Origin: Nocardioides sp. R-C-SC26
GTDB lineage: Bacteria; Actinomycetota; Actinomycetes; Propionibacteriales; Nocardioidaceae
Length of the DNA: 64,000 nt
Reading direction: 5' to 3'
Assembly: GCF_021246465.1 (NCBI RefSeq)
Contig: NZ_JAHRHK010000001.1
Coordinates: 162,060-226,059, forward strand
The stretch's first letter is position 1. Each line of letters starts with the position of its first letter. The notes below the pieces were generated by a model. The model was not told the DNA's origin. It worked only from the letters and a program-made list of their open reading frames with translations, and ran no database searches. Below, piece after piece: positions 1 through 64,000 of this stretch. Position numbers and translations under genes: made by a program.

Positions 1-60
1 CCCTCTGGGGGGGCCCCCCCCCCCCCACCCCCCCCCCCCCCGGGACCCCCGCGGCCCCCG
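1..60. other. Homopolymeric contig end
   Basis: Bases 1-60 are almost entirely runs of C and G with a single A at 27 and another at 45. Nothing else in the window looks like this. It is probably an assembly or read-quality artefact at a contig edge, so codons here should not be trusted. Confidence 0.7.
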
Positions 61-77
61 CCGCCCCGGCGACAGCC

Positions 78-1211
78 GTGGTGAGGGCAGGTGACCGGAC
101 CCGGACCGTCTCGCTGACGCCCGGTGTCACGTCCACCTTCGCGCCGCTTCGTGCTCGACGGATCAGCGTGGCCTTCGACGAAGCACCCGGGCGTCGTCGC
201 GTCGAGGTGGCGGAGATGGTGCTCGGCGGCGTGGGCCTGACACGGCCCTTCTACGCCGACACCCGCACGGGAGCCGTCTGTGGTCTCGGCCCCAACCTGG
301 AGATCGCGGGCACCCGCGTGCGGACGCGCGTGATCGGCACGATGGGCGACGTCGTCAACGGCAGCCCCCTGCGACTCCAGGCGTGCGGGGCGGTCGACGT
401 CCCGGCCGGTGAGCACCTGTGGGCGGCCCCGCCGACGCGGGAGTTCCAGGTGGTGCAGTTGACGGCGCGGCCGGTGTCGGAGCACCCGAAGGGCCCCACG
501 GGCGACGAAGCGTCCGAAGCCGTCCGTGCCGTCGCGATCCAGAATTGGGGTGCCAGCGACCGCCAGGTGAGGGTCGGAGCGGGCCCCGCCTCGTTGCTCC
601 ATCTCCCCGAGAACTTCAACGCCGGCTGGGTGGCCACGACGGACGCGGGCGAGCTCGAGCCGATCCGGGTCGACGGCTGGCAGCAGGCCTGGCGGTTGCC
701 GGCCTCCTCGGCGCCGGTCGAGGTCGATCTGACGTACCGGCCGCAGCGGACCTACGACGTGCTGCTGCCCGTGGGGCTCGCCGTCAGCGGTGTCGTGCTG
801 CTCGCCGGCTTGGTCGCACTCGTGCTCGGCCGGCGACGTCGCCCCGCGGTGCCCTTCGAGACCGAGCGGGTAGCGCCGCTCGCGGCGTCGCCGCGATCAC
901 GTGGCCGGCAGCTCGCCCTGACCACGGCCGCACTGGTCGCGAGCGGCGTGCTGCTCGGCCCGGCGGCGACCGCCGGCCTGGTCCTCGGCTGGTGGGCGGT
1001 GGGACGCCGGGCGTTCGCGACGTCGGGGGCGATGATGGTGGCAGGCCTCGCCGGTGGGCTCCTCGTGACCCCCGCGGTGGTCGACGTCGCCTGGGACCCC
1101 GCCGCCGGGCGAGGCGCGGGTGACCTCGCGGCCGCGCTCGCCGTCGGCATCGCGCTCGGGGTGATCGCGCGGGCGCCCGCGCCCGACGTCGGACTGGAGG
1201 CCGCGCCATGA
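78..1211 (+). CDS. AftD-like arabinofuranosyltransferase, C-terminal part (5' partial)
   Basis: This is the 3' end of a longer gene cut by the contig edge; the frame stays open upstream of the GTG at 78, through the unreliable bases. It encodes about 377 residues. An extracytoplasmic region carries ENFNAGWVAT followed by GWQQAWRLP, the pattern I associate with the C-terminal region of AftD-type alpha-(1->3)-arabinofuranosyltransferases, which build arabinan of the mycolata-type cell wall. Three or more membrane segments follow (about residues 230-255, 280-310 and 320-365). The stop overlaps the next start as ATGA, so it is co-translated with the membrane protein downstream. Family assignment rests on motif memory only; a full-length gene would be expected to exceed 1000 residues. 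Confidence 0.65.
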   Translation: MVRAGDRTRTVSLTPGVTSTFAPLRARRISVAFDEAPGRRRVEVAEMVLGGVGLTRPFYADTRTGAVCGLGPNLEIAGTRVRTRVIGTMGDVVNGSPLRLQACGAVDVPAGEHLWAAPPTREFQVVQLTARPVSEHPKGPTGDEASEAVRAVAIQNWGASDRQVRVGAGPASLLHLPENFNAGWVATTDAGELEPIRVDGWQQAWRLPASSAPVEVDLTYRPQRTYDVLLPVGLAVSGVVLLAGLVALVLGRRRRPAVPFETERVAPLAASPRSRGRQLALTTAALVASGVLLGPAATAGLVLGWWAVGRRAFATSGAMMVAGLAGGLLVTPAVVDVAWDPAAGRGAGDLAAALAVGIALGVIARAPAPDVGLEAAP

Positions 1212-3085
1212 CGGCCACGTCCGCGGCGCTGGTCGCCGGCCCGTCGGCGCTGCGCAGGTTCCTCGCACCGTGGTGGAGTCGTCATGGTGTCGCCGCCGCG
1301 CTGGTCGTGGTGACGACGGCGATCTGGCGGGGCGTTCTGCTCGCGGGGTCCTACTTCAACCAGGACGACTTCTATCTCAGCGGGCGCGCCTTCCGTTCCG
1401 ACGTCACGGTCGAGTTCCTGCTGCGTGACACCGCCGGGCACGTCAACCCGTTCCAACAGCTGGCCTATGCGGCCCTCGCGCATCTGGCGCCCTACGACTG
1501 GGGTCTGGTCGCCGCCTTCGTGCTCGCGCTCCAGGTCGGCGCGATCGTGGTCATGTGGCACCTGCTGTGCCGCCTCCTGCCGGGTCGCTGGGTGGCCGTC
1601 GCGATGCTCGCCGTCTTCGCGTGGTCACCGCTGACCCTGGCGACCACGCTGTGGTGGAGCGCCGCGATGGGTCTGTGGCCGCACGTGATCTGTTCGCTGC
1701 TCGCGGTGCTCTTCCTGGTGCGCGAGCACCAGGGCGTCGGTCGGCGGGCAGCCAACCACGCCGCGATCCTCGCCGCGATCGTCGTGGGACTGCTCTGGCA
1801 CGAACGTGCTGTGCTGATCCCGCCGGTGGTGGCCGCGGTCGCGGTCGCGATGGAGGACGTGAGCGCCCGATCGGGTTGGCGCTCGGGGTGGCGGCGTCTC
1901 CGGGGGGCGTGGCGCCGTCACCGGCCGCTGTGGATCGTGGCGGCGCTGGTGGTGGTCGGCTATCTGATCGCCCACTCGCAGCTGACCACGGTCGAGGGCG
2001 GCGGCGGAGACCTCGGTGCGTCGCTCTCCATCAGCTGGGCATTCGTCGGGGAGAACGTCGTGCCCGGGCTCGCCGGCGGGCCGTGGGTGGCCGAGGTCGA
2101 CGGCGGCGCGGTCCAGCCCGCGGTGGCGGTCACGGTGGTGTCATCGGTGCTTGCCGTCGCGCTCGCGGGGCTGCTCCTGTGGCGCGGTGGTCCCGCCCGA
2201 CGATGGGCGCTGGCGTTCTTCGTGGCCTATGTCCTGGCCGACCTGGCCCTGGTGCTCGCGGGGCGCGGCGGGTTCGGCCGGGTCATCGGTCTGGATCCCC
2301 GCTACTCCTCCGACGTCGTGCACGCGGCCGTGCTGTTCGCAGCCGTGGCTCTGCGGGGTGCGCCCTCGCGCTACGGGCTCGGCGTGGATGCGCGGCGCTG
2401 GGCCCTGGTCCGCACCATGACCGTCGGGAGCGGCGTCGCTCTGTACGCCGCCGGATCGGCACTCGGTACCGCCGTCCTGGTGCCGCACTTCCAGAACCCG
2501 CTCGACCGCGAGTACCTGACGACGTTCCGAGCCGAGCTCGCCCGCGACCCCCACCAGGTGGTGCTCGACGAACTGGCTCCGGCCGAGATCGTGCTGCCGC
2601 TCGTCGGCGAGGACTCGCTCCTCTCGCGCATCCTCGGGCCCTTGCCTGAGGAGCCGGTCTTCGATCAGCCGTCGGCGCGGCTGCGTCAGGTCACCGACGA
2701 GGGGAACCTCGTCGTCGTCGAGCTCGACGGAGCCATCCCCGCGCGCCCCGGCCCCGTCGAGGGGTGCGGCTACGTGGTCGACGCGGATGGCACACGGGTG
2801 CCGATGGCCGCTCCGCTCGCGGGGCGAGTCGTCATCCGGGCCGGCTACTTCACCGACCGGGAGTCGACCGTCGAGGTGAGCGCGGGCACCTGGTCGGCGG
2901 AGTTCCTCGCCCGCGTCGGACCCAACGAGATCTGGTGGGTGCTCCCGGACCTCGAGATGCCGATCGGCAGCGTCCGCCTGCGGGTCCTCCCCGGGCCGGA
3001 CGACGCCGATGAGTCGGACGAGGGCGCCCCGACCCTGTGTGTGACGGCCCTCGAAGCGGGACTACCCGCGGTGGGCGACCGGTGA
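1208..3085 (+). CDS. Polytopic membrane protein, possible GT-C glycosyltransferase
   Basis: The protein has 625 residues, with roughly ten hydrophobic segments from residue 28 to about 430 and a soluble C-terminal domain of about 190 residues. An acidic motif NQDDFYL follows the first membrane span, where GT-C enzymes that use polyprenyl-phosphate sugar donors keep their acidic catalytic residues. The ATG overlaps the previous stop by 4 bases (ATGA), and the next gene overlaps this one (GTGA), so the three envelope genes form one translationally coupled unit. A GT-C role is inferred from topology, the acidic loop and the AftD neighbour. No specific family is recognised. Confidence 0.6.
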   Translation: MTATSAALVAGPSALRRFLAPWWSRHGVAAALVVVTTAIWRGVLLAGSYFNQDDFYLSGRAFRSDVTVEFLLRDTAGHVNPFQQLAYAALAHLAPYDWGLVAAFVLALQVGAIVVMWHLLCRLLPGRWVAVAMLAVFAWSPLTLATTLWWSAAMGLWPHVICSLLAVLFLVREHQGVGRRAANHAAILAAIVVGLLWHERAVLIPPVVAAVAVAMEDVSARSGWRSGWRRLRGAWRRHRPLWIVAALVVVGYLIAHSQLTTVEGGGGDLGASLSISWAFVGENVVPGLAGGPWVAEVDGGAVQPAVAVTVVSSVLAVALAGLLLWRGGPARRWALAFFVAYVLADLALVLAGRGGFGRVIGLDPRYSSDVVHAAVLFAAVALRGAPSRYGLGVDARRWALVRTMTVGSGVALYAAGSALGTAVLVPHFQNPLDREYLTTFRAELARDPHQVVLDELAPAEIVLPLVGEDSLLSRILGPLPEEPVFDQPSARLRQVTDEGNLVVVELDGAIPARPGPVEGCGYVVDADGTRVPMAAPLAGRVVIRAGYFTDRESTVEVSAGTWSAEFLARVGPNEIWWVLPDLEMPIGSVRLRVLPGPDDADESDEGAPTLCVTALEAGLPAVGDR

Positions 3086-4881
3086 GCCTTCGCGCGGGAT
3101 CGCTCCGCCGCCGGCCCTGGCACGCCGATCTGCTGGTCGGCGCGGTCGTGGCGCTCGCCGTGTTCGGCCCGCTGCTGACCTCGACGGGCTACTGGCTCGT
3201 GGGTGACATGGTGTTCGTTCCCCGCCAGCCGTGGAAGCCGGAGTGGCTGGGGCTCGACGGCGCCCTGCCGCGCGCTGTCCCGATGGACGCACTGATCTCG
3301 GCCGCGACCCAGGTCCTGCCCGGCTGGGTGGTGCAGCGGGTGCTGCTGATCGGGGGATTCCTCGTCGGCGCGCTCGGTGTCGGGCGACTCGTCGCCGACG
3401 CCCCGTGGTACGCCCGTGCCGCGGGGATCACGATCTTCCTTTGGAACCCGTGGGTGCACGACCATCTGCAGATCGGTCAGTGGGCGATCCTGTCGGGCTA
3501 TCTGGTGCTGCCGTGGGTCGCACTGGCCGCGCGCGGCCTGCGTGCCGACGCGCGCCGTGCCTGGCCGACGTCGGTGCTCGTGCTGACGGCTGCGGCGGTG
3601 TGCAGTCCCTCGAGCGGGATCACCGCCGTGGCCGTGCTCGCCGTCCTCAGCGCCGCGGATCGGTGGCGTACCCGGCTGAGCAGGCTGGCCGTGGTCGGTG
3701 CTCTCGGTGTGCTCGCCAACCTGCCCTGGCTCGTGCCGGCCCTCGTCGCCACACCGGCGAGCGCCGGTTCCTCCGGCGCCTTCGACGTCTTCGCGGCCCG
3801 CGGCGAGTCCTCCCTGGGGGTGATCGCCAGCCTGTTCTCGCTCGGGGGCACGTGGAAGACCTCGATCGTCGCGGGTGAGCGCACCAGTGCCGTGATCGTC
3901 GTCGTCGCGGCTCTGCTCACTCTCGCCGCACTCGCCGGCCTGACGCGCCGTGCGCGCGCGGGAGCGCCGACGTCGCTGGAGGCGCGTCGGCTGGGATGGA
4001 CCGCGCTCGGGGCGATCGTCGTCGCGGCCGCGGCGCCCCTCGGGGCGGACGGCGTGCTGGCCGGCCTTGCGGACGTCGTGCCCGGCGTCGCGATGCTCCG
4101 AGACTCCCATCGCTACCTGGCGCCCGCGGGTCTCGCGCTCGCCGTGGGAGCCGTCGAGGCGGTCACCTGGCTGCGGGCACGGGTCGCGCCGGGGCGGGAG
4201 GCTGTCTGGGCAGGGATCGTGGCAATGCTGCTCGCGCCCGTCGTCCTGCTACCGAGCCTGGCCTGGGGTGGCGCGGTCGCGGCCGATCGCGGGGGTTCCC
4301 TGCGTCCGGTGCACTACCCGGACTCCTGGTTCGAGGTGCGCGACCACCTCGAGGGCCAGCGCGCCGAGCTCGCTGACGATCCGGTCACGGTGGTGCTGCC
4401 GTGGAGCGGTGGCTACCGCGGCTTCGGCTGGAACCATGGACGCGCGGTGCTGGATCCCGCGCCGCGCTTCCTGCCCGGTCGCGTGCTGGTCGACGATCGG
4501 ACGTTCGTCGACGGCGCCGCGGTGCCGGGGGAGGATCCGCGTCTCGACGCCGTCGTGACGGCGCTGGGTCACGAGGAACCGGCCGCGATGGTCGGCGCTC
4601 TCCGGGCGCTCGGCGTGACGGGGCTGCTCGTGGAGTCGGGGGAGGTCCCCGACGGCGTCTCCGAGCTCGGTTCGCGGTTGGTCTTCGGCGATGCCGCTGA
4701 GCCGCTCGTGCTCGTAGAACTGGCGCCGCTGCCTCGCGACGCCACCCGGATGGACACATTCACTAGTCATTCCGCGTCACCTGCGATGGTCGTCGGGGCA
4801 GACCTTCTCGTCGTGGCCACCGCACTCGTGTCAGGTGTGTTACACCTGACACGAGGGAGAACGCGTCGCCGCTTCGGGTGA
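3082..4881 (+). CDS. Polytopic membrane protein, AftD-like N-terminal pattern
   Basis: The protein has 599 residues when started at the GTG at 3082, chosen because GTGA overlaps the previous stop; an upstream in-frame start at 3037 would bury 45 bases in the preceding gene. About ten membrane segments are visible. The stretch NPWVHDHLQIGQWAILSGY resembles a conserved loop of AftD-type arabinosyltransferases as I remember it. It is probably a GT-C fold enzyme or transporter of cell-wall polysaccharide assembly. The C-terminus is hydrophobic (about residues 570-590), and its codons contain a long perfect palindrome at 4825-4855. Confidence 0.6.
   Translation: MSLRAGSLRRRPWHADLLVGAVVALAVFGPLLTSTGYWLVGDMVFVPRQPWKPEWLGLDGALPRAVPMDALISAATQVLPGWVVQRVLLIGGFLVGALGVGRLVADAPWYARAAGITIFLWNPWVHDHLQIGQWAILSGYLVLPWVALAARGLRADARRAWPTSVLVLTAAAVCSPSSGITAVAVLAVLSAADRWRTRLSRLAVVGALGVLANLPWLVPALVATPASAGSSGAFDVFAARGESSLGVIASLFSLGGTWKTSIVAGERTSAVIVVVAALLTLAALAGLTRRARAGAPTSLEARRLGWTALGAIVVAAAAPLGADGVLAGLADVVPGVAMLRDSHRYLAPAGLALAVGAVEAVTWLRARVAPGREAVWAGIVAMLLAPVVLLPSLAWGGAVAADRGGSLRPVHYPDSWFEVRDHLEGQRAELADDPVTVVLPWSGGYRGFGWNHGRAVLDPAPRFLPGRVLVDDRTFVDGAAVPGEDPRLDAVVTALGHEEPAAMVGALRALGVTGLLVESGEVPDGVSELGSRLVFGDAAEPLVLVELAPLPRDATRMDTFTSHSASPAMVVGADLLVVATALVSGVLHLTRGRTRRRFG
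4825..4855. promoter_or_regulatory. Perfect 14-bp hyphenated palindrome
   Basis: CTCGTGTCAGGTGT and its exact reverse complement are separated by GTT. The element lies inside the last codons of the membrane protein gene, 63 bases before the DUF2613 start. There is no T-run after it. It could be an operator for a dimeric regulator acting on the DUF2613 and glycosyltransferase genes, or a stem-loop ending the upstream mRNA. Confidence 0.55.
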
Positions 4882-4918
4882 GTGCGCGTTGCTGAGGTCT
4901 TGGGAGGGACTGAGCATC

Positions 4919-5050
4919 ATGAACGTGGCCATTTCCGCAGTGGTGGGGGCCGTGCTGGCCACCGTCGCACTCATCGGCGGCGTCAACGCCGCCAAGGGTG
5001 ATCAGAAGCCCGTCGCGCAGACCGAGCTGTACCAGTACTCGAGCCAGTAG
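4919..5050 (+). CDS. DUF2613 family small membrane protein
   Basis: This 43-residue ORF has a good ribosome site (GGAGGGA about 8 bases before the ATG). It begins with a hydrophobic segment (residues 3-23) followed by a short polar tail ending in YQYSSQ. Size, the N-terminal span and the sequence around GGVNAAKGDQKP match what I know of the actinobacterial DUF2613 family of tiny exported or membrane proteins of unknown function. It sits between envelope genes, so a role in envelope assembly is possible but unproven. Confidence 0.7.
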   Translation: MNVAISAVVGAVLATVALIGGVNAAKGDQKPVAQTELYQYSSQ

Positions 5051-5209
5051 TGCTCTGAGCGCTCGGCGACGAGCGAGGTGGTTCCGCGGAATCACCGAGG
5101 ACACGGGCAACGACCGGGGAGGGTCGCTGTCTCGGTGTCGTGATCCCGGCGGGGGGCCGGGATCGGAGCTCACCTCGGTGAGCGCAGACGGAGCATGGGA
5201 GGGCCCCGG

Positions 5210-5992
5210 ATGCTGCAGATCGTCATACCCGCCTTCAACGAGGAGGCGCGGCTGCCGCGCACGTTGCGCGAGCTGCGTCGCTACGTGCGCGAGAACCGTG
5301 CACTGCTCGGTGAGGTCGAGGTCATCGTCGTCGACAACGCCAGCACGGACGCGACCACTCAGGTCGCCCTGGCTGCGCACACCTCGGCCCTGCCGGTGCG
5401 CGTCGTGGCATGCCCGACGCGCGGCAAGGGAGCCGCCGTCGCCGCCGGGATCGCCGTCACGACGGCGCCTGTCGTCGGCTTCATGGACGCCGACGGAGCG
5501 ACGCGACTCTCCGCGCTGGTCGAGGCCACGCGCCTGCTCGCGCTCGGTCACGACGTCGCCATCGGCTCGCGCGGCGCACACGGCGCCGTCGCCGAGGTGC
5601 GACACAGCCGGCTGCGCGAGTCGGGCGCCCACTGGTACCGCACCTGGGCGCAGCGGGTCGTTCCCGGCGTCAGCGACACGCAGTGCGGATTCAAGATCAT
5701 GGACGGCGACCTCGCGCGCGAGGCCTGCGCGGAGCTGCGGACCCACGGGTTCTCCTTCGACGTCGAGCTGCTGGCGCGGCTGCGTCGCCGCGGCGCCCGG
5801 CTGGCCGAGTTCCCGGTGGAGTGGGCCGACGTGCCCGGATCCACCTTCGAGCCGCTGCGTCACGGAGCCGCCTCGTTCGTCGACCTGGCGCGCATCTCCT
5901 GGCGCCTGCGTGGCGCGACGGCCGTCGTCTCGGTGCCGCGGTTCGCGCCGGCGATCGCCTCGCCCGCACCCGCCGTCGCGGTGGAGGCCTGA
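5210..5992 (+). CDS. Glycosyltransferase family 2 (ALG5/Dpm-like)
   Basis: The protein has 260 residues. It opens with the GT2 nucleotide-sugar fold: IVIPAFNEE at residues 4-12, VVDNASTDAT, then a DxD-type metal site in MDADGATR, and later DTQCGFKIM, a signature of ALG5-like dolichyl or polyprenyl-phosphate sugar synthases. No membrane span is evident. It probably transfers a sugar from a nucleotide donor to a polyprenyl phosphate, feeding the membrane GT-C enzymes upstream. The ATG at 5210 has GGAGGG upstream; an in-frame ATG at 5195 would overlap that site. Confidence 0.8.
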   Translation: MLQIVIPAFNEEARLPRTLRELRRYVRENRALLGEVEVIVVDNASTDATTQVALAAHTSALPVRVVACPTRGKGAAVAAGIAVTTAPVVGFMDADGATRLSALVEATRLLALGHDVAIGSRGAHGAVAEVRHSRLRESGAHWYRTWAQRVVPGVSDTQCGFKIMDGDLAREACAELRTHGFSFDVELLARLRRRGARLAEFPVEWADVPGSTFEPLRHGAASFVDLARISWRLRGATAVVSVPRFAPAIASPAPAVAVEA

Positions 5993-5995
5993 GCG

Positions 5996-7342
5996 ATGGC
6001 CCTCCACAGTGCGACCACCGACTCGCAGAACCGGCCGCTCCGCGCGGTCGTCGTGAACTGGCGCGACCTCGGCCACCGCCTGGCGGGCGGCTCGGAGCGC
6101 TACGCGTGGGAGAGCGCTCGTGCCCTGCGCGACGCCGGGGTGGCCGTCGAGTTCATCACCGCTCGTGACCGGGGCCAGTCCCGGAGCGAGGAGGTCGAGG
6201 GGATCGGGATCCGTCGAGGTGGCGGAGCCTTCGGCTTCTACCTCTTCGCGGCCTGGTCGTTGCTGACCCGGCGCCGTCGGCTCGACGTCGTCATCGACCC
6301 CGAGTGCGGGATCCCCGCCTTCTCGCCGCTCTTCGTCCGCCGCACCACCGCCGTCGTGCTCGTCGTCCACCACGTGCACCAGAAGCAGTTCGGCACCTAC
6401 TTCCCCGCGCCGGTGGCCGCATTCGGCCGTTGGCTCGAGCGGGTGGCGATGCGTCGGGTCTACCGGGGACGACGCACGGTGGCGGTCTCGGAGTCGACGC
6501 GCCGCGAGATGCAGGGCCAGCTCGGCTGGACCGGCGAGATCGAGCTGCTGGCCAACGGTGCGGATGTGCCGTCGACCTCCACCGGACCCATCGCCCGCTC
6601 GACGTCTGCTGACCGGCTGGTGGTGCTGGGCCGGCTCGTGCCTCACAAGCGCGTCGACCTGGTGCTGCGTGCGGTGCGCGACCTCGCCGCCGAGCGCCCC
6701 GATCTCCAGCTCGACGTCTGCGGCAAGGGGCCCGAGCAAGAGCGGCTCGAGCAGCTGGCGGCGACGTGGGGGATCGCCGACCGGGTCCGGTTCCACGGAT
6801 ACGTCGAGGACGCCGAGCTGGCCGAGATCCTCAGCCGCGCGACGCTGCACGTGTGCGCCTCCGACGTCGAGGGCTGGGGCCAGGTGGTCATCGACGTCGC
6901 CGCCCACGGCGTGCCCACCGTCGCGCGCGACGTGCCGGGACTGCGCGACTCCATCCGCGACGGGGAGACCGGCTTCCTCACCCCGGACGACGTCGACCCC
7001 GAGCGCACCGCCGAGCGCGTGACCGCCGCCATCGGTTCGGCGCTGACGACCCTGGAGTCGGCACCGCGACGCCGCGAGATCGCGGCCGCGTGCCGTCGCT
7101 GGGCGCAGGGATTCAGCTGGGCCCGCATGCACGCCGAGACCGTTGCGCTGGTCGCCGACGAGCTGGTCCGCCGGCGCGGCGCGGACGTCCACCCCGGTGC
7201 CCGACCACGGCATCGCGACCACGGCGTCGCCGTCGCCACGACCGACCGATCCGGCGATGGTGAGCAGATGCTCGCCGTCTCTCCGGTCGCCTGCCCCACC
7301 ACCCGTCCCTCGACGCCGTCGAGCACGACCTGCGCGGCCTGA
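5996..7342 (+). CDS. Glycosyltransferase family 4
   Basis: The protein has 448 residues and a GT-B architecture. The N-terminal half has a GGSERYAWE loop typical of acceptor binding; the C-terminal half has VVLGRLVPHKRVDL and EGWGQVVID, corresponding to the EGWG-x4-E motif but with Asp in place of the second Glu. It starts three bases after the GT2 gene, so the pair is co-transcribed. The last 45 or so residues, after the GT-B fold, are low-complexity and rich in Thr, Pro and Arg, and look disordered. The donor and acceptor cannot be read from sequence; envelope polysaccharide is likely from context. Confidence 0.8.
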   Translation: MALHSATTDSQNRPLRAVVVNWRDLGHRLAGGSERYAWESARALRDAGVAVEFITARDRGQSRSEEVEGIGIRRGGGAFGFYLFAAWSLLTRRRRLDVVIDPECGIPAFSPLFVRRTTAVVLVVHHVHQKQFGTYFPAPVAAFGRWLERVAMRRVYRGRRTVAVSESTRREMQGQLGWTGEIELLANGADVPSTSTGPIARSTSADRLVVLGRLVPHKRVDLVLRAVRDLAAERPDLQLDVCGKGPEQERLEQLAATWGIADRVRFHGYVEDAELAEILSRATLHVCASDVEGWGQVVIDVAAHGVPTVARDVPGLRDSIRDGETGFLTPDDVDPERTAERVTAAIGSALTTLESAPRRREIAAACRRWAQGFSWARMHAETVALVADELVRRRGADVHPGARPRHRDHGVAVATTDRSGDGEQMLAVSPVACPTTRPSTPSSTTCAA

Positions 7343-7390
7343 CCGCGCGACCGACATCGATCCCACCGACGTGACCGAGAGGCCCACACC

Positions 7391-8440
7391 ATGAGCGGAA
7401 CCACCACCACCCGACCCCGGCCCGGAGCCGACAGCAACGAGAACGCCCGGCGTCCGGGCAGGCCCCGAGGTGTCCGGCGTGCCCTGGGCGTCGCCCTGGT
7501 CGGCCTCGGCGCCTTCCTGATCGTCGCCGCGGGGATGATCAAGTTCTACGCCTACCCGAACCTCGCCCAGGCGCCGACGAACTACGAGTCCGAGACGAAC
7601 CTGGCCGGCCAGGACGTCACGGTCTTCAACAGCGACCCCGACGTGCTCGCGCCGATCGTGACCGACCTCGCGGTCAGCTCGCGCACGATCGCCGACTCCG
7701 GCGCGGACGCGCCCGACGGCGTCGTCGTCTGGGTCAACAGCGCCACGGTCACGATGGCCGACGGCACGGTGTTCCAACAGTCGACCGAGCGTGCCGCCTT
7801 CGATCGGGTCAGCGGTGCTGCGACCGAGCGCGCCGCCTCGTGCGAAGCGTGCGACTCCTGGGTCGAGGAGACCTACACCGACACCCAGGGCGAGGAGCAG
7901 CTGCGCCGGGAGAACATCACGCGTGGCGGTCAGATCTACAAGTTCCCCTTCGACACGCAGAAGAAGGACTACCTGCAGTGGGACGGCACCCTCGGTGAGG
8001 CGACGACGGCGAGGTTCGACGGCGTCACGTCCATCGACGGCTTGAAGGTCTACCGGTTCGTGCAGGAGATCCCCAGCGAGGTCGTCGACCAGCGCGAGGT
8101 GCCCGGCTCGCTCTTCGGTTCCGAGGAGGCCTCGGTGACCGCGGACGTCAACTACGCGATGACGCGCACCCTCTACATCGAGCCGACGACCGGTGCGCCG
8201 GTGAACCGGGTCGAGGACCGCATCCAGACCATGAGCTACCGGGGCACCACGATCGACCTCTTCGTCGGCACCGTCGCCTACACCAGCGACCAGGTCGCCG
8301 AGCTCGTCGAGGACGTCAAGGGCACGGCGCCGATGCTCGCCGGCATGCAGGGGACCTTCCCGTTGCTGGCACTGCTCCTCGGCGTCGCGAGTGTGGCCGG
8401 CGGACTGTGGCTGCGCCGTGGGGGCCGCGCAACGGTCTGA
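7391..8440 (+). CDS. DUF3068 (PorA-family) membrane protein
   Basis: The protein has 349 residues: a basic, disordered N-terminus of about 30 residues, one membrane span (about 33-53), a large extracytoplasmic domain beginning FYAYPNLAQAP, and a second span near 322-342. This two-span layout and the opening motif match the actinobacterial DUF3068 family, filed in Pfam under the PorA name. The molecular role is unknown. It follows the GT4 gene by 48 bases with GAGAGG before the ATG, which suggests the same envelope operon. Confidence 0.75.
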   Translation: MSGTTTTRPRPGADSNENARRPGRPRGVRRALGVALVGLGAFLIVAAGMIKFYAYPNLAQAPTNYESETNLAGQDVTVFNSDPDVLAPIVTDLAVSSRTIADSGADAPDGVVVWVNSATVTMADGTVFQQSTERAAFDRVSGAATERAASCEACDSWVEETYTDTQGEEQLRRENITRGGQIYKFPFDTQKKDYLQWDGTLGEATTARFDGVTSIDGLKVYRFVQEIPSEVVDQREVPGSLFGSEEASVTADVNYAMTRTLYIEPTTGAPVNRVEDRIQTMSYRGTTIDLFVGTVAYTSDQVAELVEDVKGTAPMLAGMQGTFPLLALLLGVASVAGGLWLRRGGRATV

Positions 8441-8491
8441 CCGCCACGTGGTGGGTCGGCGGCACGCCGGCCCACCACAACCTCGACCCGG

Positions 8492-9574
8492 TCAGCGTGG
8501 TCCCACGTCGTCCAGGTGGTCGACGATCGTGCCCAGCAGCGAGGCCAGGGTCTTCCTCGACCAGTCCCGGCCTCGTCCGCGCAGCGTCACCACCGTGACG
8601 CCGCCATGAGTGACCGCTCCGAGCGAGAGCCCGGTGCCGCCCGCGGAGACCGGGTAGAACGCGAGTGCACCGGACGTCGTCAGGCCCGGCGCCTCGACGC
8701 GTCCCAGGTGCGAGACCAACAGCGTGGACCCGAGTCGACGCCGCAGTGCGCGAAGCGCCAGCCCGACAGCCAGTCCGCCCAGTGCGCCGGAGGCACTCGG
8801 CGCCGGCTCCGTCGCGCCCTCCCGCAGGCGGTGGGTGACCTCGTCGCGTTCCATGGTCTCGGCGTCGGTGATCCGGATCAGAGCGCTCCGGTCGCGCAGG
8901 ACCGCGCCGGGGCGCTCGCGAGCGACGCCGACTGCGATCGCCACCCGGCGGCCGGCCCGACCGTTGCGCTCGTTGTGCTCGCGCACACCCGCGGCGGCCG
9001 CAACGATCAGATCGGCCGTACCCGGTGCGGTACCGGGACCGTGTGGCACCGGCACCGACACGACGATGTCGCCGGTCGAGACGACGGCCGGCGCCGTGGT
9101 GCCGCGCGCCACGCCGGCGGGCGGGCGGAGTACCGCCTCGCGCAGACGCCGGACGGCAGCTCCGCCGAAGGTGCCGGTGTCGGCACGTTCGCCCACCCCG
9201 CGCGCTGACGAGGCAGCTCCACCGTCGACGAGCGTGCCGAGCGCCGCGAGGATCGCCAGTCCGTCGAGGTCGGCGTGGTCGGCCGAGAGCATCAGCAGAT
9301 CCCCGATGCAGCCCACGACGACCGGTGCCCCACGCACCTCGCCCAGGTCGCGCAGCAGCTCGGACTCCTCCTGCTCGCGAGCCGAGCCAACCGAGGCACG
9401 CGCGAGCAGCGACGGTGGTGCACCCCATGCCTGGTCGCGGTAGAGCTCGGTGAGGCGGAGCCGGACGTGGTCGGCGTCGACGGGGGAGGGGAGTCTCGCC
9501 GTGAGCAGGATCCGCCACGCGATGCTCGAGTCGGCGACCCGGTCCCGCCGGGCGGGTGGGGAGGGAGACGCCAC
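8492..9574 (-). CDS. Condensation / PapA-like acyltransferase domain protein
   Basis: The protein has 360 residues with a GTG start. Residues 99-105 read DHADLDG, which aligns with the HHxxxDG motif of the condensation, PapA and wax-ester-synthase superfamily. The second, catalytic His (H100) and the structural Asp-Gly are kept; the first His is Asp. A C-terminal region with GLSLGAVTHGG resembles the second half of the pseudodimeric fold. It is shorter than most members (420-480 residues). It is probably an acyl-CoA-dependent O-acyltransferase or a degenerate relative. It lies 12 bases downstream of a methyltransferase, in one operon, and converges with the DUF3068 gene. Confidence 0.55.
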   Translation of the reverse strand: MASPSPPARRDRVADSSIAWRILLTARLPSPVDADHVRLRLTELYRDQAWGAPPSLLARASVGSAREQEESELLRDLGEVRGAPVVVGCIGDLLMLSADHADLDGLAILAALGTLVDGGAASSARGVGERADTGTFGGAAVRRLREAVLRPPAGVARGTTAPAVVSTGDIVVSVPVPHGPGTAPGTADLIVAAAAGVREHNERNGRAGRRVAIAVGVARERPGAVLRDRSALIRITDAETMERDEVTHRLREGATEPAPSASGALGGLAVGLALRALRRRLGSTLLVSHLGRVEAPGLTTSGALAFYPVSAGGTGLSLGAVTHGGVTVVTLRGRGRDWSRKTLASLLGTIVDHLDDVGPR

Positions 9575-9586
9575 CGGCGCGTGGCT

Positions 9587-10282
9587 TCAGCGCTTGACGG
9601 CGCGGACGACCAGGCTCACGCCGGGAAGCCGCTTCACCGGGAGCACCCGCTCGGCCACGACGACCGCGCGCAGTCCGGCGTTGAGCACCGGGTTCACCTG
9701 CTCCATCTCGCTCTCGCTGACGTTGCTCCGGCGGCGCATCCGTACGACAGGGCGCAGGAGCACGTTCCACGACCGGACGTCGACGATGTCGAATCCCGCG
9801 CCGGTGACCCGTTCGACGAGCTCGTCCCGCTCGTAGCGGCGCACGTGCCCGACGGCGAGGTCGTGTCCGCTCCACAGCTTCATGCTGCAGGGCACGGCGA
9901 CCAGGAGGCGTCCGCCGGGACGCAGCACGCGCGCGCTCTCTCGGGCGACGGCCTCGTCGTCATCGATGTGCTCCCACATGTCGGTCGACATGACCAGGTC
10001 GAAGCTCGCGTCGGCGAAGGGAAGGCGGCGGGAGTCGCCGCGCACGACCTGGATCCCGCGGCTCGTCGCCAGACTCGCCGCCGTGGGGCTGTACTCCAGT
10101 CCGGTGGTCTGCCAGCCCAGGTCGCGCAGCACCGCGGTGTTGCCGCCGCCGCCGCACCCGACGTCGAGCGCGCGCCCTGCGGCCACGGGAGCCACCAGGC
10201 GACGCACCATCGCGCGACGCTCGGCGTACCACCAGTGCCGATCCTCCAGGGCACCCGCCTTGCGGATCTCCGACTCGTCCAC
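9587..10282 (-). CDS. Class I SAM-dependent methyltransferase
   Basis: The protein has 231 residues with a GTG start. SAM motif I is LDVGCGGGGNT (about residues 39-49), followed by an acidic strand end GLEYS, a motif with PFADASFDLV, and VLRPGGRLLVAVP. This is a complete small-molecule methyltransferase fold of the Methyltransf_11/25 type. The HWWYAERR stretch near residue 16 is frequent in methyltransferases of glycan and antibiotic loci. It starts 9 bases after the stop of another methyltransferase and precedes the condensation-like gene, forming a three-gene minus-strand operon. The substrate is unknown. Confidence 0.8.
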   Translation of the reverse strand: MDESEIRKAGALEDRHWWYAERRAMVRRLVAPVAAGRALDVGCGGGGNTAVLRDLGWQTTGLEYSPTAASLATSRGIQVVRGDSRRLPFADASFDLVMSTDMWEHIDDDEAVARESARVLRPGGRLLVAVPCSMKLWSGHDLAVGHVRRYERDELVERVTGAGFDIVDVRSWNVLLRPVVRMRRRSNVSESEMEQVNPVLNAGLRAVVVAERVLPVKRLPGVSLVVRAVKR

Positions 10283-10291
10283 GTGGTCAAC

Positions 10292-11185
10292 CTACGCGGT
10301 GGGCCCGGACTCTCGAGGCGCGGAGGCCGGTGCATGGGCGAGTCGGTCGGCCGCGAAGATCGCGGTCCCCGGCGTCAGCCGTCCACGGGTGGCCGACCAG
10401 CCGCCCCAGAGTCGGTCGTGACCGTCGGGCCATTCCGGTTCCAGGAGCGCTGTGATCACGAAGCCGGCGCCCGCGAGCAGAGCCACCCAGTCGCCGAGGG
10501 TGCGATGGTGCTCGACATAGGCCACCTCGCCGGTCTCGTCCTCGACCTCGACGTAGGGCGTGCGATCCCAGTACGACTGGCTCGCGAGCAGTCCCTCGGC
10601 GGTCGGGTCGTCGGGGAACATCCAGCGCGTGGGGTGGGTGATGGAGAAGGCGAAGCGCCCCCCGGGGCGCAAGACCCGAGCGGCCTCGGCGACGGCCAGG
10701 TCGATGTCGTGCACGAACTGCAGGGCCCCGAAGCTGGAGAAGACCACGTCGAAGGAGTCGTCCCGGAAGGGCAGGTGGGTCGCGGTGCCGAGCACCGACG
10801 GCACGGCGATGCCGGTCGACTCATCGATGCGTCGGGCGTGCTGCAGCTGTCGGAACGACAGGTCGAGCCCGTACCCACGCCCGCCCTGCGCGGTGATCCA
10901 TCGCGAGCACTGACCGGCCCCGGAGCCGACCTCGAGCACGTCGCGCCCGCGCACGTCGCCCAGCACGCCGGCCTCCTGCTCGGTCAGGCCCTCAGGACCC
11001 CACACGAACCCGACGTCGCCGAGGAACTCGCCGTGGGTGGACTGGTACTCGTCGGCGTAGCGGTCCCAGTCGGGGCCATTGGCGCGTCGCGACTCCTCCT
11101 CGCCCACCGGGCGCCGGTGCGATGTCACCGCCGGATGCGGCCAGTGCTCCTGGACCGGGTCGGGAGCAGCCGCCTGTTCTGCCAC
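10292..11185 (-). CDS. Class I SAM-dependent methyltransferase
   Basis: The protein has 297 residues from the GTG at 11185, chosen because upstream in-frame starts run into the divergent gene. It carries LEVGSGAGQCS (SAM motif I), GLDLSFRQL (motif II acidic end), FRDDSFDVVFSS and VLRPGGRFAFSITHP. It has an N-terminal extension with W-D-R-YADEY, common in actinobacterial methyltransferases of this type. It is the first gene of the three-gene minus-strand operon. The substrate cannot be inferred. Confidence 0.78.
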   Translation of the reverse strand: MAEQAAAPDPVQEHWPHPAVTSHRRPVGEEESRRANGPDWDRYADEYQSTHGEFLGDVGFVWGPEGLTEQEAGVLGDVRGRDVLEVGSGAGQCSRWITAQGGRGYGLDLSFRQLQHARRIDESTGIAVPSVLGTATHLPFRDDSFDVVFSSFGALQFVHDIDLAVAEAARVLRPGGRFAFSITHPTRWMFPDDPTAEGLLASQSYWDRTPYVEVEDETGEVAYVEHHRTLGDWVALLAGAGFVITALLEPEWPDGHDRLWGGWSATRGRLTPGTAIFAADRLAHAPASAPRESGPTA

Positions 11186-11213
11186 GCACGGCACCGTACG
11201 GCACGCTGGGAGC

Positions 11214-12101
11214 ATGCTGGAGGGCACCGACTTCGTGGCGATCAGCCCGCTCGAGGGCGGGTGGTCCGGCGAGACCTACCTCGCCGAGCTCGCGACCGGC
11301 GATCGGGTCGTGGTCCGGATCCATGTCCGCAGGCCCGGCCGGGCCGAGGTCGACGCCGCGCTGCTACGGCTCGTGCGCGGTCTGGTGCCGGTGCCGGAGG
11401 TCCTCGACGTACGTCGCGCCGACGCCGCGACCGGGACGCCCGCGCTGCTCGTCACCGAGTTCGTCGACGGCGTCAGGGGCGACCTGCTGCTGCCGACCCT
11501 CGACGCTGCGGGCCGAGCGCGGATGGGGCGTGCGCTCGGCGAGGTCGCGGCGACACTGGCCGGGATGCCGCTCCTGAACGCCGGAGCGTTCGTCGATGCC
11601 ACGCTGGACGTGCAGCCGTGGGACCTGCCCGACGGGTTGCCTGGATTCCTGGACGCCCATGAGCTGCCGGAGTGGACGGCGGGGGAGCGCCGTCGTCTGC
11701 GTGCCCTCGCCTAGGACTTCCAGGACCTTCTCGACACCGTGCGCCGCGTGAGTCTGGTGCACAGCGACCTCAACCCCAAGAACGTCCTGCTCGATCCGGA
11801 CACGTTGCAGGTCACCGCGGTGCTCGACTGGGAGTTCTCCCACGCCGGGAACCCGTTCACCGACCTGGGGAACCTGGTGCGGTTCGAGCGAGATCGGCAC
11901 TACCTCGACGCCGTTCTGGGGGCGTACGGCGAACGTCACGGTGTCGGGCGCGAGGTGGCAGGGAGGCTGGCGCTCGCCGCGGACCTGTGGGCTCTGATCG
12001 AGTTGGCGTCGCGCCGCGACGCCAACCCCGTGGCCGCCCGCGCCCATGGCCTCCTCCGGGCCGGGCTCACCGAATGGACTGGGTCCGCACGCCGCGCGTA
12101 G
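11214..12101 (+). pseudogene. Aminoglycoside phosphotransferase-like kinase interrupted by in-frame TAG
   Basis: A single reading frame of 296 codons encodes an APH-fold small-molecule kinase, but codon 167 (11712-11714) is TAG. Before it, the N-lobe is intact: GGWSGETY glycine loop, VVVRIHV with the ATP-lysine position occupied by Arg, and LLVTEFVDG hinge. After it, in the same frame, come the catalytic loop VHSDLNPKNVLLD (Brenner motif) and VLDWEFSHAG (metal Asp). One base change (for example GAG to TAG) explains the break. GTG codons at 11739 and 11748 could restart the second half, but that piece would lack the ATP-binding lobe. This is either a young pseudogene or a sequencing error. Confidence 0.8.
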
Positions 12102-12180
12102 AATCCACGGTTGCGCCAGTCGTCTGCCCGGATCCCATACGGAGCGGACCTCGGCTCGCTATCAGTGTCGGTCTCGCCGC

Positions 12181-12204
12181 GTTCTCGTCGGTGTTCTCGT
12201 CGGT
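12181..12204 (+). repeat. Tandem 12-bp duplication in the rpsA leader
   Basis: GTTCTCGTCGGT occurs twice back to back in the untranslated region upstream of rpsA. A TAGAAT -10-like box lies at 12099-12104, so the duplication would be in a leader of about 155 bases. Confidence 0.8.
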
Positions 12205-12266
12205 AGTGAAAACAGGCGGTTGCGCGCGTCCACACGACATCTGCCCACCCGAGGATCCATTCCCTT

Positions 12267-13742
12267 ATGACGAGCACCCTCTCCGCCCTCCCCGACTACG
12301 ACGCGCCTCAGGTCGCGATCAACGACATCGGGTCCGAGGACGACTTCCTCGCCGCGATCGACGCGACGATCAAGTACTTCAACGACGGCGACATCGTCGA
12401 CGGCACGATCGTGAAGGTCGACCGCGACGAGGTCCTGCTGGACATCGGCTACAAGACCGAGGGCGTCATCCCCTCGCGCGAGCTGTCGATCAAGCACGAC
12501 GTCGACCCCAACGAGGTCGTCAAGGTCGGCGACCAGGTCGAGGCCCTCGTCCTCCAGAAGGAGGACAAGGAAGGCCGCCTGATCCTGTCCAAGAAGCGCG
12601 CCCAGTACGAGCGCGCCTGGGGCACCATCGAGCAGGTCAAGGAGGAGGACGGCGTCGTCGAGGGCACCGTCATCGAGGTCGTCAAGGGCGGTCTCATCCT
12701 CGACATCGGCCTGCGCGGCTTCCTGCCCGCCTCGCTGGTGGAGATGCGCCGCGTGCGCGACCTGCAGCCCTACGTCGGTCAGACGCTCGAGGCGAAGATC
12801 ATCGAGCTCGACAAGAACCGCAACAACGTGGTGCTGTCGCGTCGTGCGTGGCTCGAGCAGACGCAGTCCGAGGTCCGCCACGGCTTCCTCACCCAGCTCC
12901 AGAAGGGCCAGATCCGCAAGGGTGTCGTGTCCTCGATCGTCAACTTCGGTGCGTTCGTCGACCTCGGCGGCGTCGACGGTCTGGTGCACGTGTCCGAGCT
13001 CTCGTGGAAGCACATCGACCACCCGAGCGAGGTCGTCACCGTCGGCGACGAGGTCACCGTGGAGGTGCTCGACGTCGACATGGACCGCGAGCGCGTCTCG
13101 CTGTCGCTCAAGGCCACGCAGGAAGACCCGTGGCAGCACTTCGCCCGCACCCACCAGATCGGCCAGATCGTGCCGGGCAAGGTCACCAAGCTGGTGCCCT
13201 TCGGCTCGTTCGTCCGTGTCGAGGAGGGCATCGAGGGTCTGGTGCACATCTCGGAGCTGGCCGAGCGCCACGTGGAGATCCCCGAGCAGGTCGTCCAGGT
13301 CGGCGACGATGTCATGGTCAAGATCATCGACATCGATCTCGAGCGTCGTCGCATCTCGCTCTCGCTCAAGCAGGCCAACGAGACCGCTGCTGCCGTGGAC
13401 GTCGAGGAGTTCGACCCGACGCTGTACGGCATGACGGCGACCTACGACGACCAGGGCAACTACGTCTACCCCGAGGGCTTCGACCCCGAGACGGGCGAGT
13501 GGCTCGAGGGCTTCGACGACCAGCGCGCGACCTGGGAGGAGCAGTACGCCAAGGCGCACGCTCGCTGGGAGGCGCACGTCAAGCAGCAGGCCGAGGCCAA
13601 GCAGGCCGCGGCCGAGGCCGGCGAGGCCACCTCGTACTCCTCGGGCGGCGACGAGGCCGAGACCGAGGGTGACGGCGGTTCGCTCGCCAGCGACGAGGCC
13701 CTGCAGGCCCTGCGCGAGAAGCTCACCGGCGGCGGTGCCTGA
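12267..13742 (+). CDS. rpsA: 30S ribosomal protein S1
   Basis: The protein has 491 residues and four S1 RNA-binding domains (about residues 41-111, 126-194, 212-282 and 297-367), ending in an acidic, Ala/Glu-rich disordered tail. This four-domain layout and length are usual for actinobacterial S1. Domain 3 shows VNFGAFVDLGGVDGLVHVSEL-type sequence and domain 4 PFGSFVRVEEGIEGLVHISE, the canonical OB-fold signatures. S1 helps 30S subunits load structured mRNAs. The gene stands alone between a leader region and a strong terminator. The coaE gene that often follows rpsA in actinobacteria is not present here. Confidence 0.97.
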   Translation: MTSTLSALPDYDAPQVAINDIGSEDDFLAAIDATIKYFNDGDIVDGTIVKVDRDEVLLDIGYKTEGVIPSRELSIKHDVDPNEVVKVGDQVEALVLQKEDKEGRLILSKKRAQYERAWGTIEQVKEEDGVVEGTVIEVVKGGLILDIGLRGFLPASLVEMRRVRDLQPYVGQTLEAKIIELDKNRNNVVLSRRAWLEQTQSEVRHGFLTQLQKGQIRKGVVSSIVNFGAFVDLGGVDGLVHVSELSWKHIDHPSEVVTVGDEVTVEVLDVDMDRERVSLSLKATQEDPWQHFARTHQIGQIVPGKVTKLVPFGSFVRVEEGIEGLVHISELAERHVEIPEQVVQVGDDVMVKIIDIDLERRRISLSLKQANETAAAVDVEEFDPTLYGMTATYDDQGNYVYPEGFDPETGEWLEGFDDQRATWEEQYAKAHARWEAHVKQQAEAKQAAAEAGEATSYSSGGDEAETEGDGGSLASDEALQALREKLTGGGA

Positions 13743-13809
13743 GTCGTCACCGACGACGTGAGGCCGACGGCCCGGCTCCGATGAGCCGGTGTCGTCACCG
13801 CTGAACCAC

Positions 13810-13848
13810 GAAACCGCCCCCGATGCCAGCGGCATCGGGGGCGGTTTC
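13810..13848. terminator. rpsA terminator hairpin
   Basis: An 18-bp perfect stem (left arm GAAACCGCCCCCGATGCC) closes a 3-base AGC loop 68 bases after rpsA. There is no long T-run, as is usual in high-GC genomes. It can also serve the opposing small gene whose stop lies at 13886. Confidence 0.9.
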
Positions 13849-13885
13849 GGTTTCTGGTCGGCCTCGCGTAGGCGAGCGGGGTCGA

Positions 13886-14032
13886 TCAACGACGGTGGAT
13901 CGGCGGCGCGAACGCGTCGGGCCGGTGGGAGGCGGGAGGGGTCGCTCCCCGCCCGTCGCGGACGGCGGAGGAGATGCTGGCGGCTACGGCCCAGAGCGAG
14001 AGGCCGATGAGGAGGATCAGGAAGGAGGTCAT
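13886..14032 (-). CDS. Small single-span membrane protein, unknown
   Basis: This 48-residue ORF has a hydrophobic segment at residues 3-24 (MTSFLILLIGLSLWAVAAS) and a basic, proline-rich cytoplasmic tail. Its ATG is 94 bases from the divergent GlxA-family regulator, and GGAG and AGGA purine stretches precede it at loose spacing. It is not recognised as a family. The gene is supported by its hydrophobic composition and position between a terminator and a divergent promoter region, not by homology. Confidence 0.5.
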   Translation of the reverse strand: MTSFLILLIGLSLWAVAASISSAVRDGRGATPPASHRPDAFAPPIHRR

Positions 14033-14056
14033 GGCAGTAATCCTGCGCTCCACCTG

Positions 14057-14078
14057 TTCCTGCCGCGAGTGGCAGGAA
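14057..14078. promoter_or_regulatory. Inverted repeat in the GlxA-regulator intergenic region
   Basis: TTCCTGCC and its exact reverse complement GGCAGGAA are separated by 6 bases. It lies between the divergent small membrane gene and the AraC-type regulator, and is a candidate operator. Confidence 0.45.
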
Positions 14079-14092
14079 TGACATCTCTCGTC

Positions 14093-14108
14093 GATTTGCT
14101 GCCAAATC
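14093..14108. promoter_or_regulatory. Second inverted repeat upstream of the GlxA-family regulator
   Basis: GATTTG and CAAATC are separated by CTGC, ending 17 bases before the regulator ATG. It would overlap the core promoter, consistent with autoregulation. Confidence 0.45.
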
Positions 14109-14125
14109 AGGCGTATGCTCGCACG

Positions 14126-15070
14126 ATGCACAAGGTCGCAGTGGTCGTCGAGGACGGCGCGGAGCCATTCGGTCTCGGATCGCTGGTGGAGGTGTGGGGC
14201 GAGCCGGAGCATCCCGAGGATCGCACGCCCACCTTCGACTTCCAGGTCTGCACTCCGCGCCCGGGACGGGTGCGCGGCCGCTCGGACTTCGACCTGATCG
14301 TCGACCGTGGACTCGACGCTGCTGCGGACGCCGACCTGGTGTGCTTGGCGCCCAAGTACGGCTTCCTCGACCACGACCCCGCGGTGCTCGACCTCGTCCG
14401 GGCCAGCCACGACCGCGGCGCCTATCTCTACGCGCACTGCTCGGCCGCGTTCGTGCTGGCCGAGGCAGGCGTTCTCGACGGTCGGAGCGCCACGACGCAC
14501 TGGCGTTTCACCGAGCGGATGGCGCGGATGTACCCCCGAGTCCGGGTCCAGCCCGACGTCCTCTACGTCCACGACGGAAGGGTCGTCACGGGCGCGGGTT
14601 CGGCCGCCGGCATCGACGCGTCGCTGCACTTGATGCGCGAGGAGTTCGGCGCCGCCGCCGCGGCCGCGACCGCGCGTCGGATCGTGGTGCCGCCGCATCG
14701 CGACGGCGGGCAGGCGCAGTACATCGCCCGCCAGGTGCCGGCGTGCGATGCCGAGACACTCGGCCCGCTGCTCGGATGGATCCTGCAGCACCTCGCCGAG
14801 GACCACGCGGTGGAGACCCTGGCCGAGCGTGCGCACATGTCGCCGCGAACCTTCGCGCGCCGCTTCCGTGATGAGACGGGAGCGACCCCGCACGCGTGGG
14901 TGAACGAGCAGCGGGTGCGCGCCGCGGAGGAGCTGCTGGAACGCACCGACCTCTCGATCGACCGGGTCGCTGCGGATGTCGGGTTCGGCACCGCCGCTAC
15001 GCTGCGCCACCACTTCAGCCGCGTGCGCGGGGTCAGCCCGCAGGTCTACCGGCGCCAGTTCGCCTGCTGA
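14126..15070 (+). CDS. GlxA-family transcriptional regulator (DJ-1/PfpI plus AraC HTH)
   Basis: The protein has 314 residues. Residues 1-180 form a DJ-1/PfpI-like sensor domain, with Cys in LYAHCSAAFVL at the nucleophile-elbow position. Residues 215-310 form a double AraC-type HTH with MSPRTFARRFRDETG and VGFGTAATLRHHFSR. Such proteins usually sense small metabolites and activate neighbouring catabolic genes. The ATG was chosen because upstream residues would run through the intergenic palindromes. No obvious target operon is adjacent; the divergent gene encodes a tiny membrane protein. It is convergent with pckG and separated from it by a large palindrome. Confidence 0.88.
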   Translation: MHKVAVVVEDGAEPFGLGSLVEVWGEPEHPEDRTPTFDFQVCTPRPGRVRGRSDFDLIVDRGLDAAADADLVCLAPKYGFLDHDPAVLDLVRASHDRGAYLYAHCSAAFVLAEAGVLDGRSATTHWRFTERMARMYPRVRVQPDVLYVHDGRVVTGAGSAAGIDASLHLMREEFGAAAAAATARRIVVPPHRDGGQAQYIARQVPACDAETLGPLLGWILQHLAEDHAVETLAERAHMSPRTFARRFRDETGATPHAWVNEQRVRAAEELLERTDLSIDRVAADVGFGTAATLRHHFSRVRGVSPQVYRRQFAC

Positions 15071-15115
15071 GGCGACCACGGCGGTCGCTGGGCGACCGTC
15101 CAGCGACACGACGCC

Positions 15116-15155
15116 GACGGGGTGTCGTTCGTCCGCGGACGAACGACACCCCGTC
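15116..15155. terminator. 40-bp perfect palindrome between convergent genes
   Basis: GACGGGGTGTCGTTCGTCC, then GC, then its exact reverse complement. An outer CGACAC/GTGTCG pair extends it with an asymmetric gap. Its position between the regulator stop (15070) and pckG stop (15170) fits a bidirectional terminator. Confidence 0.88.
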
Positions 15156-15169
15156 AGTGTCGTGCTGGA

Positions 15170-16999
15170 TCAGGCGTCGAGTTCGCCGGCGACCCGGCGG
15201 TGCGCCTCCCAGATGGCGTCGGGCAGGCCGTCGAACTGGTGCAGGTGCTTCTCGCGGTGACCCATCTCCTGCTTCCAGCGCTCGACGTCGATGGTCAGCA
15301 CCGTGTCGAGGTCGGCGAGGGTCTGCTCGTCGAGACCGTCCAAAAGCAGCTCCTCGCGGGCGGGGATGACGCCGACGGGCGTCTGGACGCCGCTGACCTC
15401 GCCGTTCTGGTACTGCATGAGCCACACGAGCGGGCGCAGGTTCTCGCGGTAGCCCGGCCACAGGAAGCGGCCGTCGTCGCCGCGCTGGAACCAGTTCACG
15501 TGCGCGAAGATCGGCTTGGTCGTCGCGCGGCCGATGACCTCGAGCCAGTGCGCGGCGTAGTCGGCCTCGGAGTAGGACATGAACGGGCGCATCGACATCG
15601 GGTCGTAGCGGAGCACGCCCTCGAGGCCGTCGGCCGCGGCGGTCGCCTCGGCGCCGAGCGTGAGGCCGTCGTAGACGCCCTCGGCGATGTCGTCGATCGC
15701 ACGGATCAGCGGCTCACGGTCGCGCGTGCGGCCACCGAAGATGATGCCGTGGATCTCGACGCCCGCGGGCTCCTCGAAGTCCTTGGCGACGTTCGGGACG
15801 TTGGCCAGAGTCGTGGTGAAGCGGCTGTTCGGGTGGGCCCACGGCGCGTCGGCCTCCTCGGGTGACCGGTCGGCGATGCGCTCGCCCTTCCAGTCCATCC
15901 AGCCGTCGAGGTCGGTCGGCTTGTCGCCGCGACCCTCCCACCAGACCTCCTCGAGCTTGTCGTTGTAGGCGACGTTGGTGAAGATCGCGCCGGTGCCGGG
16001 GACGATGGAGTCGATCGCGGTCGGGTTGGTGAGCTCGTTGGTGTCCTTGGCGACGCCGAAGACTCCGAACTCGGGGTTCATCCCGTAGAGCTTGCCGTCC
16101 TCGCCGACCCAGAGCCAGGCGATGTCGTCGCCGTAGAACTCCACGTAGTAGCGGTCGCCCAGTGCGTCGGGGGCCAGGGTCATCGCGAGGTTGGTCTTGC
16201 CCGAGGCCGAGGGGAAGCCGCCGCAGATGTGGTACTTGCGGCCGGTCTCCTTGTCGACGATGCCGAGCAGCATGAACTGCTCGACCAGGAAGCCGTTCTT
16301 CCAGCCGTCGAAGGAGCCCTGGCGCAGACCGTGGGCGATCTTGCCGAGCAGCGCGTTGCCGCCGTAGGAGGAACCGAAGTGGAGGATGGTGCGCTCGTCG
16401 GCGACGGTCACGAAGTAGCGCTTGTCGTCGGGCGTGCCCTGCCCGAGGTTCTCCAGGTCGCCGGTGACGTGGACGGCCTTGACGAAGGAGTCGCCGAGGT
16501 CGTTGATGAACTCGACGCCCACGCGGGCCATCCGGATCATCTGCAGCACGACGCTGCGGTTGTCGGTGAGCTCGACGCCCGCGGCGAACTTCTCCAGGGG
16601 CGAGCCCTGCGGCGCCATCAGGTAGGGGATGACGTACATCGTCTTGCCGGCCGACGCCCCGGTCATCAGCTCGATGAGCTTGGGCTTCATCTCCGCCGCA
16701 GGGCGCCAGTTGTTGTAGACGCCCTTGTCCGCCTCGTCGCTCGTGGCGACGATCGTGCGCTCTTCGGCGCGCGCGGTGTCCTTGAAATAGCTGCGCGAGT
16801 AGTAGCGCCCCTCGCCCGCGGGGAGCAGCTCGCCCGCCTCGAGAGACTCGGCGACCAGTCGCGCATCGTCGGCCGCGCTGACGACCTCGACGCGGTCGGC
16901 ACCGGTGACGCCGGCCCAGTGGACGACGTAGTCACGTACGTCCGCGTTGGTCAGCCCTGCCTCGTCGAGCGCCTTCTTGACGTCGTCTGCGTCGAGCAT
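15170..16999 (-). CDS. pckG: Phosphoenolpyruvate carboxykinase (GTP)
   Basis: The protein has 609 residues, the normal length for the GTP-dependent family. It converts oxaloacetate and GTP to PEP and CO2, the first committed step of gluconeogenesis. Visible are the kinase-1a P-loop GGFPSASGKTN and PEPCK-specific stretches such as FGSSYGGNALLGKI and NWFQRGDDGRF. In the P-loop, Ser266 stands where most GTP-PEPCKs carry a reactive Cys (PSACGKTN). The start at 16999 has GGAGAGGA upstream. Its promoter region is shared with a divergent ArsR-type regulator and contains a near-perfect dyad (17063-17096). Confidence 0.96.
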   Translation of the reverse strand: MLDADDVKKALDEAGLTNADVRDYVVHWAGVTGADRVEVVSAADDARLVAESLEAGELLPAGEGRYYSRSYFKDTARAEERTIVATSDEADKGVYNNWRPAAEMKPKLIELMTGASAGKTMYVIPYLMAPQGSPLEKFAAGVELTDNRSVVLQMIRMARVGVEFINDLGDSFVKAVHVTGDLENLGQGTPDDKRYFVTVADERTILHFGSSYGGNALLGKIAHGLRQGSFDGWKNGFLVEQFMLLGIVDKETGRKYHICGGFPSASGKTNLAMTLAPDALGDRYYVEFYGDDIAWLWVGEDGKLYGMNPEFGVFGVAKDTNELTNPTAIDSIVPGTGAIFTNVAYNDKLEEVWWEGRGDKPTDLDGWMDWKGERIADRSPEEADAPWAHPNSRFTTTLANVPNVAKDFEEPAGVEIHGIIFGGRTRDREPLIRAIDDIAEGVYDGLTLGAEATAAADGLEGVLRYDPMSMRPFMSYSEADYAAHWLEVIGRATTKPIFAHVNWFQRGDDGRFLWPGYRENLRPLVWLMQYQNGEVSGVQTPVGVIPAREELLLDGLDEQTLADLDTVLTIDVERWKQEMGHREKHLHQFDGLPDAIWEAHRRVAGELDA

Positions 17000-17062
17000 G
17001 CTGTTGCTGGTCCTCTCCACCGTGGATGATTCCCCGCGCTCCAACGCGCGGGCGCCCCGACT

Positions 17063-17096
17063 CTACACAGATTGAATAGTTCTTCAATTCGTGTAG
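17063..17096. promoter_or_regulatory. ArsR-type operator dyad between pckG and arsR-like gene
   Basis: CTACAC-N2-ATTGAA-N6-TTCAAT-N2-GTGTAG: two nested pairs of exact inverted hexamers in an unusually AT-rich island. The size and interrupted 12-2-12-like geometry resemble SmtB/ArsR operators. It sits 64 bases from the pckG start and 58 bases from the regulator start. Confidence 0.7.
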
Positions 17097-17153
17097 CGTG
17101 CTGTGCGACGCAATCGCGTCCGGGGGCAACCGACAGAGTAGGTGGTCGCGGCG

Positions 17154-17477
17154 ATGAGCGTGCCGCTGTATCAAGCCAAGGCGGAGTTCTTCAAGACTCT
17201 CGGCCACCCCACGCGCATCCGCATCCTCGAGCTGCTCTCCGAGCGCGACCACGCCGTGCACGAGCTGCTGGAGCAGATCCCGGTCGAGGCCAGCAATCTG
17301 TCCCAGCAGTTGGCCGTCCTGCGGCGCACCTCGCTGGTGGTCTCGCGTCGCCAGGCCGGCGAGGTGATCTACACCGTCAGCGCCCCGGAGGTGCGCGACC
17401 TCCTCGTCGCCGCTCGCCGGATCCTCAGCGGCCTGATCCGGGTCGACGGCGACGGCGAGCAGTCCGCGGCGTCCTGA
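17154..17477 (+). CDS. ArsR-family winged-helix transcriptional regulator
   Basis: The protein has 107 residues. The HTH reads LGHPTRIRILELLSER followed by recognition-helix region ASNLSQQLAVLRR and wing RRQAGEVIYTV, all typical of ArsR/SmtB repressors. It contains no cysteine, so the classical ELCVC thiol metal site is absent; another ligand site or no metal sensing is likely. It is divergent from pckG with a dyad between them, so repression of itself and possibly of pckG is a reasonable inference. The ATG at 17154 was preferred to the GTG at 17142 because AGGTGG lies just before the latter. Confidence 0.85.
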   Translation: MSVPLYQAKAEFFKTLGHPTRIRILELLSERDHAVHELLEQIPVEASNLSQQLAVLRRTSLVVSRRQAGEVIYTVSAPEVRDLLVAARRILSGLIRVDGDGEQSAAS

Positions 17478-17501
17478 CCCCGACGGCGCTCGGCGCTCTG
17501 A

Positions 17502-19730
<2,229 letters not shown>

Positions 19731-19802
19731 GCCGGGAATGATAGGAGCGGCGTGTTACGACAACCGGTGCGCACGCGAGCGGCCGGCAACGAAGGAGTGA
19801 CG

Positions 19803-20582
19803 ATGGGTGAGTTCGTGCGGCTCGAGGTGGCCGACGGCGTGGGCACGATCCGGCTGGACCGGCCGAAGATGAACGCGATCAGCATCCAGGTGCAGGACGA
19901 GTTGCGGGACGCCGCGGCCGAGGCGTCCGCGCGTGACGACGTCCGGGCGGTCGTCCTGTACGGCGGCGAGCGGGTCTTCGCCGCGGGCAACGACGTCAAG
20001 GAGATGGCCGACCTCTCCTACGCCGAGATGGTCAAGGTCTCCCACTCGATCACCTCCGCGGTCTCCGCCGTCGCGCGGATCCCCAAGCCGGTCGTGGCCG
20101 CGATCACCGGCTACGCGCTCGGCGGTGGCTGCGAGCTGGCCCTCGCCGCAGACGTGCGGATCGCCGCCGAGAACGCCACCCTCGGCCAGCCCGAGGTGCT
20201 GCTGGGCATCATCCCCGGGGCCGGGGGGACCCAGCGGCTGAGCCGGCTGGTCGGCCCGAGCAAGGCGAAGGACATCATCTTCACCGGCCGGTTCGTCAAG
20301 GCCGACGAGGCGCTGGCCATCGGGCTCGTCGATCGTCTGGTCCCGGCCGACCAGGTCTACAGCGAGGCCCTGTCGTGGGCTCGGCAGTTCAGCGGCGCGG
20401 CCTCCTACGCCGTCCGCGCGGCGAAGGAGTGCATCGACCGCGGCCTCGAAGTCGACCTCGAGACGGGTCTGGAGATCGAGCGCCAGCAGTTCGCGGCCCT
20501 GTTCGCCACCGAGGACCGCACGTCGGGCATGACCTCGTTCGTGGAGCAGGGGCCGGGCAAGGCGGTCTTCCACGGTCGCTGA
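19803..20582 (+). CDS. Enoyl-CoA hydratase/isomerase family protein
   Basis: The protein has 259 residues and a crotonase fold. The oxyanion-hole regions are FAAGNDVKEM and GYALGGGCELALAAD; the catalytic Glu of true hydratases is present in QPEVLLGIIPGAGGTQRL. It therefore probably hydrates 2-enoyl-CoA in fatty-acid beta-oxidation. GAAGGAG precedes the ATG. It is followed 243 bases later by etfBA, which accept electrons from acyl-CoA dehydrogenases, so the grouping fits fatty-acid degradation, although the gap suggests separate transcription. Confidence 0.9.
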   Translation: MGEFVRLEVADGVGTIRLDRPKMNAISIQVQDELRDAAAEASARDDVRAVVLYGGERVFAAGNDVKEMADLSYAEMVKVSHSITSAVSAVARIPKPVVAAITGYALGGGCELALAADVRIAAENATLGQPEVLLGIIPGAGGTQRLSRLVGPSKAKDIIFTGRFVKADEALAIGLVDRLVPADQVYSEALSWARQFSGAASYAVRAAKECIDRGLEVDLETGLEIERQQFAALFATEDRTSGMTSFVEQGPGKAVFHGR

Positions 20583-20825
20583 GGCGGGGCGTTCCGCGCC
20601 GGACCGAACGGTGTCCGTGGCGAGTGATCTCGGCCACGGAGGGCCGATTGCTGCTGGACGTAGGTACCGGCGGAAGTGAACCGACGGTAACCTCACCCGT
20701 TGGTTGCAGCGGCTCGTTGCATCCCGTGCTGGATCTCAAGCTGCATCCCTTGTCGCATCATCTGGCTGCGCCCGACGGCGCCGTCACCCGAGTGCAATCA
20801 GGAGGGGCCTCCGGGCCACACCACC

Positions 20826-21617
20826 ATGAACATTGTCGTCTGTGTGAAGTACGTCCCCGACGCGACCGCTGACCGGCGGTTCGAGTCGGACAACACCGTT
20901 GACCGCGACGGAGTCGACGGTCTGCTGTCCGAGCTCGACGAGTACGCGGTGGAGCAGGCGCTCCAGATCCGCGAGAAGCGCGAGGGCGAGGAGATCAAGG
21001 TGACCGCGCTCTGCGTCGGTCCCGACAAGGCCGTCGCCGCCGTCCGCAAGGCCCTGCAGATGGGCGCCGACGAGGGCGTTCACATCAACGACGACGCCAT
21101 CGCCGGCTCGGACGCGATCGCGACCTCGCTCGTGCTCGCCAAGGCCGTGGAGAAGATCGGCGTGCCCGACCTCGTCATGTGCGGTATGGCCTCGACCGAC
21201 GCTGGCATGAGCGTCGTCCCGGCGATGCTCGCCGAGCGTCTCGGGCTCCCGCAGGTCACCCTGGCCGCCGTCGTGGAGACCCAGGGCGACCAGGTCCGGA
21301 TCAAGCGCGACGGCGACACCGCGACCGAGGTCATCGGCGCGCAGATGCCGCTGGTGCTCTCGGTGACCGACCAGACCGGCGAGGCGCGCTACCCCTCCTT
21401 CAAGGGCATCATGGCCGCGAAGAAGAAGCCGCTGGAGACCCTGACCCTCGGCGACCTCGGCGTCGACGCTTCGGAGGTCGGCCTCTCCGTGTCGTGGAGC
21501 GAGGTGGCCGACACCGCCGCCCGCCCGCCGCGCACGGCCGGCGAGATCGTCAAGGACGAGGACGGCTCCGGCGCGACCGCGCTGACCGAGTTCCTCGCGT
21601 CGAAGAAGTTCATCTGA
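20826..21617 (+). CDS. etfB: Electron transfer flavoprotein beta subunit
   Basis: The protein has 263 residues and begins MNIVVCVKYVPD, the usual EtfB start, with the AMP-binding region GMASTDAGMSVVPAMLAERL and the recognition-loop area RYPSFKGIMAAKKKP. With EtfA it passes electrons from acyl-CoA dehydrogenases to the respiratory chain. A GGAGGGG lies about 20 bases before the ATG, farther than usual. It is 29 bases upstream of etfA in the same operon. Confidence 0.96.
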   Translation: MNIVVCVKYVPDATADRRFESDNTVDRDGVDGLLSELDEYAVEQALQIREKREGEEIKVTALCVGPDKAVAAVRKALQMGADEGVHINDDAIAGSDAIATSLVLAKAVEKIGVPDLVMCGMASTDAGMSVVPAMLAERLGLPQVTLAAVVETQGDQVRIKRDGDTATEVIGAQMPLVLSVTDQTGEARYPSFKGIMAAKKKPLETLTLGDLGVDASEVGLSVSWSEVADTAARPPRTAGEIVKDEDGSGATALTEFLASKKFI

Positions 21618-21646
21618 GCAGCGGACCAGGAAGAGGAGTTCACAAC

Positions 21647-22597
21647 ATGTCTGAGGTTCTGGTCCTCGTCGACCATGTCGACGGTGCCATCCGCAAGCCC
21701 ACCCTCGAGCTGCTGGCGATCGCCAAGCGGCTCGGCTCGCCGTCCGCCGTCTTCATCGGTGGTTCCGACCAGGCGTCGGGCGCCGCGGAGAAGTTGAAGG
21801 CGTTCGGCGCCGAGAAGATCTACGCCGTCGACGACGCCGAGATCAAGGGCTACCTGGTCGTCCCCAAGGTCGAGGTGCTCCAGCAGCTCGCCGAGAAGGC
21901 CTCGCCCGCCGCGATCCTGGTGGTGTCCAGCGGTGAGGGCAAGGAGATCGCGGGGCGTCTCGCCATCCGCCTGAAGTCCGGCCTGATCACCGACGCCGTG
22001 GACGTCGCCGACGACGGCACGACCACCCAGAGTGTCTTCGCCGGCAACTACACCGTGCAGGCCAAGGTGACCCAGGGCACGCCGATCATCGCGGTGAAGC
22101 CGAACGCGGCCGCCCCGGTGGAGGAGGCGGGCGCGGGTGCCGTCGAGGAGTTCGCCGCCACCATCTCCGACGACGCGAAGAAGGCTCAGATCGTGGCCTC
22201 GCAGCCGCGTCAGTCGACCGGACGCCCCGAACTGACCGAGGCCGCCATCGTGGTCTCGGGCGGTCGCGGCACCGGCGGCGACTTCGAGTCGGTGGAGAAC
22301 CTGGCCGACGCGCTGGGCGCTGCGGTCGGTGCCTCGCGCGCCGCCGTCGACTCGGGTTGGAAGCCGCACACCTTCCAGGTCGGCCAGACCGGCAAGGTCG
22401 TCTCGCCGCAGCTCTACGTCGCCAACGGCATCTCCGGCGCGATCCAGCACCGCGCCGGCATGCAGACCTCCAAGACGATCGTCGCGGTCAACAAGGACGA
22501 GGAGGCGCCGATCTTCGAGCTCGTCGACTTCGGCGTCGTCGGTGACCTGCACGCCGTCCTGCCGGCTGCCACCGAGCAGATCAACGCGCGCAAGTGA
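21647..22597 (+). CDS. etfA: Electron transfer flavoprotein alpha subunit
   Basis: The protein has 316 residues. The C-terminal FAD domain has the family signature [20 protein letters not shown] and [22 protein letters not shown]-type sequence near residues 255-305, which binds FAD at the subunit interface. It forms a heterodimer with EtfB. AGAGGAG precedes the ATG. It is convergent with the lysyl-oxidase-like gene across an inverted repeat that can terminate both. Confidence 0.96.
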
Positions 22598-22617
22598 CGA
22601 TCTGACCCACTCCGCAC

Positions 22618-22649
22618 GTCGACCCGTCTTCAAGTAAAGACGGGTCAAC
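22618..22649. terminator. Bidirectional terminator, copy 1 of a shared inverted repeat
   Basis: The arm GACCCGTCTT and its exact complement AAGACGGGTC flank a CAAGTA loop, extendable to 13 bp with one mismatch. It lies between the stops of etfA and the convergent lysyl-oxidase-like gene. The same 10-12 base arms recur at 60499-60538. Confidence 0.82.
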
Positions 22650-22661
22650 ACCGGGGGTGGG

Positions 22662-24218
22662 TCAGCGACCGCCCTCGAACCGATCCTGGGCCGGCTCGCT
22701 GACGATCCCGACCTTGGCCACGCGCAGGGTGCGCTTGCCCGGCGTGCCGCCGAGCCAGATCTTGCGCAGCGAGTCGTTGTTGGACTCGTCGCTCTCGACC
22801 AGATTGCGGCTGGGGTTGGCCGCCACCTCGATGTAGTAGGCGCCGTTGGGCAGATCGGCGATCTTGAACGACTGGCCGGCGCGGAACTGGGCGTAGGTGT
22901 CGCCCCAGCCCGAGAGCAGCACCTCGCGGATGGACCGCGAGGAGTAGTCGCCGCAGGCGGTCGAGAGGTCCTCGTTGTAAGCCTCCCATGTCGCGCCTCG
23001 CACCGTCAGGTCGACGGCGTCGGTGTTGGCGAGGCAGAACGCCTCCTTGCGGGACTTCACGATCCGCGACTTGTCCGCGCGCAGCAGCGTGTACGTCGCG
23101 AAGTCGCGGAAGTGCCAGTGCAGGTGGGTGTCCTTGGAGTCCCACTCGAAGGTGCCCACCGGCTGATAGCCGACCTGGTTGCCCTCGGCGTCGAAGAAGT
23201 ACTGGTAGCCGTCCATCAGGTCCTTGCCCGGACGGCGGAACCCGTCGACGACGAGCGGGCTGTCACCGGCGTTCCACACGGTCGCGGAGAACTGCAGGTA
23301 CTTGCCCGACGGGGAGAGCTGGATGCCCCAGGCCGGAAGCGACCGCAGATCCGGCGCAGGTCCGCCCTCCGACGGCGTGAGCCGGCGGCCTCGAGGACCC
23401 GAGGTCGAGGGAGCGTCCGGTGACACCGTCGCGCGTCCGACCGCATGGTGGCCTCCGCCGCCGTGCGGCTCCTCCTCGTAGGACTCCACGACGACGCGGG
23501 TACGGGCCGACGTCGGGCCCTTGACGCCGAGCGCTCGCGCGACGACGGGACGCAGCGACACCTCGACGTCGTAGCGGCCCGGGCGCATCAGCAGGCTGCC
23601 GTAGGGGTCGATCATGCTCGAGGCCCAGCCCTCTTGGATGCCCATCACGCCGCCGAGGCTGTACGGGTTGTACTGACACACCTGCGGGTAGGGCGAGGTC
23701 GGCGCCGCATCGGGCTCGGTGCGCTCGGTCACGGCGCCGAGACAGACATCGCGGGCGATGCCGTAGGCCTTGCCCGCAGGCTTGCCCTGGGCGTTGATCG
23801 GCTGCACGCGCAGCCGGATGAACCTGTCCAGGCCGGACAGCGTCTTCATCGAGCCGACCGGAAGGGTGCGGACGTGTCCACCCTGGTCGACGCTGGCGGT
23901 GACGGGCTTGCTGTAGGAGGTGCGGATCGCGTTCAGCTGGAACGAGGCACCGTGGGCGATCAATCGTGCGCCGAGATCGGAGTAGACCCGCGAGCCGCCG
24001 CCCATGACGACCTGGCGGCGCGGCACCGAGAGTTCGAGCGAGACGGCGTTGGGCGTCGGCTCACCGGGCGCCACCGACGTCGGAGCGTCGTCCGCCCGCG
24101 ACGCTGCCGAGGGGGCCGAAGCGGTCGCGCTGGCGAGTGCCGTACTGGGGGCGATCAGGGCGAGCCCCAGGCCCAGTGCTGTGGTGGCCACGGTGAGATG
24201 GCGGCGAGGTCGAGGCAC
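22662..24218 (-). CDS. Secreted lysyl-oxidase family copper amine oxidase
   Basis: The protein has 518 residues from the GTG at 24218, which has GGAGGAAAC directly upstream. A signal peptide covers residues 1-30 (RPRRH, hydrophobic core, ALASA). The C-terminal domain matches lysyl oxidase: copper ligands in THLHWHF (H365, H367, H369), then RKEAFCLANTD with K391 at the position of the LTQ-forming Lys, and GWGDTYAQF with Y442 at the position of the LTQ-forming Tyr. With all of these present it is predicted to be an active amine oxidase that deaminates primary amines outside the cell. Residues 250-290 form a Gly/His- and Ser/Pro-rich linker. The physiological substrate is unknown. Confidence 0.85.
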   Translation of the reverse strand: MPRPRRHLTVATTALGLGLALIAPSTALASATASAPSAASRADDAPTSVAPGEPTPNAVSLELSVPRRQVVMGGGSRVYSDLGARLIAHGASFQLNAIRTSYSKPVTASVDQGGHVRTLPVGSMKTLSGLDRFIRLRVQPINAQGKPAGKAYGIARDVCLGAVTERTEPDAAPTSPYPQVCQYNPYSLGGVMGIQEGWASSMIDPYGSLLMRPGRYDVEVSLRPVVARALGVKGPTSARTRVVVESYEEEPHGGGGHHAVGRATVSPDAPSTSGPRGRRLTPSEGGPAPDLRSLPAWGIQLSPSGKYLQFSATVWNAGDSPLVVDGFRRPGKDLMDGYQYFFDAEGNQVGYQPVGTFEWDSKDTHLHWHFRDFATYTLLRADKSRIVKSRKEAFCLANTDAVDLTVRGATWEAYNEDLSTACGDYSSRSIREVLLSGWGDTYAQFRAGQSFKIADLPNGAYYIEVAANPSRNLVESDESNNDSLRKIWLGGTPGKRTLRVAKVGIVSEPAQDRFEGGR

Positions 24219-24510
24219 GTTTCCTCCGAGCGACGGGTGCGGCCCGGTGCCGCACGCTGCCAAGGTAGACGCCGCGGATCGCCATTCGGTTGCGCGTCGG
24301 ATCGAGTGTCGCGCGGCCTGGGAGATCGCCTCGCCAGTGGTGCGTCCGAGAAGTTCTGAAACGGTTCGCGTGTTCCCGGTGCGTGCAGCGCAAGGCGGCC
24401 ATCGCGCAGGGCTACCCGGGGTATCTCCCGCCACGCCAACGCGGCGAGGTGCGTGCCATGGCGGCACCAACGGTCCGAGAACGTCGTGCTCTCGGCACTA
24501 GGCTGGTGCG

Positions 24511-25767
24511 GTGACCGACACCACCGCCGACGACGTCCGCACGCTCGCGGTGCGTGCCCGCGAGGCCAGCCACGATCTCGCGCTCGCCACCCGCTCCGTC
24601 AAGGACGCTGCGCTGCACGCGATGGCGGCCTCGTTGACCGACCACGAGGCGGAGATCCTCGCCGCAAACGCCGACGACGTCGCCCGCGCCGAGTCCGGTG
24701 GCACCCCGCCGAACGTCGTCGACCGGCTCCGCCTGACGACCGAGCGGCTCGAGGGCATGGCGCAGGGGCTCCGCGACGTCGCGGGGCTGGCCGACCCCGT
24801 CGGGGAGGTCGTGCGAGGCAGCACCCTCGCGAACGGCCTCGAGTTGCGGCAGGTGCGCGTCCCGTTCGGTGTCGTCGGGATGATCTACGAGGCTCGCCCG
24901 AACGTGACGGCGGACGCCGCAGGCATCTGCCTGAAGTCCGGCAACGCCGTCCTGCTGCGCGGCTCCTCGAGCGCTTCGTGCTCCAACGCGGCCATCGTCG
25001 CGGCACTGCGCGACGCCGTGGAGGACGTCGGGCTGCCCGCCGACGTCATCCAGCTGGTCCCGGCCGACTCCCACGACACCGTCAAGGCCCTGATGCGGGC
25101 GCGCGGGCTCGTGGACGTGCTGATCCCTCGCGGGGGAGCGGGCCTGATCCAGGCCGTCGTCGAGGAGTCCACGGTGCCGGTGGTCGAGACGGGTGTGGGC
25201 AACTGCCACGTCTACGTCGATGCGGCGGCCGACCTCGACCAGGCGCTGGCGGTCGTGATGAACGCCAAGACCCACCGCACCAGCGTCTGCAACTCCGCGG
25301 AGTCGCTGCTCGTGCATGCCGACCTCACGGACTCCTTCCTACCGCGCGTCGTGCAGGCCCTGCAGGAGGCCGGCGTGACGATCCACGGCGACGAGACGAC
25401 CGCGCGACTGCACGGCGTCGAGATCGCCTCCGAGGACGACTACGAGCGGGAGTACCTCTCCCTCGACATGTCCGTCGCGGTCGTCGCCGACGTCGACGCG
25501 GCGATCGCGCACATCCGTCGCTACTCCAGCGGTCACACCGAGGCGATCCTGACCCGTGACCAGGCGACCGCGCGGCGGTTCACCGCTGCGGTCGACTCGG
25601 CAGCCGTCCTGGTCAACGCGAGCACCCGGTTCACCGATGGCGGCGAGTTCGGCTTCGGCGCCGAGATCGGGATCAGCACGCAGAAGCTGCACGCCCGGGG
25701 GCCGATGGGGCTGCCGGAGATGACCTCGACCAAGTTCATCGTCACCGGCGACGGGCACGTGCGCTGA
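24511..25767 (+). CDS. proA: Glutamate-5-semialdehyde dehydrogenase
   Basis: The protein has 418 residues. It reduces glutamyl-5-phosphate to glutamate semialdehyde with NADPH in proline synthesis. Family hallmarks are [38 protein letters not shown] and the catalytic Cys in [17 protein letters not shown] -10-like box ends about 8 bases before the GTG, so the mRNA may be leaderless. No proB is adjacent in this window. Confidence 0.96.
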
Positions 25768-25830
25768 TCCGTGGCCCGTCGGCGCCGTCCAGGTGCCGGG
25801 GCGTCATCGCAGACCGGTAGGGTGCCGCGC

Positions 25831-26451
25831 GTGCACGAGGTGAGTCACGCGACGCACGCCGATCCGGCTGCCGAGCGGCTGTGGACCGGTGCCACCGTCA
25901 TCACGTTCGCGCGCACGATCGCCTCGTTCGCGCTGTGCCTGGTCGGCGTGTGGCAGGAGGACCTGACCTGGTTGGTCGTCGGCCTCGGCGTCTACTGGAT
26001 CGGCGACATGGCCGACGGCGCCTACGCACGCCGCTTCGACTGCGAGACGCGTATCGGCGGCGTCATGGACATGCTGTGCGACCGGCTCAACTGCGCGGCC
26101 TTCTACCTCGGCTTCGCGGCTCTGGAGCACGAGATGGTGCTGCCCGTCGCGATCTACCTCTTCGAGTTCATGGTCATCGACTTCTTCCTGTCGCTGGCCT
26201 TCCTCGCCTGGCCGATCCGCAGTCCCAACTACTTCTACGAGGTCGACCGCCGCATCTACATGTGGAACTGGTCGAAGCCGGCCAAGGCGGTGAACTCCTC
26301 GCTCTTCGCCGTGCTCCTGCTCGTCACCGGGTGGTGGTGGCTCGGCGTGATCATCGCGACCGCGCTCGTCGTCCTCAAGTGCGTCTCGCTGCGGTGGCTG
26401 CTGCAGCTCGGCCTTCCGGTTCCCCCGGTGACGGAGCGGAAGCCGGCCTGA
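25831..26451 (+). CDS. CDP-alcohol phosphatidyltransferase family membrane protein
   Basis: The protein has 206 residues from the GTG at 25831, which follows a TAGGGT -10-like box by 6-7 bases (probably leaderless). The complete family motif DG-x2-AR-x8-G-x3-D-x3-D is visible in DGAYAR, GGVMDMLCD, with six or so membrane spans. It transfers a phospho-alcohol from CDP-diacylglycerol or CDP-alcohol donors; which one cannot be told. Its stop overlaps the next ATG by one base. Confidence 0.85.
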   Translation: MHEVSHATHADPAAERLWTGATVITFARTIASFALCLVGVWQEDLTWLVVGLGVYWIGDMADGAYARRFDCETRIGGVMDMLCDRLNCAAFYLGFAALEHEMVLPVAIYLFEFMVIDFFLSLAFLAWPIRSPNYFYEVDRRIYMWNWSKPAKAVNSSLFAVLLLVTGWWWLGVIIATALVVLKCVSLRWLLQLGLPVPPVTERKPA

Positions 26452-26912
26452 TGTGGCTGTGGCTCACGACCTTTGCGATCAGCATCGCGTCGGCGCTCAT
26501 CCCGTTCCTGCCCATCGAGGTCTACATCCTCGGAGCCGGCGCTGCCGAGGGCGGCACCGGTACGGCGATCTCACTCGGCATCGCGGCCGGCGCCGGAGCC
26601 ACGGTCGGCAAGATCATCTGGTACGAGGCCGCCCGCCGCGGCGTCGACTCGGCGTGGGCGCAGAAGAAGCTCTCCAACCCCAAGATCCGAAGCGGCTACC
26701 TGCGGTGGCAGCAGCGGATGGAAGGTCGCCCGGTCTACGCCGTGGCGATTATGTTCCTGGCGGCGTCGGTAGGGGTGCCGCCGCTGCTGGTGATGGCAGC
26801 GGTGGGCGGTCTGCTGAAGATGCCGATGTGGCTGTTCATCCCGACCGTGTTCATCGGCCGCAGCCTGCGCTTCACGCTCCTCTTCCTCGGCGTGGACTTC
26901 GCCCTGCACTGA
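26451..26912 (+). CDS. Small VTT-domain (YqaA/DedA-like) membrane protein
   Basis: The protein has 153 residues with four likely spans. Paired glycine-rich re-entrant regions, GIAAGAGATVGKIIWYEAARR and GVPPLLVMAAVGGLLKMP, match the VTT/DedA fold that scrambles or flips lipids. It starts on the last base of the phosphatidyltransferase stop (TGATG), so the two are coupled, which supports a role in phospholipid metabolism or lipid flipping. Confidence 0.75.
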   Translation: MWLWLTTFAISIASALIPFLPIEVYILGAGAAEGGTGTAISLGIAAGAGATVGKIIWYEAARRGVDSAWAQKKLSNPKIRSGYLRWQQRMEGRPVYAVAIMFLAASVGVPPLLVMAAVGGLLKMPMWLFIPTVFIGRSLRFTLLFLGVDFALH

Positions 26913-27016
26913 GTCCGCGGCCGGCTGCGAGCGTGCGGCATCGCGACATCGTCGGGATGGGTGCCGCCCTCCGGGTCGGGCCGCGGCGGGGGCGTGCCAG
27001 CGGATAGGATGCGGCC

Positions 27017-27184
27017 ATGTCGTTGAGCCTGCTCCACACTGCCGTCCTCCGTGCGTCCGAGGAGGTCGAGCACCACGGTGACCCGGCCGTCTCGCCGTGG
27101 GTGATCGGCGGTCTCGCGCTCGCCATCCTGTTGGGCATGCTGTTCGCGCTGATGGCGTTCGGCGGGGGCCGGGACCACAGCTGA
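27017..27184 (+). CDS. Small single-span membrane protein upstream of nadD
   Basis: This 55-residue ORF has a polar N-terminal half ([11 protein letters not shown]), one membrane span at residues 28-48 and a short GGGRDHS tail. A TAGGAT -10 box ends 7 bases before the ATG, so it is probably leaderless and its promoter may drive nadD-rsfS-gpgP. It ends 10 bases before nadD. No known function; it has the look of a conserved hypothetical. Confidence 0.65.
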
Positions 27185-27194
27185 GTCCGATCCC

Positions 27195-27830
27195 GTGACC
27201 TCCGACGTCGGCACGACCTCGCGCCGACGCGTCGGCGTCATGGGGGGCACGTTCGACCCGATCCACCACGGGCACCTGGTCGCGGCCTCGGAGGCGCAGG
27301 CGTTCTTCGAGCTCGACGAGGTCGTCTTCGTGCCGACGGGCCAGCCCTGGCAGAAGGCCGACCGCAGCGTCTCGCCCGCCGAGCACCGGTATCTGATGAC
27401 GGTGGTGGCGACCGCGGCCAACCCGCGCTTCCGGGTCTCGCGCGTCGACATCGACCGGCCGGGACCCACGTACACGATCGACACCCTGCGCGATCTCTCG
27501 ATGACCATGCCGGACGCCGACCTGTACTTCATCACCGGGGCGGACGCCCTGACCGAGATCTTCGGCTGGCGCGAGGCCGACCGGCTCTTCGAGCTGGCGC
27601 ACTTCGTGGGGTGCGCGCGGCCGGGGTCGGAGTTCGATCCGGACACGATCGAGGCGATCCCGGCCGACCGGGTGACCCTGCTCGACATCCCCGCTCTGTC
27701 CATCAGCTCCACCGACTGCCGCGAGCGGCAGCGCCAGGGCCGGCCGGTCTGGTACCTGGTGCCCGACGGCGTCGTCCAGTACATCACCAAGCATCGGCTC
27801 TACACGGGGCCTCCGGAGGGACTTCCATGA
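27195..27830 (+). CDS. nadD: Nicotinate-nucleotide adenylyltransferase
   Basis: The protein has 211 residues. It adenylates nicotinate mononucleotide to deamido-NAD. The nucleotidyltransferase motif [12 protein letters not shown] is at about residues 18-29, and the C-terminal ISSTDCRER (normally ISST-x-I/V-R) is present with Asp-Cys in the variable positions. It overlaps rsfS by 4 bases (ATGA). The gene order nadD-rsfS-gpgP is the usual actinobacterial arrangement. Confidence 0.96.
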
Positions 27831-28204
27831 CCGCCACCGACTACGCGATCGAACTGGTCGTCGCCGCGGCGCGCGCCGCCAGCGACAAGCTCGCCCAGCA
27901 GATCATCGCCTTCGACGTCAGCGAGCAGCTCGCGATCACCGATGCGTTCGTGCTCGCCTCGGCCGGCAACGACCGCCAGGTCAAGGCGATCGTCGACGAG
28001 GTCGAGGACAAGCTCCGCGAGCTCGGCGCCAAGCCGATCCGTCGCGAGGGTCACAAGGAGGGCCGTTGGGTCCTCATCGACTACGGCGACATCGTGGTCC
28101 ACGTGCAGCACGAGGAGGAGCGTCAGTTCTACGCCCTCGAGCGGCTGTGGCGCGACTGCCCGACGATCACGCTGCCGGCGGACGTCGTCTCGCGCGAGCG
28201 GTGA
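27827..28204 (+). CDS. rsfS: Ribosome silencing factor
   Basis: The protein has 125 residues and the RsfS/Iojap fold. It binds uL14 on the 50S subunit and blocks joining with 30S during nutrient limitation. Visible family stretches are [42 protein letters not shown] and REQFY-like [12 protein letters not shown]. It is coupled on both sides by 4-base overlaps (ATGA with nadD, GTGA with the phosphatase). Confidence 0.96.
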
Positions 28205-28827
28205 CCCGCTCCCTGGTCCTGCTGCGTCACGGCCGCACCGCCTGGAACGCCGAGCGTCGGATCCAGGGGCAGCTCGACGCGCCGCTGGACGACGTCGGGC
28301 GCGCGCAGGCGCGCGCCGTCGCGCCCGTGGTCGGTGCGCTCGCGCCGACGCTGGTGTGGTCCTCGGACCTCTCGCGCGCCCAGAAGACCGCCGAGGCCGT
28401 CGCGGGGGAGTGTGGACTCGCCGTCCGCACCGACGAGCGGCTGCGGGAGACCTGCCTCGGCGATCGCCAGGGCATCACCCACGACGAGTACGCCGAGCGC
28501 TACCCCGACGAGTTCGAGCGCTTCCGACTCGGCGAGTGGGACGGCATCCCCGGCGGGGAGTCCACCGCCGAGGTCGGCGTGCGGATGCTCGCGGTGCTGG
28601 GCGACGTGCTCGCCGGCCTCGGAGCCGGCGAGACCGGTGTCGTCGTCAGCCACGGCGCTGCGATCCGGATCGCCGTCGGCACCGTGCTGGGGTGGGATCC
28701 GGCCACCGTGTTCACCTTTCGTGGCCTGGAGAACTGCGGCTGGGTTCACCTCGTCGAGGTCGAGCCGACGGGCGGTGATCCGTGGTCCGGGTGGCGCCTG
28801 CTGGCCTACAACCGCACCGCTCCCTGA
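28201..28827 (+). CDS. Histidine phosphatase, GpgP-like
   Basis: The protein has 208 residues and belongs to the phosphoglycerate-mutase-like phosphatases: RHG motif LLRHGRTAWN at residues 7-16, second catalytic His in VVVSHGAAIR, and Glu in RLRETCLGD. In mycobacteria the gene in this exact position is gpgP, glucosyl-3-phosphoglycerate phosphatase of methylglucose lipopolysaccharide synthesis, so that role is plausible by synteny but other substrates are possible. GTGA overlap with rsfS. Confidence 0.85.
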   Translation: MTRSLVLLRHGRTAWNAERRIQGQLDAPLDDVGRAQARAVAPVVGALAPTLVWSSDLSRAQKTAEAVAGECGLAVRTDERLRETCLGDRQGITHDEYAERYPDEFERFRLGEWDGIPGGESTAEVGVRMLAVLGDVLAGLGAGETGVVVSHGAAIRIAVGTVLGWDPATVFTFRGLENCGWVHLVEVEPTGGDPWSGWRLLAYNRTAP

Positions 28828-28940
28828 CGGCGTCTGGGGCTGCCGTCCGACCAGCCGTCGCGGGGAGCGACCCCAGATTTCACCTTCGCCACCCCCGTTG
28901 CTAATGTTCTCCGAGTCGCCGACGTGTCGGTGATGACCCC

Positions 28941-29013
28941 GGGGGTGTGGCGCAGCTGGTAGCGCACCTGCATGGCATGCAGGGGGTCAGGGGTTCGAGT
29001 CCCCTCACCTCCA
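28941..29013 (+). tRNA. tRNA-Ala (GGC)
   Basis: The 73-base cloverleaf folds fully: 7-bp acceptor (GGGGGTG/CACCTCC with one G-T), D-stem GCGC/GCGC, anticodon stem CCTGC/GCAGG around ATGGCAT with anticodon GGC, T-stem AGGGG/CCCCT around TTCGAGT, discriminator A. CCA is not encoded. Confidence 0.97.
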
Positions 29014-29043
29014 CCGGTACAGGTTCCGCAGCGAACCGGCGTC

Positions 29044-29067
29044 GAGGCGGCCCAGACGGGCCGCCTC
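29044..29067 (+). terminator. Terminator after tRNA-Ala
   Basis: GAGGCGGCCC and its exact complement flank AGAC, followed a few bases later by GCGTTTT. It is a good intrinsic terminator 30 bases after the tRNA. Confidence 0.85.
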
Positions 29068-29205
29068 GGCGCGTTTTCACCGGGTCCGCGCCTCCGGCGA
29101 CCCTCGCGTGGCCCGAGACCGGGACCCGGTGTGGGAACGTTGAGCCGTTGCGCGTCGGGGAGGTCGCGCGGGCCGCTGTGCGGCGATCGTGGCGAGGGGG
29201 CGGGC

Positions 29206-30306
29206 ATGTCGTGGGATGAGGTCGACCCGACCGCGCGAGGCGGGATCTCCGACCTCCTGCGCGCGGCGCTGGACGCCGTGCCCGACGCGGTGGTGATCGT
29301 CGATGGCGCCGGCGTGATCGTCACCGCCAACACCCAGGTGCGCGAGGTGTTCGGCTACGAGCCCGCCGAGTTGGAGGGACAGTCCGTCGAGGCGCTGGTT
29401 CCGGCCCGGCTGCGGTCCACTCATCCGCGGCGACGCGGCGCTTACCAGCACCGGCCGATGGGGCTGTTGCAGCTCTCCGCGACACGTCGCGACGGGTCGG
29501 AGTTCCCCGCCGAGATCTCGTTGGCGTCCATCGAGGGGGAGACCGGGCGGCATACCGTCGCCACGGTTCGCGACGTCACCTCGCGCCTGGAGCTGGAGGC
29601 TGAGGCGGATCGGATGCGCGATGAGTTCCTCGCGACGGTGACCCACGAGCTCCGGACGCCGCTGACCTCGATCCTCGGCTACGCCGAGCTGCTCGCAGAC
29701 GAGCCCGGAGAGCTTGCCGGTGAGCAGGCCCAGGCGATGCTGCAGGCGATCGAACGCAATGCGCGCCGAGAACTGCAGCTCGTCAGCGACCTGCTGACCT
29801 TGGCCGTCGCCAACCTGGCGCATCTCCGCCTGGACCTGGAGGCCGTCGACCTGGGCGAGCTCGTCGCCGACGTCGTGCGCGAAGCGCGACCGGTGGCCCT
29901 GGCTGCCGGCGTGGTGCTCGGCGCGTGCAACCCGCCGCGCTCGCCCGCGCAGGCAGATCGACTGCGCGTGCGACAGGTGGTGGAGAACCTCGTCGGCAAC
30001 GCGGTGAAGTTCGCACGGTCCGGCGACAGCGTCGAGGTGTCGTTGGAGCCTCTGACCGACAGCGTCGTGCTCCGGGTTGCGGACACCGGTCCCGGGATCG
30101 CAGCCGACGACATCGACCGCGTCTTTGACCGCCTCTATCGCGGGCAGAACGCTGCGGCGGATCATCGGCCGGGTGCCGGGCTGGGGCTCGCCTTGGTGCG
30201 CAGCATCGTCGATGCGCACGGCGGGTCGGTGGCGATCGAGAGTCGCCTGGGTGCGGGCACGGTGGTGACGGTGCAGCTCCCCGTGCACGACCAGCCAGCG
30301 CCGTGA
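29206..30306 (+). CDS. PAS-domain sensor histidine kinase
   Basis: The protein has 366 residues and no membrane span, so it is cytosolic. A PAS domain (about 16-125) is followed by HisKA with the phospho-acceptor H147 in VTHELRTPLTS, then HATPase with N-box ENLVGNAVKFA, G1 DTGPGIA and G2 GAGLGLALV. It would autophosphorylate on sensing a signal through PAS, possibly redox or ligand. No response regulator gene is adjacent, so it is an orphan here. The ATG was chosen with GAGGGG just upstream; the mRNA starts after the tRNA terminator. Confidence 0.92.
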   Translation: MSWDEVDPTARGGISDLLRAALDAVPDAVVIVDGAGVIVTANTQVREVFGYEPAELEGQSVEALVPARLRSTHPRRRGAYQHRPMGLLQLSATRRDGSEFPAEISLASIEGETGRHTVATVRDVTSRLELEAEADRMRDEFLATVTHELRTPLTSILGYAELLADEPGELAGEQAQAMLQAIERNARRELQLVSDLLTLAVANLAHLRLDLEAVDLGELVADVVREARPVALAAGVVLGACNPPRSPAQADRLRVRQVVENLVGNAVKFARSGDSVEVSLEPLTDSVVLRVADTGPGIAADDIDRVFDRLYRGQNAAADHRPGAGLGLALVRSIVDAHGGSVAIESRLGAGTVVTVQLPVHDQPAP

Positions 30307-30318
30307 GGCCGAAGGCAC

Positions 30319-30909
30319 TCACGCTTCGTGACGGTCGCTTCCGCGGGGCCACGACCGCAGGGCGGTGTCGATCACGTCGAGCGCCCGTTCCCACGACCTC
30401 TGGCTCGGGGGAGGGCTGTGGTCGAAGGCGCCACCAGTTTCGAGCTCGACGAAGCCTCGGATCGTCGCACCGATGAACCGGACGGCGTGCGGGCGCTCGT
30501 CGTCGGGTACGGGATAGCCGCGCAGTACGGCGTCGTGGAGGCGGTGCAGGCGGGCCGCGACCTGCACCGACTCCTCGGTGGTCGTCAGATGCAGCTGCCG
30601 GGCGCGCGCATCTGGCCCCGGATGCTCCGCGGCGTAGCCGCGGTACAGCCCGCCCAGGGCGAGGAGGGCGTCCTTGCCGGAGAGCCCGGCGAGTGCGACG
30701 CCGCCCCGCTCGGCGAGCTCGGCGAGCGCGAGCAGGGAGATGCGCTCCCGAAGGTCCTCCGAGCCTCGGACATGGGAGTACAGGCTGGGCAGCGTCACCT
30801 CGAAGCGGCGCGCGAGCGCGGAGAGAGTGACGTGCTCCAACCCGACCTCGTCGGCCAGGTCGGCCGCGGCCCGCGTCAGACGCTCCGGGCTCAGCCCGGC
30901 ACGACTCAC
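30319..30909 (-). CDS. TetR-family transcriptional regulator (WHG C-terminal type)
   Basis: The protein has 196 residues. The N-terminal HTH reads LTRAAADLADEVGLEHVTLSALARRF followed by PSLYSHVRGSEDL; the C-terminal ligand domain resembles the WHG subtype. The GTG at 30909 overlaps the stop of the FBP gene (GTGA), so the two are co-translated, with the regulator second. A dyad at 31414-31439 upstream of the operon is the likely operator. Confidence 0.87.
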   Translation of the reverse strand: MSRAGLSPERLTRAAADLADEVGLEHVTLSALARRFEVTLPSLYSHVRGSEDLRERISLLALAELAERGGVALAGLSGKDALLALGGLYRGYAAEHPGPDARARQLHLTTTEESVQVAARLHRLHDAVLRGYPVPDDERPHAVRFIGATIRGFVELETGGAFDHSPPPSQRSWERALDVIDTALRSWPRGSDRHEA

Positions 30910-31400
30910 CGGCGCACCCGATCGACGAAGTCCTGCAGATTGCGGCGCAGCCGTGCAACCTGCTCCTCGGTCGACAGGGTCTCGTGCACGAGACTCACGG
31001 TCGGCGCGGGTGCCCAGCCACGCAGGTACCCCGAGCACCGCAGGTCGGTACACACCTCGATGCCGACGGTGTTGCCGTCGCGGCCCGCACGACCGGCCCG
31101 AGGGGCGACCATCAACGCCACCCCGGAGCCGGGATGGGTCGTGCAGCACAGCGAGCACATCCGAGCGCGCGTCAGGCCGGCCGCACTGGTGTTGCGCCGC
31201 AGGTGGACGCCGAGCGGTGCGCCGTCGTCGTCCCGGAGCACGAGGTGCGACTGCTGGGGCGCCTTCGGGTCGACCCAACCGAGGAAGTCCAGGCCCGGCC
31301 ACCGCTGTTCGGTCAGATCGGGCAGGTGCATCCGCTGGGCGTCGCCTCGCGTGCCGTTCACGAACGAGCCGCGGATCTCGCGCTCGGTGAGGTGCTCCAT
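30906..31400 (-). CDS. FBP-domain (EF-G-binding treble-clef zinc finger) protein
   Basis: The protein has 164 residues. The C-terminal half has CSLCCTTHPGSG and GIEVCTDLRCSGYLRG, the paired cysteines of the FBP C-terminal treble-clef zinc finger known from EF-G-binding FusB-like proteins. Full FusB proteins rescue stalled EF-G and give fusidic-acid tolerance; this actinobacterial form is shorter, so binding to EF-G is an inference. It is the first gene of a two-gene operon with the TetR regulator. Confidence 0.8.
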   Translation of the reverse strand: MEHLTEREIRGSFVNGTRGDAQRMHLPDLTEQRWPGLDFLGWVDPKAPQQSHLVLRDDDGAPLGVHLRRNTSAAGLTRARMCSLCCTTHPGSGVALMVAPRAGRAGRDGNTVGIEVCTDLRCSGYLRGWAPAPTVSLVHETLSTEEQVARLRRNLQDFVDRVRR

Positions 31401-31413
31401 GCACTCGACGGTA

Positions 31414-31439
31414 CGTTTCCTAAGGGTCCTAGGCAAACG
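31414..31439 (-). promoter_or_regulatory. Candidate TetR operator
   Basis: CGTTT at one end and AAACG at the other, with an inner AGG-GT-CCT core, give an imperfect 26-base dyad (9 of 13 pairs match). It ends 14 bases before the FBP start codon, so occupancy would block the operon promoter. Confidence 0.5.
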
Positions 31440-31530
31440 CCGAGCCTCATTCGCTCAGTCATCGCGTCGCGCCGTAGGACCGTCATCGGACTGGCGATGT
31501 CCGCGACCAGCGATCACGATCGCGCGCCGC

Positions 31531-31536
31531 GGGTAC
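31531..31536 (+). promoter_or_regulatory. GGGTAC promoter element (site a)
   Basis: GGGTAC followed by exactly 8 bases and the ATG of the small membrane protein. Here a GGGAGG also lies in the 8-base gap. No GNNT at the expected -35 spacing. Confidence 0.4.
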
Positions 31537-31544
31537 CGGGAGGC

Positions 31545-31706
31545 ATGGTGCTCGACCTCGTCCTCACGATCGCGGTGACCGTCTTCGTCGTGGCGATGAT
31601 CCTGGCCTTCGAGCGACGTCGGGCCGAGCAGATCCAGGCGGATCTGCGTGAAGAACTGCGTCGCCGACGCGAGATGTGGCGCGACGTCGACGAGTCGGAA
31701 GAGTGA
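31545..31706 (+). CDS. Small membrane-anchored coiled-coil protein
   Basis: This 53-residue ORF has one span at residues 3-21 followed by a highly charged helix (ERRRAEQIQADLREELRRRR) that could form a coiled coil. GGGAGG precedes the ATG. Not recognised. It lies in the stress-gene block behind a GGGTAC element and faces the FAD-Rieske gene tail to tail. Confidence 0.6.
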   Translation: MVLDLVLTIAVTVFVVAMILAFERRRAEQIQADLREELRRRREMWRDVDESEE

Positions 31707-31770
31707 GCCCTTTGCGATCAGCGGCGCGGGCGTCCTCTCTCGACACGACTCGGAGCCGCCCGGCCGCCGA

Positions 31771-33282
31771 CTAGCGCTGGGCGAGCGCCTGCGCGGCGGG
31801 TCCGTCCAGCACCGCGCCGTCGGCGTCGAAGCGCGAGCCGTGCAGCGGGCAGTCCCAGGAGTCCTCGGCGTCGTTCCATGTGACCACACCGCCCAGATGG
31901 GGGCAGACGCCGGACACCCGGCGTCGGCACCCGCCGTCGTCGGGAGCCACCGCCACCGGTGCGCCCACCCCCTCGTAGCGCACGTCTCCGGTGGTCGCGT
32001 CGCTCCGGTCGATGATCGGGCGCATCCATCCCGACGCCATCCGCAGGCCGACGTCGACGTTGAGAGCGGCGGTCTGGAGCGAACCGGGGATCTCGTGGAC
32101 CGACCACGGCTCGAAGGCCTCGGCCCAGTCCATCCGGCCACCGCAGATCCGTGCGGTCAGGGCCAGGCCCGCGGCGACGCCGTTGGTCATCCCCCACTTG
32201 GCGAAGCCGCCTGCTACCAGGAGATGCTCAGCGCCGGGGAGCACAGGGCCGACGACAGGCAGCCCGTGGGCGGTGGTGTAGTCCTGCGCCGACCAGGCAT
32301 GGGTCTCCACGCCGTCGGGGTACCAGGTCGCGGCCCACTCACGCAGCTGATCGAGATGGGATCGCGGCGAGGAGCCCCGCCCGGGCCGGGGCCCGGCCCC
32401 GCCGACGAGGAGGAGGCGGCCGGTCTCCGAGCCCGAAGCCGGGTCGGGCGCGTCACGCAACGACCTGGTCGGGCTGTCGACCGAGAGGAGCATCTCCTCG
32501 CACGGATCGCGAGGCAGTCGCAGCGCGACCGTGTAGGAGCGCTGCGCCGACATGCGGACGAAGAATCCGCCTCGATCCACCATCGGCATCCCGGTCGCGA
32601 CGACCACCGTCCGTGCATGCACGGTGCCCGCGCTGCTTCGCACCTCGACGGGGTCTCGGCCGAGCACCTGTCGTACGCGAGCGCTCTCGACGACGACCGC
32701 GCCGTGCGAGCGTGCCTCGTCCGCCAGTGCGCGACACACGGCGAGAGGATCCACCTGGAACTGGTCGGCGAGAGAGATGGCACCGCGCACGGGGAACGGA
32801 ACGTCGATCTCGCCGCGGGTCATGACGTCCAGTCCATGGCGACGAGCGAGTTTCCGCTCGTGCTTCACCAGGGCCTCGCCCCGACTCGAGGTCGCATAGC
32901 TGACCGCGTCGCGCGTCTCGACTGCGACGCCGTGGTCGGCGCAGAAGCGCGCGAGCCACGCTTGGCCCTCGCGGTTGGCCTCGACGTAGTGACCGACCAC
33001 GGACTCCCGATGTCCGCGCGACACCGACGTCAGCCGGGCGCCCTGCAGGAGCGTCACCTTGGCCGTGCTGCGGCCCGTCGTTCCAGCACCTACCGCCCGT
33101 GCCTCCAGGACGCACACGCTCAGACCGGACCGCGCGAGGAGGAGTGCCGTCGTGAGGCCGGTGATACCGGCGCCGACGACCACGACGTCCACCTCAGTTG
33201 GCGGAGTGGCGTCGTTCGTATGCGACCCGGACGTCGGTGCGTCGGTGGGTTGCAGATCGGTCCAGAGCGCGGTCAAGGGCAT
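31771..33282 (-). CDS. FAD-dependent oxidoreductase with C-terminal Rieske domain
   Basis: The protein has 503 residues. A DAO-type FAD domain starts with VDVVVVGAGITGLTTALLL (about residues 31-50). The last 90 residues are a Rieske [2Fe-2S] domain with C460-P-H462 and C478-P-L-H481. This DAO-Rieske fusion resembles Bacillus YhfW. It should oxidise an amine or amino-acid-like substrate and pass electrons through the Rieske cluster; the substrate is unknown. The ATG at 33282 was preferred; a GTG at 33375 would add 31 residues without hydrophobic or domain character. It is divergent from the diiron/CDGSH pair. Confidence 0.85.
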   Translation of the reverse strand: MPLTALWTDLQPTDAPTSGSHTNDATPPTEVDVVVVGAGITGLTTALLLARSGLSVCVLEARAVGAGTTGRSTAKVTLLQGARLTSVSRGHRESVVGHYVEANREGQAWLARFCADHGVAVETRDAVSYATSSRGEALVKHERKLARRHGLDVMTRGEIDVPFPVRGAISLADQFQVDPLAVCRALADEARSHGAVVVESARVRQVLGRDPVEVRSSAGTVHARTVVVATGMPMVDRGGFFVRMSAQRSYTVALRLPRDPCEEMLLSVDSPTRSLRDAPDPASGSETGRLLLVGGAGPRPGRGSSPRSHLDQLREWAATWYPDGVETHAWSAQDYTTAHGLPVVGPVLPGAEHLLVAGGFAKWGMTNGVAAGLALTARICGGRMDWAEAFEPWSVHEIPGSLQTAALNVDVGLRMASGWMRPIIDRSDATTGDVRYEGVGAPVAVAPDDGGCRRRVSGVCPHLGGVVTWNDAEDSWDCPLHGSRFDADGAVLDGPAAQALAQR

Positions 33283-33410
33283 GGCGATGCGGTGCCCGGA
33301 GGCGCGCGGTTCATGCGGCCCGAGAGGGTGGTCGGAAGGCCAGAGCGGTGATGTCGTGCCGATCCCGACAGGCACCCACCCCTGGGGGTGGAAATAGGCA
33401 CGCCCACGGT

Positions 33411-33416
33411 GGGTAC
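33411..33416 (+). promoter_or_regulatory. GGGTAC promoter element (site b)
   Basis: GGGTAC followed by exactly 9 bases and the GTG of the heme-oxygenase-like gene. Only a poor -35 match (GAAAT) is seen. Confidence 0.5.
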
Positions 33417-33425
33417 CACGCGCTC

Positions 33426-34400
33426 GTGCGCCTCCCCACGTCCCGCGGCCCGCTCGGCTCCGCGGTCTTCCACGCCCTGACCCACGACGTCGCGTCCCTC
33501 CGCGAGATCGGCCCCTCGTCGTCCGGGACGACTCACGACGACGAGGCGCTCACCCTCTGGGCCCTCCACGAGCTCTCCTATCGCGGCTTCGACGACGTCG
33601 ATGACGACCTCGAGTGGGACGCCGACGTGCTGCGTGTGCGTCGGATGCTCGAGAGACGGCTCGAGGCCCGGCTCCGCGAACGATGGGACGCCGCCTCGGC
33701 CCCGGGCGATGACGGACGCGACGGCGATGTCGGTGACGCGTTGTTCGCCTTCGTCGAGGCGTTCGACGGTCCGTCCGTGGCGCGCCACCTGCAGTCTCAC
33801 GCGGACGTCGAACAGGCGCGCGACTTCCTCCGGGTGAAGTCGATCTACCACCTCAAGGAGTCCGACCCGGTGTCGTGGCTGCTTCCGCGGCTCTCGGCGC
33901 GGCCCAAAGCCGCGCTCGCCGAGATCCAGTACGACGAGTACGGTGCGGGCGATCCCAATCGCCTGCACCACCAGCTCTTCGCGCGCGGGCTGCAGGCCTC
34001 CGGCCTCGATCCGACCTACGGCACCTACATCGACGAGACGCCGGTCGAGGTGCTCGAGCAGAACAACGCCGTCTCCCTCTTCGGCCTCCACCGGCGACTG
34101 CGCGCCGCCGCCGCGGGCCATCTCGCGGCGTTCGAGGCCACCAGCTCGGTCCCGTCACGCCGGATCGCGCAGGGTCTTCGTCGTCTCGGCCTCCCCGAGG
34201 AGATCGTCGGCTACTACACCGAGCACGTCACCGCGGACGCGGTGCACGACCAGCTCGCGGTCCGCGCGATCTGCGCTGCGATGGTGGAGGAGGAGCCGAC
34301 CCTGTACGACGACGTCCTCTTCGGTGCGTTCACCTGCATGGATCTGGAACGGCGATTCGCCCAGACCTGGTTGGCGACGTGGGCGGAGGCAGCCGCATGA
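33426..34400 (+). CDS. Iron-containing redox enzyme family (heme-oxygenase-like diiron fold)
   Basis: The protein has 324 residues, nearly all helical. The hallmark DEYGAGDPNRLHHQLFA (about residues 170-186) is typical of the Haem_oxygenas_2 / heme-oxygenase-like diiron oxidase family, where Glu and His residues hold two irons. Members catalyse N-oxygenation, desaturation or C-C cleavage; the reaction here cannot be predicted. The GTG start follows GGGTAC by 9 bases with no ribosome site, consistent with leaderless translation. It overlaps the CDGSH gene by 4 bases (ATGA). Confidence 0.8.
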   Translation: MRLPTSRGPLGSAVFHALTHDVASLREIGPSSSGTTHDDEALTLWALHELSYRGFDDVDDDLEWDADVLRVRRMLERRLEARLRERWDAASAPGDDGRDGDVGDALFAFVEAFDGPSVARHLQSHADVEQARDFLRVKSIYHLKESDPVSWLLPRLSARPKAALAEIQYDEYGAGDPNRLHHQLFARGLQASGLDPTYGTYIDETPVEVLEQNNAVSLFGLHRRLRAAAAGHLAAFEATSSVPSRRIAQGLRRLGLPEEIVGYYTEHVTADAVHDQLAVRAICAAMVEEEPTLYDDVLFGAFTCMDLERRFAQTWLATWAEAAA

Positions 34401-34696
34401 GCGGCCGCTCGCCCGACGACGGTTCGTCGGGGTCGTCGGCGTCTCAGCTGAGGGTGGCACCCCCGGATCCGCGCGATGCGACCTCCATCGAGTCCGGCAC
34501 GCTGCCGCACGCCGACGTCGTGCTGTGCCCAGGTGGGCCGATGCTGCTGCGTGGCGACGTCGTCGTCCAGGACGCCGAGGGCAACCGGCACCGCACCACC
34601 CGGCCGGTGAGCGCCGTCTGCCGCTGCTTGAAGTCGGCGGACCTGCCGTGGTGCGACGGCACGCACCAGCTGCTGCCGCCCGGCAAGAGGCCCTAG
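34397..34696 (+). CDS. CDGSH iron-sulfur domain protein
   Basis: The protein has 99 residues. The C-terminus has CRCLKSADLPWCDGTH, the C-x-C-x8-C-x2-GTH arrangement that binds a redox-active [2Fe-2S] cluster by three Cys and one His. The first 35 residues are polar and disordered. It is translationally coupled to the diiron protein, for which it is a natural electron donor or partner. Confidence 0.88.
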   Translation: MSGRSPDDGSSGSSASQLRVAPPDPRDATSIESGTLPHADVVLCPGGPMLLRGDVVVQDAEGNRHRTTRPVSAVCRCLKSADLPWCDGTHQLLPPGKRP

Positions 34697-34749
34697 CCAG
34701 GACGCCGGGTCCCCGCGGGCGGTGAGCACCAGCAGTCGCACAGGGAGGC

Positions 34750-35415
34750 TCAGGCCCGCGCTAGGTGGCCGATGACGCCGCGCTCACCCTGGCGGTATGC
34801 CACGACGCGCCAGCGTCGCCCCTCCAGCGAGGCGAGTTGGCCCCGGTCGCCGACCTGGATGACCACGGCGCCCCCGAGTTGCAGATGGCGATCGGCGACC
34901 GTCAGGGAGCGGCGCGCGATGGCCAGGCCGTCGTCTCCGCCGTCGATGGCGAGAAGCGGGTCCTCCGGGAAGGTCGCGGTGTCCTCCGATCGGACCCAGG
35001 GCGGGTCGGCGATCACGAGAGGGAAGCGCTCGTCCGGTGCGATCGCGTCGTCCATGTCCGCGTGCCTCACATCGACGCGGTCGCCCAGTCCGGCTGCTGC
35101 GGCGTTGCGCGTGGCAAACTCGCACGCCACGGGGTTCAGGTCGACGGCGACGAGCGGCCGCCCGGTGAGGTGAGCGAAGAGAAGCCCGATCTGTCCGGCC
35201 CCGGCACACAGTTCCAGAGCCGGTCCGGCGGGCAGACTGGCGCTGATCTCGGCCGCCCAGCGAGACTGCAACTGGGTCCAGGGGCGGGGGCGTAGGACGC
35301 GCGTATCGAAGACGATCTCGAGCGGTCCGAAGGCCGTCGACTCCTCGTCGAGAACGGCGCCCCGGGATTCGCGCGACGTCGAGGCACTGTCCGGTCCTTC
35401 GGAATCCGCAGTCAT
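34750..35415 (-). CDS. SAM-dependent methyltransferase (small HemK-like)
   Basis: The protein has 221 residues from the ATG at 35415. SAM motif I is LELCAGAGQIGLLFA and the catalytic loop is ADPPWV, the (N/D)PPY/W motif of N- or small-molecule amino methyltransferases. The start is supported by a GGGTAC element ending 9 bases upstream with GGTGT at the -35 spacing; an in-frame GTG at 35454 would lie upstream of that promoter. It is downstream of the sigma-factor gene on the same strand, 72 bases away. The substrate is unknown. Confidence 0.75.
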   Translation of the reverse strand: MTADSEGPDSASTSRESRGAVLDEESTAFGPLEIVFDTRVLRPRPWTQLQSRWAAEISASLPAGPALELCAGAGQIGLLFAHLTGRPLVAVDLNPVACEFATRNAAAAGLGDRVDVRHADMDDAIAPDERFPLVIADPPWVRSEDTATFPEDPLLAIDGGDDGLAIARRSLTVADRHLQLGGAVVIQVGDRGQLASLEGRRWRVVAYRQGERGVIGHLARA

Positions 35416-35424
35416 GTGCGAGGA

Positions 35425-35449
35425 GTACCCAGAGTCGGCCGAGCTACAC
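35425..35449 (-). promoter_or_regulatory. SigB/SigF-type promoter (site c)
   Basis: Reading on the minus strand: GGTGT, 15 bases, GGGTAC, 9 bases, ATG. This is the best match in the window to GNNT-N14-16-GGGTA(C/T), the form reported for Streptomyces SigB. It is just downstream of the sigma-factor gene. Confidence 0.65.
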
Positions 35450-35487
35450 CGCACTTTCTCTCAGACGGGTGACGCCGTGACGCTGGC

Positions 35488-36351
35488 TCAGGCCGGAACC
35501 GGGTCCACGGACTGCAGGTCGCCGATCTGACCCCGTAGATCGCGGAGGATCCGGCTCAACCACCGTGACACCTGCATCTGCGGCACCCCGAACTGGTCGC
35601 CGATCTGCTGCTGGGTGCGCTCCTCGTAGAAGCGGAGGTACAGCACGGTCCGGTCCCGCTCACTCAGCTCGGTGAGAGCGGGCCCGAGCACGACACGCGC
35701 CTCGGCCGCCTCGCGGGGGTCGCGGGCGTCGGCGACCGCGTCGCCGAGACTGCTGTGCTCGTTGCCGTCGACCGGTTGGTCCAGCGACGGCGGGGTGAAG
35801 CACCCGAAGGAGGTCACCACCTCGGCGTACTCGTTCCGGTCGATGTCCAGGTGCTCGCACAACTCCTGGGGGGTCGGCTCGCGGCCGAGCTCCAGGCTGA
35901 GGTGGTCGATGCTCTGGTTGATCCGCCACTGCATCTCCTGGATGCGTCGCGGCGGTCGGATGCTCCACGAACGGTCCCGGAAGAAGCGCAGAACCTCCCC
36001 GCGGATCGTCGGCACGGCATACGAGAGCAGGTCGTGCCCGCTCTCGGGATCGAAACGCTGCACCGCCTTGACGAGGCCTTCGCAGGCGGCCTGCTCCAGA
36101 TCCTCCAGGTCGACACCTCGACCGCGATACCGGGCCGCCACGGCGCGGGCGACGCGGTGATTGATCTCGATGACCTCGGCGAGCAGTCGTTCCCGTTCGG
36201 CCTCGTTCAGGACGTCGGCCGCGCGGCGCAGCAGTTGATCGGTCAGGGCCGAGCGCTCATCGCGCGTGAGGCCTACGGCGGGAGTGGGATGGTCCAGGTC
36301 GACGATCGCGGTGAGCGGCGACACGTCGACGGAGCGCGAGAAAGTAGGCAT
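35488..36351 (-). CDS. RNA polymerase sigma factor, SigB/SigF/SigG subfamily
   Basis: The protein has 287 residues. Region 2 is visible as RYRGRGVDLEDLEQAACEGL and FDPESGHDLLSYAVPTIRGE, region 3 as HLSLELGREPTPQELCEHL, and region 4 as LTELSERDRTVLYLRF with the HTH in TQQQIGDQFGVPQMQVSRWL. This three-region layout is that of the general stress or sporulation group 3 sigmas. No anti-sigma kinase (RsbW-type) gene is adjacent; a STAS protein lies 6 kb away. It is the obvious candidate to read the GGGTAC elements around it. The ATG was chosen as the first start with homology following. Confidence 0.9.
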   Translation of the reverse strand: MPTFSRSVDVSPLTAIVDLDHPTPAVGLTRDERSALTDQLLRRAADVLNEAERERLLAEVIEINHRVARAVAARYRGRGVDLEDLEQAACEGLVKAVQRFDPESGHDLLSYAVPTIRGEVLRFFRDRSWSIRPPRRIQEMQWRINQSIDHLSLELGREPTPQELCEHLDIDRNEYAEVVTSFGCFTPPSLDQPVDGNEHSSLGDAVADARDPREAAEARVVLGPALTELSERDRTVLYLRFYEERTQQQIGDQFGVPQMQVSRWLSRILRDLRGQIGDLQSVDPVPA

Positions 36352-36583
36352 GAAGGTCCGTCTCCGAGAGGTGCGACGGGATCCTTGCCGTGGTCTCCAG
36401 CAAGAAGGGGTATCTAGACCAAACCACGCCAGGTCGCCGAGCGCCACCTCCGGCGGGTGTCTAGTGCAGCCGTCGGCAGACAGATTCCAGTGAGTCTCAT
36501 CGCCATGGCGAGACCCGGGAGTGCATCGCCCCCGGCGGGCGGGGCACCGGTCGTGACAGAAGGCGACCGAGGAGGAGGACGGG

Positions 36584-36850
36584 ATGGCGACCACTCACGA
36601 CGGCGGGGAACGACTCGCCGAGGGGACGACGGACCCCGACGACGCGGGCACCGAGCACGACGGACAGCTGTCCACCGGTGACGAGCACACCCCGGGCGAG
36701 CCGATCTCGCCGGGCGACGCAGTCGCCGGGGCGCCGGGCGAGGTCGAGCCGGGCGCCTCGACGCGCCCGGCGCAGGAGCGACGGCCGGACGAGGGGCCGG
36801 CCGGTCCGGATGGCATCCCCGACCATGACGAGGCGCCGTCCCGGCCATGA
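36584..36850 (+). CDS. Small acidic disordered protein
   Basis: The protein has 88 residues, no hydrophobic core, and a composition dominated by Asp, Glu, Gly, Pro and Thr. The ribosome site is strong (GGAGGAGGAC just before ATGG). It resembles the hydrophilic, intrinsically disordered proteins often found in actinobacterial stress loci, but I cannot name a family. It is divergent from the sigma gene by 233 bases, a region that holds a GGGTAT at 36408 and nothing else I can recognise. Confidence 0.55.
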   Translation: MATTHDGGERLAEGTTDPDDAGTEHDGQLSTGDEHTPGEPISPGDAVAGAPGEVEPGASTRPAQERRPDEGPAGPDGIPDHDEAPSRP

Positions 36851-36899
36851 GTCTCCTCACTCTCGGGCACTGCGGGATCGGCGGAGACTGAGTCTCACC

Positions 36900-36924
36900 G
36901 CATCTGTCTGCACCGATCGGGTAC
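36900..36924 (+). promoter_or_regulatory. SigB/SigF-type promoter (site d)
   Basis: GCAT, 15 bases, GGGTAC, 8 bases, then ATG at 36933. It would drive the small ORF and the coupled alcohol dehydrogenase. Confidence 0.6.
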
Positions 36925-36932
36925 CGACGACG

Positions 36933-37061
36933 ATGGATACGACGAGAGACGACAGGGTCACCTTTCTCGAGCGCTCCGCGGGTGTCGGACGTCAAGGCTC
37001 ACCCGACGGATCGAGGTGCGGCCATCGACGTCGTGCCGACGCGGTAGGGGCTGCGCGATGA
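36933..37061 (+). CDS. Small ORF translationally coupled to alcohol dehydrogenase
   Basis: This 42-residue reading frame begins 8 bases after GGGTAC and ends with TGA overlapping the dehydrogenase ATG (ATGA). The product is charged and Arg-rich at its end, with no known domain. It may be a leader that couples translation of the dehydrogenase to leaderless initiation, or a non-functional stretch of leader. Confidence 0.45.
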   Translation: MDTTRDDRVTFLERSAGVGRQGSPDGSRCGHRRRADAVGAAR

Positions 37062-38245
37062 GGGCCGTCACCTGGCACGGACGCACCGACATGCGGGTGA
37101 TCGACGTGCCCGACGCGGCACTGGAGGAGCCGACCGACGCGATCGTGAGGATCACCTCCACCGGTCTGTGCGGCTCGGACCTGCATCTCTACGATCCACT
37201 GGCCCCCTTCATGGAGTCCGGCGACATCGTGGGCCACGAACCGATGGGCGTGGTCGAGGCCGTGGGCACGGGCGTCACGACACTCCGCCCGGGTGACCGC
37301 GTGGTGGTGCCCTTCAACATCAGCTGCGGGAGCTGCTGGATGTGTGGCCAGGGACTGCACTCGCAGTGCGAGACCACGCAGAACCGCGAGCACGGGACAG
37401 GGGCGAGCCTCTTCGGCTACAGCAAGCTCTACGGTCAGGTACCCGGTGGCCAGGCCGAAGCGATGCGCGTCCCCTTCGCCGACTTCCTCCCGGTCGTCGT
37501 GCCGGAGGGCCCTCCGGACGAGAGGTTCCTCTACCTGTCCGATGTCCTGCCCACCGCATGGCAGGCCGTGGAGTACGCGGACGTCGCGGATGGCGGCACG
37601 CTGGCGGTGATGGGCGCCGGACCGATCGGCGACATGGCTGCCCGCATCGCGCTGCACCGAGGCCTGCGCGTGCTGGTGGTGGATCGGGTTCCCGAGCGCC
37701 TGGAGCGCGTCGCGGCCCGCGGCGCGGAGACCGTCAGCCTCGACGACGTCGGCAGCGAGCACCTGGCCGAATGGGTGCGGGAGCGCACCGCGGGGCGGGG
37801 CGCCGACGCCGTCGTCGACGCCGTCGGCATGGAGGCACACGGATCGCCGATGACCGAGGCGGCCCAGAAGGCGCTGGGTCTCCTGCCCAAGCGCGCCGCC
37901 GCCGCCCTGATGACACGCGTGGGCGTCGACCGGCTCGATGCGCTGTTGCAGTCCATCGAGTGCGTGCGTCGAGGCGGCACCGTCTCCATCAGCGGTGTCT
38001 ACGGCGGGGCGATGGATCCCCTGCCCTTGATGCAGATGTTCGACAAGCAGCTGCAGTTCCGGATGGGGCAGGCGAACGTGCGTCGCTGGAGCGACGACAT
38101 CCTCGCGCTGCTCAGCGAGGACGAGGACCATCTCGGCACCGAGTCGTTCGCCACCCACCGGCTCCCGCTGGAGGAGGCGCCCGGGGCCTACGCGTCGTTC
38201 CGCGACAAGGAGGACGGCATGGTGAAGGTGGTCTTCAAGCCCTGA
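37058..38245 (+). CDS. Zinc-dependent alcohol dehydrogenase (formaldehyde-dehydrogenase-like)
   Basis: The protein has 395 residues. Medium-chain dehydrogenase features: catalytic zinc in STGLCGSDLHLY and VGHEPMG, structural zinc cysteines in SCGSCWMCGQGLHSQC, and the NAD-binding MGAGPIGDMAA. The length and insert (about 255-310) resemble glutathione-independent formaldehyde dehydrogenase-like ADHs. The substrate may be an aldehyde or polyol. The GGGTAC-driven leader ORF suggests stress induction. It is convergent with an SDR gene. Confidence 0.9.
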   Translation: MRAVTWHGRTDMRVIDVPDAALEEPTDAIVRITSTGLCGSDLHLYDPLAPFMESGDIVGHEPMGVVEAVGTGVTTLRPGDRVVVPFNISCGSCWMCGQGLHSQCETTQNREHGTGASLFGYSKLYGQVPGGQAEAMRVPFADFLPVVVPEGPPDERFLYLSDVLPTAWQAVEYADVADGGTLAVMGAGPIGDMAARIALHRGLRVLVVDRVPERLERVAARGAETVSLDDVGSEHLAEWVRERTAGRGADAVVDAVGMEAHGSPMTEAAQKALGLLPKRAAAALMTRVGVDRLDALLQSIECVRRGGTVSISGVYGGAMDPLPLMQMFDKQLQFRMGQANVRRWSDDILALLSEDEDHLGTESFATHRLPLEEAPGAYASFRDKEDGMVKVVFKP

Positions 38246-38270
38246 CAGAGCCGAGGCGTGCGCACGACGT

Positions 38271-39143
38271 TCAGAACACGGGGCGTCCTCCGGTGACACC
38301 GAGCACGGTGCCCGAGACGTAGGAAGCGTCGGCGGGGGAGGCGAGGAAGACGAAGGCGGGAGCGACCTCGCTCGGTTGCCCGGCGCGGCCGAGCGGGGTG
38401 TTCTCGCCGAAGTGCCGGATCTTCTCCTCGGGCTGCGTCGCCGGCTGCAGGGGCGTCCAGATGGGGCCGGGGGCCACCGCGTTGACCCGGATCCCGTCCG
38501 CACCCAGCATCGCGGCGAGGTTGACCGTCACATTGTTGATCGCGGCCTTGGTGGCGGCGTAGTCGAGCAAGGTCTCCGAGGGCTCGAAGGCCTGGATCGA
38601 ACTGCAGTTCACGATGCAACCCGGTCGCTCGCGCAGGTGGGGCAGCGCGGCGCGGCTCAGCCAGAACAGCGCGCTGAGGTTGGTGTCGAGGGTGCGCTGC
38701 AGTCGCTCGTCGTCGAGCTCCTCCAAGGAGGTGTCGCGGGCCATCTGGTAGCCGGCGTTGTTGACCAGCACGTCGATCCCACCGAGTTCGCCGACCGCGG
38801 CTGCCACGACGCCGTCACAGGCGCCGGAGGTCCGCAGGTCTGCCTCGATCGCGGCCACCCGCCGCCCGGCCTGCTCCCCCCAGGACGCCGTGACCTCGGC
38901 GTCCCCCGCCTCCTCGGGCAGGTAGGTGAAGGCGACATCGGCGCCCTCGCGGGCGTAGGCGATGGCCACGGCGCGGCCGATGCCGGAGTCGCCGCCGGTG
39001 ATGAGTGCACGCTGGTCGCGGAGTCGCTGGTTCCCGCGGTAGCTCTGCTCGCCGTGATCGGGCTGAGGGCGCATCTCGGCGGTCGTCCCCGGCGGGGACT
39101 GCTGCTGCGAAGGGAAGGACGCGGTGTCGTCGGACGTCGTCAT
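38271..39143 (-). CDS. Short-chain dehydrogenase/reductase (YghA-like)
   Basis: The protein has 290 residues. The cofactor motif is TGGDSGIGRAVA (residues 50-61), the NAG-like NNAGYQMA, and the catalytic Ser, Tyr and Lys in CSSIQAFEP and DYAATKAAI. The extended, disordered N-terminus with QPDHGEQSYRG is characteristic of the stress-associated YghA/YdaD-type SDRs. It probably reduces an aldehyde or keto sugar with NADPH. GGGTAC precedes the ATG by 8 bases. Confidence 0.9.
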   Translation of the reverse strand: MTTSDDTASFPSQQQSPPGTTAEMRPQPDHGEQSYRGNQRLRDQRALITGGDSGIGRAVAIAYAREGADVAFTYLPEEAGDAEVTASWGEQAGRRVAAIEADLRTSGACDGVVAAAVGELGGIDVLVNNAGYQMARDTSLEELDDERLQRTLDTNLSALFWLSRAALPHLRERPGCIVNCSSIQAFEPSETLLDYAATKAAINNVTVNLAAMLGADGIRVNAVAPGPIWTPLQPATQPEEKIRHFGENTPLGRAGQPSEVAPAFVFLASPADASYVSGTVLGVTGGRPVF

Positions 39144-39151
39144 GGCGACCG

Positions 39152-39177
39152 GTACCCGTCGGCCCGGACGCGCACGC
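39152..39177 (-). promoter_or_regulatory. SigB/SigF-type promoter (site e)
   Basis: On the minus strand: GCGT, 16 bases, GGGTAC, 8 bases, ATG of the SDR gene. Confidence 0.55.
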
Positions 39178-39197
39178 AGCGTGCCTCCGTGGTCGGA

Positions 39198-39929
39198 CTA
39201 CGCCGTGTCGGAGTCGGCGGTCGCCGAGACCTCGAGCGGGGGCAGCGAGCCGGTGTCGAGGACCGTCTGTGCCACGTCGCGCAGCTTGATGTTCGCGTCG
39301 TTGGAGTAGCGATGCAGGATCGAGAACGCCGTCTCGTAGTCCACGCCGTAGGTGGTGGCGAGCACCCCTTGGGCGATCCCGATGGCGTGCCGCGAGTCCA
39401 AGGCGGCCCGGAGGCCGGTGACGACCTGGGACCGACGTAGCGCCTCGCCGGCGTGGCTGGCGTAGACGCTCGCCAGAGCTCGCTCGGTCGGGTCGTCGAA
39501 CGCGCCAGGCGACTCGGCGTAGAAGTTGATGGCGCCGAGTGGGCCCGACTCGCCTCGGATCGCGACCGCGTACGCCGATCGGATGCCCAGGTCGAGTGCT
39601 CCGCGGGTCCAGGAAGACCACCGACTCTCGGTCTGGAGGTCCGAGATCACGAAGTCCTCCTGCTCGAAGGCGGCGTCGATACAGGGGCCGTCGTTGAGTT
39701 CGCTCTGCAGCTCGTCAGCGCGTCGCGCGGTCGGAGAGCTGGCTGCCTCGGAGTGATGCAGGCTGCGCTTGCCTCGCACGGTCAGCCCGCAGTGGTCGGC
39801 GGCCTCCACCACCTCGACGGCACGCGTGGTCACCAACTCCGATGTCGCCATTCCGTCACGGGCGCGATGGAGGTCGTCGCTGATCTGGGCGAAGTAGCGC
39901 GCCAGGTCGGTGCGGTTGTCGTTGCTCAT
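39198..39929 (-). CDS. GAF and ANTAR domain RNA-binding regulator
   Basis: The protein has 243 residues. An N-terminal GAF sensor domain (about 20-165; GPCIDAAFEQEDFVISDLQ) is followed by an ANTAR domain (about 170-228) with SRHAIGIAQGVL and the aromatic FSILHRYSND typical of the three-helix RNA-binding fold. ANTAR proteins bind two-hairpin RNA motifs and prevent transcription termination. GAGGGACG precedes the ATG. It is divergent from a second GAF-ANTAR protein. Confidence 0.9.
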   Translation of the reverse strand: MSNDNRTDLARYFAQISDDLHRARDGMATSELVTTRAVEVVEAADHCGLTVRGKRSLHHSEAASSPTARRADELQSELNDGPCIDAAFEQEDFVISDLQTESRWSSWTRGALDLGIRSAYAVAIRGESGPLGAINFYAESPGAFDDPTERALASVYASHAGEALRRSQVVTGLRAALDSRHAIGIAQGVLATTYGVDYETAFSILHRYSNDANIKLRDVAQTVLDTGSLPPLEVSATADSDTA

Positions 39930-40096
39930 CGTCCCTCGTCGGGTCTCGCGATGGTGGGGGTCGGGACACCGGCGCCCAGCCTCTCGCACGCGGCAGGCCG
40001 AGACAACCCCGGCGACAGGGTGCGACGGAGAGTAGGCAACACTGTTCCCCGTCCTGGAGCAGACGGGGCACGACACCGATGTTCTGGGAGTTGTGC

Positions 40097-40909
40097 ATGC
40101 CCCTCGATGATCTCGCCAGCGTCCTGGCGCGGGTCTCATTGCAGTTGGCCGGTGAGCGTGACGAGGCCGTCACCGCGGTGCGGATCTGCGAACTCGCGGT
40201 CGAGCTCGTGGAGAACTGCGACCACGCGAGCCTGATGTTGAAGTCGCGTCGAGGCAGGTTGCGCACCCGCGCGGCGTCCTCGTCTCTGTGCGAGGAGCTG
40301 GACGAGAGGCAACTCGTCCATGCCGAGGGGCCGAGCCTGGACGCGATCGAGACCGGCGAACCCCAGCACTCGGGCAGAGTCGCGCAGGACGCGCGCTGGA
40401 CGTCGTGGGGCCCCCAGGCCGCGGAACTCGGTGGACGATCGGTGATCGCCGTGCCGCTCCGCGTCGGCGGTGAGGCGACGGGAGCCATGACGCTCTACTC
40501 CCACCAGCAGGACGCGTGGGGTCGCGACGGCGTCGACTTCGCCCTGCTCTACACGACGCACGCCGCGATCGCCCTCGACGCGGCGAAGGTCATCTCCGGT
40601 CTGGAGACGGCGTTGACAAGCCGCCATCAGATCGGTGTCGCGCAGGGGGTCCTGATGGAACGGCACGGCCTCACGGTGGGCCGCGCCTTCACCGTGCTCC
40701 AGCGCTACAGCAGCACGACGAACACGCCGCTGAGCGACGTCGCCGCCCGCATCGTGCGGGAGGCGGACCAGGCCGCCGCGTCGAGCCGGGTGGGTCCCGG
40801 AGCACCCTCGACCGCCGAGACCGACCACGATCTCGGCGGTATTGCGTCGACGACGGGCGCGGGTGCTCATCAGAACGCGACGCCCGCTGACCCGCGGGAT
40901 CCGACGTGA
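40097..40909 (+). CDS. GAF and ANTAR domain RNA-binding regulator
   Basis: The protein has 270 residues. GAF (about 15-165; GPSLDAIETGEPQHSGRVAQ) and ANTAR (about 170-230; SRHQIGVAQGVLMERHG, FTVLQRYSS) are followed by a disordered tail of about 40 residues. It is a paralogue of the divergent gene and may act as an antiterminator that responds to a small ligand. GGGAG precedes the ATG at 40097; an in-frame ATG at 40079 would place that site inside the gene. Confidence 0.88.
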   Translation: MPLDDLASVLARVSLQLAGERDEAVTAVRICELAVELVENCDHASLMLKSRRGRLRTRAASSSLCEELDERQLVHAEGPSLDAIETGEPQHSGRVAQDARWTSWGPQAAELGGRSVIAVPLRVGGEATGAMTLYSHQQDAWGRDGVDFALLYTTHAAIALDAAKVISGLETALTSRHQIGVAQGVLMERHGLTVGRAFTVLQRYSSTTNTPLSDVAARIVREADQAAASSRVGPGAPSTAETDHDLGGIASTTGAGAHQNATPADPRDPT

Positions 40910-41051
40910 CCCCCACCATCGGGTGAGGAGTGAACCGCCGCGTGCGGGGCACCGGATGGATGCGCCACCTCGGTTACGCACCGCTCGGGGCGCCGCGGGT
41001 CCCGCCGGCATGTGAGGGTCGACGGGACCCGCGTCGTGTCCAGCCGAACGG

Positions 41052-41303
41052 TCAGCGAGGTGGCCGGTCCGGGCCGGCCCACGTGGCCGGCGGGTCGCTT
41101 CCCGGGAAGGACTCGGCGCTGCGCTCGTCGACCGAACTGCCGCGCTCGTCAGTGGCGCCTGCATCCGCGTCGCGCTCCGCGTCGGGCGGAGGAGGGTCCG
41201 GGTGAGGGCCTGTGTCGTCTGCCCCGTCCGGGAGGCCGTTGCCCGGAGGGCCGGCGTCCTGGTCGGGATTGTCGGTGTTCGGTGTCTCCGGTGTGGTGTC
41301 CAT
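41052..41303 (-). CDS. Small acidic disordered protein with ESFPGSDPP motif
   Basis: The protein has 83 residues, rich in Asp, Pro and Gly. Near the C-terminus, SAESFPGSDPPATW matches a short motif (ESFPxSDPP) that I recall in many small bacterial stress-associated proteins; its function is unknown. The ATG follows GGGTAC by 8 bases, suggesting leaderless expression from a stress promoter. Confidence 0.6.
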   Translation of the reverse strand: MDTTPETPNTDNPDQDAGPPGNGLPDGADDTGPHPDPPPPDAERDADAGATDERGSSVDERSAESFPGSDPPATWAGPDRPPR

Positions 41304-41311
41304 ACATCGCG

Positions 41312-41317
41312 GTACCC
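41312..41317 (-). promoter_or_regulatory. GGGTAC promoter element (site f)
   Basis: On the minus strand GGGTAC, 8 bases, ATG. A GTTG lies 14 bases upstream, close to the GTTT -35 of mycobacterial SigF. Confidence 0.5.
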
Positions 41318-41369
41318 GACGCGGAAGCGCTCAACAGCAGATCCGGTCTCTTCCAGCGAGGGACCGGTT

Positions 41370-41395
41370 GAGTGAAGCGCTGGACCTGCGGGTAC
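41370..41395 (+). promoter_or_regulatory. SigB/SigF-type promoter (site g)
   Basis: GAGT, 16 bases, GGGTAC, 8 bases, ATG of the 42-residue membrane protein. Confidence 0.55.
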
Positions 41396-41403
41396 CCGGA
41401 CAC

Positions 41404-41532
41404 ATGAACCGCGACGACAGTCCGTTGCACCCGGCTCCCCACGAGTCCAAGCGACCGATCGCGCTCGGGGGAGTGGTGGCCCTGATCGTCATGGTGCTCG
41501 CGCTTCTCGTGATCGTGGCGCTCACCCGCTAG
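41404..41532 (+). CDS. Tiny single-span membrane protein
   Basis: This 42-residue ORF has a polar N-terminus (HPAPHESKRP) and one strongly hydrophobic span from residue 19 to 40. There is no ribosome site; GGGTAC lies 8 bases before the ATG, so it is probably leaderless. It may be a stress-induced membrane peptide. Not recognised as a family. Confidence 0.6.
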   Translation: MNRDDSPLHPAPHESKRPIALGGVVALIVMVLALLVIVALTR

Positions 41533-41639
41533 TCGACGGACCAGAAGTGGCGGCCCCTCAGCCCTCAGCCGGCTCGTTCGCAGTGCCGCCTCGCCGTCAA
41601 ACTGCGCAGAGCGGCACTGGTCCCCGGGCGTCGGGGTCG

Positions 41640-41912
41640 TCAGTGATCGCGAAGTGCGACCACGAGTTCGTCCTTGGTCATCGTGGAACGGCCGTCGATC
41701 TCAAGCTCGCGGGCGCGTCGGCGCAGCTGGTCGACGGTCCAGTCCTCGTAGGAGCCTGATCGCCCGCCGCGGCGTCCGACGCGGGACCGGCCCTCACTCG
41801 CCGAGGCGTTGGCGATCCGCGCCGCCTTCTCCTTGCTGGCTCCCTCGCGGCGTAATGCGTCGTAGGTCTCGTCGTCCTTGACGCTGGGGCCGTGGTCACG
41901 TCCGGCTGGCAT
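41640..41912 (-). CDS. DUF7218 plus Rho N-terminal-like domain protein
   Basis: The protein has 90 residues. The N-terminal half (KDDETYDALRREGASKEKAA) matches a small helical family seen in plasmid- and stress-associated proteins. The C-terminal 35 residues (WTVDQLRRRARELEIDGRST) form a Rho_N/SAP-like helix-extension-helix that can bind nucleic acid. GGAGGTAGCC lies immediately before the ATG. Likely a small nucleic-acid-associated stress protein. Confidence 0.75.
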   Translation of the reverse strand: MPAGRDHGPSVKDDETYDALRREGASKEKAARIANASASEGRSRVGRRGGRSGSYEDWTVDQLRRRARELEIDGRSTMTKDELVVALRDH

Positions 41913-42004
41913 GGCTACCTCCGAGTGGTGGACACATCTGCGGATCCGGTTCCCCGCGGGAGTCGAGTCATGCTCACCCCTTCGGGTCGATCTCGGGCCA
42001 CGCG

Positions 42005-42029
42005 GCATGGATGGCGCGGCAGGGGGTAC
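42005..42029 (+). promoter_or_regulatory. SigB/SigF-type promoter (site h)
   Basis: GCAT, 15 bases, GGGTAC, 8 bases, ATG of the isochorismatase-like gene. Confidence 0.55.
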
Positions 42030-42037
42030 TGAACAGC

Positions 42038-42673
42038 ATGGCTCCCACTCGTGCGCTACCCCCCGACGGCGACGTCGGTCGCGAAGCGCTGGTCCTGGTC
42101 GATCTACAGACCGAGTTCTTCGCCGATCCTCAGATGGCCCCGCACCGGATGGGCGTCGTCCGGGCGGTCAACGCGCTCGCAGCATCGGCACGGACGGCTG
42201 GACATCTCATCGTCGAGGTCCGCACGCTGCACCATCCCGACGGGAGCACGTGGACGATGGACATGCGCGAGGACTCCGAGCCGCGCGCCGTGCGGGGGAC
42301 ACCCGGAGCCGTGGCGCTGCCCGAACTGGCCCTCGAGGGGGCGGTGCTCGTCCCGAAGGCACGCAACAGCGCGTTCCACGGCACCGACCTCGGCGAGCTG
42401 CTGTCGACGGCCGGCGTGCGTCGCGTGGTGCTCGCGGGTGTCTCGGCCGAGACCTGCATCTACGCGACCGCGTCGGATGCGTACGCCCGGGACCTCCGCG
42501 TCACGCTGGCCGATGAGGCGATCGCCTCGACCGACGAGGCGCGGCGCCGACGAGCCCTGGAGGAGTTGCGTGTGCAGTATCGCCAGCCGCTGTGCTCGGT
42601 CCGCGAGATCGTCCGGACGTGGACGCCGTCCACCCGTCAGTACGGAGGCAGCGATGTCGCACTCTCCTCATGA
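42038..42673 (+). CDS. Isochorismatase-like cysteine hydrolase
   Basis: The protein has 211 residues. The catalytic triad is visible: Asp in LVLVDLQTEFF, Lys in VLVPKARNSAF and Cys in GVSAETCIYAT. Members hydrolyse amides or vinyl ethers such as nicotinamide, N-carbamoylsarcosine or isochorismate; the substrate is not readable. The ATG at 42038 follows GGGTAC by 8 bases. It overlaps the STAS gene by 20 bases, so the two are co-expressed. Confidence 0.85.
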   Translation: MAPTRALPPDGDVGREALVLVDLQTEFFADPQMAPHRMGVVRAVNALAASARTAGHLIVEVRTLHHPDGSTWTMDMREDSEPRAVRGTPGAVALPELALEGAVLVPKARNSAFHGTDLGELLSTAGVRRVVLAGVSAETCIYATASDAYARDLRVTLADEAIASTDEARRRRALEELRVQYRQPLCSVREIVRTWTPSTRQYGGSDVALSS

Positions 42674-43109
42674 CCGCCGTCGGCTCCTCACCGTCGACGT
42701 CGAGCCGGTCGACACGACGGCGGACGCCGCCATCGTGCGCCTGGCCGGCGAGGTCGACCTCGCCGGGCTCCCCCTGCTCCGGCGGATCCTCCAGGAGCTG
42801 AGCGAGCAAGGGCGCATCCACCAGGTCGTCGACATGAGTTCGGTCTCCTTCATCGACTCCGCCGGCCTGGGTGCTCTCGTCGGTGCGCACCAGCGCCTGC
42901 GCGGTCTCGGCGGCGCGCTGCACCTGGCCTCCGTCGCCCCGACAGTGCGGACCGTGGTCACCGTGACCGGATTGAACTTCGTCTTCCGCGTGCACGAGGA
43001 CCTCGCGGAGGCGCTCGCCGCCGTCGGGGAGGGGAGCGGAGCCGCCCAGGCCGGCGAGGCGGCGAGCGGCGATCCGTCGACCGGCCCCGAGCAGGAGACG
43101 ACCGCCTGA
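42654..43109 (+). CDS. STAS-domain anti-sigma factor antagonist
   Basis: The protein has 151 residues. The STAS domain (about 10-115) contains VVDMSSVSFIDSAGLGALVG, with the phosphorylatable Ser in DSAGL as in SpoIIAA/RsbV. Unphosphorylated antagonists free a partner sigma factor from its anti-sigma kinase. A GGAGG site precedes the ATG. Because it is expressed from a GGGTAC promoter together with a hydrolase, it could feed back on the nearby SigB/SigF-type sigma; that is an inference. The C-terminal 35 residues are disordered. Confidence 0.88.
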   Translation: MSHSPHDRRRLLTVDVEPVDTTADAAIVRLAGEVDLAGLPLLRRILQELSEQGRIHQVVDMSSVSFIDSAGLGALVGAHQRLRGLGGALHLASVAPTVRTVVTVTGLNFVFRVHEDLAEALAAVGEGSGAAQAGEAASGDPSTGPEQETTA

Positions 43110-43195
43110 GGCAGCGCCGTCTCGTCGTCAGATGCTCGCTCGCCGTTCAACCGACGGCAACGACGCCTCCTGCCGCCGTCCCTACGTTCCGCAGC

Positions 43196-45283
43196 ATGAC
43201 GACGTCCCAGCAGACCGACCGCCCCCGCCCGCTCATCCCGCTCGACGTGATCGGGGAGGGCACTCGCCACGGCTCCCGCAGCCGGATGACCTGCTACTTC
43301 CGGTGCGGCAACGCCTGCGACCACCCCGAGCCGAATCGTCACAGCCACGGCCACGTGCAGGACGAGATCGCCAAGGTCGTCCAGCGACGGAGCGTGCTCG
43401 CGGGCGCGGCCCTCGGCTCCGGAGCCCTCGTGCTGGGGTGGGGTCCCCGGGCCGCTGCGGCCTCGGCCCCGGCGACGGCGGTGAGCGCGACGGGCGCCGC
43501 AGGCGGTGGCACCCTGGCCCGCGCCGGCTTCGCCCCGGTCGCGCCCAACAAGCGTGACGCGGTCGTCACGCCGGCCGGCTTCAGCAGCTCCGTCGTCATC
43601 CGATGGGGCGACCGGGTGCTCCCCGGCGCACCCGCCTTCGACGCGTGGAAGCAGACGCCCCAGGCCGCCCGTCAGCAGTTCGGCTACAACTGCGACTACG
43701 TCGGCGTCCTCCCGCTGCGCGGAGACCGGGCTCTGCTCGTCGTCAACCATGAGTACACCGACGAGAACGTGATGTTCCCGGCCGGCGTCTACACCGACGC
43801 CCAGATCAAGGCCATCGCCATGAGCAACCACGGCATGTCCGTGGTCACCATCAAACGCAGCATCGTGCCCGGATCGTCGCGTCAGGTCCACGACCTGAAG
43901 ACCTGCAAGGAGAATCGTCGCGTCCACATCGAGACGCCGTTCGCCCTCAGCGGTCCCGCTGCCGGAGACGACCGGCTCAAGACCGTGGCCGACCCCACCG
44001 GACGCCGGGTGCTCGGCACCCTGAACAACTGCGCCGGCGGAACCACCCCGTGGGGCACGGTCCTCTCCGGCGAGGAGAACTTCAACCAGTACTTCGACAA
44101 GGGCGCCGGGCTCGACGCGCGCTACACCGCCGAGTACGCCCGCTACGGCATCACGGGCTCGGGGAGGGGGTGGAGCGAGGTCGACGCCCGCTTCGACCTC
44201 GCGAAGGACCCGCACGAGCCGCACCGATTCGGCTGGATCGTCGAGATCGACCCGTACGACCCGAAGTCGACACCGGTGAAGCACACGATGCTGGGCCGGT
44301 TCAAGCACGAGGGCGCCAACGTCATCATCGGTCGAACCGGCCACGCCGTGGCCTACATGGGTGACGACGAGCGTGGGGACTACCTCTACAAGTTCGTCTC
44401 GGCCGAGAAGTTCGATGCGCGGGGCAACGCGGCCGCGAAGCGCCACAACATGACGCTGCTGACCAAGGGCACGATCTACGTCGCCAAGCTCACCGGCGAC
44501 GGCGTCACCGACGGTGAGTACGACGGCACCGGTACCTGGATCCCGCTCGCGAACCACACGAGGTCCTTCGTCGAGGGCATGAGCGTCAACGACGTCCTGA
44601 TCTTCACGCGTCTGGCCGCCGACAAAGTCGCCCCGACGAAGATGGACCGCCCCGAGGACGTCGAGCCCAACCCGGTCAACGGGCGCATCTACGCCGCGCT
44701 CACCAACAACTCCAACCGCGGCAAGGACACGCTCCCGACCGACGAGGCCAATCCCATCGCCACCTCGATGGTCCGCTCGGCTCTGGGTGCGCCGCTGACG
44801 GCGGCCACCGGCAACCGCAACGGCTACGTGCTGGAGATGATCGAGAACCGCAACGACCACACCAGCACCGGGTTCACCTGGAACCTGGTGCTCGTCTGCG
44901 GGGACCCGGCTGCGGCCGAGACCTGGTTCGGTGGCTTCGACAAGTCGAAGGTCAGCCCGATCAGCTGCCCCGACAACGTCTCCTTCGACAGTGCCGGCAA
45001 CCTGTGGATCTCCACCGACGGCAACGTCCTCGGCTCCAACGACGGCATCTTCCGGGTGCCGGTGACCGGGCCGGCGCGCGGACAGGTGCTGCAGTTCGTC
45101 ACCATGCCGCGCGGCGCCGAGGCCTGCGGCCCGCTGCTCGCCGACGACGACCGCTCGCTCTTCTTCGCCGTCCAGCATCCCGGCGAGCTGGACGGCGCGA
45201 CCTTCGAGAATCCCGCCAGCACCTGGCCGCACTCCGACGACTTCCCGCGGCCCTCGGTCGTGGTGGCCTACCAGGACCGCTGA
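43196..45283 (+). CDS. PhoX-family phosphatase (DUF839), Tat-exported
   Basis: The protein has 695 residues. An unusual 60-residue N-terminal extension with MTCYFRCGNACDHPEPN precedes a Tat signal QRRSVLAGAALGSG (R64, R65), as in Streptomyces PhoX-like proteins. The mature enzyme has beta-propeller sequence such as GYNCDYVGVLPLRGDRALLVVNHEYTDE and GGTTPWGTVLSGEENFNQYF, with the Glu/Cys residues that hold Fe and Ca in PhoX. It would hydrolyse phosphate esters outside the cell under phosphate limitation. No Pho box could be identified by eye. Confidence 0.9.
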   Translation: MTTSQQTDRPRPLIPLDVIGEGTRHGSRSRMTCYFRCGNACDHPEPNRHSHGHVQDEIAKVVQRRSVLAGAALGSGALVLGWGPRAAAASAPATAVSATGAAGGGTLARAGFAPVAPNKRDAVVTPAGFSSSVVIRWGDRVLPGAPAFDAWKQTPQAARQQFGYNCDYVGVLPLRGDRALLVVNHEYTDENVMFPAGVYTDAQIKAIAMSNHGMSVVTIKRSIVPGSSRQVHDLKTCKENRRVHIETPFALSGPAAGDDRLKTVADPTGRRVLGTLNNCAGGTTPWGTVLSGEENFNQYFDKGAGLDARYTAEYARYGITGSGRGWSEVDARFDLAKDPHEPHRFGWIVEIDPYDPKSTPVKHTMLGRFKHEGANVIIGRTGHAVAYMGDDERGDYLYKFVSAEKFDARGNAAAKRHNMTLLTKGTIYVAKLTGDGVTDGEYDGTGTWIPLANHTRSFVEGMSVNDVLIFTRLAADKVAPTKMDRPEDVEPNPVNGRIYAALTNNSNRGKDTLPTDEANPIATSMVRSALGAPLTAATGNRNGYVLEMIENRNDHTSTGFTWNLVLVCGDPAAAETWFGGFDKSKVSPISCPDNVSFDSAGNLWISTDGNVLGSNDGIFRVPVTGPARGQVLQFVTMPRGAEACGPLLADDDRSLFFAVQHPGELDGATFENPASTWPHSDDFPRPSVVVAYQDR

Positions 45284-45307
45284 GGGGAGTTCTCTCGGTC
45301 GGGCGAG

Positions 45308-45355
45308 GGGGCCGGACCCGGGGAGGGGAGGATTCCCCGTCCCAGGTCCGGTCCC
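45308..45355 (+). terminator. Stem-loop after the PhoX gene
   Basis: An 11-bp stem (GGGGCCGGACC with GGTCCGGTCCC, one G-T pair) encloses a second hairpin GGGGA/TCCCC. There is no T-run. It begins 25 bases after the stop codon. Confidence 0.7.
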
Positions 45356-45457
45356 GACGTGCGGCCCGCGCTGCAGGCTGCGGACGTCGGGGCATCGCCA
45401 TCACGTGCTCGGCCCACAGCCACCGTCTCCGGTCCACGGCTCCGCGACCGAAGTCGG

Positions 45458-45463
45458 TATCAT
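45458..45463 (+). promoter_or_regulatory. -10 box of the leuS leader
   Basis: TATCAT ends 7 bases before the GTG of the leader peptide, consistent with a leaderless transcript. No convincing -35 is seen. Confidence 0.5.
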
Positions 45464-45470
45464 CGACGTC

Positions 45471-45497
45471 GTGCACCCGGCCCTGCTTCTTCCCTAG
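45471..45497 (+). CDS. leuS leader peptide (MHPALLLP)
   Basis: An 8-codon ORF starting with GTG contains three consecutive leucine codons (CTG CTT CTT) and ends TAG. CTT is scarce in this GC-rich genome, so charged leucyl-tRNA would be read slowly when leucine is short. A possible stem begins at the last base of the stop codon (45497-45506 with 45515-45524), followed immediately by the terminator. This is the layout expected of ribosome-mediated attenuation of leuS. Confidence 0.65.
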   Translation: MHPALLLP

Positions 45498-45524
45498 CCG
45501 CCTCGGCCTCACCACCGATGCGGC

Positions 45525-45549
45525 AGCCCCTCCCTGCGAGGGGCTTTTT
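45525..45549 (+). terminator. Intrinsic terminator / attenuator upstream of leuS
   Basis: AGCCCCTC and GAGGGGCT flank CCTGC and are followed by TTTT. It is 45 bases before the leuS ATG, so it must be read through for leuS expression from the leader promoter. Confidence 0.85.
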
Positions 45550-45593
45550 CATGTCCGGGCACGCCACACCTTCGAGGCCACCGAGAGAGAACC

Positions 45594-48080
45594 ATGAGCG
45601 AGCGAGACGAGCAGACCGGGTACGACGCCCACGCCATCGAGCAGAAGTGGCTGCAGGCGTGGGACGACCTCGACCCGTTCCGCGCGGACGACGCCGCGGT
45701 GCTCAGCGGTGAGAGGGAGAAGCGCTACGCCCTCACGATGTTCCCCTACCCCAGCGGCGACCTGCACATGGGTCACGCCGAGGTGTTCGCGCTGCACGAC
45801 GTCATCTCGCGGTACTGGCGCTTCCGCGGCTACGAGGTGCTCAACCCGATGGGCTGGGACTCCTTCGGGCTGCCCGCCGAGAACGCCGCCATCCGAGGCG
45901 GCGAGCATCCAGCCACCTACACCTACGCCAACATCGAGACCCAGTTCGAGTCGATGAAGCGCTACGGCGTCAGCTTCGACTGGTCGAGGCGGCTGCACAC
46001 CTCCGATCCCGAGTACTACCGCTGGACCCAGTGGCTGTTCCTGAAGTTCCGTGAGCAGGGCCTGGCCTACCGCAAGAACAGCCCGGTCAACTGGTGCCCC
46101 AACGACCAGACGGTGCTCGCGAACGAGCAGGTGCTCGCCGACGGCACCTGCGAGCGGTGCGGCGCGGAGGTCACGAAGCGCGAGCTCACCCAGTGGTACT
46201 TCAAGACCACGGCCTACGCCCAGGAGCTCTACGACTGCCTCGACGACCTGCAGGACTCCTGGATCGGCAAGGTCGTCAACGCCCAGCGCAACTGGATCGG
46301 CCGTTCCGAGGGGGCGCACGTCACCTTCGAGGTCGCCGAGCGCCCGGGTCACGACATCACCGTCTTCACCACCCGCCCCGACACCCTGTGGGGTGCGACG
46401 TTCATGGTCGTGGCCGCCGACGCCGCCCTGGCGGCCGAGCTGGTCGACGACGAGCAGCGCGCAAGTCTCGAGGCCTACCGCGACGACGTGCGCAAGGCCT
46501 CCGATATCGACCGGTTGTCCACCGACCGGCCCAAGACCGGCGTGTTCCTGGGCGTGCACGCGATCAACCCGGTCAACGGCGAGCAGATCCCCGTGTGGGC
46601 CTCGGACTACGTGCTGGCCGACTACGGCACCGGAGCGGTCATGGCCGTTCCTGCTCATGACCAGCGCGACCTCGACTTCGCGCGTGCGATGGACCTGCCG
46701 GTGCGCCGGGTGGTCGACACCGGCGAGGACGACCCGGCCGAGACGGGCGTGGCCACCGCCGGCGCCGGCACCTACGTGTCCTCCGGCCCGCTCGACGGCC
46801 TCAGCGACAAGGAGGCCGGCATCCGTGCGGCCATCGACCTGCTGGAGGAGCGCGGCCGCGGCACGGGCACGGTCAACTTCCGCCTGCGCGACTGGCTGCT
46901 GAGCCGTCAGCGCTACTGGGGTGCGCCCATCCCGATCGTGCACTGCCCCTCCTGCGGCGAGGTGCCGGTGCCGGAGGATCAGCTGCCGGTGGAGCTGCCC
47001 GAGCTGCGTGGGGCGGACCTGAAGCCGAAGGGCACCTCGCCGCTCGGCGGTGCCCGCGAGTGGGTCGAGGTCGACTGCCCCGCATGCGGAGGCCCTGCCG
47101 AGCGCGACACCGACACCATGGACACCTTCGTGGACTCGTCCTGGTACTTCTTCCGCTACCTCTCGCCTCGTGATGCCACCCAGGCGTTCGACCCCGCTCT
47201 GGCCCAGGCATGGGGGCCGATCGACCTCTACATCGGCGGTGACGAGCACGCCGTCCTCCACCTGCTGTACGCGCGCTTCTTCACCAAGGTGCTGCGTGAT
47301 GCGGGCCTGATCAGCTGGGACGAGCCGTTCTCGGCCTACCTCTCCCAGGGCAAGGTGATCAACAACGGGCGCAAGATGAGCAAGTCCCTGGGCAACGGCA
47401 TCAACCTCGGTGACCAGCTGGCCGAGTTCGGCGTGGACGCCGTCCGGCTCACCCTGGTCTTCGCCAGCCCGCCGGAGGACAACATCGACTGGGCCGACGT
47501 CTCGCCGGTCGGGTCGGTGCGCTTCCTGCAGCGTGCGTGGCGCCTGGCCAACGACGTCACGTCCGCCCCGGACGCGGATCCGGCGACGGGCGACGTCGCC
47601 CTGCGTCGCGTGACCCACCGCACCATCCGCGACGCCGAGCAGCTCGTCGAGGGCTACCGCTTCAACGTCGTCGTCGCGCGCGTCATGGAGCTCGTCAACG
47701 CCACGCGGAAGGCAATCGACTCCGGTGCGGGCGGTGCCGACCCCGCGGTACGCGAAGCGGTCGAGACCGTCGCGATCCTGCTGTCGATGGTGGCGCCCTA
47801 CGTCGCTGAGGAGATGTGGGAGCTGCTCGGGCACGCTCCATCGGTCGCCCAGGCGGCCTGGCCCCTGGCAGACGAGGCGCTGCTGGTCGAGGAGTCGGTG
47901 ATCGCCGTCGTCCAGATCCAGGGCAAGGTCAAGGCACGGCTCGAGGTGGCACCCGACATCTCCGCCGCCGATCTCGAGCACCTGGCTCTGGCCGACCCCA
48001 ACGTCGTCGCCGCGATCGCCGACCGCCCGGTACGCAAGGTGGTCGTGCGCGAGCCCAAGCTCGTCAACGTCGTGGTCTGA
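45594..48080 (+). CDS. leuS: Leucyl-tRNA synthetase
   Basis: The protein has 828 residues, a usual bacterial length. The class I HIGH motif is HMGH (H58-H61 in [11 protein letters not shown]) and KMSKS is intact at residues 594-598. The CP1 editing domain is present with [12 protein letters not shown] and the [15 protein letters not shown] motif that clears mischarged norvaline/isoleucine. Zinc-ribbon cysteines appear in CERCGAEV and CPSCGEV. Expression is probably controlled by the leader peptide and hairpin directly upstream. Confidence 0.98.
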
Positions 48081-48161
48081 GCCCCGCGCCCGACGGAGGA
48101 GGGCGCGGCAGGCGAGGAGCGCGCCGCGTCCCGAAACCTGAGCCCGACTATCCTCACGCCC

Positions 48162-49037
48162 ATGTCCGACGTCGTGGTGGTCACCGACTCCACGGCGAGC
48201 CTCCCGGCTGATATCGCTGCCGAGCACGGCATCGTCGTGGTCCCGCTGCAGGTGATCGTCGGCCCGAACTCCTACGACGAGGGGTCGCCCGAGGTCGCTC
48301 CGGAGATGCTCGCGGCAGCGCTGCGCGAGTTCCGGCCGGTGAGCACCTCGCGCCCGGCTCCGACGGTGATGCGTGAGCTCTATCGGCGCCTGGCGGACGA
48401 GGGTGCGCGCGAGATCGTCTCGGTGCACCTCTCCGGCGACATGAGCGGCACCTTCGAGTCGGCGCAGATCGGGTCGCGGGACGCCGGTGTCCCGGTGACC
48501 TGCGTCGACAGCCGCCAGGTCGGGGCAGGCACGGGGTACGCGGCGATCGATGCTGCCCTCTGCGCCGCGAGCGGCGGGAGCGCCTCGGAGGTCGCCGCCG
48601 CCGCGCGTGCGCGGGCGGGGGCGTGTGCCTCCTACTTCTATGTCGACACCTTGGAGTACCTGCGTCGGGGCGGGCGCGTCGGTGCCGCGGCGGCCCTGCT
48701 CGGCGGCGCTCTCGCGGTCAAGCCGCTCCTCGCGATCGACCACGGTTCCGTCGTCTCCCTCGAGCGCGTGCGCACCGCAGGACGCGCTCTGGCCCGGCTG
48801 GCGGAGCTCGCCGTCTCAGCGGCCGACGAGGCTGCCGAGACGGGCGTCGACGTCACCGTCGCCCATCTGGCGAGTCCCGAGCGTGCCGAGCAGCTCGCAG
48901 CGCAGCTGGGTGAGCGGTTGGCGACCCCGCTCGAGGGCCGCGAGGTGACCTGCTCCGAAGTCGGCGCGGTGCTCGGCGCGCACGTGGGCCCGGGCATGCT
49001 CGCCGTCTGCGTGGCACCGCGTACGCGCCACGCCTGA
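48162..49037 (+). CDS. DegV-family fatty-acid-binding protein
   Basis: The protein has 291 residues. VVVTDSTASLPADIAAEHGIVVVPL at the N-terminus and STSRPAPTVM, VHLSGDMSGTFESAQ and YVDTLEYLRRGGRVG are the conserved DegV segments that enclose a fatty acid for the FakA kinase. No FakA gene is visible nearby. It is located between leuS and comEA. Confidence 0.93.
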   Translation: MSDVVVVTDSTASLPADIAAEHGIVVVPLQVIVGPNSYDEGSPEVAPEMLAAALREFRPVSTSRPAPTVMRELYRRLADEGAREIVSVHLSGDMSGTFESAQIGSRDAGVPVTCVDSRQVGAGTGYAAIDAALCAASGGSASEVAAAARARAGACASYFYVDTLEYLRRGGRVGAAAALLGGALAVKPLLAIDHGSVVSLERVRTAGRALARLAELAVSAADEAAETGVDVTVAHLASPERAEQLAAQLGERLATPLEGREVTCSEVGAVLGAHVGPGMLAVCVAPRTRHA

Positions 49038-49121
49038 CCCACACCGGGTCGGAGCGCGCGTCCTCCACAGCCCGCGCGGGGCGCGGGGCGCCGAGCCTGA
49101 CGAGGTTCCTAGCGTCGCTCC

Positions 49122-50180
49122 ATGCGGAGTCGCCGAGATCCCACGCATCATGACGTCGTCGCCCGCCGGCTGGCGATGCTGGCCGAGCAGATGCGCACCG
49201 CCGACTCGGCTTCCGTGTCGGACGACGCGGATTCGGTGCAGGTGGGCGCGGTCACCGAACCGGCACCGTGGTGGGACGAGCACACCCGTCTGGCGGAGCG
49301 GCCGATCCTGCGGCTGGTGGAGCAGGCCGCCGGCGTCGGGAGCGACCGCGACGACGACGGCGACGATGCGCGACGTGCGGCGGGGAGCGGTGCCGACGAG
49401 GGCGTGCGCACGACGCAGCGGACGGTGCCTGCACCCACACGCTTCGTCATGCCCGGGCGGCACGCGGCCCGGCGTCCGGGTGAGAGTGCCGGTGCGGCCG
49501 CCTGGGGGCTGCTTCCCGACACGCTCCGCGGGCGTCTCGCCTTCGGCCCCGCCCAGGTCGCGGTCGTCGCGCTCGTGGTCTCCCTCGGCCTTGCCGTCAC
49601 GACGTGGATCGTGGTCCGCTCCGACGCGGCGCCGATCGAGGGTCCCGGAACGGTGGCGCTCACCCGGGCCCCGGCGGGCACGGTTCTCGACTCCGACGCC
49701 GCCCCGACGGCGCCGCAGGAGAGCGCACCGGCAGGCACCGGGGTCGAGGCCACCGTCACCGTCGATGTGGCCGGGGAGGTGCAGAAGCCCGGCATCGTGG
49801 TTCTCGACGCCGGCGCGCGGGTGATCGACGCCGTCGACGCCGCCGGCGGGGCGCGCCGCGGTGTGGAGACCACGTCGATCAATCTCGCCCGCGTGCTGGT
49901 CGACGGTGAGCAGATCGTCGTCGGCGGCCCGGCGTCAGGAGGGGGCTCGGCGACGGGAGGCCCTCAGCCAGCGGTGCCAGGAGCGGGACCGTTGGTGGAC
50001 CTGAACCTGGCGACCTCGGTGGAGCTGGAGGCGTTGCCCGAGGTCGGACCGGTCACGGCGGCCGCGATCATCGCGTGGCGCGAGGAGCACGGCGGGTTCA
50101 GCGCGGTGCAGGAGCTGCTCGAGGTCAGCGGCATCGGTGAGAAGACCCTGGCGATGATCGCTCCGCACGTCACGGTGTGA
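49122..50180 (+). CDS. comEA: ComEA-like helix-hairpin-helix DNA-binding protein
   Basis: The protein has 352 residues. A long polar cytoplasmic N-terminus (1-140) precedes one membrane span (144-166), an SLBB domain (about 208-268; VDVAGEVQKPGIVVLDAG), a Gly/Ser/Pro linker and a C-terminal helix-hairpin-helix pair (about 288-350; LVDLNLATSVELEALPEVGP). ComEA binds double-stranded DNA outside the membrane and hands it to the ComEC channel, encoded 5 bases downstream. The N-terminal part is longer than in Firmicutes, as is usual in actinobacteria. Confidence 0.92.
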   Translation: MRSRRDPTHHDVVARRLAMLAEQMRTADSASVSDDADSVQVGAVTEPAPWWDEHTRLAERPILRLVEQAAGVGSDRDDDGDDARRAAGSGADEGVRTTQRTVPAPTRFVMPGRHAARRPGESAGAAAWGLLPDTLRGRLAFGPAQVAVVALVVSLGLAVTTWIVVRSDAAPIEGPGTVALTRAPAGTVLDSDAAPTAPQESAPAGTGVEATVTVDVAGEVQKPGIVVLDAGARVIDAVDAAGGARRGVETTSINLARVLVDGEQIVVGGPASGGGSATGGPQPAVPGAGPLVDLNLATSVELEALPEVGPVTAAAIIAWREEHGGFSAVQELLEVSGIGEKTLAMIAPHVTV

Positions 50181-50184
50181 CCTG

Positions 50185-52536
50185 ATGGGTGACGGCGTGA
50201 ACGCCGATACATCGGCCCCGTCGGAGCCGGTGCGCCGCGTGACCGCCCCCGATCTCCGGATGGCGCTCGTCGCTGTCGGCGCCTGGGGTGGTGCGCTGCT
50301 CGCCCTCGCGTCGGTCGCGGTGACGGCATGCGCGGCCGCCGCCGGCTCGCTCGGCATCGGCTGGTGGATCGCGCACCGTTTGCGGCGTCGGCTGTCCGTC
50401 GCACCGCTGGTGCGCGCCGTCGTCGCGGCCGGAGTGGTGACCGGAGCCGTGTGGGTCTCGGCCACGTTGCGATCGGACGCGGTTCACAGCGACCCGGTCG
50501 CTCGTCTCGCCGACGAGGGCGCCGCTGTGTCACTCGTCGGCACGGTGACCTCAGACCCGCGGCCCGTGGAGGGTCGATTCGGGCCTCTCATCGTCGTGCG
50601 ACTGACCGTCACCCTCGTCCAGGGGCGCGGGCAGACGTTCTCGCTGCGCAGCCCGGTACTGGTGATCGGGCACGAGGCATGGGAGCGGGTGCCGTTGGGG
50701 GCGAAGGTCCGCGCGACCGGGGTGCTGGCGTCCGCGGACGATCCGCACCTCAGCGCGCTCCTGGTGCGGTCGACACCCCAGGTCATCGAGGAGCCGGACT
50801 GGTGGTGGCGCGGGGCGGCTGCGATCCGTGCCTCGCTGCGCGAGTCCGTCGACCATGCACCGCCCGCCGAGCGCATCCTCGTGCCCGCTCTGGTGGTGGG
50901 CGACGATGCGGGCCTCGACCCCGACGTGGCCGACGACTTCGCGACCGCCGGGCTGACGCATCTCACCGCGGTGTCCGGCACCAACGTCACCCTCGTCGTC
51001 GGCTTCGTGCTCGTCGTGGCCAGGTGGTGCCGGGTGCGCGGCCGGGGTCTGGTGATCGTGGGCGCGCTCGCGGTCGTCGGATTCGTCCTCCTGGCCCGCA
51101 CCGAGCCGAGTGTGCTGCGCGCCGCCGTGATGGGGGTCGTCGGGCTCGTGGCTCTCGGCGTCGACAGCCGACGGCGCGCTCTGCGCAGTCTGGGCGTGGC
51201 CGTGGTCGGCCTGTTGCTCGTCCAGCCTTCGCTCGCGACCAGCGCCGGGTTCGCCCTCAGCGCGCTCGCCACCGCGGGGATCGTCGTCCTCTCGCCCGTC
51301 TGGCGCGACGCGATGGCGCGCTGGTTGCCGCGGTGGCTGGCTGAGGCGATCGCGGTGCCCGCTGCGGCGCAGCTCGCCTGCACGCCGGTGATCGCCGCGT
51401 TGTCCGGCGAGGTCAGCCTGGTCGCGGTGGCGGCCAATCTGCTCGTGGCGCCCGTCGTCGGACCGGCGACCGTGCTCGGCCTGGCCGCGGGACTCGTCGG
51501 CCTGGTGGTTCCGCCCCTCGGTGCCGTGGTCGGCACCGGCGCCGTGTGGTGCGTCGCCTGGATCGTGCAGGTCGCCGCGCGGAGTGCAGCGCTCCCCGGC
51601 GCCTCGTGGGCGTGGGGGAGCGGGTGGCTCGCGGTCGGCACGTTGGCCGCGGTGTGCGTGGTCGTCGCGCTGCTCGCCGTCCGCGTGCTCGCACGCCCGT
51701 GGCTCGCTGCGGGGGTCGCGCTGGTGGCGATCGTCGTCGTCGCCGTCCGGCTCCCGACCTGGGGGTGGCCCGACGACGACTGGGTGTTCGCGGTGTGCGA
51801 CGTCGGCCAGGGCGACGGGCTGGTCCTACGGGCCGGTGCGAACACGGGCATCGTCGTCGACACGGGCCCGACGCCGGACCTCGTCGATGCGTGCCTGGAT
51901 CGCCTTGGCATCAGGCATGTCCCGTTGGTGGTGCTCACCCACTTCCACGCCGATCACGTGGGAGGGCTCAGCGCGGTGTTAGACGATCGCGACGTCGGGC
52001 GGATCTGGGCCTCACCGGCGCTGGACCCGCCCGCGTCAGCGGACGCCATCCTGGCCGCGGCCGAGGAGGCAGGTGTTCTCGTCGAGGTGCCCGCCCCGGT
52101 GGCGACGACGGTCGGCGAGGTGGGCCTGGAGGTGCTCGCTCCCCGCGACCTCACGCCCCGCCCGGGCGCTGACGGCGGACTGGCCAACGACGCCAGCCTG
52201 GCGTTGCTGGCGACCGTGCGTGGCGTGCGGATCCTCCTCACCGGCGACCTCGAGCCGACGGGGCAGGCGGCGCTCGCGGCCGATCATCCGGGCTTGCAGG
52301 TCGACGTCCTCAAGGTCCCGCACCACGGTTCCCGCGCTCAGGACCTCGACTGGCTCGCCAGCCTGCGAGCCGACCTCGCGGTCGTCTCGGTCGGGGCTGA
52401 CAACGACTACGGCCATCCCGTGCCGTCCGTCCTCGCTGCACTGACCGCGGCCGGCGCACAGGTCGGTCGCACCGACGTCGACGGCGATCTCCTCGTGCTC
52501 GCGACGAGCGACGGCCCGCGACTGACCCATCGCTAG
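50185..52536 (+). CDS. comEC: ComEC/Rec2 DNA-uptake channel protein
   Basis: The protein has 783 residues: N-terminal spans, an OB-like external domain, the Competence membrane domain (LTHLTAVSGTNVTLVVGF and following spans to about 510), and a C-terminal metallo-beta-lactamase-like domain with CDVGQGDGLVLRAG and the metal motif THFHADHVGG. It is predicted to carry single-stranded DNA into the cytoplasm. It forms the usual comEA-comEC-holA cluster. Whether the cell is competent cannot be told; type IV pilus genes are outside the window. Confidence 0.94.
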   Translation: MGDGVNADTSAPSEPVRRVTAPDLRMALVAVGAWGGALLALASVAVTACAAAAGSLGIGWWIAHRLRRRLSVAPLVRAVVAAGVVTGAVWVSATLRSDAVHSDPVARLADEGAAVSLVGTVTSDPRPVEGRFGPLIVVRLTVTLVQGRGQTFSLRSPVLVIGHEAWERVPLGAKVRATGVLASADDPHLSALLVRSTPQVIEEPDWWWRGAAAIRASLRESVDHAPPAERILVPALVVGDDAGLDPDVADDFATAGLTHLTAVSGTNVTLVVGFVLVVARWCRVRGRGLVIVGALAVVGFVLLARTEPSVLRAAVMGVVGLVALGVDSRRRALRSLGVAVVGLLLVQPSLATSAGFALSALATAGIVVLSPVWRDAMARWLPRWLAEAIAVPAAAQLACTPVIAALSGEVSLVAVAANLLVAPVVGPATVLGLAAGLVGLVVPPLGAVVGTGAVWCVAWIVQVAARSAALPGASWAWGSGWLAVGTLAAVCVVVALLAVRVLARPWLAAGVALVAIVVVAVRLPTWGWPDDDWVFAVCDVGQGDGLVLRAGANTGIVVDTGPTPDLVDACLDRLGIRHVPLVVLTHFHADHVGGLSAVLDDRDVGRIWASPALDPPASADAILAAAEEAGVLVEVPAPVATTVGEVGLEVLAPRDLTPRPGADGGLANDASLALLATVRGVRILLTGDLEPTGQAALAADHPGLQVDVLKVPHHGSRAQDLDWLASLRADLAVVSVGADNDYGHPVPSVLAALTAAGAQVGRTDVDGDLLVLATSDGPRLTHR

Positions 52537-52671
52537 GGCTCACATGCCCTGAGGACCTCAACCCCGACCGCCCCAGCTCGCAGTGCGTGGAGAGAACCCC
52601 GAGCCGCACGCTCGCCATCACCGAGGCGAGGCGCAGCGACCGGTGTCGGCGCGCTGTGCCACGCTGGCCTC

Positions 52672-53715
52672 GTGGCTCTCTCTGCGGATCAGGTGCTCGG
52701 CCGGGTGCTCCTCGTCACCGGCAAGGAGGAGTACCTGAACCACCGCACCGTCCTGGAAGCACGCGAGATCGTGCGCGCCTACGACGCCGAGGCCGACTTC
52801 TCCGACGTCAGCGCGGTCGACCTCACCGCGGGTGCGCTGGGGGAGCTCTCGGCGCCCTCGCTGTTCTCGTCCGTGCGGTTCGTCGTCGTGCGCGGGCTGG
52901 AGAACCTGCCCGAGGAGAGTGTCCAGGGCCTGGTCGACTACGCCGCGGCGCCCGTGGAGGACGTCGCCATCGTGCTCATGCACGGTGGCGGGCAGAAGGG
53001 CAGCGGCACCCTGACGAAACTGAGGAAGCTCTCCGGCGTCACCGAGGTCAAGTCCGCGGAGTTGAAGGCCTCGGAGTACCCGGGCTTCGTCGCGGCCGAG
53101 GTCCGCGGTCGCGGCGGGCAGATCGATCCGGAGGCGGCCAAGGCCCTGGTCGACGCCGTCGGGCTCGACCTGCGCTCGCTCTGCGCTGCCGCGCATCAGC
53201 TCGTCGGCGACTTTCCGGGGCAGCGCCTCACCGGCGAGCTCGTCGGGCGCTACTTCGGTGGCCGTGCCGAGGCCAAGTCGTTCGCGGTGGCCGACCTGGC
53301 CTTCTCAGGCCGGCGCGACCAGGCGCTGGAGGAACTGCGCTGGGCACTCGACAACGGCACCGCGCCGGTGCTCGTCACCTCCGCCTTCGCCGGCAGCGCG
53401 CGCGGACTGGCCCGGTTCAAGGGGGCCGCACGCGGACTGCGGGAAGCCGACCTGGCGCGCGAACTCGGCGTCCCGCCGTGGAAGATCCGCACCATCCGGG
53501 GGCAGGCACACGGATGGTCCGAGGGCGGGCTGGCGCGGGCCGTGCGCGCCGTCGCCCGAGCCGACGCCGAGGTCAAGGGCGCCGCCAGCGACGCGTCCTA
53601 CTCCCTCGAGCGACTCGTCCTGACGATCACCGACCTGGGCGACGCCGGCTGGGGCCGGTGGCGGAGGCCGGCCCGCGCGAAGGGCCTCCTCCTCAGGGGA
53701 CGACGCCGTTGGTGA
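52672..53715 (+). CDS. holA: DNA polymerase III delta subunit
   Basis: The protein has 347 residues. HolA opens the beta sliding clamp in the clamp-loader. Family features include an N-terminal GKEEYLNHRTVLEAREIV, the conserved GGGQKG region replacing a Walker-like segment, and a helical C-terminus with LGVPPWKIRTIRGQAHGWS. It is slightly longer than usual by a basic C-terminal extension (WGRWRRPARAKGLLLRGRRRW). The stop is 38 bases from the convergent rpsT stop. Confidence 0.92.
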   Translation: MALSADQVLGRVLLVTGKEEYLNHRTVLEAREIVRAYDAEADFSDVSAVDLTAGALGELSAPSLFSSVRFVVVRGLENLPEESVQGLVDYAAAPVEDVAIVLMHGGGQKGSGTLTKLRKLSGVTEVKSAELKASEYPGFVAAEVRGRGGQIDPEAAKALVDAVGLDLRSLCAAAHQLVGDFPGQRLTGELVGRYFGGRAEAKSFAVADLAFSGRRDQALEELRWALDNGTAPVLVTSAFAGSARGLARFKGAARGLREADLARELGVPPWKIRTIRGQAHGWSEGGLARAVRAVARADAEVKGAASDASYSLERLVLTITDLGDAGWGRWRRPARAKGLLLRGRRRW

Positions 53716-53720
53716 CGGGT

Positions 53721-53738
53721 GGGCTCGACGAGGAGCCC
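53721..53738. terminator. Short hairpin between holA and rpsT
   Basis: GGGCTC and GAGCCC flank GACGAG, in the 38-base gap between convergent stops. Stem is only 6 bp and there is no T-run. Confidence 0.35.
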
Positions 53739-53753
53739 GGAGGTGCTGTCGCG

Positions 53754-54014
53754 TCAGAGCGAGGCGGCCTTCTTGGCGATCGCGGACTTGCGGTTCGCGG
53801 CCTGGTTCTTGTGGATGACGCCCTTGGAGGCCGCCTTGTCCAGCATCTTGTTGGCGGTGCGACCCAGCTCGACGGCCTGGTCCTTCTCGCCGGCCTCGGC
53901 GGCCTCGCGGAACTTGCGGATCGCGGTCTTCAGACCGGTCTTGACCGCCTTGTTGCGCTCGTAGCGCTTCTCGTTCTGCTTGTTGCGCTTGATCTGGCTC
54001 TTGATGTTCGCCAC
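53754..54014 (-). CDS. rpsT: 30S ribosomal protein S20
   Basis: The protein has 86 residues, nearly all helical and basic, beginning [21 protein letters not shown], the invariant start of S20. It binds 16S rRNA early in 30S assembly. A candidate promoter (TTGGGC, 18 bases, TAGTTT) lies at 54118-54147 on the minus strand, giving a leader of about 95 bases. The gene is divergent from dapA. Confidence 0.98.
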
Positions 54015-54117
54015 GAATGTGCCTTCGTCTCGCTGGTGCCGAATGGGAATGAATCAGTCTGGGTGGGTCCGTCGCGCTGCCTTCTGCAGCCTGGGCAGGC
54101 CGGACACGCGGAGAGCA

Positions 54118-54147
54118 AAACTACCAGCGGCAGCCGGTGGCGCCCAA
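54118..54147 (-). promoter_or_regulatory. Candidate rpsT promoter
   Basis: On the minus strand: TTGGGC, 18 bases, TAGTTT, about 100 bases before the rpsT ATG. It is in a clear AT-richer patch. Confidence 0.5.
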
Positions 54148-54218
54148 ATCAGCCCCTGCGCCGTCCGGGTCTGCGAGCCGTAGGGGCCGGGTGTGCGACG
54201 GGCCGATAGCCTGAGCCT

Positions 54219-55118
54219 ATGTCCGAGACCCGTACGCGCGCGCCGTTCGGCACCCTGCTGACCGCGATGGCCACCGCGTTCCGACCCGACGGCTCGCTCG
54301 ACCTGGAGGGCACCCAGCGGATCGCTCGTCATCTCGTCGAGCACGGTCACGACGGGCTCGTGGTCTCGGGCACCACCGGCGAGTCGGCCACCACCACCAA
54401 GGAGGAGGACGGCGAGATCCTCGCCGCCGTGCGCGACGCCGTCGGCCCCGACGTCGCGATCGTGGCCGGCGTCGGCACGAACGACACCAGCACCTCGATC
54501 TGGCTGGCCCAGCAGGCGCGCAAGCAGGGCGCCGACGGCGCTCTGCTGGTCACGCCGTACTACAACAAGCCCGGCCCGCGCGGCGTCCTGCACCACTTCC
54601 GCCAGGTCATCGACGCAGCCGAGTTGCCTGTGATGCTCTACGACGTCCCCGGCCGCACCGGCAGCCAGATCGCGATGGAGACCTACGAGGCACTCGCCGG
54701 CGACGACGCGGTGGTCGCGGTCAAGGACGCCGTGGGCGACATGCCGCGCTCGGCCCGTCTGGTCGAGATGGGGTACGCCGTCTACTCCGGCGACGACGCG
54801 AACACGCTCGGTTTCCTCGCCCACGGCGCGGTCGGCCTGGTCTCGGTCGCCGGCCACGTCGCCGGGAACGAGCTCGCGGCGATGATCGCTGCCTTCCAGT
54901 CCGGCGACCACGCCGCGGCGCTGGCGACCTACCAGCGGCTGCTGCCCGCCTTCGAGGCCGTCATGGGCGTGCCGAACTACGGTGCGACGACCGCCAAGGC
55001 GTCCCTCGAGCTTCTCGGAGTGCTGGACAACCGTCACGTGCGCTCGCCGCTCGTCCCCCTCGACGACGACGAGTACGCCGCGCTGCGCGCGGGCCTCGCT
55101 GCCGCCGACCTGCTCTGA
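54219..55118 (+). CDS. dapA: 4-hydroxy-tetrahydrodipicolinate synthase
   Basis: The protein has 299 residues. It condenses aspartate semialdehyde with pyruvate, the first step toward diaminopimelate and lysine. GTTGESATTT is the substrate-binding loop, Tyr is in LLVTPYYNKP and the Schiff-base Lys in VVAVKDAVGD. It is followed by the RNase J gene, a conserved actinobacterial arrangement. A TAGCCT box 6 bases before the ATG suggests leaderless transcription. Confidence 0.97.
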   Translation: MSETRTRAPFGTLLTAMATAFRPDGSLDLEGTQRIARHLVEHGHDGLVVSGTTGESATTTKEEDGEILAAVRDAVGPDVAIVAGVGTNDTSTSIWLAQQARKQGADGALLVTPYYNKPGPRGVLHHFRQVIDAAELPVMLYDVPGRTGSQIAMETYEALAGDDAVVAVKDAVGDMPRSARLVEMGYAVYSGDDANTLGFLAHGAVGLVSVAGHVAGNELAAMIAAFQSGDHAAALATYQRLLPAFEAVMGVPNYGATTAKASLELLGVLDNRHVRSPLVPLDDDEYAALRAGLAAADLL

Positions 55119-55178
55119 TCGCTCGAACCCACGGCGCCAGCGACGCCGACGTACGACGAGGAACGACGAAGGAAATCC

Positions 55179-56864
55179 GTGAGCCACCCGCACCCTGAAC
55201 TCAGTGCCCCGCCGGAACTGCCCGCCCACGGGCTCCGGGTGATCCCTCTCGGCGGTCTGGGCGAGGTCGGGCGCAACATGACCGTCTTCGAGTACGCCGG
55301 CCGTCTGCTGATCGTCGACTGCGGCGTGCTCTTCCCCGAGGACCACCACCCCGGCGTCGATCTCATCCTCCCCGACTTCGCCGCCATCCGGGACCGTCTC
55401 GACGACGTCGAGGCGCTGGTGCTGACCCACGGACACGAGGACCACATCGGCGCGACGCCGTACCTGCTGCGCGAGCGCCAGGACATCCCGCTGGTCGGCT
55501 CCGAGCTCACGCTGGCCCTGCTCGACAGCAAACTGCGCGAGCACCGCCTCAAGCAGACCGTGCACCACAAGGTCGCCGAGGGGGATCGTCTGCAGCTCGG
55601 GCCGTTCGAGCTCGAGTTCGTCGCGGTCAACCACTCCATCCCCGATGCCCTCGCTGTCGCCATCCGCACCGGCGCCGGCCTGGTGTTGCACACCGGCGAC
55701 TTCAAGATGGACCAGCTCCCGCTGGACGGCCGGATCACCGATCTGCGTGCCTTCGCCCGGCTGGGGGAGGAGGGCGTCGACCTCTTCCTGACCGACTCCA
55801 CCAACGCCGAGACGCCGGGCTTCACTCCGGCCGAGAAGTCGATCACCCCCGTCATCGACCAGGTGTTCCGCGAGTCCAAGCAGCGCATCGTGGTGGCCTG
55901 TTTCGCCTCGCACGTGCATCGCGTCCAGCAGGTACTCGATGCCGCCGTCGCCCATGACCGTCGGGTCGCCTACGTGGGCCGCTCGATGGTGCGCAACATG
56001 GCCATCGCCCGCGACCTGGGATACCTGACCGTGCCGCCCGGGGTGATGGTCGAGGCCAAGGAGCTCGCCTCGCTGCCACCGGAGCGCCAGGTGCTCATCT
56101 CCACCGGCAGCCAGGGCGAGCCGATGAGCGCGTTGAGCCGCATCGCCCAGCGCAGCCACAACTTCGTGCACATCGAGGAGGGCGACACGGTCCTGATGGC
56201 CTCGAGCCTGATCCCGGGCAACGAGAACGCCGTCTACCGCGTGATCAACGGCCTCGCACGGTGGGGCGCCCGAGTCGTGCACAAGGGCAACGCGCTCGTG
56301 CACGTCTCCGGTCACGCCAGCGCCGGCGAGCTGCTCTACTGCTACAACATCGTCAAGCCGCGCAACGTGCTGCCGGTGCACGGCGAGATCCGCCACATGC
56401 TCGCCAACGCCGACCTCGCCCGCGCGACCGGCGTCGAGAACGTCGTCGTCGCCGAGGACGGCGTCGTGGTCGATCTGGTCGACGGCGTCGCCTCGATCAC
56501 CGGCAAGGTGGAGTGCGGCTACGTCTTCGTCGACGGCACCTCGGTCGGCGACATCACCGAGGCCGACCTCAAGGACCGCCGGATCCTCGGTGAGGAGGGC
56601 TTCATCTCGATCATCGTCGTGGTCGACTCGGTCAGCGGCAAGGTGTCGGCGGGCCCCGAGATCCAGGCACGCGGCAACGCGCTCGAGGGCGAGAACTTCG
56701 ACGACGTGAAGCGCTCGATCACCCAGGCGCTCGACCGGGCGATCGCCGAGGGCAACACCGACTCCTACCAGCTTCAGCAGACCGTGCGGCGCACGGTCGG
56801 CCGGTGGGTGAGCAACACCCACCGTCGACGCCCGATGATCATCCCGGTGGTCGTCGAGGCCTGA
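55179..56864 (+). CDS. rnj: Ribonuclease J
   Basis: The protein has 561 residues. It is a metallo-beta-lactamase/beta-CASP RNase with both endo- and 5'-exonuclease activity. The metal site is in LTHGHEDHIGA, with HTGDFKMD further on; the beta-CASP part follows (RIVVACFASHVHRVQQ, ISTGSQGEPM, NVLPVHGEIRHM). Length is typical of actinobacterial RNase J. GAAGGAAATCC precedes the GTG. Confidence 0.96.
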   Translation: MSHPHPELSAPPELPAHGLRVIPLGGLGEVGRNMTVFEYAGRLLIVDCGVLFPEDHHPGVDLILPDFAAIRDRLDDVEALVLTHGHEDHIGATPYLLRERQDIPLVGSELTLALLDSKLREHRLKQTVHHKVAEGDRLQLGPFELEFVAVNHSIPDALAVAIRTGAGLVLHTGDFKMDQLPLDGRITDLRAFARLGEEGVDLFLTDSTNAETPGFTPAEKSITPVIDQVFRESKQRIVVACFASHVHRVQQVLDAAVAHDRRVAYVGRSMVRNMAIARDLGYLTVPPGVMVEAKELASLPPERQVLISTGSQGEPMSALSRIAQRSHNFVHIEEGDTVLMASSLIPGNENAVYRVINGLARWGARVVHKGNALVHVSGHASAGELLYCYNIVKPRNVLPVHGEIRHMLANADLARATGVENVVVAEDGVVVDLVDGVASITGKVECGYVFVDGTSVGDITEADLKDRRILGEEGFISIIVVVDSVSGKVSAGPEIQARGNALEGENFDDVKRSITQALDRAIAEGNTDSYQLQQTVRRTVGRWVSNTHRRRPMIIPVVVEA

Positions 56865-57021
56865 CGTCGGGTCGCGGCACGGCACGGACGGCCGACGCCG
56901 CAGAACTTCCGCTGCAGGACTCTGGCGCCGGACGACGTCCGGGCATAGCCTCCCGATGCGGGAGGGCTTCGCCGATGTGGTTCTCCCGACGTCTCGGATC
57001 CCGTCGGAAGTGAGGACGCCC

Positions 57022-60000
57022 ATGTCCCTGCCTGCCCTCTTCTCGTCACTGCGGCGCTCGTCGCTCGTCGCCCGCCCTCGGCCAGTCGCACGCCACCGAC
57101 GAGGCCGTCCCGCGATGCGTGTGGCCGGGGTGGGTGTGCTCGCCGTGACAGCAGCGCTCGGCCCCGTCGTGGGATCCGGTTCCTCCGCCCAGGCGGCGCC
57201 CGGGTCGGCTACGGCCGTCGAGTCGGTGGTCCGCGATCTCGCCGCCGACGGCGTGCGCGGCAGCGATGCCGGGAGGACCGGTGGCCTCGGGGCTCCCGCA
57301 CTGGCTCGAGGTGCCCGCGCCTCCTACTTCGTCCGACTGGTGGGGGATGGCGCCGCGGCGGTCGCCGCGCGCACCGCGAGCGACGGCGCCGCGCGGCGCG
57401 CCGCCGTCCAGCGCCGCGCCAGCATCGAGACGACGGCCCGGCAGGTCGCGCAGACCGCACGGCGCGCCGACCCTCGGGCCAGCGCGCTGTTCACCACGAC
57501 CAACACGGTGCCCGGCGTGGCGTTGCGTCTCGATGCCGAGGGTGTGGCTCGGCTGTCGGCCGACGAACGGGTGCTCTCGGTCGCGCGGCTTCCGCGCCAC
57601 ACGGTGGAGAACTCGAGCATCATCCAGCTCGAGAAGGCCGTGGCGTCCTGGCGCCGTCAGGGCAACATGGGCCAGGGAGTGCGGGTCGGCGTCATCGACA
57701 CCGGCATCGACTACACCCATGCGACCTTCGGTGGGCCGGGCACGGTCGCGGCCTATGAGAAGGCACGGTCGCAGCCGACCGCCTACAACTGGCGCGCGCG
57801 GCTCGGCGCACTGGGACGTGCGAAGGTGCTCGGCGGCTACGACTTCGTCGGCGACGACTACAACGCCGACCCCGCGGCGGAGAGCTATCAGCCCGTGCCG
57901 CGGCCCGATCCCGACCCGATCGACTGCGGCGAGCACGGCACCCATGTGGCCGGCACGCTCGGCGGCTACGGGGTCACGGCACGAGGCACGACCTTCACCG
58001 CGCGGCACCAGACGCTGAACCCGGGCTGGCTCGACGAGCTCCGCGTCGGACCGGGCACGGCGCCGAAGGTCGGGCTCTACGGCTTGAAGGTCTTCGGGTG
58101 CGAGGGCTCGACCGACGCGGTCATCCCCGCTCTGGACTGGTCGCTGGACCCCAACGGCGACGGCCTCTTCGACGATCGGCTCGACATCGTCAACCTCTCC
58201 CTCGGGTACGCGTTCTCGCCGATCGACGACCCCGAGGTCGCCGTCGCCGACGAGCTGGCGCGGCACGGCGTCCTCGCCGTCTTCTCTGCCGGCAACGACG
58301 GCGACATCACCGACATCGCCGGTTCCAACGCGGCGAGCTCGCTCGTCGTGGCCAGCACCGTGGACGCATCGCAGGTGCGTGACGGACTGCGCGTCGACGC
58401 TCCATCGGCGCTGAAGGGTGTCGTCGGAGGTCAGGTGTCCTCGGCCTATCCCTGGCTGGAGTCCGAGCCCGTCGGTGGCGAGGTCGCGGTGCTGTCGGAG
58501 GGGAACGCCGACGGCTGCGACCCGCTCGGCGACGCCGACGCCGCCGCCGTCCAGGGCAGGATCGCCTGGCTCGAGTGGGATGACGACGACGCCACCCGCC
58601 GTTGCGGCTCGGCCGGCCGTGCGGGGAACGTCGCCGCGGCAGGGGCGATCGGCGCGCTCTTCACCTCCGACCGCGACATCTTCGGCGCGGGGATCCTCGG
58701 CATCGAGGAGATCCCGGTCTTCCAACTCACCCGCGCGAGCACCGGGGCGCTCCGCTCGGCGGCCGAAGCGGGTGACCTCGCGGTCACCTTCGACGGCGCC
58801 CTGCTGGCGGCGTTCGAGGACGTCACGCCGGGCATCGTCGACCAGGCCTCCGACTTCACCTCGCGCGGCTCCCACGGCAGCCTCGGCGTGTCCAAGCCCG
58901 ACGTCGCCGCAGTCGGCGACTCGGTCTTCTCGGCCTACATGGGCACCGGCTCGGAGGGCGTCAGCTTCTCAGGCACCTCGATGGCCGCGCCGAACGTCGC
59001 CGGCATCGCGGCGATGGTCAAGTCCGCCCACCCGGGGTGGGGGCCGTTGAACCTGAAGGCAGCGATCATGAACAGCGCCGGCCACGACGTGTGGACCGGT
59101 CCCTCGCGCACGGGCAAGCGCTACGGTCCGCTGCGGGTCGGTGCCGGTCGGGTCGACGCGCTGGCCGCCAGCCGGACGTCGATGGTCGCCTACGCGCGCG
59201 GGGCCGGGTTCAACGCGGTGACGGCCTCCTTCGGTGTCGTGCGCGCACGCACGTCCGACGGCGTCATCACCCGGTCGATGCCGATCGCGGTACGCCGTGT
59301 GACGGGGAAGGGGAAGGTCCCGGTGCGGCTCTCCTACGAATCGCTCACCGCGGTTCCCGGGGTCTCGTTCTCGGTGAGGCCGAACCGGCTGATGGTCGGT
59401 CGCTCGCCCGCCACCGCGACGCTGACCCTGCGCGTCGATCCGACGGCGTTGCGTCGTCACCTCGACCCGACGATGGCCGCAGAGCAGGTCAACCCGCTCT
59501 TCGGCGAGTCCGAGCTGCGCCAGTTCGTCACGGACGCCTCGGGCCGGGTGCTGGTCACTCAGCCGGGGGGCGCGACTCTGCGCATCCCGGTGACCGCGGC
59601 GCCCAAGCCGGTCGCGGCGATGACCGCGACGGCGACGCAGGCCGGAGTCGCCCTGGGGGGCCAGGGACTGCCGTCGGGGGAGGGGGCGACGGCCGCCAAG
59701 GTCGCCGTGCTGGAGTGGGGCGCCGAGAGCCCGCTGCTTCCTCTCTGCGTTCCGCTCGACGAGGACGATCCGCAGACGACCGGAGATGCGGGAGACGCCG
59801 ACGATCCTGATGACGACACCGGCACCGGGGACGTCCCCGAGCCGTGCACCGACGGCCCGACGGCGGAGTCCGCCGACCTCGCCCAGGTCGGTGCGGGCAG
59901 CACGAACGGCGAGGACGGCCTGCTCTGGTTCGGTATCGCGGCCCACCGCGCGTGGGAGAACGTCGGCAACCTGATCACGCCGTACGTCGACATCGATGTC

Positions 60001-60492
60001 GACGGCGACGAGAAGGCCGATTACGAGATCTACGTCGAGCGCATCGAGGGCACCGATCTCCTCTACGCCTGGACGATCGACCTCGACGTGCCCGAGGGGG
60101 AGGACCCGCTCGTCGACGTGCAGCCGGTGAACTTCGCCGACGGCGGCACCGACACCAACGTGTTCGACACCGACGTGCTCGTCTTCGGTGCCTCCAAGGC
60201 GGCGCTCGGTCTGCCGAGCGGCACGGCGTCGGCGCCGATCAGCTACACCGTCGGCACCTACAGCCTGCTGACCGATGACGACGTCGACACGGTGGGCCCG
60301 GTCGCCTATGACGCGGGCACCCCGTCGATCGGCGTCGACGCGCCGCTCTTCGACGCGGCGCCGGGCGACGTCGTCCCGTGGCGGGCAGCAGGCTCGCGAG
60401 CAGGAGCGAAGGCGCTGGTGCTGCGGCTCCACAACGCGCCCGGCTCGACCAGTCAGGTGCTGGAGGCCCCGGCCGCCGCGCCCACGAGGTGA
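57022..60492 (+). CDS. Large secreted S8 subtilisin-like serine protease
   Basis: The protein has 1156 residues from the ATG at 57022 (GAGGA upstream). A long basic n-region (residues 1-30) and a hydrophobic stretch (32-50) form the signal peptide. A propeptide (about 100-195) leads to the catalytic domain with D226 in VGVIDTGIDYTH, H305 in EHGTHVAG and S653 in SGTSMAAPNVAG. A PA-domain insert lies around 470-600 (DGCDPLGDADAAAV). The C-terminal 400 residues contain Fn3-like and acidic Asp-rich segments, with no sortase or membrane anchor. A broad-specificity extracellular protease is likely. It is followed by a strong terminator. Confidence 0.93.
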   Translation: MSLPALFSSLRRSSLVARPRPVARHRRGRPAMRVAGVGVLAVTAALGPVVGSGSSAQAAPGSATAVESVVRDLAADGVRGSDAGRTGGLGAPALARGARASYFVRLVGDGAAAVAARTASDGAARRAAVQRRASIETTARQVAQTARRADPRASALFTTTNTVPGVALRLDAEGVARLSADERVLSVARLPRHTVENSSIIQLEKAVASWRRQGNMGQGVRVGVIDTGIDYTHATFGGPGTVAAYEKARSQPTAYNWRARLGALGRAKVLGGYDFVGDDYNADPAAESYQPVPRPDPDPIDCGEHGTHVAGTLGGYGVTARGTTFTARHQTLNPGWLDELRVGPGTAPKVGLYGLKVFGCEGSTDAVIPALDWSLDPNGDGLFDDRLDIVNLSLGYAFSPIDDPEVAVADELARHGVLAVFSAGNDGDITDIAGSNAASSLVVASTVDASQVRDGLRVDAPSALKGVVGGQVSSAYPWLESEPVGGEVAVLSEGNADGCDPLGDADAAAVQGRIAWLEWDDDDATRRCGSAGRAGNVAAAGAIGALFTSDRDIFGAGILGIEEIPVFQLTRASTGALRSAAEAGDLAVTFDGALLAAFEDVTPGIVDQASDFTSRGSHGSLGVSKPDVAAVGDSVFSAYMGTGSEGVSFSGTSMAAPNVAGIAAMVKSAHPGWGPLNLKAAIMNSAGHDVWTGPSRTGKRYGPLRVGAGRVDALAASRTSMVAYARGAGFNAVTASFGVVRARTSDGVITRSMPIAVRRVTGKGKVPVRLSYESLTAVPGVSFSVRPNRLMVGRSPATATLTLRVDPTALRRHLDPTMAAEQVNPLFGESELRQFVTDASGRVLVTQPGGATLRIPVTAAPKPVAAMTATATQAGVALGGQGLPSGEGATAAKVAVLEWGAESPLLPLCVPLDEDDPQTTGDAGDADDPDDDTGTGDVPEPCTDGPTAESADLAQVGAGSTNGEDGLLWFGIAAHRAWENVGNLITPYVDIDVDGDEKADYEIYVERIEGTDLLYAWTIDLDVPEGEDPLVDVQPVNFADGGTDTNVFDTDVLVFGASKAALGLPSGTASAPISYTVGTYSLLTDDDVDTVGPVAYDAGTPSIGVDAPLFDAAPGDVVPWRAAGSRAGAKALVLRLHNAPGSTSQVLEAPAAAPTR

Positions 60493-60498
60493 CCCCGC

Positions 60499-60538
60499 CT
60501 GCGTTGACCCGTCTTGAGTTGAAGACGGGTCAACGCAG
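60499..60538. terminator. Terminator, copy 2 of a shared inverted repeat
   Basis: A perfect 17-bp stem starting CTGCGTTGACCCGTCTT closes a GAGTTG loop, 6 bases after the subtilase stop. The inner arms TTGACCCGTCTT are the same as in the terminator at 22618-22649. Confidence 0.85.
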
Positions 60539-60595
60539 CGACACGCACCACTGTGGTCCGTGTGACGGATGTGACGATCACCTAGGTTTGATGGC

Positions 60596-63304
60596 ATGGC
60601 GACCCGTACGTCTTCCCCGCCGGGGTCGCGGAGCAAGAGCACGTCCACGTCCAGGAGCAGCACGGCCCGTTCCCGGAGCGGACAGTCTTCGAGCACGCGC
60701 ACCCGGAGTACAGCGAAGAACACCTCCACGAAGCCGACCAAGCGGCCGGCTTCGCGGCGGCCCGCGCAGCGACCCGCACCGCGTGCGGTCCGCAGCGGTA
60801 CCGGACCGGTCGCTCGGTTCTTCCTGGTACTGCTGCGTGGCCTGACGGCGGCGTGGCTGGGCCTCGCCCACGCCATCGGTGCCTCGGCGCGAGCGGTCGG
60901 CCGCTCGGCACGCGACCTCGACCCCGCTCATCGTCGCGACGGCGCCGGCCTCGCGCTGCTCGGCGTGGCCGTGGTCGTCGCCGCCGCGGTGTGGTTCGAG
61001 GTGCCCGGCGGGCTGATGGACTTCGCGCGCGCGGCCGTCGTCGGCACCGTCGGCAAGGTCGGTTGGTTGGTGCCGCCGGCCTTGATCTGGTCGGGTCTGC
61101 GCGTCATGCGCGACCCGGTCGGCAGTGGCCCGGCCGGACGCCAGGTGATCGGATGGTCGGCCCTCGGAGCGGGAGTCCTGGGCGTCGTGCACATCAGTGC
61201 CGGCGATCCCCAGCCCATCGCCGGTGACACCACGCCGCTGCGCGAGGGCGGTGGCGCGATCGGCTACGTCATCGCCTCGTTGCTGCTCGACCTGATGCGC
61301 TCCTCCTACGTCGTGGTCCCCGTGCTCGTGCTGATCGCGTTCTTCGGCCTTCTCGTCGTCACCTCGACCCCGCTCTACGCGGTGCCCGACCGGCTGCGCG
61401 GGCTGCGCGACGCCGTCCTGGGTCACCCGTCGGGCGACGAGAGCGACCCCGACGCGACCCAGGCCATGGCGCGTCTCGACGACACGATCGACCCTGAGCT
61501 GGGACTCCCGGCCTACGACACCCCCGTGGTGGAGGAGCGCGAGTCTCGCCGTCGTCGCCGCCGCGGTGGCGACCCGGAGCCGCTGTTCGAGGAGGCCGCG
61601 TCCGTCGACCTCGACGCGCACGAGAGCGGCGACGCTCTCGATGTCGCCTTCGGCCTCGACGACCCGTTCGAGCCGACGACGGGCACCGACGCTGGCTCCG
61701 TGGCGCCGATCGCGGCACCGCCCGCCGTCGCCGGCGCTGGCAGCACGACCGACGAGGACGCCGACCGTGCGCCGATCGCGCCCCCGTCGCACAACCCCGT
61801 CGAACCACGGATGGAGCAGCTCTCACTGTCCGGCGACATCGTCTACTCCGTGCCGGCGATGACCTCGCTGAAGGAAGGCACACCGCACCGCACGCGCTCC
61901 CAGGCCAGCGACGACGTCGTCGCTTCGCTCACCCAGGTGCTCGCGGACTTCAACATCGACGCCCGCGTCACCGGCTACACGCGCGGCCCGACGGTCACCC
62001 GCTACGAGATCGAGCTCGGGCCCGCCGTCAAGGTCGAGAAGATCACCGGCATCCAGAAGAACATCTCCTACGCGGTCGCCTCGGCCGACGTGCGGATCCT
62101 GAGTCCGATCCCCGGCAAGTCGGCGGTCGGCGTGGAGATCCCCAACCTCGACAAGGAGATCGTCTCCCTCGGCGACGTGCTGCGGTCCAACACCGCGCGC
62201 TCGGACCACCACCCGATGGTCGCGGGCCTCGGCAAGGACGTCGAGGGCGGCTTCGTGGTCGCGAACCTGGCCAAGATGCCGCATCTGCTCGTCGCCGGCG
62301 CCACCGGTTCAGGCAAGTCGAGCTTCATCAACTCGATGATCACCTCGGTGCTCATGCGGGCGACGCCCGACGAGGTGCGGATGATCATGGTCGACCCCAA
62401 GCGGGTCGAGCTGAACGCCTACGAGGGCGTGCCGCACCTGATCACCCCGATCATCACCAACCCGAAGAAGGCCGCCGAGGCGCTGGCCTGGGTCGTGCGC
62501 GAGATGGACCTGCGCTACGACGACCTGGCCAACTTCGGCTTCCGTCACATCGACGACTTCAACCGCGCCGTGCGGGCAGGCAAGGTCGAGGTGCCGCCGG
62601 GTTCCGAGCGTGTCCTGGTGCCCTACCCGTATCTGTTGGTGATCGTCGACGAGCTGGCCGACCTGATGATGGTCGCGCCGCGCGACGTCGAGGACGCCGT
62701 CGTCCGGATCACGCAGTTGGCGCGCGCGGCCGGTATCCACCTCGTGCTCGCCACCCAGCGCCCCTCGGTCGACGTCGTCACCGGTCTGATCAAGGCGAAC
62801 GTGCCCTCGCGCCTGGCGTTCGCGACGTCCTCGCTCGCCGACAGCCGCGTCATCCTCGACCAGCCCGGTGCCGAGAAGCTCGTCGGCCAGGGTGACGGAC
62901 TGTTCCTGCCGATGGGTGCCTCCAAGCCGATCCGCGTCCAGGGCTCCTGGGTCACCGAGGCGGAGATCGCCGAGGTCGTGCGGCACTGCAAGGGCCAGCT
63001 CGAGCCCAGCTACCGCGACGACGTCACGGCGCCGGCGCAGAGCAAGCGCGAACTCGACGACGACATCGGCGACGACCTGGACCTGGTCGTCCAGGCCATC
63101 GAGCTCGTCGTCTCGACCCAGTTCGGGTCGACGTCGATGCTGCAGCGCAAGCTGCGCGTCGGGTTCGCCAAGGCGGGGCGCCTGATGGACATCATGGAGA
63201 GCCGCGGCGTCGTGGGGCCCAGCGAGGGCTCCAAGGCCCGTGACGTGCTGGTCAAGCCCGACGAGATCGATGCTGTGATCATGACGATTCAGGGGGAGCT
63301 GTGA
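60596..63304 (+). CDS. ftsK: DNA translocase FtsK
   Basis: The protein has 902 residues. A disordered, Ser/Thr/Arg-rich N-terminus (1-70) precedes four membrane spans (about 105-270), an acidic linker, and the RecA-like motor with Walker [11 protein letters not shown] (about 568-577), Walker [14 protein letters not shown], and [19 protein letters not shown]-terminal gamma winged helix is present ([29 protein letters not shown]). It pumps chromosomes through the division septum. The C-terminal GTGA overlaps the next gene. Confidence 0.97.
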
Positions 63305-64000
63305 ACGACCTCGAGACCTCGCAGGGCTCGGCAGGAGCCGAGACCGGTGCCACCGCCGACCTGACTCACGGCCATAGCGCGTTCGAGGACGACGCGGTCG
63401 AGATCCGCCGCGACGGACCGCTCGCCGCGCTCGTCGCCGGCGTCGCGGCCATCGTCGCCGTCGCCTACCTCCAGCGCGCCGTCGGCAGTGCGGCACCACT
63501 CGACTGGGTGATCACCCTGGGCGCCGGAGCGATCGCGGTGCTCTTCCTGCTCGTCGTCCTGGACTCCCGGCTCCCGCTGCTCGTCGTCGACGGGCACGGG
63601 CTGCGTCTGCGGCGTGGCCGCGCCTGGACCGGACTGGCCTGGTCCGACGTCGCCCGGGTGGAGCACCAGCCGCGCGAGGCGCTGCTGCGCGATGGTCGCA
63701 TCAGCGTCGTCGACGTCGCCGGCGAGCGCAGCACCGTGCGGTTGTCGATGTCGACCCGACTGATCGGCGCGAACTGGCACGAGCTCACCGAGGCGCTTCG
63801 GGAGTTCACTGCCGACGCCGTCGAGGTCGTCGAGAAGCCGGGCATCCCGACGACGCCGGTCGGTGTCGCCCAGCCGCTGGACGTCGAGATCGAGCAGGCC
63901 GAGGCCGAGCAGGCCGAGATCGAACAAGGCGCTGTCGAGGAGGACGGTACCGCGCCGTGGGACGGACACGCGGCGGCCGCCGAGGACGACGCGGCGATCC
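63301..64000 (+). CDS. Membrane protein downstream of ftsK (3' partial)
   Basis: An open frame begins with GTG overlapping the ftsK stop (GTGA) and runs off the window end after 233 codons. Two spans (about 45-60 and 72-93) are followed by a PH-like soluble domain (residues 95-175; [20 protein letters not shown]) and an acidic tail containing an imperfect repeat [14 protein letters not shown]. Coupling to ftsK suggests a division or envelope role. The C-terminus may carry another domain outside the window. Confidence 0.7.

Follow-up and report, generated by a model that had tools for sequence, protein, structure and literature searches.

The systems closest to the locus described here are the SigB-type promoters of Streptomyces coelicolor and the SigF regulon of Mycobacterium smegmatis. 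Among the S. coelicolor promoters listed, the distance from the -10 box to the transcription start is mostly 8-11 bases, with three entries at 3-7 bases (PMC8346170), and the SigF-dependent gene sspA is leaderless by S1 mapping (PMC4282423). For M. smegmatis, part of Table 1 holds ten GGGTA entries listed at 8-11 relative to the start codon (PMC4694148). Besides, leaderless translation is described to withstand stress better than Shine-Dalgarno translation in M. tuberculosis (PMC8485053). Among the matches listed from the open PMC literature, none deals with leaderless promoters of the SigB type in Nocardioides, which is no proof of absence. In the 64,000-nucleotide stretch of Nocardioides sp. 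R-C-SC26 analysed here (the window), a 12-kb block surrounds a stress sigma gene, and a matching promoter sequence stands before most of its genes, usually abutting the start codon. On this sequence evidence we consider it highly likely that an alternative sigma factor of the SigB/SigF type runs the block as a stress-response island, mostly from leaderless promoters of the form GNNT-N15/16-GGG(T, less often C/A)A.

The original prediction named eight GGGTAC sites, each separated by 8 or 9 bases from a downstream ATG or GTG, and all eight are found in place:

Site a, 31531-31536, plus strand: GGGTAC, N8, ATG of a 53-aa membrane-protein ORF (31545-31706); no clear GNNT
Site b, 33411-33416, plus strand: GGGTAC, N9, GTG of the haem-oxygenase-like gene
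Site c, 35425-35430, minus strand: GTGT-N15-GGGTAC-N9-ATG, before the HemK/PrmC-like methyltransferase gene
Site d, 36919-36924, plus strand: GCAT-N15-GGGTAC-N8-ATG of a 42-codon ORF (36933-37061)
Site e, 39152-39157, minus strand: GCGT-N16-GGGTAC-N8-ATG, before the SDR gene
Site f, 41312-41317, minus strand: GTTG-N14-GGGTAC-N8-ATG of an 83-aa acidic protein (41052-41303)
Site g, 41390-41395, plus strand: GAGT-N16-GGGTAC-N8-ATG of a 42-aa membrane protein (41404-41532)
Site h, 42024-42029, plus strand: GCAT-N15-GGGTAC-N8-ATG, before the isochorismatase-family gene

The GNNT element at N15/16 claimed for five of them was confirmed for c, d, e, g and h, and the -35 positions of a, b and f hold degenerate sequences only. 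That each site precedes the start of a different gene holds except at site d. Its ORF overlaps the dehydrogenase start as ATGA, the ATG of the dehydrogenase following that of d by 125 bases, and has a GC3 of 0.60 versus 0.80-0.91 in eleven other ORFs of the block. Judged by this GC3, which is unlike that of the coding ORFs, it may not be a gene, and site d probably serves the dehydrogenase via a leader or a coupled short ORF. Profile searches gave no family match for the small proteins behind sites a, f and g, and the 53-aa ORF of site a also has no homologue in the loci searched. The other genes of the block are the following:

31771-33282, minus strand: FAD-dependent oxidoreductase (DAO) with C-terminal Rieske domain (PF01266, PF00355); start re-assigned to ATG 33282, 503 aa
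33426-34400, plus strand: iron-containing redox enzyme (Haem_oxygenas_2, PF14518), behind site b
34397-34696, plus strand: CDGSH iron-sulfur protein (PF09360), overlapping the end of the b gene; Shine-Dalgarno present
34750-35415, minus strand: HemK/PrmC-like methyltransferase (profile searches), behind site c
35488-36351, minus strand: SigB/SigF/SigG-family sigma factor (PF04542, PF04539, PF04545; regions 2, 3, 4); Shine-Dalgarno present
37058-38245, plus strand: zinc-dependent alcohol/formaldehyde dehydrogenase-like protein (profile searches)
38271-39143, minus strand: SDR oxidoreductase, PRK06128/PRK06701-like with scores below their cut-offs, behind site e
39198-39929, minus strand: GAF-ANTAR protein (profile search)
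40097-40909, plus strand: GAF-ANTAR protein (profile search), start 40079 or 40097
41640-41912, minus strand: DUF7218/Rho_N-like small protein, recurring in related islands
42038-42673, plus strand: isochorismatase-family hydrolase (PF00857; NF050097 below cut-off), behind site h
42654-43109, plus strand: STAS-domain protein of the anti-anti-sigma type (PF01740), overlapping the end of the h gene

AGGA, GGAG and GAGG are absent at -6 to -17 from the start codon of all eight sites, in line with the prediction of units mostly lacking ribosome sites; site a has GGGAGG closer to its ATG. One of these motifs is present before the CDGSH, sigma and DUF7218 genes and before an 88-codon ORF. Because the dehydrogenase and one of the GAF-ANTAR genes (the other has one) are also devoid of a canonical Shine-Dalgarno, its absence alone marks nothing. 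The sites combine this absence with a -10 box abutting the start (N8-9), the two sequence features that characterize leaderless genes, and the mRNA at most of them is probably leaderless.

A relaxed scan of the block with GNNT-N14-16-GGG[TAC]A gave 14 matches: five at known sites, three that could be assigned and six intragenic or unassigned, so that the support for each added candidate is below that for the GGGTAC sites. The three assigned matches suggest further promoters, two of them leadered and combined with a Shine-Dalgarno:

33292-33297, minus strand: GCAT-N15-GGGCAC-N9-ATG, candidate leaderless promoter of the Rieske-FAD oxidoreductase
36542-36547, plus strand: GCAT-N15-GGGCAC, leadered candidate 36 bases before the 88-codon ORF (36584-36850), which has a Shine-Dalgarno
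41949-41954, minus strand: GCAT-N15-GGGAAC, leadered candidate 36 bases before the DUF7218 gene, which has a Shine-Dalgarno

The 88-codon ORF had no family match in a profile search, and the relaxed scan found no SigB-type promoter before either GAF-ANTAR gene. The predicted extent of eight units may therefore be too narrow, as the Rieske-FAD oxidoreductase, DUF7218, the 88-codon ORF and the STAS gene behind h may belong to the regulon as well.

The presence of a sigma gene of the SigB/F/G subfamily inside the block was borne out by Pfam matches above cut-off for regions 2, 3 and 4, with TIGR02980 as the best NCBIfam model (220 bits, just under the cut-off of 234). A search of solved structures (best match 1l0o chain C) confirms a sigma-70 protein only and is silent on specificity. 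A putative STAS antagonist lies in or near the regulon (42654-43109) and would act on the block sigma. Beside the sigma gene there is no anti-sigma kinase gene; the sole PF13581 match within the window (29950-30273) belongs to a PAS-HisKA kinase. Genome-wide, PF13581 has 18 matches, whose positions are all known and ten of which were viewed with their locus, and on contig 41 an RsbW-like gene adjoins a SigF-like gene, the second SigF-like sigma of this genome. It is possible, though we find it the less convincing reading, that the promoters are real but read mainly by this contig 41 sigma with its RsbW-like partner, the block sigma being a minor or redundant paralogue. The adjacency on contig 41 fits such an arrangement, as does the cross-recognition of promoters by the nine SigB homologues of S. 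coelicolor (PMC8346170), and no GNNT-N14-16-GGG[TAC]A was found upstream of the block sigma gene in this genome. However, of the 14 named Nocardioides/Pimelobacter island loci at least 12 contain a homologue of the block-type sigma, and a SigF-like homologue (36-42% identity, ~140-168 bits) occurs in 7/8 genomes without leaderless sites and in 8/8 with many, so that its presence does not track the sites. Copies of the block-type sigma (at least 180 bits, a cut-off set by us) do track them, if weakly, with a mean of 2.5 in the eight genomes with most leaderless sites versus 1.0 in the eight with none (P 0.014); a counter-example is G091 with three block-type sigmas and zero leaderless sites. 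We infer that the sigma factor encoded at 35488-36351 is the main reader of the island.

Comparison with relatives was based on 30 loci (L091-L114, L116, L137, L140, L141, L153 and L155), to which seven loci from genomes were added for the -35 profile and six for the homologue promoter counts. Since these were picked from 80 partly after earlier site results, the SDR counts are biased; neither the -35 profile nor the other genes influenced the choice. Because some of the loci come from close relatives, the sites are not independent; L182 and L105 are the same contig, and their identical sites entered the counts a single time. Shine-Dalgarno sequences in other genera were judged by eye. Among 63 GGGTA-N9/10-ATG sites chosen without regard to the -35 region, GNNT lies exactly 15 bases upstream in 67% and at 0-5% for spacers outside 15-17. 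In a control of 33 sites with other spacings it is found at N15 in 24%, as expected if leadered promoters are among them. Counted as pairs, GNNT and GGGTA occur 108 times at spacer 15, 33 times at 16, 43 times at 17 and 10-34 times at each remaining spacer between 8 and 23. The proposed promoter class GNNT-N15/16-GGGTA is thus supported by the optimum of 15 in relatives in addition to the five exact sites of the block.

Before homologues of the block genes, GNNT-N15-17-GGG[TAC]A was found for SDR in 30/32, the haem-oxygenase-like gene in 19/20, DUF7218 in 11/17, the methyltransferase in 7/13, sigma in 10/27, the dehydrogenase in 4/14 and the Rieske gene in 2/5 cases, the leaderless form of the latter being kept in none of its five homologues. 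It was found in 0/3 cases for the h gene, 0/1 for STAS and 0/8 GAF-ANTAR loci; the search covers 240 bases, for which we estimate a chance rate of about 1/6. The narrower placement of GGGTA 7-11 bases before an in-frame start, surveyed over 87 loci, applies to 23/83 SDR, 8/14 methyltransferase, 4/21 haem-oxygenase-like, 2/3 isochorismatase, 2/20 DUF7218 and 1/30 sigma genes (the last at a distrusted upstream start), and to none of the CDGSH (0/17), Rieske (0/6) and GAF-ANTAR genes (0/20 and 0/21, which amount to one control since both queries match the same genes). The 91-locus homologue survey includes duplicates, as L181, L182, L187 and L188 repeat named contigs. GGGTAC itself stands 8-9 bases before an in-frame start in 9/30 methyltransferase loci, our own included. 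As GGGTAC contains the palindrome GTAC, and genes for a TetR-type protein and a histidine kinase are located nearby, it might also be an operator for a DNA-binding regulator next to ordinary promoters instead of a -10 box. We regard this as very improbable and rejected it on account of the GNNT partner 15 bases away, whose one-sided position fits a -10 box; moreover, the distance to the start codon is fixed, the sixth base of GGGTAN varies (C, A, T, G) among orthologous sites and the block contains a SigB-type sigma gene.

Within 30501-43200, GGGTAC is the top hexamer at N8-9 before ATG with seven cases, where the other 119 letter permutations average 0.24; from the 24 GGGTAC in the window 0.37 such placements are expected (P ~1e-7). 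GGGTAC-N8-ATG occurs nine times in the 3.7-Mb genome, six of them in the block, and GGGTAC-N9-ATG seven times, with one in the block. The full form GNNT-N14-16-GGGTAC-N8-9-ATG is found five times in the whole genome, each time inside the block. Of the nine GGGTAC-N8/9-ATG sites outside, four lie inside a frame open 80-363 codons further upstream, at four others the frame is open for less than 50 codons, and a gene start is conceivable at the last (L176, C27:334309). An equally common spacing before unrelated genes genome-wide, named beforehand as the outcome that would speak against the prediction, was not seen. Without the ATG requirement, GNNT-N15/16-GGGTAY shows no genome-wide excess (93 versus 103 in the control), and a species-wide regulon is not seen with this consensus, which lets GGGCAC/GGGAAC variants escape and could leave a modest number of leadered sites hidden in the background. 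Although the motif was chosen after looking at the sequence and this consensus has no genome-wide excess, chance clustering of a GC-rich hexamer picked by eye is a practically negligible explanation, as the hexamer ranking, the location of all five full sites in the block and the conservation of sites before homologues in other species already contradict it.

In the stress island that we favour, polymerase with a SigB/SigF-type sigma would read GNNT-N15/16-GGG(T, less often C or A)A, presumably upon a stress signal. With 8 or 9 bases between the -10 box and the start codon, transcription of most units would begin at the start codon or at most 1-2 bases off and yield leaderless mRNA, and a few units would instead carry a Shine-Dalgarno on a leader of about 36 bases. 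The output would comprise redox and detoxification enzymes together with small membrane and acidic proteins, and the STAS protein behind the site h gene would take part in partner switching of the usual kind, with an anti-sigma kinase as its target. More speculatively, and with a good deal of doubt on our part, the leaderless SigB-type regulon may in this species have contracted to, or been assembled as, one self-contained island of ~12 kb around the sigma gene, with N8 as its start spacing where relatives usually have one base more (N9): a compact stress module in which leaderless mRNA is made and translated and output is tuned at transcription and at ribosome choice. Our data extend a known stress system to a further bacterial group and carry the actinobacterial SigB/SigF promoter rule into Nocardioides and its allies with comparative evidence. 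The base-exact promoter model GNNT-N15-GGGTA-N8/9-ATG predicts start codons and small proteins, and the island offers a compact natural set for asking if the leaderlessness of stress genes has a reason.

Islands of Nocardioides, Pimelobacter and Aeromicrobium share a SigB-type sigma with subsets of the haem-oxygenase-like, CDGSH, dehydrogenase, SDR, methyltransferase and DUF7218 genes and also carry GNNT-N15-GGGTA promoters. Unlike the block, the relatives mostly have N9 or N10 before ATG (N8 at 5, N9 at 52 and N10 at 11 sites; L189 has N8 before its haem-oxygenase-like gene) and further such promoters elsewhere in the genome, and in Aeromicrobium a site is found at the SDR start in 0/7 loci, in contrast to site e. 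The promoters resemble those listed for the S. coelicolor SigB homologues, with GNNT or GTTT at -35 and GGGTAC/T/G (GGGTAN) at -10 (PMC8346170, PMC4282423), and GTTT-N15/16-GGGTA as given for the M. smegmatis SigF regulon (PMC4694148). Among the SigF-dependent genes close to sigF in numbering (MSMEG_1766-1804) are those of a methylase, an oxidoreductase and a dehydrogenase, a likeness by description (PMC4694148). Hence, this kind of system is already known, both as a leaderless SigF promoter (Streptomyces sspA) and as SigF-dependent genes around sigF (M. smegmatis). By comparison with the S. coelicolor spacings, six of the seven ATG sites in the block are N8. In M. smegmatis 142 and 158 genes are reported as down in a sigF mutant in two phases (PMC4694148), whereas here there is no excess outside the block. 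The unusual part is the concentration of the promoters: S. coelicolor is described with nine sigma homologues and promoters at many places, whereas the full leaderless form is found here in a single island.

The block around the sigma gene very probably represents a SigB/SigF-type, largely leaderless stress island, which upholds the interpretation of the original prediction. Our confidence is slightly lowered because the additional promoter candidates and the promoter of the isochorismatase-family hydrolase gene (site h) are less backed by homologues than first thought. All eight predicted GGGTAC sites (a to h) were found in place, six of them 8 bases and two (b and c) 9 bases before the start codon, which is ATG throughout except for GTG at b. 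Among all hexamers located 8-9 bases (N8-9) before ATG in 30501-43200, GGGTAC ranks first with seven cases; the same letters in the 119 other orders average 0.24. In the whole genome (3,717,144 bases; the window is 162060-226059 of contig 1), GNNT-N14-16-GGGTAC-N8-9-RTG matched 10 times versus six times in a reversed control; the five matches outside the block use GTG. The full ATG-linked motif falls exclusively in the block (five of five). Disregarding GNNT, GGGTAC-N8-ATG occurs nine times (six in the block) and GGGTAC-N9-ATG seven times (one in the block). Inspection of all nine cases outside the block assigned four to frames that stay open for 80-363 codons further upstream and four to frames open for fewer than 50 codons; the remaining case (L176) may mark the beginning of a gene. 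If ATG is not required, there is no genome-wide excess of the GNNT-N15/16-GGGTAY consensus, as 93 matches face 103 in the reversed control.

A relaxed scan of the block (GNNT-N14-16-GGG[TAC]A) gave 14 matches, namely five known sites and the following:

Before the Rieske-FAD oxidoreductase gene: candidate promoter GCAT-N15-GGGCAC-N9-ATG
36 bases 5' of the DUF7218 gene: candidate promoter GCAT-N15-GGGAAC
36 bases 5' of an 88-codon ORF: candidate promoter GCAT-N15-GGGCAC
30505, 35021, 36039, 37111, 37643 and 40947: six intragenic or unassigned matches

The first three fit gene starts, and use of the Rieske-FAD candidate would shift the start of this gene to 33282. Applying a Shine-Dalgarno rule (AGGA, GGAG or GAGG at -6 to -17), we found no such element at any of the eight predicted sites, nor at the Rieske gene, the dehydrogenase and one GAF-ANTAR gene; it is present at DUF7218, the 88-codon ORF, CDGSH, sigma and the other GAF-ANTAR gene. 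At site d, a 42-codon ORF (36933-37061) starts 8 bases after GGGTAC, and its last bases share an ATGA with the start of the dehydrogenase at 37058. Its composition (GC3 0.60) speaks against coding, its position for translational coupling. Site d may provide the dehydrogenase with a coupled leader peptide or with a plain leader about 125 bases long. Just upstream of the block lies a PAS-HisKA-HATPase histidine kinase gene (28972-30306), adjoined on the opposite strand by a TetR-type regulator (30319-30900).

The promoter of the SDR oxidoreductase (site e) was followed in 147 genomes of the genus and in 80 named loci, with Nocardioides, Pimelobacter and Aeromicrobium as nearest named relatives. 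Of the 30 best genus loci, 24 (our own among them) have GGGTA[C/A/T] at N8-10 ahead of an ATG in frame; L043, L053, L055, L058, L059 and L060 do not. For the named loci, GGGTA at N9-11 precedes an in-frame start in 21 (Nocardioides, Pimelobacter, Mumia, Jiangella, Phytoactinopolyspora, Myceligenerans, Enemella, Ruania and one metagenome assembly) and is absent in 59, including all seven from Aeromicrobium. By eye, many Promicromonospora, Cellulosimicrobium and Cellulomonas copies carry a purine-rich Shine-Dalgarno-like stretch in its place, and five Georgenia and Agrococcus copies (L160, L162, L165, L166, L168) have, without GGGTA, a G-rich GGGGGC or GGGGGAC directly before ATG. Also by eye, two Aeromicrobium copies (L108, L109) have a GTTT followed some 15 bases later by GGGGAA ahead of ATG, which may be a variant -10 box. 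Six Nocardioides and Pimelobacter loci (L091, L092, L094-L097) have another full leaderless promoter before the next gene, at about 10860-10869, shortly beyond where the SDR match ends.

In 36 loci we searched for GNNT-N15-17-GGG[TAC]A between 200 bases upstream and 40 bases downstream of the aligned start and found a promoter at homologues of SDR (30/32), the haem-oxygenase-like gene of site b (19/20), DUF7218 (11/17), the methyltransferase of site c (7/13), sigma (10/27), dehydrogenase (4/14) and Rieske-FAD (2/5), and at none of h (0/3) or STAS (0/1). Leaderless positions account for 22 SDR, six haem-oxygenase-like, six methyltransferase and one DUF7218 promoter. Subsets of the sigma, haem-oxygenase-like, CDGSH, dehydrogenase, SDR, DUF7218 and methyltransferase genes co-occur repeatedly in relatives. 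The island also contains two divergent GAF-ANTAR genes (39198-39929 and 40097-40909). ANTAR domains are RNA-binding antiterminators. No SigB-type promoter was seen at these genes in the window or in eight related loci (0/8; the two queries match the same genes).

The -35 element was examined in 30 of the 80 named loci (picked partly after seeing the SDR-start results) and in seven from genus genomes, making 37. These contain 63 distinct GGGTA-N9/10-ATG sites that open an ORF of at least 40 codons; upstream of them, GNNT occurs at spacer 15 in 67%, 16 in 13% and 17 in 10%, and at other distances from 8 to 23 in 0-5%; for 33 sites at ten other start spacings, spacer 15 reaches 24%. Ignoring start codons, the 30 loci hold 108 GNNT-GGGTA pairs at spacer 15, 33 at 16 and 43 at 17; each remaining spacer has 10-34. 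Since 47 of the 108 have ATG or GTG at N8-10, roughly half of such promoters look leaderless.

GNNT-N15/16-GGGTAC-N8-10-ATG occurs 1500 times in the 147 genus genomes versus 259 in the control (per-genome median 10 versus 2; eight genomes have none), and five times in Nocardioides sp. R-C-SC26 (control 1). The 30 island loci (586 kb) contain 26 such sites and the other 50 loci (995 kb) none (control 1 each); sites are therefore denser around the island than across genomes, a conclusion we hold although the loci were picked by SDR and share ancestry. Nearly every one of 11 relatives has further sites elsewhere among the matches listed, whereas in Nocardioides sp. R-C-SC26 nothing stands out beyond the island.

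The block sigma gene (35488-36351, minus strand) comprises sigma regions 2, 3 and 4 and best matches the SigB/F/G model, just under cut-off. Among full-length homologues seen in the genus, the nearest share 58-60% identity with it, and a homologue is present in at least 12 of 14 named Nocardioides/Pimelobacter loci (not in L100; L111 fell outside the matches listed). With a limit of at least 180 bits, set by us, block-type homologues number 1-3 each in the eight genomes with most sites versus 0-3 in eight without sites (Mann-Whitney P 0.014), G091, which combines three homologues with zero sites, being an exception; a weaker SigF-like class occurs in 15 of these 16 genomes. On contig 41 of our genome, a second SigF-like sigma, 38% identical to the block sigma, adjoins an RsbW-like gene. 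No anti-sigma kinase lies next to the block sigma, but a STAS gene that overlaps the 3' end of the h gene is compatible with partner-switch control.

Six of seven GGGTAC-ATG sites in the window are at N8, versus none at N8, 27 at N9 and five at N10 in the 30 relatives' loci (Fisher P 2e-6, the loci being related and not independent). With any sixth base after GGGTA, the 37 loci show five N8, 52 N9 and 11 N10 sites; N8 is thus rare in relatives, not absent. Both spacings are compatible with SigB-type promoters of S. coelicolor, for which the consulted passages of Table 2 in PMC8346170 mostly print, by our reading, 8-11 bases between the -10 box and the TSS column, three entries being shorter. 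For SigF-dependent genes of M. smegmatis, the consulted part of PMC4694148 has ten GGGTA entries whose listed distance to the start codon is 8-11, and many SigF-dependent genes are numbered adjacent to sigF. SigF-dependent transcription of S. coelicolor sspA was shown to be leaderless (excerpt of PMC4282423). Leaderless transcripts make up 24% in M. smegmatis (excerpt of PMC6448022), compared with the roughly half of promoters that look leaderless in the island loci. Two points are unusual: in Nocardioides sp. R-C-SC26 the sites are concentrated in one island, and their spacing is shifted by one base.
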